The notes under the pieces: generated by a model
Told to the model about the DNA's origin: nothing
The model's database searches: none
What the model saw: only the letters and a program-made list of their open reading frames with translations
Shown here: piece after piece, positions 1-25,872 of the stretch
Numbering within the stretch: position 1 is the first letter of the stretch
Layout: every line of letters starts with the position of its first letter
Program-made: the position numbers and the translations under genes
Source of the DNA: a virus
Length of the DNA: 25,872 bases
Reading direction: 5' to 3' (one strand)
Virus record (IMG/VR): IMGVR_UViG_3300020171_000122
Span: 1-25,872 of that record

Positions 1-2
1 GT

Positions 3-170
3 TTTCTGAATGTTCATGACTGCCCGGTCTGTGGCCGTAGTGGGGTCCTCTTCCATTGTGGTAACTGCGGTCGGGATCATCATCTCGGTGGCTGGAACTC
101 GTGCAGGGTTGACAACAAGATGAGACGGTGTCAACATTCCAGCGGGGAAATAACAAACAAGGAGGATGGA
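3..170 (+). other. Open Cys-rich frame at window edge, zinc-ribbon-like, in frame with the next gene
   Basis: The third plus-strand frame is open from the window edge and runs without a stop into the DUF6948-type gene that follows. It encodes two CxxC knuckles (CPVC at 21-32, CGNC at 57-68) followed by a His/Cys-rich stretch, the spacing expected of a small zinc ribbon. Either this is the N-terminal part of a longer zinc-ribbon/DUF6948 fusion starting outside the window, or the Cys pattern is chance and the next gene starts at its own ATG. The strong ribosome binding site before 171 favours a separate start, so I leave this as an unassigned open frame. Confidence 0.3.
108..135 (+). promoter_or_regulatory. 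Inverted repeat with embedded TTGACA, upstream of the DUF6948-type gene
   Basis: A perfect 7-bp inverted repeat (GTTGACA at 108-114, TGTCAAC at 129-135) separated by 14 bases lies 35 bases before the ATG at 171. The left arm contains TTGACA, a consensus -35 box, but the hexamer 17 bases further (CAACAT) is a poor -10 box. It could be an operator, an mRNA hairpin or chance. If the Cys-rich frame across it is translated, a promoter role becomes less likely. Confidence 0.25.
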
Positions 171-458
171 ATGATCGGAAGGTACTGCATGGTTCGCACG
201 TATTCGGCGGGGGTATTCGCTGGAACGGTGGTCCGTCGAAACGGCCAGGAAATCGAATTGCGTGATGCCCGGCGTATATGGTATTGGACTGGGGCTGCAA
301 CATTGTCGGAATTGGCGACACTTGGAACCAAGAATCCAAGCGGCTGCAAATTCCCGATGGCGGTCCCTGAGATACTATTGACCCAGGTGATCGAGTTGAT
401 TCCCATCACTGAAGTTGCGGCGAAATCCATCGAGGCGGTGCCAGTATGGGCAGCGTAG
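171..458 (+). CDS. DUF6948-type phage protein
   Basis: A 95-residue protein of unknown function that I recognise as the small phage family DUF6948. It opens with the typical pattern of a Val-Arg-Thr-x-Ser-Ala-Gly-Val segment (residues 7-14), followed by a stretch containing [11 protein letters not shown] and LSELA, and it ends in a Ser-Ile-Glu-x-Val-Pro-Val-Trp tail (about residues 86-93). The start at 171 is chosen because GGAGG at 161-165 is well placed before it. The reading frame stays open upstream to the window edge, so an N-terminal extension with a zinc-ribbon-like segment cannot be excluded. Its last 13 bases overlap the ATG of the following Gly-rich repeat ORF. The biochemical role of the family is unknown to me; such genes usually sit among small accessory phage genes. 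Confidence 0.75.
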
Positions 459-679
459 CAGCAAGTTCCGGTTTTGGTGACGGTTCCAGTTCCGGTTTCG
501 GTTTCGGTTTCGGTTTTGGTTTTGGTGACGGTTCCGGTTCCGGTTTTGGTGACGGTTCCGGTTCCGGTTTCGGTGACGGTTTCGGTTTCGGTTCCGATTT
601 TGGTGACGGTTCCGGTTCCGGTTTTGGTTCCGGTTTCGGTGACGGTTCCGGTGACGGTTCTGATTCCGGTGACGGTTAG
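446..679 (+). CDS. Gly/Phe/Ser/Asp repeat protein
   Basis: A 77-residue ORF in which, after a short lead-in, nearly every second residue is glycine, alternating with Phe, Ser or Asp (units such as GFGDGSGS). It starts at an ATG lying 13 bases inside the end of the DUF6948-type gene, with GAGG at 432-435 as a possible ribosome binding site, so translational coupling is likely. It sits in the -1 frame relative to that gene, but I see no classic slippery heptamer. The DNA is a period-6 repeat, open in several frames on both strands. I chose this frame because of the coupled ATG and because I recall Gly-alternating repeats next to DUF6948 genes in other uncultured phages (memory, not checked). 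Function unknown; a flexible low-complexity protein is the most that can be said. Confidence 0.55.
470..676 (+). repeat. Degenerate hexanucleotide repeat, GGTNNN
   Basis: About 34 tandem hexamers, nearly all starting GGT (GGTTTC, GGTTCC, GGTTTT, GGTGAC), with occasional changes in the GGT part (AGTTCC, GATTTT, GATTCC). Because the period is six, every hexamer reads as Gly-X in one frame, Val-Pro/Ser/Thr in another, and Thr-Gly or Asn-Arg alternations on the opposite strand. Such arrays change length by slippage, so the number of units may vary between related phages or be compressed in assemblies. Confidence 0.9.
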
Positions 680-692
680 TAGCCGCAGCCCG

Positions 693-821
693 ATGAAAAC
701 AATGACTCCGCCCGCCCGAAAGGGATGGGATGACATGGTTCACGGATGTTGCCCTTCAAAACTCAGCAGACGCTGCGAGGCAACCGCAGACGTGCGAAAG
801 CGAATCCGGGCGGAGTCTTAA
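693..821 (+). CDS. Small Cys-containing protein, unknown
   Basis: A possible 42-residue protein beginning MKTMTPPARKGWDDM, with a Cys-Cys-Pro-Ser motif, a further Cys and a basic C-terminal end (VRKRIRAES). No good ribosome binding site precedes the ATG; it would rely on re-initiation after the repeat ORF, which stops 14 bases upstream. The same frame is open through the hexamer repeat, but the non-repetitive part is the only portion that looks like normal protein. I do not recognise a family. It could also be untranslated. Confidence 0.4.
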   Translation: MKTMTPPARKGWDDMVHGCCPSKLSRRCEATADVRKRIRAES

Positions 822-826
822 ACTTG

Positions 827-922
827 GGGCCGCGATGTGTGGAGTCTCGACCTGAACCGCGCGGAAACTCACCGGTGAGGCATTGACGGCTGTATCCGCC
901 CCTTGAACGGGGATCGCGGCCC
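827..922 (+). other. Structured intergenic segment with a long-range inverted repeat
   Basis: This stretch contains no convincing gene. It is bounded by a perfect 10-bp inverted repeat, GGGCCGCGAT at 827-836 and ATCGCGGCCC at 913-922. Just inside the right arm is a small hairpin, CCCC at 899-902 and GGGG at 909-912 with loop TTGAAC. There is no following T-run, so it does not look like a standard terminator. It ends about 20 bases before the ATG at 945 and could fold into an RNA structure in the leader of that gene. Confidence 0.35.
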
Positions 923-944
923 TGAGATTGAAGGAGAGTGAGCG

Positions 945-1334
945 ATGACCGACGTGCGACCGGCGACGGATGAAACCCTCACAATTCTGAGGGATGATAT
1001 TTACAACGCCTTCAAGCACGGAGATCCCATGGAACCGATATGGAGCGCTGATATGTTGGCTTCCATTCTCGTGCGGCTCGATGCTGAGATGGCTGTGCGC
1101 ACAAAAGCGGTGGCGGAACTGGTGCCGGAACCGACGGATGAACAAGAGCGCATTGCGTGTGACATCGCCTACGGTACTGCGGATGAGAACGAGATGTTCG
1201 ATGCAATCGTCAAGACTCTCAGTGAGCGTGAAGCCGCCGCCTACCGTGCGGGGATCGAGTGGGCGATCAAGATGATCCTGGGTGTGTCCCCGACCAACTC
1301 GGCAATTGATCGGGCCGAAAGGGACGGGCGATGA
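945..1334 (+). CDS. Acidic helical protein, unknown function
   Basis: A 129-residue, acidic, mostly helical protein that I do not recognise. The start is supported by AAGGAGAG (931-938) before the ATG at 945. There is no signal peptide, membrane segment or evident enzymatic motif; the C-terminal third (IEWAIKMILGV) is amphipathic. The stop overlaps the next ATG by ATGA (1331-1334), and that small ORF in turn overlaps the cytosine methyltransferase the same way. The three are therefore probably translated as a coupled set, making an accessory role around the methyltransferase or early infection possible, but this is only inferred from position. Confidence 0.8.
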   Translation: MTDVRPATDETLTILRDDIYNAFKHGDPMEPIWSADMLASILVRLDAEMAVRTKAVAELVPEPTDEQERIACDIAYGTADENEMFDAIVKTLSEREAAAYRAGIEWAIKMILGVSPTNSAIDRAERDGR

Positions 1335-1435
1335 CACAAGAAGAAGATCGAGGAGTTCCCCATCGACCTACAAGTGAGGGAGTGGCCCGCATGAAACGCC
1401 ACCTGACACCCGCCCAACGACGGATTCTACAATGA
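1331..1435 (+). CDS. Small coupled ORF, unknown
   Basis: A 34-residue basic peptide whose ATG overlaps the previous stop (ATGA at 1331-1334) and whose TGA overlaps the methyltransferase ATG (ATGA at 1432-1435). The C-terminal part reads LTPAQRRILQ. An internal ATG at residue 21 could give a 14-residue form. It may be a genuine small protein or simply a coupling leader that carries ribosomes into the methyltransferase gene. The exact overlap at both ends is the only evidence for translation. Confidence 0.45.
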   Translation: MTQEEDRGVPHRPTSEGVARMKRHLTPAQRRILQ

Positions 1436-1452
1436 CGCCCGCTGACGCCATC
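1432..1452 (+). repeat. Direct repeat, copy 1 (start of dcm)
   Basis: The first 21 bases of the methyltransferase gene (encoding MTPADAI) recur with one mismatch at 2276-2296, at the very end of the same gene. The two copies flank almost the whole coding sequence. Confidence 0.7.
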
Positions 1453-2289
1453 ACGGTCGGAGATTTGTTTGCCGGAATCGGTGGATTCCGCCTTGGATTG
1501 GAACGGGCTGGGGGATTCGACATCAAGTGGTCCTGTGAAATCGATCCCTACTGTCGCGCTGTGTACGCCAAGCACTGGCCGGAGACGATGATCTATGGCG
1601 ACATCCGAGAACTCAGAAACCCGCCCTACGTTGATGTCCTCTGCGGTGGATTCCCTTGCACCGATGTCTCAGTTGCCGGAAAACGCCGAGGAATTACTGG
1701 CCCACAAAGCGGACTCTGGTCCGAATTCGCCCGACTCATTGGCGAGGTACGACCACGCTACGCATTCGTGGAGAACGTCCCAGGGTTGCTTAGTGCCGGG
1801 CTTGGACGAGTACTCGGCGACTTGGCCGAGATCGGGTACGATGCGGAATGGGATTGCATACCGGCGTCGGCCGTTGGTGCCCCGCACCGGCGGGATCGGG
1901 TCTGGATTGTGGCCTACGCCGAGATCAACAGACGGGAGTCATGGGGGAAGAATAACGCCGCGCGAGAGCCGAGAAGGCGGGAATCTGATCGAGGCGCTGT
2001 CCGCAAGGATGTGGCCGACCCCGCAATCCCGCGACTGGAAGGGCAAGTCGCAGAGGGGTTCATATTCCGACGGGGACAGGGACTGCCTGCCCAATGCGAT
2101 TGGTGGGCAGTTGAACCCCGTTTGGGTGAGCTGGTTGATGGGCTTCCCCCTGAACTGGCTGGAAGATTCATTCGGGTGGCTAAGGGATGCCCCGACAGAG
2201 TGAACAAGTTACGGGCACTGGGCAACGCAGTAGTGCCTGCCGTTGTTCAATGGATCGGGCGAAGGATCATAGAGCATGACGCCCGCTGA
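1432..2289 (+). CDS. dcm: DNA (cytosine-5-)-methyltransferase
   Basis: A 285-residue C5-cytosine methyltransferase that transfers a methyl group from S-adenosylmethionine to DNA cytosine. All key motifs are present in order: motif I DLFAGIGGF (11-19), the motif II region SCEIDPYC (34-41), motif IV with the catalytic Cys in GGFPCTDVS (Cys76), motif VI ENVPGL (114-119), motif VIII HRRDRVWIVA (152-161), and motif IX/X with LRALGNAVVP (260-269). The segment between VIII and IX (about 165-250), which holds target recognition, is short. No restriction enzyme is adjacent, so it is most likely an orphan phage enzyme protecting phage DNA or altering host expression. Its ATG overlaps the previous stop (ATGA). 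A second frame inside the gene also appears to code. Confidence 0.95.
   Translation: MTPADAITVGDLFAGIGGFRLGLERAGGFDIKWSCEIDPYCRAVYAKHWPETMIYGDIRELRNPPYVDVLCGGFPCTDVSVAGKRRGITGPQSGLWSEFARLIGEVRPRYAFVENVPGLLSAGLGRVLGDLAEIGYDAEWDCIPASAVGAPHRRDRVWIVAYAEINRRESWGKNNAAREPRRRESDRGAVRKDVADPAIPRLEGQVAEGFIFRRGQGLPAQCDWWAVEPRLGELVDGLPPELAGRFIRVAKGCPDRVNKLRALGNAVVPAVVQWIGRRIIEHDAR
1595..2203 (+). CDS. Overprinted gene inside dcm: WPTP / LNPxWVxWLMGFP family protein
   Basis: A 202-residue ORF in the +1 frame inside the cytosine methyltransferase gene. Its protein has the hallmarks of a phage family I know from memory as stand-alone proteins, often called hypothetical or loosely DNA methylase: SLARYDHATHSWRTSQ (about 48-63), WPRSGTMRNG (77-86), RRPLVPRTGG (91-100), two WPTP motifs (106-109, 140-143) and LNPVWVSWLMGFP (173-185). 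GGAGA at 1581-1585 lies about 9 bases before the ATG. SGLWPTP is the shifted reading of the methyltransferase motif VIII region, and WLMGFP is the shifted reading of the segment before motif IX. Function unknown. The alternative is a passive open frame maintained by the methyltransferase sequence. Confidence 0.6.
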   Translation: MATSENSETRPTLMSSAVDSLAPMSQLPENAEELLAHKADSGPNSPDSLARYDHATHSWRTSQGCLVPGLDEYSATWPRSGTMRNGIAYRRRPLVPRTGGIGSGLWPTPRSTDGSHGGRITPRESREGGNLIEALSARMWPTPQSRDWKGKSQRGSYSDGDRDCLPNAIGGQLNPVWVSWLMGFPLNWLEDSFGWLRDAPTE

Positions 2290-2296
2290 CACCATC
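2276..2296 (+). repeat. Direct repeat, copy 2 (end of dcm)
   Basis: A 20-of-21 match to the start of the methyltransferase gene. It begins with an ATG 14 bases before the end of that gene and opens a 31-codon ORF (2276-2371) starting MTPADTIV, preceded by GAAGGA. This may be a scar of recombination or of a duplicated start region, or the remnant of a second gene starting the same way. Confidence 0.65.
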
Positions 2297-2327
2297 GTGC
2301 GCGGGGACGAATTGGAGAGGAGCTGCC

Positions 2328-2468
2328 GTGAACGCGGAAGCAGGTCACATCCCCGAGATGATGGACAGTAACTGCGTGGTCGAGCCGTTGGCGGGAATCG
2401 ACAGACCGCGGTACTCAATTTTCTGGCCGGACCTGTCCAGAATCGGGTGCTCGATTGTTATGTCGTAA
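2328..2468 (+). other. Possible truncated ORF at the convergence of the two modules
   Basis: A strong ribosome binding site (GGAGAGGAG, 2314-2322) precedes a GTG at 2328. The frame runs 46 codons to a TAA at 2468. From 2345 on it is antisense to the last gene of the minus-strand operon, whose coding is supported by a paralogue, so most of this ORF is probably not native coding sequence. It may be the broken beginning of a plus-strand gene cut off where the two modules were joined. The stop codons face each other without a recognisable terminator. Confidence 0.2.
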
Positions 2469-2794
2469 GTCGCTGAGACTCCGCACTTTCCACACGAAAG
2501 CGAATCCGTTCCTATGATCTTCCTCGACCAGGCGCCTGTGTTGTCAGCGGTTACGAAAACACTCACCGATGGTACGAGATCCGTACCCGTGAAAAAGCGG
2601 CTTGACCCCACCAGGGTGATCTTGACGGTCGCGTACTTGAGGGTGTCAACACCGATGGTTGCCCGTCCGGCCAGTGTCGTGGTCTGTGCATTCGTAAGTG
2701 CCAGAACGGGATGGTTCGCGGACTGAACGTAAATGATGAAGAACAAAACGGCGATCGTCCCGGCGATCACTTGATGTAATCTTCTGTGTTTCAT
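2345..2794 (-). CDS. Secreted protein, short copy of the fibre C-terminal domain
   Basis: A 149-residue protein with an N-terminal hydrophobic signal sequence (basic start MKHRRLHQ, then a hydrophobic run to about residue 25). Residues 37-149 align almost end to end with the last 113 residues of the upstream 880-residue fibre: both contain TIGVDTLK, TDLVP, GTDSLSC, TIEHPILD and SIPAN/VIPAN blocks in the same order. The family is unknown to me; the repeated beta-strand pattern suggests a beta-sandwich binding or capping domain. Its ATG overlaps the stop of the fibre gene (ATGA at 2794-2791), so the two are translationally coupled, and this is the last gene of the late operon. It could be a trans-acting tip, a decoy or a chaperone for the fibre. 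Confidence 0.75.
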   Translation of the reverse strand: MKHRRLHQVIAGTIAVLFFIIYVQSANHPVLALTNAQTTTLAGRATIGVDTLKYATVKITLVGSSRFFTGTDLVPSVSVFVTADNTGAWSRKIIGTDSLSCGKCGVSATYDITIEHPILDRSGQKIEYRGLSIPANGSTTQLLSIISGM

Positions 2795-5433
2795 TGGCCT
2801 GCAACCACCGTCCTGAGTCTTGTCGTCGCCCCATTGGCCGGAATGACCAAATTGTCATACCGGATCACCTGCCCGACCTGATCGAGAATCGGATGCTCAA
2901 TCGTGACCGAATATACTGCCGACCCTCCCCCCGTGCAGGAAAGAGAGTCCGTCCCGAAGATCGGCTTCTCCCAGAGTCCCGTTGTAGTGCTCGCCTTGAC
3001 CACCCAGCTTGCCGCAGGGACGAGATCTGTGGAGGTGTAGAAGTCTGACGCGCCCGAGAGCGTTATCGTCACCGTGGCCCCCTTGAGCGTGTCTACGCCG
3101 ATCGTCGCCCAGTCGTAGAGCGTGGTCTGTTGAGATCCCGGAGTGGAGTTTGTCGGTGCGATGTCATACCCCAAAATGGAATCTTTGTAGTTTGCCCCGC
3201 TGCCCGTTGTATCCAACCTGCTGGGGAAAACATATCCTGTGGTTGTTCCCAAGAGCGTATAGGCGGTACTTGGTTCAAGATTGAAGACTGCCCACCCCGC
3301 CCCATTGGTGGTCAACCAGGTGTAATTACCGCCTGATAACTGTACTGTCACCTTGGTATTGGCAACCACAACGTCTGTGCCGGATGTATCTTTGACCTTG
3401 ATGCTGTCCAATTGTGATCCCGAGCCACCACACGCCACAGCAGAAAGGTCGCTGTACAGCGCAATGTTGGAATCATTGACGATCCGGGCTACGGTGTCCT
3501 TGATCTTGGTGAACTGTCCAGCAGCTAAGGTTACATTATCACCCGTGGCTGCCCAACCCTGCGTGTCCAGAGAATCTCGGATGGACCGTAAGATGGCGCC
3601 AATGGACGAATCACTATAGGTGGCAGCTATATCAGAAGTGAGAAACCGCATTATCAGACTATCGACGATTTCACTGACAGCGCCAGCGCCCAACTCGCTG
3701 GCGTTAATGGCGTCTGCTTGAATTGATTGTTGTCCAATTGCATTCAATGCTACCGCAATGGCAGCGGCGAATCCCCCGCTCTTGAGAAGGCAAACAGTAT
3801 CACCGACAGTAGGAGCAGAACCCCAAGTACTGTAAATCGTGAACTTCATCCATTGAGGATGCCCAGCGGGACTCACAATTGTACTGACATGTCTGATATA
3901 CCCTCTCGTCGCCAAAGACCCAGACAAAAATGCCAGGTGTGCATCTGCCAGTGCTGTTGAGCCTGTCGGCCAAGAGTCGGTAGTCGGCCAAGAAACTTGA
4001 GCCCAAAAGGCGCTCGTTGTTGGTGCGACGGTGTCGATCACGACACCCTTCCAGAAAACAAGATTGTTTGGATCGGTGTAACGATTGACGTAAGGGGTAG
4101 AGTCCCCCGTGCCACTGTAATTCCAGGTCGCCTTCTTGACGATCTTGTTGATGGAATCCCCGACGACATCGCGTAACGTATCACCAAGCCCGTTGACGAC
4201 AGCAACATAGACGTTCCCCGATGAAGCGTTAAGGGTATCTCCGATCACGTCACGAACTGTATCAGCAAGACCATCAACGACCGCCACATAGACCTTGCCA
4301 GAACTTGCGTTCAGCGTGTCTCCGATCACGTCACGGATTGTGTCTGCCAATCCGGCGACAGCCGTAACGTTCGTCACCGTGGCAAGGGTAGAAACAACCT
4401 GTCGGAGAACCTCATGAGTGTTGTTCGTGTAGTCCAGCGCCTGCAACACCGAATCTCCACCCGTCGCGGTCCAAACGGTCGCCGCGATTGCCGTCAAACC
4501 CGCACCAGCCGCACCGATGTCGTCGGTATATCCCGCGATGGTGGTCAACTTGGTCTTCATGGCAACAATACCGGTATCGGCATCGGAGCCGGTGGCCGCG
4601 AGTTTCACGGCAGTTAATGCCCCGCCGTCGATATTGACAACATCACCCGCGATGGTTGTGAGTTTCGTCTTTATTGCGACAATGCCCGTATCAGCATCCG
4701 ATCCAGTGGGGGCAAGTTTCACCGCGGTCAAGCCCGCTCCGGCAGTACCAATATCATCCGTATACCCGGCGATGGTCGTCAGCTTTGTCTTCATCGCTAC
4801 AATACCAGTGTCTGCATCAGACCCCGTCGCGGCGAGTTTAACTGACGGTGGTGTCGCCACCGCCACGTCCGCCCACTCCTCGACATTGACCTCCAGCCGC
4901 CCGTCGGCATTGTCGGTGATGGCATCCGCACCGACGGCCCGCACATCTGCCAGGATATTTGTTGCCACCAGCCGCAAGCTGTCGATCCGCTTGGCCAACG
5001 CCCCGAAGTCGTTCTGTTGCACAACTTGGAACTCCCCCCGGAACGTGGAATAGAGGGACAGGGAGGAATCGCGCGCGACAACCGTGTACTTGTACGTGCC
5101 GTCCATCCCGCCGCCATCCAGAGCGGCCACGGCATTCTTGTAGCTGTACTCCAGAAGCGCACCCCGCAGCGTACGCGATGTGATCTTGGCGTCCGTTAGA
5201 ATCCGGCACGAGTCCACAGCAGCCAACGCCCCGCCGGGGTAGTAGCTGTACACCCAAAGGGAATCCCCGCTGACGCCCGCCACCGGATTGCCCAACGTGT
5301 CCAGAAGCGAGAAGGCGAGACAGAGAGAGTCTTCGCCGGTTGTCCCGGAATTGTTGACGATCCCGGCGTTTGCCGATCCCCCGATCAACATCCCCAGCAC
5401 CACGGCCAGCAAACAGAGTATGCGGTTCATCAT
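2791..5433 (-). CDS. Large secreted repeat protein, putative tail fibre
   Basis: An 880-residue protein with a clear Sec signal peptide (hydrophobic residues 5-18, likely cut after ANA at about 21-23). Residues about 24-190 form an N-terminal domain that includes a DxGTYKYTVVA strand pattern. Residues 198-315 hold three copies of a unit of about 39 residues (LAxTGSDADTGIVA, then MKTKLTTIAG). Residues 361-430 hold three copies of GLADTxRDVIGDT. Residues 768-880 are a C-terminal domain duplicated as the next gene. The IAATVW segment (316-321) resembles phage fibre proteins. Position near the end of the late operon and the repeats suggest a receptor-binding fibre. The signal peptide is unexpected for a virion part; a secreted adhesin-like protein is the alternative. 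GAGGG sits 7 bases before the ATG. Confidence 0.8.
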   Translation of the reverse strand: MMNRILCLLAVVLGMLIGGSANAGIVNNSGTTGEDSLCLAFSLLDTLGNPVAGVSGDSLWVYSYYPGGALAAVDSCRILTDAKITSRTLRGALLEYSYKNAVAALDGGGMDGTYKYTVVARDSSLSLYSTFRGEFQVVQQNDFGALAKRIDSLRLVATNILADVRAVGADAITDNADGRLEVNVEEWADVAVATPPSVKLAATGSDADTGIVAMKTKLTTIAGYTDDIGTAGAGLTAVKLAPTGSDADTGIVAIKTKLTTIAGDVVNIDGGALTAVKLAATGSDADTGIVAMKTKLTTIAGYTDDIGAAGAGLTAIAATVWTATGGDSVLQALDYTNNTHEVLRQVVSTLATVTNVTAVAGLADTIRDVIGDTLNASSGKVYVAVVDGLADTVRDVIGDTLNASSGNVYVAVVNGLGDTLRDVVGDSINKIVKKATWNYSGTGDSTPYVNRYTDPNNLVFWKGVVIDTVAPTTSAFWAQVSWPTTDSWPTGSTALADAHLAFLSGSLATRGYIRHVSTIVSPAGHPQWMKFTIYSTWGSAPTVGDTVCLLKSGGFAAAIAVALNAIGQQSIQADAINASELGAGAVSEIVDSLIMRFLTSDIAATYSDSSIGAILRSIRDSLDTQGWAATGDNVTLAAGQFTKIKDTVARIVNDSNIALYSDLSAVACGGSGSQLDSIKVKDTSGTDVVVANTKVTVQLSGGNYTWLTTNGAGWAVFNLEPSTAYTLLGTTTGYVFPSRLDTTGSGANYKDSILGYDIAPTNSTPGSQQTTLYDWATIGVDTLKGATVTITLSGASDFYTSTDLVPAASWVVKASTTTGLWEKPIFGTDSLSCTGGGSAVYSVTIEHPILDQVGQVIRYDNLVIPANGATTRLRTVVAGQ
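4144..4353 (-). repeat. Second set of three in-frame repeats in the fibre
   Basis: Three units of about 81 bases encode GLADTIRDVIGDTLN, GLADTVRDVIGDTLN and GLGDTLRDVVGDSIN; the first two also share the linker NASSGxVYVAVV. The regular spacing fits a helical or beta-helical shaft. Confidence 0.85.
4489..4842 (-). repeat. Three in-frame repeats in the 880-residue fibre
   Basis: Three consecutive units of about 117 bases encode KLAxTGSDADTGIVA plus a KTKLTTIAG tail. The outer two copies also share GYTDDIG and AGAGLT; the middle one has a different linker (GDVVNIDGGALT). The copies differ mainly at third codon positions (for example ACGGCA/ACCGCG, GTATCGGC/GTATCAGC), showing selection on the protein sequence after duplication. 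Confidence 0.85.
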
Positions 5434-5443
5434 CTCTCTACCC

Positions 5444-5944
5444 TCAGAAGGGTATCCCCTTCAATACTTCCCTTGCCTTCCATTTCCCAACCGCAACATA
5501 GGCCACAGCCGCCGCCGCGCGTACATGCCCGTCGAGCCCCGGTTGCCGACCTTCAAGATTCGGACACAACCGCTTCATGGTGGCGTTGACTTCCGTATCG
5601 CCGTGTGTCACCTTCCCTGTGAGCGCCACCACAACCGATTTGCGGGGGATCAAAAGAATCTCCGGGACCATCGCCCGCAGCATCCCCACAACTTCAACAG
5701 TCTGCAATAGACCCACCGATGGCGGTTGTCCGAACGGCATGATCCGCTCAACGGCCACGACATCGGCCTTGCCACACACGTCTTTCCAATGCAGCAGGGT
5801 CGATCCCGAAACGCTGCCCGGTGTAACACCGTTCTCGTGTCCCCATTCGGTAATCCCGCCTCGAAAAGCGCCGACAATGGCTTCGTCATCGTAGACGGCC
5901 CAAGCGAACCCCGTGGGACCAGGATCGATGCCCATGTACCTCAC
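5444..5944 (-). CDS. RuvC-like Holliday junction resolvase
   Basis: A 166-residue RNase H-fold protein of the RuvC type, which would cut branched DNA. Visible acidic residues are Asp7 in the hallmark MGIDPGPTG start, Glu66 in VVAVERI, and Asp138 in LDGHVRAAAAVAY near the C-terminus; the last part has only one acidic residue where many relatives have two. Start: GTG at 5944 overlaps the upstream TGA (GTGA) and has GGAG before it; ATG at 5935 is the alternative and gives MGIDPG directly. In phages such enzymes resolve replication intermediates before packaging. It is unusually located between two secreted fibre-like genes rather than in a replication module. Confidence 0.8.
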   Translation of the reverse strand: MRYMGIDPGPTGFAWAVYDDEAIVGAFRGGITEWGHENGVTPGSVSGSTLLHWKDVCGKADVVAVERIMPFGQPPSVGLLQTVEVVGMLRAMVPEILLIPRKSVVVALTGKVTHGDTEVNATMKRLCPNLEGRQPGLDGHVRAAAAVAYVAVGKWKAREVLKGIPF

Positions 5945-6627
5945 TGCGCACTCCAAAACGACGCGGGCACAGAGTCCGCCGGTAGATCGAATCCCACGCC
6001 ACCAATCTGTCCCAAGATACGCCGCCGACGGGGATTGCCCCCACCCGCCGGTGCCGTGTGGTACACCGCATAGATCGACATCGAGTAATTCGACAAAGAC
6101 GTTTCCGTCAGAGTCGTCGGCCATGAGGTCCCATAGGTAATACTCTGATACTCAATGTAAATCCCCGTCTGGCCAGAGTTTACTCGTATGGAGAGATTGT
6201 CGGTTAATTGCAGATTGGCCCACGCGCAGATGTCGTATGTTGTACCCGAAGAAATGGTGGCATCGATGACAGTAGGTTGGGAAACCCAAGCGTCTGAATA
6301 AATGGCCATATTGAGATTAAAGGGTGCCACACTATCAATCTTGGGTGTTGGTGTTCCTCCGTTGTAGTTATAGATCGCATACTGAATGGTGAACAGGTCC
6401 TCACCACCCGGTCCCGTTCCATCAAGGTAAACAGTGATGCTGTCCAGTACACCGTTTGACGCCGGGGTCGCACGTAAGCAGACGATGTAATCTTCAATAG
6501 AAAGAAGACTCGTCCGAAGCGTTGAGTCTCCGACCCACGGCCACCCTTGGGCCGCCATTGCCTCCGGGGTCGCACATAGCAGCACAACCCCCAATACGAG
6601 AAGGAGAGCTGCGGGGATTCTCTTCAT
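5941..6627 (-). CDS. Secreted beta-rich protein, putative fibre or adhesin
   Basis: A 228-residue protein with a strong Sec signal peptide (MKRIPA, then a Leu/Val-rich core, likely cut after AMA near residue 26). The mature part is rich in beta-strand patterns and in Thr, Ser, Asp and Tyr (for example DLFTIQYAIYNY, IYIEYQSITYGTSW), like a sandwich or jelly-roll binding domain. Near the end is an unusual basic patch (NPRRRRILGQ). I do not recognise a family. The start follows the previous stop by one base (TAACATG). The gene sits among fibre and lysis genes and overlaps the resolvase start. A role at the cell surface or in host recognition is inferred only from the signal peptide and context. 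Confidence 0.7.
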   Translation of the reverse strand: MKRIPAALLLVLGVVLLCATPEAMAAQGWPWVGDSTLRTSLLSIEDYIVCLRATPASNGVLDSITVYLDGTGPGGEDLFTIQYAIYNYNGGTPTPKIDSVAPFNLNMAIYSDAWVSQPTVIDATISSGTTYDICAWANLQLTDNLSIRVNSGQTGIYIEYQSITYGTSWPTTLTETSLSNYSMSIYAVYHTAPAGGGNPRRRRILGQIGGVGFDLPADSVPASFWSAQ

Positions 6628-6628
6628 G

Positions 6629-6805
6629 TTACACGTTGTCCGCTTCGTCTTCAACGAGAGCCGTGACATACTGCACCACGGTCTGTTTCTCCAGTTTCGC
6701 CGCTTTCTCAAGCGCCTTGTATCGCTTCGCCGTCACCCTGATCTTGATGTCGCACATCTCGACCCGGATCGGCTTCGGCTTGGGCGTGTCTGTTGTTCTC
6801 GGCAT
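6629..6805 (-). CDS. Small ribbon-helix-helix-like protein
   Basis: A 58-residue protein: Pro/Lys-rich N-terminus, then DIKIRVTAKRYKALEKAA and a second helix around QTVVQYVTALVEDEA. A short beta-strand followed by two helices is the layout of Arc/CopG DNA-binding proteins. The start at 6805 is chosen for GGGGAGAAAG before the ATG; an in-frame ATG at 6844 has no comparable site. A small repressor inside a late structural operon would be unusual, so regulation of late transcription or another role is open. Confidence 0.65.
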   Translation of the reverse strand: MPRTTDTPKPKPIRVEMCDIKIRVTAKRYKALEKAAKLEKQTVVQYVTALVEDEADNV

Positions 6806-6845
6806 TGTCTTTCTCCCCGTTAGAAGTGGCCTGAACTGATCCATT

Positions 6846-7361
6846 CTACAACCCCGGAATCAGGCGTTGCGGGTCCTTGATCGCCATCGAAAACGTCAGC
6901 ACCCAACTGAACCGCGTTCCCCGATCCCATGCAAAAGCGTACCCGGCCAGTTCCAGCCAATCGTTGGCCGAGTAGGATAGGCCACCGTCAAACGTCAAGC
7001 CAGAGGCCAGAGTGCCGTTCTTCAATTCGTCGATGTTGTCGAGGAACCCAATCCCCACCAACCACGAACACTGTGGCACGTCACTCCATTGACTGGCAAG
7101 GATCAAGCGGCCTCCATTGCCGCCCACCTGGGTTCCCTCAATCGCCCCGTGCTGGTAACAGGCATAGGTCGCCGCCTTGTCCAAAGACAGCACCTTCAGG
7201 CCAACGTACTGCACCGTGAAAAGCTCATGCAGGTTGGGGCCGGAAACCCCGTAACCGACTCCCGCACCCGCAATGGTTGCCGGACCCCACGATGTACTAT
7301 CCCCGGACGCAAACCCCGTCGCAAATAGGACCATCATTGCCGTGAACAACATCGTTTTCAT
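6846..7361 (-). CDS. Secreted protein with outer-membrane-barrel-like pattern
   Basis: A 171-residue protein with a Sec signal peptide (MKTMLFTAMMVLFATGFAS). The mature sequence alternates hydrophobic and polar residues with many Gly, Tyr and Trp (GVGYGVSG, ELFTVQYVGLKVL, WLVGIGFLDNI, LTFDGGLSYSAND, WLELAGYAFAW, FSWVLTFSMAI), as in small beta-barrels with about eight strands. I do not recognise a family. The ATG overlaps the stop of the hydrolase gene (ATGA at 7361-7358) and AGGAGAG precedes it. If it reaches the outer membrane it could alter receptors or block superinfection. That function is a guess; a soluble beta-sandwich is the alternative. Confidence 0.7.
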   Translation of the reverse strand: MKTMLFTAMMVLFATGFASGDSTSWGPATIAGAGVGYGVSGPNLHELFTVQYVGLKVLSLDKAATYACYQHGAIEGTQVGGNGGRLILASQWSDVPQCSWLVGIGFLDNIDELKNGTLASGLTFDGGLSYSANDWLELAGYAFAWDRGTRFSWVLTFSMAIKDPQRLIPGL

Positions 7362-7984
7362 TGGAAACTCTCCTTGCTGAACAAGTTCGTGATGTTCGAT
7401 GGACACCGCACTGCGCCCGTGTCCGCCTGATTGAAGGGCCAAGCCGGGTCTATACCCCAAACTGACACCGGAAACCGTACCCCGGAACGTTCCAAGAGCG
7501 CGGCACCAGCCACAGAACAGACGGCAAACCGTCCCGCCTTGTCGCCGAAGATTCGGATCGGCCCCTTCTTCAAAAGCCACCACCAAGCCCCCGTCAGCCC
7601 CGTCAGGGCGAAATCGAGCAGGTCTCCGTAGTCATAGGTCATCCCCTTCATGAAGTCGGCGTGGCGGGCCAATTCCGCCTCATTGGGGGCGTTTGCCTTA
7701 GGCCACCGTGCCACACGAATTCGGCCTTGAGCGAACTTCCCCGCCAGGTCTGTTTCGGGGTCGTTCAAGGGTAGGATTCGAGACACCGGCGTCGTCTGCT
7801 CGAAAAACCGTCCTCCCGGTATCACGATCCGAACATGGGTGATCCGCGTTTCGGCACCAGACCAAGGATAGCGAGCCTTCTCGTACTCGTGCATGGCCCG
7901 GTAGAGTGGCCAGTTCCATGGGTCGCGCCATGTGGATTTGCCGATCGAGCCAATCCAGTCACCGGGTTTCAGAAGATAGGTCAT
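7358..7984 (-). CDS. Permuted NlpC/P60-like (YiiX-type) cysteine hydrolase
   Basis: A 208-residue protein resembling circularly permuted papain-fold hydrolases, in which the His precedes the nucleophilic Cys. Candidate catalytic residues are His50 in ITHVRIV and Cys156 in FAVCSVAGAALLE; the intervening DYGDLLDF (118-125) and closing GIDPAWP (178-183) are also typical of this group. Relatives cut peptide or acyl bonds, often in peptidoglycan. There is no signal peptide. Downstream of the holin and lysozyme-like genes, it may be a second lysis enzyme or a virion-borne wall hydrolase. It starts directly after the previous stop and overlaps the following barrel-like gene by ATGA. Confidence 0.7.
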   Translation of the reverse strand: MTYLLKPGDWIGSIGKSTWRDPWNWPLYRAMHEYEKARYPWSGAETRITHVRIVIPGGRFFEQTTPVSRILPLNDPETDLAGKFAQGRIRVARWPKANAPNEAELARHADFMKGMTYDYGDLLDFALTGLTGAWWWLLKKGPIRIFGDKAGRFAVCSVAGAALLERSGVRFPVSVWGIDPAWPFNQADTGAVRCPSNITNLFSKESFQ

Positions 7985-8428
7985 CTACTCCCCCGGCAGA
8001 ATCGGTATCACCCGCTTGAACGCCCACGGCGCAAAAAGGATCGGCTCGGCAGTTTCAACCAACCACTGTTTACCCTCACCTACCAATATAAGCCAGACGA
8101 ATTCCCCAACAACCTGACCACCCATTTCTGGCTGCAAGGGATTCTTTCCATAAACATGCACAGAAACACCGTGTACGAAGAATCCGTCGGGCCGTTGATA
8201 GGTCTGGATCGTACCCATGCGGGAGAAGCGCCCATTCTTGTAGATCGGTCCGCCGCGGACATTTCCGTCCTTGTCGATGGCGAAGATATGCCATCCCGCC
8301 TCGAAGTCAGGTTCCCCCTGTAAGGCAACCGGGATCTCGAACCACACATCCATGAAGTTGCCGGACACAAGCGTGGCATAGGGGATGATCCACGGCTCTT
8401 TGATCGGCTTCAGGATCGGCTCAGGCAT
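7985..8428 (-). CDS. Unknown protein in lysis cassette
   Basis: A 147-residue protein with no recognised domain, signal peptide or membrane span. It is rich in Trp, Phe and Gly with beta-strand patterns (FMDVWFEIPVAL, GWHIFAIDKDGNV, FVHGVSVHVYG, FVWLILVGEG). The start at 8428 overlaps the lysozyme-like gene by 8 bases. It abuts the hydrolase gene with no gap. The tight packing suggests co-translation with the lysis or virion-wall enzymes, but its function cannot be inferred from sequence. Confidence 0.65.
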   Translation of the reverse strand: MPEPILKPIKEPWIIPYATLVSGNFMDVWFEIPVALQGEPDFEAGWHIFAIDKDGNVRGGPIYKNGRFSRMGTIQTYQRPDGFFVHGVSVHVYGKNPLQPEMGGQVVGEFVWLILVGEGKQWLVETAEPILFAPWAFKRVIPILPGE

Positions 8429-8879
8429 TCTTCCCTCCCAACACGTACTTACGGTAGTTCGTTTTGAATTCCTCGACGGTGCCCTTGCCCTTGACGGTGT
8501 TCCAGTGTGCCTTCCAACAGGAGGCCAGTAGGTCGATGTTGTCCGCCTCAGTGGGCAGAGGTTTGCCGATCCGTTCCATATAAACCACAACCGCCACTTG
8601 GATCGACAGCTTCAGGTCCCATTCGCATTCTGCCGCTAAGTGGTCTGCAACAGAAGCAGGACATTCCGGCAGAGAAATGCACCAGTTGAATGTGCCCGGT
8701 TCGATCTGAAGCGCACCAAGTGCCGGACCGTTCAATTGTCTGAGATAGAACCCAAACCGACTCTCCTGTGCCGCCGTGCCCAAGATCAGGTTGACCATGA
8801 ACGGTTCGGACACACCCAACCTGAACTCGCCCACGATCCGGCGCGTAAGATCACGGAACTGCCCGCGATGGTAGCTCAC
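8421..8879 (-). CDS. Lysozyme-like / lytic transglycosylase-type endolysin
   Basis: A 152-residue protein of the lysozyme-like superfamily, expected to cut the glycan strands of peptidoglycan. The catalytic Glu is likely Glu39 in LGTAAQESRFG, followed by the GALQIEP segment typical of SLT-type enzymes. The C-terminus contains LASCWKAHWNTVKGKG and a basic tail. The start is taken as GTG at 8879, which overlaps the holin stop (GTGA) and has GGGG upstream; a longer form from 8939 would overlap the holin by 64 bases. No signal peptide, consistent with release through the neighbouring holin. Confidence 0.75.
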   Translation of the reverse strand: MSYHRGQFRDLTRRIVGEFRLGVSEPFMVNLILGTAAQESRFGFYLRQLNGPALGALQIEPGTFNWCISLPECPASVADHLAAECEWDLKLSIQVAVVVYMERIGKPLPTEADNIDLLASCWKAHWNTVKGKGTVEEFKTNYRKYVLGGKNA

Positions 8880-9112
8880 GATGAAACCCCGACAGATGAC
8901 TTGGTGATGGCCGTCGTCTTGAACGTCCGCAGGAACCATGTAACGACAACGGCAATGCCGTTGATCGCGGCAACGAGCGCCGCCTTTGTCTCCTCGTCAA
9001 GGTTCAGGCCGAAGAAAGTCAACAGGGATGCCACCAAAGATACGGCCTGAACCCAGTTGATCTTCGACGACCATGCGCTCTTGATGGGGGCCGAGATTGT
9101 GACTTCGGGCAT
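8876..9112 (-). CDS. Holin-like small membrane protein
   Basis: A 78-residue protein with two predicted membrane segments (about residues 20-37, SKINWVQAVSLVASLLTFFG region, and 45-62, LVAAINGIAVVVTWFL) joined by a short acidic turn (LDEETKA). This matches a common phage holin-type family. It lies directly before the lysozyme-like gene (GTGA overlap) and 3 bases after a lipoprotein gene, a normal lysis-cassette arrangement. It would make holes in the inner membrane to release the endolysin. Confidence 0.75.
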   Translation of the reverse strand: MPEVTISAPIKSAWSSKINWVQAVSLVASLLTFFGLNLDEETKAALVAAINGIAVVVTWFLRTFKTTAITKSSVGVSS

Positions 9113-9115
9113 TCC

Positions 9116-9451
9116 CTACTCCAATCTGTTGTCGATCTGTGATTGAATCGTAGCGGCCCGTTGCGCTTCTTCGATGGTGTACCACGGTGCACAGATCAAC
9201 CGTCCCCGGCGGTCCTTGAATCCGTAGGTGGGCCGGGCTTCAGTACCGTTCACCCGGATACCGTAGTACGGCTGAATCGTGGGGGCCGGGTCAGGGCTGA
9301 TTGGCGTCGGTGTCGCTTCGGCCATCATGACAACCGTTCCATTCGGGGCGTTCGGGGTCTTCGGTTCGGAGCATCCCACAAAAGCCACTGCCCCCACCAA
9401 AAGGACGCCGAGCAAGTACAAGCCCAGCAGCCCAGCTAACTTCGTGTTCAT
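9116..9451 (-). CDS. Lipoprotein, possible outer-membrane spanin partner
   Basis: A 111-residue protein with an N-terminal hydrophobic stretch ending in a lipobox-like AFVGC (Cys27), followed by a Pro/Thr-rich linker and a C-terminal domain with many charged residues. It should be lipid-anchored. Position between a membrane protein with a coiled coil and the holin suggests an Rz1-like o-spanin, although it is longer than most. The start has GGAGGAGG about 7 bases upstream. Without a recognised family, a generic lipoprotein is the alternative. Confidence 0.65.
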   Translation of the reverse strand: MNTKLAGLLGLYLLGVLLVGAVAFVGCSEPKTPNAPNGTVVMMAEATPTPISPDPAPTIQPYYGIRVNGTEARPTYGFKDRRGRLICAPWYTIEEAQRAATIQSQIDNRLE

Positions 9452-9499
9452 TCTCGACCTCCTCCTGTTCTCTTTCCCGTGGCCACATACGGCCTCCCT

Positions 9500-9814
9500 C
9501 TATCGCCAGTGGGTCGAATCGGCCGGTCCCATACTGGTCATCCAGTATGGTGGTGACGGCCAAAGCTCCCGTGGTATCTCCAACTTCTTGAACACGAGTT
9601 GATTGACGTTGATCTGATACGTCCACGCCGCCCACTGATTGATCCTCTCGACAGATGTGCGGTTATCCTTTTCCTGCAACAAAAAAACGACGGAATCGAG
9701 CTTCTGCTGCACTTCGTGAAAGTCGTTCAGCTGGGCCTTGGTGAAGTAGCCAAGGATACCAACGAGCACAGCGATTACCCAATTTCTCCAGTCTTTGGCC
9801 GCCGCCTTAATCAT
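9500..9814 (-). CDS. Membrane-anchored coiled-coil protein, i-spanin-like
   Basis: A 104-residue protein with one N-terminal membrane span (WVIAVLVGILGYF, about residues 12-24) followed by a helical heptad-like region (QLNDFHEVQQKLDSVVFLLQ). This is the shape of an inner-membrane spanin (Rz), and it precedes the lipoprotein and holin genes. The start at 9814 is chosen because GGGGG is placed about 7 bases before it; ATG at 9832 adds six residues. Spanin assignment is inferred from shape and order only. Confidence 0.6.
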   Translation of the reverse strand: MIKAAAKDWRNWVIAVLVGILGYFTKAQLNDFHEVQQKLDSVVFLLQEKDNRTSVERINQWAAWTYQINVNQLVFKKLEIPRELWPSPPYWMTSMGPADSTHWR

Positions 9815-9891
9815 CACTACCCCCAGTTGCATCTATGTCTACGTAAACGTCAAGGACTTTCTTCGGTTAGCAAGGGATGTGCCACGCGGGA

Positions 9892-12800
9892 TCACTTAAA
9901 GTCTTTCTCCAGCCCCGGCCGCGTGACATCTCGATACCAATCGATCTGGCGATACTGAATTTCCCCAGTCTTGTCCGCTATCGGAAACTTGTCGACGTTG
10001 TCATTCCACTCGTTCACGATCTCTTGGGCTCTTTCCACATTCCCAGCCCAGAAGGTTTTCCGGGCGGCGGTCAGCCGCTTCGATCTGACATCTACATTCT
10101 TGGCTGATTCCCGCTCCGTGGAGCGGAACTGCGCAGAGATGTGATAGCCATACGTCCCGAAGTAGGTTGCCATCTCCTCGGACATCCGGATAGCCAATTC
10201 CTTGCCCGACAACTTCTCCTGTTGCGCCTCAGTTCCCAACCACCAAGTACTCAGATTCTTGGCCCCGCGCCGCATTGCATCGCCCACACGGGCTGCATCG
10301 TTCATGGCCACCGGGGTTAGCAAGAAACCGATGTTGTCTACAATCTCCAATCCCAGTTTCGACGGATCCCCGTCTCTGATCCAACCCACGTCGGAGATCA
10401 TGCCCATCGTACCGATGATCGCATAGCGGTTCGCTACGTGGACCCAGAAGGGTTCGTGCTCATGGAAAACTGGCTGGCCGGACAGGAGTTCCCTGATTTC
10501 GTCCTTTGCCCGGATCATCAGATCACCACCGAGATAACCACCGGCTGCTAAACGCAAGGCGGGGGCCACATTTCCCCGCTTCATCTCACCCCAGATTATC
10601 TCTCGACTGAGAAGTGTCTGCTTGTAGGCGAACCGCTTCAACATCGCCAGCCAACGTGTCTGCGGCATGTTCATGAACTTTGATTCTCGGGTCGCGTCCG
10701 GATGTAATTGTGTCCACCGTGCGTAGTCCCCAGCCGCCTGGACGAACGCTTGGTCATCAATCGGCTTCGTCCAGTCAATGCCGAAGTGCCTGTCCAACTT
10801 CTCCTGGGCCCACTTGATCCGCTGTTTGCCGATCAGTCCAGCTTCATCGAGGGATCGGTTGGCGATTCGGTGGAGATCACGGGCGAAAACGTCCCCCGTC
10901 GACGCGGCCGCATAGTCGAGCGCCTTGTTCGCCATACGGAAGAACTGAAGTGTCGGCAATTTGTCGATGAACCGGGTCGAGGGTTCAAAGGCGAAAAACT
11001 TTTGCGCCGCCACGGTCCCCGTGACCCCATGTCGTCGGAGCCATGCCCTATGAGTCGGCTTCATGCTGTCCAGTGTTCCCTTGATCGAACGGAGGACTCC
11101 AGCATCCGGAACAAAAGAGATGAGCGGTTGAGATAATTGCAGTAAAGGAGCCATCCCACCGCCGATCTTCAGGCCGTAGGTAATGTTGGCGTAGACGCGC
11201 TGGGCCTTGGCAGCCGTCCGACTCAACGGGTGCGTCCTGTCGATCACCCCCATGGCGATGTCAGCCAGATCGCTCGCGTCGTCGTACAGGAAGGGGTACT
11301 TCTCCTGAATCGTTCGAAGAAGTCCGTTCAACCCTTCGCGCTCAGGGCCAAAGACCCGGACCTCTGCCAGCGTCCGCGCGGCTTCGTTGATGTATTGACC
11401 GATGACACGTGCCGGATTCGTCTCCCGGAACTCTTCCGGGAAGAACTTCGCAATCCGGGGCATCTCCACACCCTGAACACGGAAGAGGTTGTTGGCAGCC
11501 TGGTCGGCAAGGAACTGAAGCGCTTCCCCCCTGGTCTTGATTCCAAGGGACTGATTCTTAAGAAGGTGTTCAATGGCACCTTCCGTCGTCTTGCTGACCT
11601 TGTACCGACCGGTGGTCTTCTCAAGTATTGAGGCGACGTAACTGTCTCGTGCGGATTGTGGCTGTCGGCCCTTTCCGATAGCCCGTTCGGTTGCGATCGT
11701 GGCTGATTGCACGAGTCCGCCAGCGTCTTCCCAGAGCGCCTGAGCAATCGCCCGCTTCATCCGCCAAGGCCCGGTCTTGAGAAAGGATTCGCTCAACTCG
11801 AACGACCGGACACTACCATCAGGCATCTTCGTTGTGACACCAGCCTCTTTCATCGTAGCGCCGATCTTGCGGAAGACCTCCTGAACCGGGGATAGTTGCA
11901 TGAACTCTTCCATCTTCATCAGCGCCACACTCTTATGCTTCCGCACCAAGGAAGGCCACCATCCCTCACGTTGAAGCAGCGTTCCGACCTCACGAAAATC
12001 CTCGGCGAAGTTTGCGGCCAGATTGTTGTTCTCGCTCATCATCGTCCGGATTGAGGAAATCAGTTGCCTCGGCTCGGGTAGGTTCCCCATGCGAGTTTCC
12101 ATCGTGTGCAGGATGTTCCGCGCCCATTCGGTCTTACTGTAAAGTGCTTTGGCCCATGTTACCGGGTTGATCTTGCTCAAGTTACCAGTAGTCACTTCAA
12201 CCAGAAGTTCAGCCAGCGGTGAGGCGCTTTCCAATATCGATGGCGGCGCCCCTTCCGGGACCTTTCGGGCGTCCAAAATCGGGGATTCGGTGAATCGCCC
12301 GGAGCGTAGGAACGGCTGCCACTTAGGCGGCGGAACCGGCATGCCAGAAGCCACGGATGCGGGCGTGACCGCGTCATTCAGCACTTCGGCGTGCAGACGG
12401 CCAAGGAAGTCGCCGAAGTTGCCTGGCGGGGCGGCACCGGGAACCCGCGCACTCTCGGCCGGCTCAAGCCATCCACGGGTGGCACCAACAGGCGGGGTCT
12501 CCGCTGAAAACCCCTCTCCAAGCCCCTGACCGCCCTTGATAAGGCGATGCTTCAGGGTCCGCGGCTCACCCAGCCCCGTGTTGACGTTTAGGGGTCTGGT
12601 GGTAGGAAGACCGGGCCGGGAGACGAATCCTTCTCCCATGCCTGCGGGGGCGGCCAGTAGTTTGACCTCGGGAGCCAAGGTCGGAATCTGCGCCTCCATC
12701 TCCGCCGCGCGGACTTCTATCTTGGACCCCAAGCGAACCAACTTAGCAAATTGGGATGCCTTGCCAGCGGCCTTCAGCATACCCGCCGCGCCGCCAGCCG

Positions 12801-13488
12801 CAATCGTGGCGGCGAACACGGGGCCCAAAGGATCCTCGTAGAGCTGCCGCCACGCCTCTTTCTTCTCCTGCTTCTCCTCCCAACTGTCGGCAGGACTGAT
12901 CGCCTTGTAGACAGCCGCAAACTGCTCTCCCATGCCCTCAATCATCAACCCAACCGTCTTCACGGGATCGCGGGCCATGGCCTCCGGCAAAGACAGAAGC
13001 GCCGGACCTATCCGGGCAAAGGACCGGCCGGTATTCTGAATCAGCCCCAAGCCGGTCTCGGCCAAGGATTGATCGGCCGTGTATTCTCCACCCATTGCCT
13101 CGACACCGGGAGACAGGACTTCACCGATCGTGGCTGCAACTGCCATGATGGCGGGTCCTCCAGTCGTGGCGCCTGGTATGGCAGAAAACTCGGCCATCTT
13201 CCGCGCAAAGGTCCGAAGTGGGGATTCCGACTCTCCCGGCTTCGGACCCGGTACGGGCGGTACCTGCTCCCCACCGGTGCCCGCTACCCCAGTCGAACTC
13301 ACCGGTTCCGGTGCTGTCCGCGCCGACGGGTAATCGAGTTTCCCTGCCCCAAAGAACTCCAGAATCCCGGATTCCTTCACCGCCCGGGACAGGGAATCAT
13401 CTGCCGCGACCGGTCGGATCGGGATGTAACTCAAATCGTAGCGATCCCGAATCGGGACATCACTTAGATCGTAGGTTCGGCGAGGCAC
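9892..13488 (-). CDS. Very large internal virion / DNA-ejection type protein
   Basis: A 1198-residue, mostly helical protein without signal peptide. It begins with two copies of YDLSxxPIR (residues 5-13 and 16-24), then a Pro/Gly-rich linker. The C-terminal half (about 790-1130) resembles the large polyvalent-protein domain found in giant internal proteins of podophages, with segments such as TYGLKIGGGMAPLLQLSQP and RFAYKQTLLSREIIWG. A role inside the capsid or in DNA ejection is inferred. The start is GTG at 13488, chosen for GGAGG at 13497-13501 at ideal spacing; ATG at 13509 lacks a good site and would overlap the upstream gene by 20 bases. It follows two other likely internal proteins. 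Confidence 0.7.
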   Translation of the reverse strand: MPRRTYDLSDVPIRDRYDLSYIPIRPVAADDSLSRAVKESGILEFFGAGKLDYPSARTAPEPVSSTGVAGTGGEQVPPVPGPKPGESESPLRTFARKMAEFSAIPGATTGGPAIMAVAATIGEVLSPGVEAMGGEYTADQSLAETGLGLIQNTGRSFARIGPALLSLPEAMARDPVKTVGLMIEGMGEQFAAVYKAISPADSWEEKQEKKEAWRQLYEDPLGPVFAATIAAGGAAGMLKAAGKASQFAKLVRLGSKIEVRAAEMEAQIPTLAPEVKLLAAPAGMGEGFVSRPGLPTTRPLNVNTGLGEPRTLKHRLIKGGQGLGEGFSAETPPVGATRGWLEPAESARVPGAAPPGNFGDFLGRLHAEVLNDAVTPASVASGMPVPPPKWQPFLRSGRFTESPILDARKVPEGAPPSILESASPLAELLVEVTTGNLSKINPVTWAKALYSKTEWARNILHTMETRMGNLPEPRQLISSIRTMMSENNNLAANFAEDFREVGTLLQREGWWPSLVRKHKSVALMKMEEFMQLSPVQEVFRKIGATMKEAGVTTKMPDGSVRSFELSESFLKTGPWRMKRAIAQALWEDAGGLVQSATIATERAIGKGRQPQSARDSYVASILEKTTGRYKVSKTTEGAIEHLLKNQSLGIKTRGEALQFLADQAANNLFRVQGVEMPRIAKFFPEEFRETNPARVIGQYINEAARTLAEVRVFGPEREGLNGLLRTIQEKYPFLYDDASDLADIAMGVIDRTHPLSRTAAKAQRVYANITYGLKIGGGMAPLLQLSQPLISFVPDAGVLRSIKGTLDSMKPTHRAWLRRHGVTGTVAAQKFFAFEPSTRFIDKLPTLQFFRMANKALDYAAASTGDVFARDLHRIANRSLDEAGLIGKQRIKWAQEKLDRHFGIDWTKPIDDQAFVQAAGDYARWTQLHPDATRESKFMNMPQTRWLAMLKRFAYKQTLLSREIIWGEMKRGNVAPALRLAAGGYLGGDLMIRAKDEIRELLSGQPVFHEHEPFWVHVANRYAIIGTMGMISDVGWIRDGDPSKLGLEIVDNIGFLLTPVAMNDAARVGDAMRRGAKNLSTWWLGTEAQQEKLSGKELAIRMSEEMATYFGTYGYHISAQFRSTERESAKNVDVRSKRLTAARKTFWAGNVERAQEIVNEWNDNVDKFPIADKTGEIQYRQIDWYRDVTRPGLEKDFK

Positions 13489-13489
13489 C

Positions 13490-14905
13490 CTACAGTCCTC
13501 CCAGAACATCGTCCAACGTCAGACCCCAGTCCTTGAAGGACATGACCCAAGCTGTCGGGTTTCCCCGAATGATCCGACGCATCTCCTCGGGGTCACTGAT
13601 CGGCGGCTGTTCTTGTGAAAAACGACGCCGAACGGCATCCACCGCCTTTTTGACCCGATCCTCTTTGGGTTCCCCTGTGTCGACCTCGTCTTCTTCATCC
13701 ATATCGCCAGCCACAATCCTCTCGGCTGCGGAAGTCAGCGTCTGGAACTTGCCACTGGCCTGCTTCTTGGCGATCCTGACTTCCTCGACTTGCGCCTCGA
13801 CTTCCTGATAGATTCGAGTCCTGACAACCGGATCACTGATATTGTTTGGACTGTCTTTCGGTCGACCCTCACCGGCCCAAACATCACCCGCCCGTTTGAG
13901 TGCGAGCGCATACTCATTCAGCAAGAATGATCCCTCCGCTGAACTTGTGGCGTTTGGGGGAATGAGGGAGACCACGCCAGTCATCGGTCCAAGTTCACGT
14001 CCGGTCGACATCGGCATGGTTTGATCCGCTTTCGGCATCTGCGAAATATCGAGCCCCTTACCCACGGCTACCGATGGCGTTTGACTTAGGCGTCCCATCG
14101 TTTCCTCTGCCGCTGTCCGTTCAGACGCGGAGATCGGCGTGAGTTTCCCTCCAGTGTCCTCGGGGGGTTGATTCTGGGCAGCAAAAAGAGCCGTTGCCAC
14201 GGAGCCGGGATCAGACCGCAACGCCGCCTTGAAGTAGAGTTTCTGCTTGGGGCTCATGTCCGGATCGCCATCTACCTCCTTCTCCAGTTGGTCGAGCATC
14301 TCATTAAGCTTCCGCGTCTTCTCTTGTGTCTGAGATTCAACGCGACGGGTTGACCGCACCCTCTCCATTTTCTCAACATGGTCCAACTGGTCCTGAATCG
14401 TCTTCGAAAGGCGGTCGGAGAGTTTCGGTGGCAACTTCTGGGCCGCGACACGGGCCTTAGTTAGACCCTGTGCCATCGCCTCCATGTCGGGATTTGCCAT
14501 CGCGTCTTCGATCATCTGTGCAACGGCGTCATACTCTGCCTTATTGCCACCGTACAGGGATCTCCAAGCACGGTCTTCGGCAGCCGGTTCCTTGTCCAGC
14601 AGGGACTCTTGGAAGGTGCGTCCGGCCTGGGCCTCCTCTTTACGACGAAGACCCTCCTGGATGTCCCGGCCCGTCTGAAACTCCTGCACCCTCTTGGTCT
14701 GCTCCGTCTCGAACTGCCGCTGTTTCTCGGTCTCCTTCCCGCGTTGCTTCTGCTGCCAACGAGTCGCCAGAATGTCGGTGAGGTTACGAACCGCCTCCCG
14801 CCAACTCTGCCTACGCCCCTGTCGTCTCAAGAGGGGCGCGAACTCCTTCAACTCCGGCAATACGTCCTTGCCCGAATACGCTAAGTCCCAAAGATCAGTC
14901 GGCAT
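13490..14905 (-). CDS. Coiled-coil internal virion-like protein
   Basis: A 471-residue protein, strongly helical and charged, with long coiled-coil stretches (about 50-120 and 165-210, rich in Glu, Lys, Gln and Arg) and a Pro/Ser-rich middle. No enzymatic motif, signal peptide or membrane segment is seen. The start is supported by GAGGTGAGAG before the ATG. It lies between two other large helical proteins, the usual place for the set of internal or ejection proteins downstream of neck and tail genes. I cannot match it to a named family; a portal- or head-associated structural protein is an alternative. Confidence 0.65.
   Translation of the reverse strand: MPTDLWDLAYSGKDVLPELKEFAPLLRRQGRRQSWREAVRNLTDILATRWQQKQRGKETEKQRQFETEQTKRVQEFQTGRDIQEGLRRKEEAQAGRTFQESLLDKEPAAEDRAWRSLYGGNKAEYDAVAQMIEDAMANPDMEAMAQGLTKARVAAQKLPPKLSDRLSKTIQDQLDHVEKMERVRSTRRVESQTQEKTRKLNEMLDQLEKEVDGDPDMSPKQKLYFKAALRSDPGSVATALFAAQNQPPEDTGGKLTPISASERTAAEETMGRLSQTPSVAVGKGLDISQMPKADQTMPMSTGRELGPMTGVVSLIPPNATSSAEGSFLLNEYALALKRAGDVWAGEGRPKDSPNNISDPVVRTRIYQEVEAQVEEVRIAKKQASGKFQTLTSAAERIVAGDMDEEDEVDTGEPKEDRVKKAVDAVRRRFSQEQPPISDPEEMRRIIRGNPTAWVMSFKDWGLTLDDVLGGL
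13497..13501 (-). promoter_or_regulatory. Ribosome binding site deciding a GTG start
   Basis: GGAGG on the minus strand lies within the end of the upstream gene, 8 bases before GTG at 13488, and one base separates that GTG from the upstream TAG. This supports the GTG rather than the ATG at 13509 as the start of the large internal protein. Confidence 0.6.
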
Positions 14906-14922
14906 CTCTCACCTCGACATAT

Positions 14923-16788
14923 CTATAGTAGGAAGGCTAGCATCGCACCAAGGCCAGCGATGTCCGCAAATATGGACGGGTCATCCGTCGCTTCAGCGGC
15001 GGCCAAAGCAGCTCGGATTTGTTCGATCTGGATATTGTAGCCCAGCATTGCCAGAGCCTTCTGGGTCGCGGTCGCCATCTTCTGCACGTCGATCTGTTCT
15101 CCCGCGATCCACTTCTCCAGTTCGAGTTTAGAGATTCCCAACTTCTCCTGAATGTCCTGATCACGCTGCGTCAACAAAAAGTCATTGGCGATCTTCAATT
15201 GCTGAAGGCGGTTCGTCTCGTCGATGTTGATCGCGGACAGTGTCAGTTCCCCCGTCTCAATGAATTTCTTCAGTTCCTGATCGTCGAGTTTCAGCCCAAA
15301 CTCGCGCTCCGCGTCCAGCTTGAACTGTTCAAACTTGGCTTCGTCCAAGGTCGCCCCACGCAGATCCATTTCCACCTGATGCTTCGCGAGATACTCCTGA
15401 AGGCTCTGTCCGGCCTGGTTCTTGATTAGTTCGATGTTCTGGCCAGACATTGCGACAGCCAAGTTGTTCTTCGCCGTCTGGCGCTCTGTCTGGAGCGCCG
15501 CAGCTTGGAGTCCGAAAGCCAGTCCCTGTTCACGCGCCGATTTCTTAGCCGCACCCAGCATTTCCTGCGTCTTGAACTCCCCCTGAACCATCATGCCCGT
15601 CGCTTCCGAACTGCGACCCATGCCCCGCCCAGAAGCACCAGACAAGGCGGCCTGAATGGCTTCAGACCCTTGGCGCCGAATCGTCGCTTCCTCTTCCCAT
15701 GAGAGCGTGCCGACACTCTGCATGAGATTCGTGAGGAACTGATCCGTGATGTCATTGATCCGATCCTTCGGCAACTTCTTCTGAATGTCGTCCCACAACT
15801 TCGAGAACTCAGGTGCAGCAGAGATCGGCGGTGTCTCCCCATCTGCCGGCGGAGGTTCCGTCACGGGTGCGGTCTGAACAACCGGTCCCGTTCCACCCCC
15901 TCCCGCACCAGCCGCAGCCACGGCTGCATCCGCCTGTCCTTTCGCAAGCGCTTGCTGGGCGGTGTCGATCTGATTCTGATCTCCACTGGCAACCGCCCGG
16001 TCATATTCCGCCTGGAGAGCAGCGATCGCGTCCCGGGCCCTATTCGGATCAGAGGATGTTTGGGGCTGGTTTACAGGAGGCGTAGCGGTCGGCATTTCGG
16101 GCGCCGGTCCTTGATTCGTCTCGTTTCCCGGTCTGATCAACGTCGTGACCATGGGCAAGAACGTGTCCTCAAACTGCTTTTGTTCCTCCAAGAGATCATA
16201 ATACCGATCAAGCCAACTCTCAGACCCCCGGTTGGGGTCATTTGCCAACGCCTCATACGCTGCACGATGAGAGTTCACCCACTGAGTCCATTGCCCAAAC
16301 ATTCCCGGATCGGCTTGCGCCAACCATTCCGGAGCCGCATAGAGTCTCAACTCGTGCTGTGAATAGACAGACTCGGTCTGCCCGCCTCGCCTTTTGGACT
16401 TTTCCTTAAAGTAGTTCGTAACCTGTATCTTTTCCCCAGTGTCCGTATAAAAAACAAACGGCGTATAGGAGACCCCAAAATCGCCACCGGAAGCGTCATG
16501 TAGATTCATCGTGTTCGGACCCACAGGCTCATACGAAATGTCAGTCCAGGGCAGGGCCGGTACGTCTGGCGTCGTCCCCTCCGGCGGTGTCGGAGTCCGA
16601 GCACCGGGGTCCGTTGAACCGCCAGTGCCGCCACCAGCCGTCTGCACATCCGACGTTGTCGATGGAGTGGTCGCCACTCCCGTGTTGGCGGTCCCGACGC
16701 CGGTATTCGTCACCATGCCCGGATCAGGAATCGCCGCCGGAGCATTCAGTATCTCTTCTGCCGCAGTTTTTGCACGACTTTTACCCAT
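14923..16788 (-). CDS. Internal virion / ejection-like protein
   Basis: A 621-residue protein. Residues about 15-80 are a disordered Thr/Pro/Gly/Val-rich leader, followed by a domain with LHDASGGDFGVSYTPFVFY (about 95-113), another disordered Pro/Gln-rich linker, then a long helical region (about 330-600) containing ASGRGMGRSSEATGM, a pattern I associate with podophage internal proteins in which the central helical domain begins with a Gly-rich turn. The C-terminus ends in a hydrophobic FADIAGLGAMLAFLL, which could insert in a membrane during ejection. Start supported by TAGGAGAT. No signal peptide. Neighbouring genes on both sides suggest a virion component; the exact role is inferred. Confidence 0.65.
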   Translation of the reverse strand: MGKSRAKTAAEEILNAPAAIPDPGMVTNTGVGTANTGVATTPSTTSDVQTAGGGTGGSTDPGARTPTPPEGTTPDVPALPWTDISYEPVGPNTMNLHDASGGDFGVSYTPFVFYTDTGEKIQVTNYFKEKSKRRGGQTESVYSQHELRLYAAPEWLAQADPGMFGQWTQWVNSHRAAYEALANDPNRGSESWLDRYYDLLEEQKQFEDTFLPMVTTLIRPGNETNQGPAPEMPTATPPVNQPQTSSDPNRARDAIAALQAEYDRAVASGDQNQIDTAQQALAKGQADAAVAAAGAGGGGTGPVVQTAPVTEPPPADGETPPISAAPEFSKLWDDIQKKLPKDRINDITDQFLTNLMQSVGTLSWEEEATIRRQGSEAIQAALSGASGRGMGRSSEATGMMVQGEFKTQEMLGAAKKSAREQGLAFGLQAAALQTERQTAKNNLAVAMSGQNIELIKNQAGQSLQEYLAKHQVEMDLRGATLDEAKFEQFKLDAEREFGLKLDDQELKKFIETGELTLSAINIDETNRLQQLKIANDFLLTQRDQDIQEKLGISKLELEKWIAGEQIDVQKMATATQKALAMLGYNIQIEQIRAALAAAEATDDPSIFADIAGLGAMLAFLL

Positions 16789-16797
16789 CTCAATCTC

Positions 16798-18192
16798 CTA
16801 ATTCCCTACCGTCGTCCACTCCACTCGGTATGTCCCACTGGCGATATAGCAATGCTGAATGTAGAAAGAACTGTTACTGTCATGTGACCCGTCGGCATAC
16901 AGGGCCACCCAGAGTGTGTCGAAGTTGGCCGGGACACCGCCACCACCAACGCTCGTCCAGCTTACACCGGCCCGGTAACTCGACGCATTCGTGTAGGTCT
17001 TGCCAATGTTCACAATGGTGAAATTTGTAGAGGTACTTAACGTTACTAATCCATGCGCCATCAGTGTGTCCCCGGTCTTGGACCAGAGCTGAGAGGGCGT
17101 CGCGCGCGCAGACCAAGACGTAGTTCCAGAACCGTCCGTTATCAGACATTCGGCCGATGCACCGTCGTTTCCCGGAAGAGTGAGGACCCAATTTCCGGCC
17201 AAGCCAAAAGGTGGCATTACAATGATCCAGTCTCCCGGTACCTCATCGTAAAGAACAAGCCGTGCGGGCTGCCCACCACCAAATGGTTTCAGCGAGAAGG
17301 TTGACGAAATCGCATCAATGTTTTGGCCTCCCGCTGACAGAATGATCTTGTTGTTCTGGGTACTCGTCACGGTTGCCGAGTACAGGGTGTCGGTCTTGAC
17401 CCCACCCGTAAACCACATCCCCGCAGACGTGTCCTTGTAGTCCGACCGAAGATAAGGCCCATCGATCCTTACTGATTGCGCCCCGGTTTTGCCGGTTACC
17501 GTATCGACCGTGATCGCAGCATTGAACCGAAGGCCATTAGACGTGTCCTTGTAATCAGATCTCAGGTAGGTCAAAAGCTGAGATGGGTATACTGGTTTCG
17601 CCCAACCGAGATATCCAGGTTGGGTTTGGTAGGCTAACGCCTGACCAATTGTGTCCGGTCCAGCAGCGGGAAGACTCACAGCCCAACTGGAGGAAATGTC
17701 AGGATAGGCCCTAAAGGTACACCGAGATGTTCCGTTGGCGGTTGCCTCCATGAAGGTAATCGCAGCGGGGTCTCCGCTGGCACATTTGAAAACAACTGAA
17801 TTCAACGCCGAACCCGAAGCAATCGAATCGGTTATAGGTGCACCTATGAAGTATAGCCCAACCGATGTGTCCTTATAGTCCGACCGAAGATAAGGCCCGT
17901 CAATCCTTACCGACCCCGCCCCGGTTTTACCGAGGATTGTGTCAACAACAATGGCTGCATTAAACCGGAGGCCGTTTGACGTGTCTCGATAATCGGATTG
18001 CAGGCAGGTCAGAAGTTCGGCGTAGGTGGCCGCTTCCAAAGAGTCGATCCTGATTCTGGCGCGGTTGTAGATTTCCGTCACCGTTCGGTCCAGAAACGCC
18101 GGATCGTTCTGTGTTACTGGCCAGGGATTGACCTGTGATAGAGCAACGCTGGCCACCAGACAAAAGATGCCTACCCAGATAACCCTATTCAT
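16798..18192 (-). CDS. Secreted repeat protein, putative tail fibre
   Basis: A 464-residue protein with a Sec signal peptide (MNRVIWVGIF, hydrophobic core, likely cut after ALS at about residue 19). Two copies of a 52-residue unit (64-115 and 210-261) each contain SDYxDTSNGLRFNAAI, VRIDGPYLRSDYKDTS and a Gly-Lys-Thr-Gly-Ala turn; SDYKDTS-like motifs occur four times. The C-terminal part (about 290-464) is Gly- and beta-rich (GNWVLTLPGNDG, YRVEWTTVGN), like fibre tip domains. The start at 18192 overlaps the upstream stop by 8 bases. Context between the beta-propeller neck protein and internal proteins suggests a tail fibre or tail appendage. The signal peptide is unexpected for such a part. 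Confidence 0.75.
   Translation of the reverse strand: MNRVIWVGIFCLVASVALSQVNPWPVTQNDPAFLDRTVTEIYNRARIRIDSLEAATYAELLTCLQSDYRDTSNGLRFNAAIVVDTILGKTGAGSVRIDGPYLRSDYKDTSVGLYFIGAPITDSIASGSALNSVVFKCASGDPAAITFMEATANGTSRCTFRAYPDISSSWAVSLPAAGPDTIGQALAYQTQPGYLGWAKPVYPSQLLTYLRSDYKDTSNGLRFNAAITVDTVTGKTGAQSVRIDGPYLRSDYKDTSAGMWFTGGVKTDTLYSATVTSTQNNKIILSAGGQNIDAISSTFSLKPFGGGQPARLVLYDEVPGDWIIVMPPFGLAGNWVLTLPGNDGASAECLITDGSGTTSWSARATPSQLWSKTGDTLMAHGLVTLSTSTNFTIVNIGKTYTNASSYRAGVSWTSVGGGGVPANFDTLWVALYADGSHDSNSSFYIQHCYIASGTYRVEWTTVGN
17410..17565 (-). repeat. 52-residue module, copy 2
   Basis: Encodes residues 210-261 of the same protein, near-identical in protein to copy 1 and separated from it by a unique 94-residue segment. 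Confidence 0.85.
17848..18003 (-). repeat. 52-residue module, copy 1
   Basis: Encodes residues 64-115 of the 464-residue fibre-like protein. It matches copy 2 (17410-17565) in most residues; differences are largely synonymous, so the module was duplicated and kept under protein-level selection. Confidence 0.85.
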
Positions 18193-19843
18193 CCGCAGGC
18201 CCCTTGTACACACCCTCAAGTTCAATCCCATAGATCGACATTCCCAAACTGTCGTCCAGCGCCAACTTCATCATGATCGCCGTCCCGGCCACGGTCGGCG
18301 AAACCCGCTCGTTATCCCAACACCACAATGTCGATGCACAACTCAGCGCCGTTGAACTCACCGACGAAGTCGCATTATCAGCCCACCATGACAGGGCGAT
18401 ACTTGATGTGCCCGCATTAGCGTTGGCCCCCTGGAATAGAACCCGGCTTATCTCTTTGCGCTGCGACATCGGACCAATGTTCAAAAACCCCGAAGTCCAT
18501 AGAGCCGGTATCGTGGATTTGCTATCAGAGTTGCCGCTCGGATAAGAACCAACCCTCTCATAAGCTGCTGAATCCAGGACAAAGAAAAGGCGGTCCGACT
18601 GCGTGGCAAAAGAGTAGAATTGAGATGACGCCGTGTAAGTGACCAAGGGCATTGAACCATCTGTATCATTACCGGAAATACCTGAAATCGGGGCCGCGCC
18701 ATCACCGAAAATATACTTTAGCCACGACCCGGTAAGAGGATCATACACAAATACCCGATGCCCATAAGGATCAATTTCGGCCCGACTTGTTCCATTCCAC
18801 TTCGGCAAAGTGACGTAAAACTTGTTCCGGAAATAAGCCACACTCGTTGATTTTACCTTCCCGTAACCACTGGCCAGAGAATCCCTGAACCAGTAATCGA
18901 GGTCTTGGGAAATCTTTCTAACGCCACTGCCATCGCAGGTGTAAACCCCATCGATGGCCACGAAGACATGATAAGTCCCGGCATTGGCAACGGCATTACG
19001 GGATATCAGCCCCGTCGTGGAAATGGGATCAATGGAGTAGGGGGCGTTCGTTTCGGGGGAAAGCGCAATCCGATAGACGGCGTGCTCCTTATAGGCGATC
19101 AAATACGGGCCAAGCGGTTCAACCCGCATCAGTACATCACCGTCATCCTGATTCACATAAACGAACCCCGAACCGTACTCCGTCCCGATGCTGTCAAAAT
19201 CAATGTCAAATTCCGGGTTCCAGAGAATCTTATTCTGCCACCCCCAATTCGGGTGGGAACCATACATGTAAATCCTGTCTTGGTGAAGTACAAGATAATC
19301 GTAGTCACAGGGCTTTCTGACCACGACTCTCAGATCAACAGGAGAACCAGGTCCAAACAAATAAATCGAATCGTAGACCGGATTACTAAGAATCAGAGTG
19401 TCCTTGAATGTCACAAATGATCCGGGTTCAGTACTATTACAAAGAGGATTGCCCAGCCCCGGAACAATCGTATCCCAAATACCTTGCCCATCATACGTAC
19501 AAAGAAGCTTCGTGCCGCTAATTGCAACTAGATAGTCATAGTCGAATATCAGATTCGACAATGGTTTATAAAAGTAGAGAGCAGCAATCCGAAAATCGGA
19601 GGAAAGCACAGGCGGAATGATATTCTGATATCCCTCTCGTTTCCTTAGGTAGGTCGATGTCCCATTGGAAACAATATCGAAGTTCTTCATGTCCGTGGCT
19701 GTTCCGGGACTCTGGGAGAACAACTCCGATTCCCGGGGCCACGTGAAGTTCTCGATTCGATAGGAGAACCTCTGCCCCGTGTTCGACTGGGCAACAGCCA
19801 AACAGGGGAACAAGAGCATCAGGAAAGGAAGGAATCTTCTCAT
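18185..19843 (-). CDS. Beta-propeller neck/tail protein (P22 gp10-like) with signal peptide
   Basis: A 552-residue protein resembling phage tail-stabilisation or tail-hub beta-propellers that sit below the adaptor. Typical landmarks are MKNFDIVSNGTSTYLRKREG (about 51-70), a central region with LIAYKEHAVYRIALS and GLISRNAVANAGTYHVFVA, then IDGVYTCDGSGVRKIS, and a final ALWTSGFLNIGP segment. Residues 1-19 (MRRFLPFLMLLFPCLAVAQ) form a textbook Sec signal peptide with an AVA cleavage site. That is unexpected for a protein that must bind the portal-adaptor complex. The ATG at 19843 shares one base with the upstream TGA; a GTG one codon earlier is also possible. It is tightly linked to the adaptor-like gene before it. 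Confidence 0.8.
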   Translation of the reverse strand: MRRFLPFLMLLFPCLAVAQSNTGQRFSYRIENFTWPRESELFSQSPGTATDMKNFDIVSNGTSTYLRKREGYQNIIPPVLSSDFRIAALYFYKPLSNLIFDYDYLVAISGTKLLCTYDGQGIWDTIVPGLGNPLCNSTEPGSFVTFKDTLILSNPVYDSIYLFGPGSPVDLRVVVRKPCDYDYLVLHQDRIYMYGSHPNWGWQNKILWNPEFDIDFDSIGTEYGSGFVYVNQDDGDVLMRVEPLGPYLIAYKEHAVYRIALSPETNAPYSIDPISTTGLISRNAVANAGTYHVFVAIDGVYTCDGSGVRKISQDLDYWFRDSLASGYGKVKSTSVAYFRNKFYVTLPKWNGTSRAEIDPYGHRVFVYDPLTGSWLKYIFGDGAAPISGISGNDTDGSMPLVTYTASSQFYSFATQSDRLFFVLDSAAYERVGSYPSGNSDSKSTIPALWTSGFLNIGPMSQRKEISRVLFQGANANAGTSSIALSWWADNATSSVSSTALSCASTLWCWDNERVSPTVAGTAIMMKLALDDSLGMSIYGIELEGVYKGPADE

Positions 19844-20547
19844 CACTGCGCCGCTGTCGTCTGCCCAGGTTGCTGCCGTTTCAACGCCACATGGTCACTG
19901 TACATCTTGTAGAATAACTGAGCCCGATCCGTCTGCATGTCCCGCATGGCGCACCAGGCCGAGGCCAGCAAAACGACACTGACCAAATCCTCCTTGGCCA
20001 CGGAGACCTTGACTGTGTCGTTATCGAGGTCCTTTGGGACCCGAAGCATGTAGACGAAGATTGAATCCCCCCCGGTGGGACTCTTGCCTAAAAGCAGATT
20101 TCGTCCAGCAATGGAGTAATAGGCGAGCATCGTTCCGGTCCCTGGTTTCCCGATAAGTTCCGGTGGAATGTAGCTCAGGGCGTGTTCCTGTCCTCCGGCT
20201 GCGGCCGCATCCTTGACCGTCACTCCCGCAACACGACCGGACATGATCGTATCAATGGGACTGGTGCCGGTGTGGGCAAGCTCATATCGCAGCACATTCG
20301 CCGTGGTGACGATCGTGTCGATCCGCACCGTGCTGCGTTCCCCCAGCGCAATCATGGCCTCCTGTTGAGCATAGTTCAACATCCGGTTGATGGTCGTGTC
20401 GCCAATGTATATCGTCGAGGGTTCCCCCAAGAGGTCCCGCACAAAGTAGCGCATCTGACCGCGGTTCGACAGGAGGGTCTGGGACCAAGCCCACGAACCC
20501 GCCCACAAGAGTACAGCGGCAACAACCATTGAAACGATCTTCCTCAT
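19843..20547 (-). CDS. Adaptor-like neck protein with signal peptide
   Basis: A 234-residue protein. After residue 23 it follows the pattern of phage head-tail adaptor proteins: an N-terminal helical part (MRYFVRDLLG, then INRMLNYAQQEAMIALG), a beta-rich middle with YIPPELIGKPGTGTMLAYYSI and LLLGKSPTGGDSIFVYML, and a C-terminal helix bundle (LVSVVLLASAWCAMRDMQ). Yet it begins with a strong Sec signal peptide (MRKIVSMVVAAVLLWAGSWAWS, cut before QTLL). The ATG at 20547 is preferred over a GTG just before it because GGAG is 6 bases upstream. Function is inferred from the fold pattern and position after a second adaptor-like gene; the signal peptide makes its site of assembly a puzzle. Confidence 0.75.
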   Translation of the reverse strand: MRKIVSMVVAAVLLWAGSWAWSQTLLSNRGQMRYFVRDLLGEPSTIYIGDTTINRMLNYAQQEAMIALGERSTVRIDTIVTTANVLRYELAHTGTSPIDTIMSGRVAGVTVKDAAAAGGQEHALSYIPPELIGKPGTGTMLAYYSIAGRNLLLGKSPTGGDSIFVYMLRVPKDLDNDTVKVSVAKEDLVSVVLLASAWCAMRDMQTDRAQLFYKMYSDHVALKRQQPGQTTAAQ

Positions 20548-20574
20548 CACCGACTCCTATTCACTGTACGGGTT

Positions 20575-21246
20575 CTAGATCGAACTACGGGATCGCCCAC
20601 TGTCGGAGTAGTCGTCCCATCCCGGGTCGACGCCAAAGCGCATCGTCAGTTCGTTCGATGTCCGATCCGAGAAGATCGCCGTCTGGAGAGCCGCTTGGGC
20701 GGACTGCATGAAGGCCAGGCGGGCCTCTGCCGTCCCCTGCATAAGAGCCGCACAGCGCTCCAAAACCGCCTGCTCCATGTAAGAAGGAATCTTCCCCAGG
20801 TATGCCGTATCAGAGGTTCCGTCGTAGATGATACTGACATTGTACGCCTGATCCGGTATGCGGAACCAGTAGATACGCCACTTCTCCCCCGCCGATTCCG
20901 TCTTGACGATTTTGCACGTGGTTGGCTGCGAATTCTGGAAATTGGCGGGATAGGGGAAGCTTCGGTCAAAGGACTCCTCTTCTTGAATGTCCACCAGACA
21001 GGGCAAACTGGCGGTCTTGATCACGACACCACGGATCGACTCAAAGTCGGCCGGCAGTTCCGTGTAGGCTTGGGCGGCAATTGTCGTGGTGTCCTTCTGC
21101 CGCCGTTTCACCTTCCAGCGATAGGCACCCCAGACGGCCGCAAATCCAATCTCAATCGCGGTATCGGCCAACTTCCCGAGTTTGTCGTCTTTCAGCCCGG
21201 AAGTGCTGATCGACATCAGGTAGTTCTTCAGATTCGCCACATCCAT
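20575..21246 (-). CDS. Head-tail adaptor-like protein
   Basis: A 223-residue protein placed directly after the capsid gene. It has the layout of tail-tube-A/gp4-type adaptors: N-terminal helices (LKNYLMSISTSGLKDDKLG), the beta segment AYTELPADFESIRGVVIK (about 60-77), WRIYWFRIPDQAYNVSIIYD (about 125-144), and a C-terminal helical part (IPSYMEQAVLERCAALMQ). No signal peptide. It would join the portal to the tail. The ribosome binding site is weak; translation may depend on the hairpin-bearing gap after the capsid gene. The second adaptor-like gene follows 27 bases downstream. Confidence 0.75.
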   Translation of the reverse strand: MDVANLKNYLMSISTSGLKDDKLGKLADTAIEIGFAAVWGAYRWKVKRRQKDTTTIAAQAYTELPADFESIRGVVIKTASLPCLVDIQEEESFDRSFPYPANFQNSQPTTCKIVKTESAGEKWRIYWFRIPDQAYNVSIIYDGTSDTAYLGKIPSYMEQAVLERCAALMQGTAEARLAFMQSAQAALQTAIFSDRTSNELTMRFGVDPGWDDYSDSGRSRSSI

Positions 21247-21254
21247 CGTTTATT

Positions 21255-21286
21255 CAGGGGATAGGGCCCCTCGACCCCATCCCCTG
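21255..21286 (-). other. Hairpin between capsid and adaptor genes
   Basis: An 8-bp perfect inverted repeat (CAGGGGAT at 21255-21262, ATCCCCTG at 21279-21286), extended inside by GGG/CCC after one mismatch, gives a GC-rich hairpin with an 8-base loop just after the capsid stop. No T-run follows, so it is not a complete intrinsic terminator. It may slow polymerase, reduce downstream expression relative to capsid, or protect the capsid mRNA end. Confidence 0.55.
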
Positions 21287-21294
21287 CCTCATTA

Positions 21295-22563
21295 CTACAC
21301 GTACGTCATGATCCCCACGCAGTGATTGGCATTCAATGACTTGACCTTCCAGTACTTCTTCCAAGCCATCGTACCCCAGGCGTTCAGGGGGTTGGAGGTG
21401 TTGTTGTCATCAGCCGTCGGCATCTTGATGAACAACTCGGGTTCGGCGCGACCGGACAGATCGACCGATCCGAAAGCGTCCATGCCAAGCGCAAACGACA
21501 TCCGCATCCGCCCCGTTGTCTCTGAGAACGAGTTCACCGTCTCGGCAACGGTCGCATACCGCGCCCGACAGGTCGTTTCGAAGATCTCGAAGTCCGCCCA
21601 CTCGCCAATCTTGGAATTTTGGTATCCGCCATTGGCGAAGTTTGGTGAGTTGACGGCGGTGTCCCGGAACTTGCTGTCATTCAAAAGCTGCGTATGCACT
21701 TCCGGTGTCAGGATAAGTGCATACTTGCCACTCGGGAACCGTTGCGCACCATTCTTCCGCAGAACCTCAGCCGCCTTGTTCAACAGGGCCGTGCTGATGA
21801 TGTGCGTCGCCAGTAGGCAGGAGCTTCCGGCGAACGGCGCCGCAATCGTCAGTTTCGTGGGATAGTCGTCGGTCGGTGATTGGGCCGCTTCCGGAAGAGC
21901 CGTCGCCAAGGTGATATACCGACCCACCGATGAATAGGCTGAGATACGGCAACAGTGCCCGTAGGCAGCCCCCTTGGTGATGCAGACCCATCCACCCTTG
22001 AAGGTCTGAGATGCGTTCTTCCCCTTCAAGGTTAGGCTGGTATTCACCAGGGTGAGAACTGTTGTGGACGTTGGCGAAGACACCGCGATGTCTTCGTTGA
22101 GGTAGGCCGTATTCTGCGTGCCCGCGCTGTTGACCGCACCACCGACCAACGGGAAGATTCCCGTCTCAGCCAAGGTGTAGAGAATGTTCCGATCCAGCGA
22201 TTCGGCCGCATTCTGCGACACAAGATCGACCATCTTGGTCAGATACCGATCCCGCGATGTCTTGTAGTGCAGCATCGAGAACATGACCGGCTTCTTGATG
22301 TCCCAGATTTCGACCGCCGCCGTAATCGCCATGCCTTCCACCGCCTGATAAGTGTAGGACGTGATCGATTCGGAACTTGCAGTCGTGACCTTGGAGAGCG
22401 GATGATACCGGAACCAGTCGACCGTCTTCCCCTCACCATCGGGTAGGGGGACCGATTGGCCGAACCGGTTTGCGACCATGACTTCCTTAAAGTGACTAAG
22501 GAAGCGATCCATGTAGTAGGTTTTCTGGGCTTCGGTCAGGTTCCCAGTTGCAGTAATAGCCAT
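21295..22563 (-). CDS. Major capsid protein, N4 gp56-like
   Basis: A 422-residue major capsid protein resembling the N4 gp56 family. Landmarks: an early LPDGEGKTVDWFRYHPLSKV (about 40-59), the KKPVMFSMLHYKTSRDRYL segment, AAESLDRNILYTLAE (about 119-133), the LILTPEVHTQLLNDSKFRD region, and RMSFALGMDAFGSVDLSG near the C-terminus. It forms the icosahedral shell with the HK97-type fold. Start supported by GAGGTGAGGTC before the ATG. The scaffold-like gene precedes it by 58 bases, and the adaptor follows after a hairpin. No signal peptide, as expected for cytoplasmic assembly. Confidence 0.88.
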   Translation of the reverse strand: MAITATGNLTEAQKTYYMDRFLSHFKEVMVANRFGQSVPLPDGEGKTVDWFRYHPLSKVTTASSESITSYTYQAVEGMAITAAVEIWDIKKPVMFSMLHYKTSRDRYLTKMVDLVSQNAAESLDRNILYTLAETGIFPLVGGAVNSAGTQNTAYLNEDIAVSSPTSTTVLTLVNTSLTLKGKNASQTFKGGWVCITKGAAYGHCCRISAYSSVGRYITLATALPEAAQSPTDDYPTKLTIAAPFAGSSCLLATHIISTALLNKAAEVLRKNGAQRFPSGKYALILTPEVHTQLLNDSKFRDTAVNSPNFANGGYQNSKIGEWADFEIFETTCRARYATVAETVNSFSETTGRMRMSFALGMDAFGSVDLSGRAEPELFIKMPTADDNNTSNPLNAWGTMAWKKYWKVKSLNANHCVGIMTYV

Positions 22564-22621
22564 TTGACCTCACCTCACAGGAAGACCGTGAAGTGCGGCC
22601 GTGGGACTATGGGCGGGCGGA

Positions 22622-23299
22622 TCAGGCGAAGAGATGCGGGTACTTCGCTTCGTACTTCTGTTTCACCGCATCCTTTTCGATCTGTGTCTTGGCAACCGCC
22701 AGATCACGCTTGAAGCGCCCCAGAGCATCCTCGTCCGACGTTGATGCCCGACTGGAGACCGGGGCGCTGCCCGTGGTCAACCCCACGTGTGCCGCACCAT
22801 CCTTGCGGGGCTTATTCCCCGCGGCTTTTTCGGTCTCCGTCGCCGATCTCAGCGAACGGGCAATTTCTCGGTACACGTCAAGCCGCTTCAGCGGATCCTT
22901 GTACGTGCGGGAGATCTCCGGATACTTTCTCTGGGCCTCTTCGAGATAGGAATTCAGCTCCCTGTCTTCATCCGTGATGAATGCACGGGAAAGCATCTCC
23001 TGTTGCGTTAGACGCAACTCTCGAATCTCGCGCTTGAGCGCCTTGACGTGCGGATCGGTGATGTCGCCGAACTCTTCACGCTCCTGTTTTTCATTCAGTT
23101 GCGTTTCCAGTTCGTCGATCTTGGCCTGCATTTTGTCCGCCCGATCATTGTCGCGGCGCTCAAAGAATACGCGGCTGCGGTGCTTTTGAGCCAACTCGGA
23201 CAGCTCCTCGGCGTTTTTGACGCCGAACTGGTCGAGAATGGCCTTTGGTACTTCTTCTCCGGCGTCCATTTCGATCCTGGGATCATCCGGGCTGGTCAA
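22622..23299 (-). CDS. Scaffolding protein-like
   Basis: A 225-residue, highly charged, mostly helical protein with a long coiled coil (about 45-115, rich in Glu, Lys, Arg and Gln) and a disordered Ser/Thr/Pro-rich linker, placed directly before the capsid gene. This is the typical form and position of a phage scaffold. The start is taken as TTG at 23299, which overlaps the upstream TGA (TTGA) and has GGGAG 6 bases before it; an ATG at 23269 with AGGA upstream is a credible shorter start. The identity rests on composition and position. Confidence 0.75.
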   Translation of the reverse strand: MTSPDDPRIEMDAGEEVPKAILDQFGVKNAEELSELAQKHRSRVFFERRDNDRADKMQAKIDELETQLNEKQEREEFGDITDPHVKALKREIRELRLTQQEMLSRAFITDEDRELNSYLEEAQRKYPEISRTYKDPLKRLDVYREIARSLRSATETEKAAGNKPRKDGAAHVGLTTGSAPVSSRASTSDEDALGRFKRDLAVAKTQIEKDAVKQKYEAKYPHLFA

Positions 23300-23613
23300 G
23301 TGTAACTCCCGTCTCCGATACTCACGGTATCGGGGAATGTCAAATCCTCAAACATCTTCTCCGGCTCCTTCACCGGGGCAAGTTCAGTTATCGGCGTGGC
23401 CGACCCCTCGGCCAAATCCTGCAACTTCTTCCACAGTCGAGCATCCCGACGGATCGCAACGGAGATTCGGAAAACCGCATGATCGGTGGAACATGCCCCG
23501 GCAGACACCAAATCGCGCAGCAACCCCTTGAACAGTTCCCACTGATCCCGCTGAAGCTCGGCGTACAGGGCGGTGCTCTGAAATATCTTGGCCGCATCGG
23601 TCAGTTCGGTCAT
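23296..23613 (-). CDS. Small unknown protein upstream of the scaffold
   Basis: A 105-residue protein, helical in its first two thirds (ALYAELQRDQWELFKGLLRD, then VAIRRDARLWKKLQDLA) and disordered at the C-terminus. No known domain recognised. Its ATG overlaps the glycosyltransferase stop (ATGA at 23613-23610) and GGAGGTTGAG supplies the ribosome binding site; its TGA overlaps the scaffold TTG. Position between a glycosyltransferase and the scaffold suggests a small head-related or assembly role, but this is unproven. Confidence 0.75.
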   Translation of the reverse strand: MTELTDAAKIFQSTALYAELQRDQWELFKGLLRDLVSAGACSTDHAVFRISVAIRRDARLWKKLQDLAEGSATPITELAPVKEPEKMFEDLTFPDTVSIGDGSYT

Positions 23614-24527
23614 AACTCAACCTCCGGCCACTTGACCTTCACCCGTTCCGCCAATCGGGCCTTGAACTTCGCCGGATCCCAGCGGTCACGGTAGAACTCC
23701 CGCACTGCCGCAGATACCGGAATGTCCTTTGCTGAAATAACCGCCTCCACCAACGCCGGTGCCTCCATTTGCTCATTCACAAGTCTCGGCCACATCGGAA
23801 GATCGTGGTTAGACACAACAGGTCGACCGGACATCAGGAACTCGGCCGCCGAAATCGAATCCGCATCGTGGGCCGGAATCCTCAAAAGACACGAGCAATC
23901 CGCCAGCGTCTTCTCGTACTCCTCCCGCGAAAGACAAAATCTCATTTCCGCATTCGTGCCCTTGTACTCCAACTTCTCCATCAGCGGCAGCCAATGGTAG
24001 AACAAAATGCGCAAGTCCTCCCGAGGCGAAAGTGCCTTCTCGATGATCTTCATGTTGAAGAATTTCTGACGTTGCGGCGGCATGTAACAGCCGACAACAA
24101 ACCCCGCTGGCAGAGAGATGTCCCCAAACACCTTCTCCGCCGGTACGTTGATCGGATCGCCGGTCTCGATTCCCAATGTCTCCACAAGTTCCTGTCGTAG
24201 GGGTCCACTGGGAGCAATGTGTAGAAAGCGTTCGGAGTTCAACCAATCGATGATGCCCTTCGATCCCTCGCGGTGGAATTGCCCAACTTGGACAACATCA
24301 CTTCCATACCAGTGCATGATCACTCGCCTGGCATCCCCCAAAATGGCCCGGTAGCCCTGCCAGTCGGAGTAATTGCCAATGTAGACACCACCCAAGTATA
24401 CCAGATCGGGATTAAACGCGGCGACCTCTTCGATGTGTGACGGCGGAAAGAACTTCCATCCCGTCGATCGTACAATATTGGCAGACACCAATTGTTCTGC
24501 CGCGCTCGATGTCGCCGCAACCCTCAC
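23610..24527 (-). CDS. GT4-like (GT-B) glycosyltransferase
   Basis: A 305-residue protein resembling family-4 glycosyltransferases with the GT-B fold, which move sugar from a nucleotide-sugar donor. The N-terminal half includes an HWYGSD segment (72-77); the C-terminal donor-binding region contains ISAAEFLMSGRPVVSN (about 225-240), with the Glu and Gly-Arg-Pro pattern of the family. It is somewhat short. The GTG start at 24527 overlaps the methyltransferase stop (GTGA), with GGAGG upstream. It forms a coupled cassette with the methyltransferase and probably the family-2 enzyme. Possible targets are virion proteins, modified DNA bases or host surface sugars; the sequence does not tell. Confidence 0.8.
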   Translation of the reverse strand: MRVAATSSAAEQLVSANIVRSTGWKFFPPSHIEEVAAFNPDLVYLGGVYIGNYSDWQGYRAILGDARRVIMHWYGSDVVQVGQFHREGSKGIIDWLNSERFLHIAPSGPLRQELVETLGIETGDPINVPAEKVFGDISLPAGFVVGCYMPPQRQKFFNMKIIEKALSPREDLRILFYHWLPLMEKLEYKGTNAEMRFCLSREEYEKTLADCSCLLRIPAHDADSISAAEFLMSGRPVVSNHDLPMWPRLVNEQMEAPALVEAVISAKDIPVSAAVREFYRDRWDPAKFKARLAERVKVKWPEVEL

Positions 24528-25126
24528 TTGACCTCCACGAGTTTCATCATGTCTGCATGACCGATCAGCGCCAACTGGTAATGATCGGAAACGATGTAGT
24601 ATTCATAGGCCCCGAGATCGTGAATCTCCTTCGCGGTCCAATGCGACACGTGCCGTTCGTGCTCGTTCGCGAAGACCACTCCCTGTTCGCGGAAATCCCT
24701 CGGCGTGGTCAAGATAATCCCGCCAGACTTTTCAAGACAATGCCGCAGAAGGCCAACCAGCTTAACGCCGTCCTCCTTCGACAAGTGTTCGATCACGTCC
24801 ACCAGCAAGATCATGTCGTAGAGGCGGGTGATGTCCGGCACCACCCGCATGGCGTCCCCGGTGGTGATGGTGTTGTAGGTCTTCCGCTGGACCGATCCGA
24901 TGTACCCGGGAAAAATCTCAATCCCGTCAATGAGGCAATCCTCGCGCTGTTCCTCGCTGCCCCGAAACCACAGATCGATATATTGTCGGGCCAAGAAACC
25001 ATAGAGACCGCTCCCCATGCCGACATCCAGAATGGACTTGGGCCTGCCGGCCAGCATGATGTTGCAGATCGGCGCGATCAACTCAGGCCGAGACAGCGGC
25101 ATCAGTATCCCCTTTTCGGTTTCCAT
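24524..25126 (-). CDS. SAM-dependent class I methyltransferase
   Basis: A 200-residue methyltransferase. Motif I is ILDVGMGSGLYGF (32-44), the SAM-binding acidic end is DGIEIFP (67-73), a motif II/IV-like segment is LLVDVIEHLSK (107-117), and the post-motif block is GGIILTTPRD (135-144). The pattern EHLSKEDG and the HVSHWT tail resemble small-molecule, sugar or polysaccharide methyltransferases rather than DNA enzymes. Start has GAGGAAGATGGG upstream. It lies between two glycosyltransferases, suggesting that it methylates a sugar or glycan made by this cassette. Confidence 0.85.
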   Translation of the reverse strand: METEKGILMPLSRPELIAPICNIMLAGRPKSILDVGMGSGLYGFLARQYIDLWFRGSEEQREDCLIDGIEIFPGYIGSVQRKTYNTITTGDAMRVVPDITRLYDMILLVDVIEHLSKEDGVKLVGLLRHCLEKSGGIILTTPRDFREQGVVFANEHERHVSHWTAKEIHDLGAYEYYIVSDHYQLALIGHADMMKLVEVK

Positions 25127-25162
25127 CCCATCTTCCTCAGTGTACCGTAGACGTAGGCGTCC

Positions 25163-25872
25163 TTACGTTCCCTGGACCAGTTCGGGTGGAGCTTGTTCAC
25201 TTCCCGTCTCAATCTCTCTTCCTCCGGCTTGGGCATCGTCCCACTCCTTCATCAGAGCTTCCGGCTGCATCCTCCGCAACCGGTCAACGGCGCCAACCTG
25301 TGCGCGAACCTTCTGCACATTCTCGACGGTCATGCACTGCGCCTTCATGGCATGATTCCACCAGAGACGATCATCCGCATTGATCTGCGTGATGTAGTCC
25401 CAGGGAGTGATCGCCACGAAGTCGAAGTGCATCACGGTACAACCGAAATGCACGTACGTCTTGAACCCATGCGCAGCCGCCTTGCGGCAGAAGTAGTAAT
25501 CAGGTCCATACGCCACTTGAAAACGTGCCCGCGCCAAATACCGACGAATCTTGTCCGCCTTATCGCGGAGAATCACCTTGTCGTCATCCGAGATGAAGCG
25601 GTCTCCATTTGCCAGACCCTCCAAAAACTCTGCGAAGGTCTGACCATTGTACTTCAACAGCAAGTCCTCTGTCTCCGGAAGAAAGGGACCTGGCGGAGAG
25701 TACAGGAACCACGGATAGGGAACCGTATCAAACACTGACCGATGATAGAGACAGAACCCCGAGCCAACCACGTCGACCTCCCGGATCCCGCCCGAGAACG
25801 TCTCGCCGGGATGGAAGTCGATGTAGGGAACCAGTGGATATGGCTGATCTTTTTTATCATCGGAGAAGCGAC
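25163..25872 (-). CDS. Glycosyltransferase family 2-like protein, 5' end beyond window
   Basis: A partial gene: the minus-strand frame is open to the right edge and stops at 25163, giving 235 visible residues; the true start lies outside. The region REVDVVGSGFCLYHRSVFD is typical of GT-A glycosyltransferases (the segment just before the aromatic PWF), and GPDYYFCRKAAAHGF with TYVHFGCTVMHF matches the acidic catalytic/acceptor segment. The C-terminal tail is charged and likely disordered. An internal GTG at 25771 is not needed as a start because the homologous region extends further upstream. The next gene follows after 36 bases. The three enzymes probably act on one glycan. Confidence 0.8.
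   Translation of the reverse strand, partial: RFSDDKKDQPYPLVPYIDFHPGETFSGGIREVDVVGSGFCLYHRSVFDTVPYPWFLYSPPGPFLPETEDLLLKYNGQTFAEFLEGLANGDRFISDDDKVILRDKADKIRRYLARARFQVAYGPDYYFCRKAAAHGFKTYVHFGCTVMHFDFVAITPWDYITQINADDRLWWNHAMKAQCMTVENVQKVRAQVGAVDRLRRMQPEALMKEWDDAQAGGREIETGSEQAPPELVQGT

Follow-up and report, generated by a model that had tools for sequence, protein, structure and literature searches.

The window analysed here is a 25,872-base virus record, IMGVR_UViG_3300020171_000122, taken at its full length, and a phage major head protein gene lies on the opposite strand of the same record. On the forward strand, from 1432 to 2289, it contains a C5 DNA-cytosine methyltransferase gene (dcm, or alpha; frame 1) encoding 285 amino acids, whose product matches phrog_363 (E 1e-80) and PF00145 (E 1.5e-47), the latter through residues 8-169, which cover no more of the 324-position profile than positions 2-168. 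Of the catalytic half, this product contains motifs I, IV (PCxx), VI (ENV) and VIII, and motif X (LRALGNAVVPAVV, 2209 to 2247, forward strand) follows shortly past the stop codon of the second reading frame described below, such that frame 1 of the window carries motifs I-VIII and X. An earlier note on this DNA had credited frame 1 with all of the C5 motifs, but in the window sequence we find no canonical motif IX in the frame-1 chain, the PF00145 match stopping at 168 of 324, and LNPVWVSWLMGFP (within 2111-2158) belongs to frame 2. Because the PF00145 match ends where it does and motif IX is mostly in frame 2 across the family, we class frame 1 as the catalytic part of an enzyme rather than as a complete single-chain enzyme. 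A tandem repeat with 6, 18 and 24 bp units, and with low-complexity open reading frames in several frames, is located upstream of the locus at 465-670.

Within dcm the +1 frame (frame 2) is open for 202 codons on the forward strand, from an ATG at 1595 to a stop at 2203, and GGAGA at 1581 to 1585, nine bases upstream of that ATG, is its likely ribosome-binding site; both features are as the earlier note described them. The 202-residue product, the proposed beta subunit, belongs to the phrog_1008 family (E 4.9e-28), as do the frame-2 products of 43 of the 43 members of our first alignment, and it has no match in Pfam and NCBIfam profile searches or in a sequence search of solved structures. The frame-2 motifs listed in the note are likewise present, as shifted readings of the dcm segments it named. 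Reading from the left, with z the conservation of a frame-2 column beyond frame-1 constraint, there is a SLARYDHATHSWRTSQ...WPRSGTMRNG block (1736 to 1852; z up to 27) overprinted on the motif VI-VIII region of dcm, then two WPTP modules (1907 to 2023; LWPTP at 1907-1921 and MWPTP at 2009-2023) in the position of the target-recognition region (TRD), and then LNPVWVSWLMGFPLNW (2111 to 2158; z up to 41), which is motif IX of the proposed pair and has in-frame motif IX homologues in single-chain dcm products (L018 and others). WPTP-type modules of single-chain enzymes are situated between motifs VIII and IX, and frame 1 is weakly conserved across the WPTP stretch, where the frame-2 z peaks at 36. 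When modelled alone with AF2 the frame-2 protein of the window gives no confident fold (pLDDT 62.8, pTM 0.28), and it was left out of the fold search.

Several types of evidence show coding constraint on both frames. Taken by itself, the window gene has a +1 frame that is more open than in its synonymous-codon shuffles (P = 0.007). In a sample of 67 distinct dcm genes (43-67% GC), collected by the dcm protein alone and thus blind to frame 2, all but one (66 of 67) contain an uninterrupted +1 stretch of 150 or more codons, and 97% are more open than their own synonymous shuffles (P < 0.05); in the +2 control frame none of the 67 has such a stretch and none reaches P < 0.05. Summed over these genes there are 469 stops in the +1 frame, with 707 expected. 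Column by column, frame-2 residues are conserved beyond the constraint from frame 1 with a mean z of 6.2 and 9.2 inside the overlap, compared with -0.04 before the frame-2 start and 1.5 after its stop. With the roles reversed, frame 1 is conserved beyond frame-2 constraint, if weakly so in the variable WPTP-module region.

Close relatives show the same dual constraint. Among 63 pairs, which have common ancestry and are hence not independent trials, the differences per codon at positions 1, 2 and 3 are 0.12, 0.07 and 0.34 before the overlap and 0.20, 0.12 and 0.23 inside it, third-position change being the lower inside. For 16 such pairs, subject to the same non-independence, the observed/expected ratios for changes silent in frame 1 and altering frame 2 versus the reverse are 2.68 versus 0.46 before the overlap and 1.47 versus 1.29 within it, indicating that inside the overlap both frames are constrained about equally. 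Canonical dcm genes served as a negative control: 14 of them, taken from the same bacterial genomes and matching the whole of PF00145, contain 201 stops in the +1 frame against 190 expected, and the frame-2 profile finds a weak shadow in them at most (best E 3e-6); of the 14 dcm genes matching PF00145 at about positions 1-170 only, 13 have an open and conserved second frame. Initiation signals are also enriched: a frame-2 ATG with a Shine-Dalgarno (SD) sequence occurs near the window's position in 48 loci, where 20.9 are expected and the shuffle maximum is 32, and in another subfamily tandem starts (RTGAATG) are found with one common SD region (43 of 247), both of which support separate initiation of frame 2. 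The dual coding proposed from the window sequence is thus borne out by openness, residue conservation, suppressed third-position change and start signals, and the frame-2 open reading frame encodes a conserved protein and is no shadow of dcm.

What this protein is related to becomes apparent at its C-terminus, where the conserved sequence LNPxWVEWLMGFPxGW aligns with the segment of single-chain enzymes that holds motif IX. Since the IX-X half of frame-2 products goes unrecognised by Pfam, homology was tested against single-chain relatives. The C-terminal 120 residues of the single-chain dcm product of L018 match the +1-frame products of seven loci at E values of 1e-60 to 3e-21: L217 (80%, 1e-60), L253 (1e-36), L244, L250, L246, L232 (5e-23) and L274. 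An AF2 model of the L018 chain is confident in both its catalytic and its IX/X halves (pLDDT 90-98), with the WPTP stretch disordered, and aligns along its whole length with M.HhaI (Z 23.5, model residues 2-362 on 10-321), with IX and X placed alike. From these sequence matches, the C-terminal half of the frame-2 protein and that of the methyltransferases (recognition region, motif IX and sometimes motif X) are homologous. The suggestion that the family was born by overprinting of dcm and later set free is not supported: the N-terminal half, lying over motifs IV-VIII, looks overprinted and seems to be the only part that is, while the C-terminal half is methyltransferase sequence and did not arise de novo.

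Of 348 loci, 327 have motif IX in just one of the two frames, and for motif X the same is true of 328 (about 94% each), so most loci hold one motif set spread across two frames. The window's arrangement, in which frame 2 has IX and frame 1 has X, is shared by 267 of the 348; both motifs are in frame 1 in 29 and both in frame 2 in 15. The roughly 29 loci with IX and X in frame 1 still retain the frame-2 WPTP protein, which must therefore do something besides supplying motif IX. In L232, L244, L246, L250, L253, L274 and similar loci, frame 1 ends just past motif VIII and frame 2 carries the WPTP modules, IX and X; the isolated phages Lilbooboo (gp32/gp33) and Upyo (gp54/gp53) have this L232-type split. 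In L024 and L026 there is a one-ORF fusion in which dcm (I-VIII and X) is joined to the WPTP modules and IX.

Individual loci depart from these arrangements in other ways. L214 and L217 have catalytic parts that are 89% identical and yet carry the IX-X half in different frames, a natural frame swap. L114, L171, L189 and L206 have an in-frame stop that interrupts dcm, through either sequencing error or loss of alpha, and an open frame 2. Two dcm/frame-2 pairs are in tandem in L140 (1812-3716), and L287 (2478-5717) has a frame-2 open reading frame of 1079 codons that runs into sequence resembling an adenine methyltransferase type.

We scanned viral contigs, bacterial genomes, and phage, plasmid and E. 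coli records for the frame-2 protein, considering best hits only. Among these hits there are 356 distinct copies, of which 352 overlap a dcm in its +1 frame, by a median of 758 nt, and the remaining four lie within one open reading frame together with dcm motifs. No free-standing copy lacking a dcm was seen among the 356, although rare ones are possible; the earlier note had named stand-alone relatives and proposed that the family may have been set free from dcm later, which these best hits do not support. Entries that appear to stand alone can come from a gene caller choosing frame 2, as with DosHalletts gp71 and the SOVA965 'DNA-cytosine methyltransferase', both of which are frame-2 annotations with dcm open underneath. 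In Lilbooboo (gp32/gp33) and Upyo (gp54/gp53) both open reading frames of the pair are annotated as DNA methylase; the phages SG4 and K1ind2 have the pair too. In the Kagunavirus fTaEco01 (L387, 1617-2309) the frame-2 open reading frame, TE1_032, is annotated as a 'putative Mte8-like protein', a name that we presume may point to a known methyltransferase entry. The hosts or bins include Proteobacteria, Actinobacteria, Firmicutes, Myxococcales, Verrucomicrobia, Nitrospirae, Patescibacteria and others. The E. coli copies are in prophages, and a search there for a member tied to restriction (M.EcoHK31I itself) yielded only prophage genes in the regions opened. The same two-frame arrangement is thus present in hundreds of phages and prophages, with the second protein unknown or mislabelled in databases, and we found no description of the overlap in phages in the literature searched, which was covered in part.

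Enzymes made of two polypeptides provide the closest comparisons. Lee, Kam and Shaw reportedly showed in 1995 that the beta subunit of M.EcoHK31I is nested in the alpha gene in another frame and that both are required for activity. The alpha chain of M.EcoHK31I contains I-VIII and X and its beta chain IX, M.AquI is divided into alpha (I-VIII) and beta (IX-X), and split fragments of M.SssI re-assemble best when the cut is between VIII and the TRD (PMC3404938). Likened by motif layout, the window shares the motif partition of M.EcoHK31I (C5, YGGCCR), which comes from a bacterial restriction-modification system, whereas the window pair is a phage gene; the phage family also differs in spanning many phyla, in its variable number of WPTP modules and in its several motif arrangements. 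The M.AquI division (alpha with I-VIII, beta with the TRD half and IX-X) is common to the L232-type loci and Lilbooboo gp32/gp33, an actinophage variant, but unlike M.AquI the second phage open reading frame extends upstream in the +1 frame over the catalytic motifs, and the window alpha retains X. Single-chain phage C5 methyltransferases, of the M.HhaI fold, share the catalytic half and, in L018-type enzymes, the IX/X half as well, but as one chain rather than as two overlapping genes. The phrog_1008 label, 'DNA methyltransferase', implies catalysis, but for its member in the window motifs I-VIII are in the other frame. A nested two-subunit methyltransferase is a kind already known, and the phage family is far commoner than annotation suggests.

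It is the sharing of motifs as in M.EcoHK31I and M.AquI, together with the M.SssI split, that leads us to assign the catalytic subunit to frame 1 and the partner subunit to frame 2, and other accounts of the overlap fare less well. There is next to no prospect that frame 2 goes untranslated, as a by-product of codons conserved in dcm: shadow similarity is real, in that canonical dcm genes do give weak frame-2 profile matches, but the by-product account is rejected, and a pure shadow frame refuted, by every comparison made, whether with synonymous shuffles, with control frames and regions or with canonical dcm genes. Programmed +1 frameshifting, by which frame 1 (I-VIII) would continue into frame 2 (TRD and IX) as one polypeptide with no separate frame-2 start, fits loci of the L232 type, where I-VIII and TRD-IX-X occur in successive frames. 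We nonetheless regard it as very improbable, since frame-2 conservation reaches well upstream of VIII, which a shift after VIII would not require, frame-2 starts and SD sites are enriched, and the motif X that most loci carry in frame 1 would be lost by a single shift.

Somewhat less improbable, but still unlikely, is that frame 2 encodes a separate phage protein, such as an anti-restriction protein or a methyltransferase regulator, which is overprinted on dcm and acts outside the enzyme. Frame 2 carries separate start signals, and its N-terminal block has no equivalent in the methyltransferases; the frame is also retained in some loci with IX and X in frame 1 and is open in the four loci with an interrupted dcm, all as would be expected of such a protein. 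Its C-terminal half is nevertheless homologous to that of the methyltransferases, it supplies X where frame 1 lacks it, the frame-2 part is fused to dcm in L024 and L026, and no copy is away from dcm among the 356 best-hit copies.

The reading that we prefer, and on these analyses consider highly probable, is that the locus specifies one C5 DNA-cytosine methyltransferase made as two subunits from nested genes. Frame 1 would encode the catalytic subunit, with motifs I-VIII and X, and frame 2, from its own start codon, a smaller subunit consisting of the N-terminal domain overprinted on IV-VIII, the WPTP modules and motif IX. The modules, in the target-recognition position, would set specificity, and the two products, once translated, would be expected to assemble into an active enzyme. 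Methylation by phage methyltransferases protects from host restriction, and the assembled enzyme would methylate the phage DNA to this end. Against this reading stand the low confidence of the AF2 model of the frame-2 protein, the disorder of the WPTP stretch in the L018 model, the roughly 29 loci that keep the protein with IX and X already in frame 1, and the four loci in which dcm is interrupted and frame 2 open.

In favour of the two-subunit reading, the frame-1 products of overlap loci cover only the first half of PF00145, whereas canonical dcm genes from the same genomes cover all of it. As for origin, we infer that frame 1 has held the catalytic motifs since ancient times and that the IX(-X) half, which most loci now read in frame 2, is itself methyltransferase sequence. 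L232-like loci could have been produced by a frameshift between VIII and the TRD together with a new upstream start, which would leave the frame-2 N-terminus overprinted on IV-VIII, and later shifts would bring X back to frame 1; these events may have occurred in the reverse order. Frame swaps appear to be recent in places, as between L214 and L217. More tentatively, and with our judgement falling just short of evenly balanced, there may be a large, phylum-spanning group of phage methyltransferases with the recognition half in the +1 frame of the catalytic half and the beta N-terminus overprinted, in which recombination moves the recognition half between frames and alters the number of modules. 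We suppose that recombination shifts the recognition half because WPTP modules come as repeats and can lie in either frame, and that the overlap may thereby diversify methylation specificity.

If the two-subunit reading is correct, many 'complete' phage cytosine methyltransferase annotations would describe the alpha half only, with the second subunit either absent from the annotation or filed as unknown or mislabelled (phrog_1008), and anyone who recoded frame 1 of such a dcm for cloning would presumably obtain an inactive enzyme. A same-strand overlap of hundreds of codons that spans many phyla and includes natural frame swaps would also offer a test bed for the origin and persistence of overlapping genes.

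Follow-up and report, generated by a model that had tools for sequence, protein, structure and literature searches.

Sec signal peptides on neck and tail proteins of a phage point to possible tail assembly across two compartments of a Bacteroidota-type host

Assembly of tailed phages is taken as wholly cytoplasmic, and our searches of the freely accessible literature turned up no account of exported neck parts in a tailed phage. The precedent comes from isolated Cellulophaga phages, in which Q-rule signal peptides sit on distal tail proteins, several of them annotated as structural from MS/MS: phi18:3, phi46:3 and phi13:2 (Pachyviridae), phi10:1 (Assiduviridae) and Ingeline (Duneviridae) have Q-rule Sec tail proteins, as does the phage analyzed here. 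However, only distal tail proteins such as fibres and spikes carry them there: the capsid and connector proteins checked had none, and the neck-region proteins of phi18:3 lack them, unlike the second adaptor-like protein (AD2) and the nozzle of our phage. Thus the precedent covers distal tail parts only, while the MS/MS annotations suggest that exported tail parts can reach virions. Signal peptides on lyase-domain proteins of Ingeline and Nekkels were mentioned by Bartlau et al., who did not discuss assembly (PMC8776804). In Porphyromonas gingivalis phages (Nixviridae), secreted proteins likewise follow the host Q-rule, but their function is unknown and they were read as host-modifying secreted proteins, whereas those in our phage are tail parts (PMC10367356). 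The portal-vertex machinery of crAss001 is also similar (Bacteroidota host, adaptor and muzzle nozzle), yet no checked structural protein of crAss001 carried a signal peptide. Signal peptides on structural proteins are not general in Bacteroidota phages: a convincing one was absent from crAss001, B40-8, phi14:2, phi4:1 (in part), P12024L, P12002L and FCL-2, and from T7.

The DNA analyzed (the window) is the whole 25,872-nucleotide stretch of IMG/VR record IMGVR_UViG_3300020171_000122 (Table 1). AD2, the nozzle and the repeat fibre carry strong, real Sec signal peptides with a small residue before a Gln cleavage site, predicted to be cut between MMRKIVSMVVAAVLLWAGSWAWS and QTLLSN, MMRRFLPFLMLLFPCLAVA and QSNTGQ, and MNRVIWVGIFCLVASVALS and QVNPWP, respectively. 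Under our own rule-based predictor they scored 4.8 (AD2), 5.0 (nozzle) and 4.6-4.9 (fibre), while only seven of 122 non-gene ORFs of the window scored at all (best 3.49). All three have the n-, h- and c-regions and the Gln at +1 of predicted Sec/signal peptidase I substrates; given a Gln frequency of 3.7% in the window, the chance of Gln at +1 in three of three is ~5e-5. These predicted ends are the Bacteroidota "Q-rule" site (332 of 334 Bacteroidetes species have >48% Q, with a mean of 71%; PMC5837995). Thus the original prediction, that three consecutive late genes encode signal peptides while capsid, scaffold, first adaptor and internal proteins do not, was confirmed with this predictor. 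Its view that the set is confined to neck and tail parts also stood, but it had overlooked four further signal-peptide genes, mostly fibre-like, and a lipoprotein signal in the probable lysis cassette. By eye, the translation of the small signal-peptide protein resembles the C-terminal domain of the large repeat fibre.

Table 1. Genes of the window, with signal peptides (SP) and supporting matches.
Feature	Coordinates	Strand	Remarks
AD2, second adaptor-like protein (putative)	19843..20550	-	SP 20482-20550; mature from Gln at 20481
Nozzle, P22 gp10-like beta-propeller	18185..19846	-	SP 19790-19846; mature Gln from 19789
Repeat fibre	16798..18192	-	SP 18136-18192; mature Gln from 18135
AD1, SU10-type adaptor	20575..21246	-	no SP; Pfam PF24175, E 2.3e-6, above cut-off
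MCP (major capsid protein)	21295..22563	-	no SP; PHROG 1357, E 9.1e-25
Probable scaffold	22622..23299	-	no SP; precedes MCP; charged, helix-like sequence
Three large proteins, internal/ejection position	9892..16788 (14923-16788, 13490-14905, 9892-13509)	-	no SP
Probable lysis cassette	8421..9832	-	sequence features
Membrane coiled-coil protein	9500-9832	-	lysis cassette member
Lipoprotein	9116-9451	-	lysis cassette member; lipoprotein signal
Holin-like	8876-9112	-	lysis cassette member
Lysozyme-like	8421-8939	-	lysis cassette member; PHROG 3108 (function unknown), E 4.4e-17
Protein without assigned function	6846..7361	-	Sec SP, internal ATG at 7361, score 4.1
Protein without assigned function	5941..6627	-	Sec SP AMA/AQ, internal ATG at 6627, score 5.9
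Large repeat fibre	2791..5433	-	Sec SP SANA/G, score 5.4
Small protein	2345..2794	-	own SP (rule-based predictor)

The nozzle matched PHROG 3287 (E 4.8e-15), to which the nozzles P22 gp10, Sf6, SU10 and T7 gp12 belong, and an HMM built from its relatives (E 3e-14); it is like those nozzles in profile, fold matches and gene order. Its structure model was moderate (pLDDT 52; core 240-380 mostly 60-90), and the best Foldseek matches, all phage tail complexes (SU10, P22 gp10, Sf6, crAss001 and T7 tail proteins), agree with a beta-propeller nozzle fold. The order capsid, adaptor, nozzle and internal proteins is the canonical T7/P22 late order, with a single nozzle in the window. AD2 is a putative adaptor by gene position and by a weak alignment with adaptors L005, L169 and L170 (21-22% identity), which begins just past the cleavage site; profile searches gave no match, and its structure model was poor and uninformative (pLDDT 36). 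Profile searches also found no convincing family match for the repeat fibre (Pfam, PHROG and NCBIfam) and no family match for the scaffold.

The nozzle signal peptide is unusual, as originally claimed. A nozzle-motif pattern search added 71 nozzle ORFs whose N-termini are complete, and none of 193 other nozzles carried a signal peptide: these homologues have the propeller domain at their start and begin where the mature window nozzle begins, whereas the latter has an added, predicted cleavable signal peptide of 19 residues. When MCP, AD1, AD2, the nozzle and the largest internal protein were each searched against IMG/VR and INPHARED, no close relative turned up; MCP alignments yielded distant relatives only, mostly Firmicutes prophages, and a DNA pattern search for the subclade returned only three already known members. 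No closer relative sharing the neck signal peptides was found, and the phage stands alone, which counts against the two-compartment reading given below.

Homologues starting downstream of the hydrophobic stretch, which the original prediction had taken as a sign against itself, are literally what we observed, and they would also be expected if the hydrophobic leaders were untranslated, through chance or wrong start codons. We regard that explanation as scarcely credible on several grounds: i) the pattern occurs in three independent genes, each with Gln at +1; ii) the AD2 stop and nozzle ATG overlap (TGATG), as do the nozzle stop and fibre ATG (ATGAATAG), and GGAG lies 5-8 nt upstream of the AD2 start; iii) the window holds more signal-peptide genes, and enrichment of a glycosylation motif (below) is restricted to signal-peptide proteins. 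The stop/start overlaps together with the Q-rule indicate an added export signal instead of a wrong start. The fibre is most likely translated from the internal ATG at 18192 rather than from 18231. The homologues lacking signal peptides would equally suit two products per gene: one exported, the other translated from an internal start, kept in the cytoplasm and built into the virion. Phages are known to use dual starts, but the next Met of the nozzle lies ~35 residues inside the mature chain, past the homologues' starts, and the internal Met of AD2 would cost ~9 mature residues and has no clear ribosome site; such dual products thus seem very unlikely.

The Bacteroidota O-glycosylation motif, D-[S/T]-[A/I/L/V/M/T], is reported to be glycosylated on non-cytoplasmic proteins only (PMC12871550), and its occurrences in the window were counted. 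It was enriched in the three focal proteins (20 vs 5.6 expected, P 1.9e-6), including AD2 (5 vs 0.9) and the repeat fibre (8 vs 2.5), and in all signal-peptide proteins of the window (49 vs 14.7), among them the large repeat fibre (22 vs 6.7, in 21 distinct contexts) and the protein at 5941-6627 (4 vs 1.0). In contrast, the remaining proteins showed no enrichment (12 vs 12.8), and the three proteins at the internal/ejection position together had 3 vs ~5.9. The preceding residue was D only (E-variant 0 vs 4.1 expected), with an excess of I, L, V and S after the motif core that matches measured Bacteroidota glycosites (PMC12871550). In a control set of 1,856 genes, two of the four with the strongest motif enrichment encode membrane or export proteins of the two Bacteroides phages in that set, and none of the 193 nozzles without a signal peptide reached the motif density of the window nozzle. 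The signal-peptide tail proteins of the Cellulophaga phages differ, being depleted in the motif (15 vs 38.5). The enrichment in signal-peptide proteins thus points to true translocation in a host that is probably a Bacteroidota-type bacterium, and export of these proteins is well supported by sequence. A type IX secretion (T9SS) cargo reading was rejected, as no C-terminal sorting domain was found among NCBIfam and Pfam matches.

These results bear on whether the signal peptides are instead retained as membrane anchors, one of three options originally offered. Tails might then be put together at the inner membrane on its cytoplasmic side, or the anchors might act in DNA ejection. All assembly would stay cytoplasmic, and propellers that fold fast can resist translocation. 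Yet the small-x-small/Gln sites are perfect in three of three proteins and the motif is enriched along the mature chains, as expected for periplasmic chains only, so that uncleaved anchors appear quite unlikely. A second option was exported duplicates with a separate job. Such proteins would lie outside the virion and might mask receptors, exclude superinfecting phages or form a surface structure, with the true neck genes in a missing part of the genome. Here the export signals are strong and the contig is probably incomplete: portal and terminase genes are absent, which leaves room for another set of neck genes. On the other hand, the window genes sit in canonical late-gene order with one copy each, an adaptor and a nozzle are implausible as decoys, and signal-peptide tail proteins of Cellulophaga phages were annotated as virion proteins from MS/MS; we therefore consider such duplicates unlikely.

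The third option, tail building at or across the inner membrane, agrees best with these results, leaving the original interpretation partly supported. We lean towards a podovirus of a Bacteroidota-type host that assembles its tail across two compartments, exported neck and tail parts joining AD1-closed heads, a reading that draws on sequence-supported signal peptides, Q-rule sites, glycosylation motifs, nozzle identity and absence among homologues. Capsid, scaffold, internal proteins and AD1 would remain cytoplasmic, while AD2, nozzle and fibres would be made with cleavable Sec signal peptides, pass the inner membrane and be cut by signal peptidase I, exposing a Gln that is probably cyclised to pyroglutamate; the exported chains would probably be O-glycosylated in the periplasm. 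As the lysis proteins breach the inner membrane, or afterwards, these parts would meet the AD1-closed heads, and the tail would be finished outside the cytoplasm. What we infer is that the proteins are indeed translocated, that glycans are added, that the boundary lies at the AD1/AD2 junction and that the parts join in the periplasm; the exported proteins would presumably enter the virion.

The unusual feature here is how far up the tail the signal peptides reach. The original claim that no described phage does this holds for exported neck parts but not for virion tail proteins with signal peptides, which exist in Cellulophaga phi18:3, phi10:1 and others. More tentatively, DNA-filled AD1-closed heads may receive a periplasm-made adaptor ring, nozzle and fibres in our phage, with a milder export of fibres or spikes only in several Bacteroidota phage families. 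If true, periplasmic production of tail parts would be a route undescribed for tailed phages. It would add a compartment and two host modifications (pyroglutamate and O-glycans), make assembly reliant on the host's Sec pathway and signal peptidase, and account for the signal peptides that cultured Cellulophaga phages carry, largely unremarked, on their virion proteins. The Q-rule combined with the O-glycosylation motif may also serve as a simple sequence marker for the location of Bacteroidota phage proteins. For the Cellulophaga phage proteins gp085 and gp087, export before assembly would predict mature N-termini of pyroGlu-QVLVPENTGYGYDNLTTVQLNALTK and pyroGlu-QTVEGTVGSDGSLIPYNVSASADVQDGTITEAK, respectively.

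A rule-based predictor of signal peptides, which looks for a basic start, an uncharged hydrophobic core and small residues at -3 and -1, gave AD2 (a second adaptor-like protein), the nozzle (a P22 gp10-like beta-propeller) and the repeat fibre scores of 4.8, 5.0 and 4.6-4.9 respectively. Of 122 window ORFs not taken as genes, only seven obtained any score, the highest being 3.49. Moreover Gln follows the predicted cleavage site (+1) in all three (chance about 5e-5), which is the Bacteroidetes Q-rule for signal peptidase I sites (PMC5837995; PMC10653852). Thus the original prediction of Sec signal peptides on neck and tail proteins was confirmed and strengthened, and so was their absence from the capsid, scaffold, AD1 (the SU10-type adaptor) and three internal proteins, on none of which the predictor found one. 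Stop/start overlaps (AD2 stop with nozzle ATG, nozzle stop with fibre ATG) fix the gene starts, so that the fibre most likely begins at 18192, not 18231. Further window signal peptides are tabulated; one of these proteins (2345-2794) resembles the adjoining large fibre's C-terminal domain copied as a free-standing protein.

Features of the window and of comparison phages
Feature	Position or gene	Strand	Basis or remark
AD1	20575-21246	-	Pfam SU10_adaptor, E 2.3e-6
AD2	19843-20550	-	
Nozzle	18185-19846	-	
Fibre	16798-18192	-	
Major capsid protein		-	PHROG 1357
Other signal peptides	2791-5433 (large fibre); 2345-2794; 5941-6627; 6846-7361		rule-based predictor
Lipoprotein signal	9116-9451		
Membrane coiled-coil protein	9500-9832		lysis region
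Methyltransferase and two glycosyltransferase-like genes	23610-25870		directly upstream of scaffold; Pfam Methyltransf_23, below cut-off; the two judged by eye
RuvC-like Holliday junction resolvase	5444-6124		amid late fibre genes; PHROG 159, E 1.2e-6
GSGFGDG low-complexity repeat tract	446-680		close to left end
C5 cytosine methylase	1432-2289	+	fairly near GSGFGDG tract; Pfam E 1.5e-47
Cellulophaga Q-rule signal-peptide proteins	phi18:3 gp085-087; phi10:1 gp091-095; phi46:3 gp079-083; phi13:2 gp084, gp086, gp087; Ingeline_1 gp31-34		
Cellulophaga distal tail regions	L201:32891-38583; L205:11848-18879; L206:2344-10946; L207:14090-20498; L208:3865-9844		
Lysis-region proteins of crAss001, B40-8, P12002L	L194:25066-25695; L195:15801-16406; L211:28524-29165		membrane-anchored, motif-enriched

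The 25,872-base IMG/VR record is probably a fragment, with no portal or terminase seen within it; its minus-strand late genes run in the order probable scaffold, capsid, AD1, AD2, nozzle, fibre, then three large proteins of internal type, and after these the lysis genes and more fibre-like genes. A glycosyltransferase-like gene lies close to the capsid gene in two comparison loci (L192 and L193) too.

The nozzle matches PHROG 3287 and, via relatives, a large family of such proteins. AlphaFold models it with moderate confidence (pLDDT 52), but the top Foldseek matches are tail proteins of SU10, a cyanophage, P22 (gp10), Sf6, crAss001 and T7. AD2, whose predicted model is poor, may tentatively be called an adaptor, mainly by gene position; it aligns weakly (21-22%) with adaptors preceding the nozzle in L005, L169 and L170, the alignment beginning directly past the predicted cleavage site.

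Among loci fetched by capsid similarity (many from monoderm Firmicutes), signal peptides were found in none of 122 propeller homologues with a complete N-terminus, none of 111 upstream neighbours and, weakly, one of 73 downstream neighbours; a second set found by nozzle DNA pattern, without host assignment, gave none in 71 more complete nozzle ORFs and none in 50 upstream ORFs. The original prediction had named the late proteins of relatives as a check: the homologues do start past the hydrophobic stretch, where the mature window nozzle starts, and we therefore read the signal peptide as an addition in the window lineage.

Non-cytoplasmic Bacteroidota proteins are O-glycosylated at D-[S/T]-hydrophobic, and B. 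fragilis tolerates no glutamate there (PMC12871550). The motif D-[S/T]-[A/I/L/V/M/T] occurs 49 times in the lipoprotein and the seven proteins with signal peptides taken together (14.7 expected by shuffling) and 12 times in the remaining window proteins (12.8 expected), with 20 against 5.6 in AD2, nozzle and fibre (P 1.9e-6). Before S/T, D is in excess (49 vs 14.5 expected) and E absent (0 vs 4.1 expected); the residues following in the excess are I, L, V and S. As a control, six of 1,856 genes of other phages fell below P 0.007 (13 expected), two of the top four being the crAss001 and B40-8 proteins that are anchored or exported, and none of 193 other nozzles reached the motif density of the window nozzle. 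The simplest reading of these sequence patterns is that the signal-peptide chains would reside in the periplasm of a probable Bacteroidota-type host.

The motif is also enriched in lysis-region proteins of three other phages, so host glycosylation of phage periplasmic domains may occur. In the window's coiled-coil protein, where no convincing cleavable signal peptide is evident, two motifs are present (0.18 expected), fitting a periplasmic domain.

A survey of cultured Bacteroidota phages revealed Q-rule signal peptides on distal tail proteins of Cellulophaga phages, several annotated as structural (virion) from MS/MS; their N-terminal modules are common to podo- and siphophages (58-89% identity). 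No signal peptide was found on the head, connector and tail-tube proteins checked in phi18:3 and phi10:1 or on structural proteins of crAss001, B40-8 and phi14:2, and P12024L, P12002L, FCL-2 and T7 showed no convincing one on their late structural genes. Thus tail-part export is not unique to the window phage, contrary to the statement that no such phage was known, while an exported nozzle plus adaptor is found only here among everything searched. Opposite in sign to the window, Cellulophaga signal-peptide tail proteins are motif-depleted (15 observed vs 38.5 expected); both deviations exceed chance, with no clear departure in the non-signal proteins (18 vs 23.1). Bartlau et al. (PMC8776804) mentioned that Ingeline and Nekkels proteins with a lyase domain carry signal peptides; in the literature searched we found no discussion of their meaning for assembly.

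Signal peptides partition by topology, being absent from inside-capsid and portal parts (capsid, scaffold, internal proteins, AD1) and present on outer parts (AD2, nozzle, fibres). Their sequences strongly imply translocation of the latter. Of the rival readings, exported duplicates seem unlikely, uncleaved anchors with retained signal sequences somewhat more so, and dual starts for each gene highly improbable. We propose that filled heads would be closed by AD1 in the cytoplasm, while the outer tail would be exported, trimmed and probably glycosylated, joining heads when the inner membrane is breached or later. The inferred parts of this scheme are cleavage and modification, the boundary between AD1 and AD2, and where joining happens.
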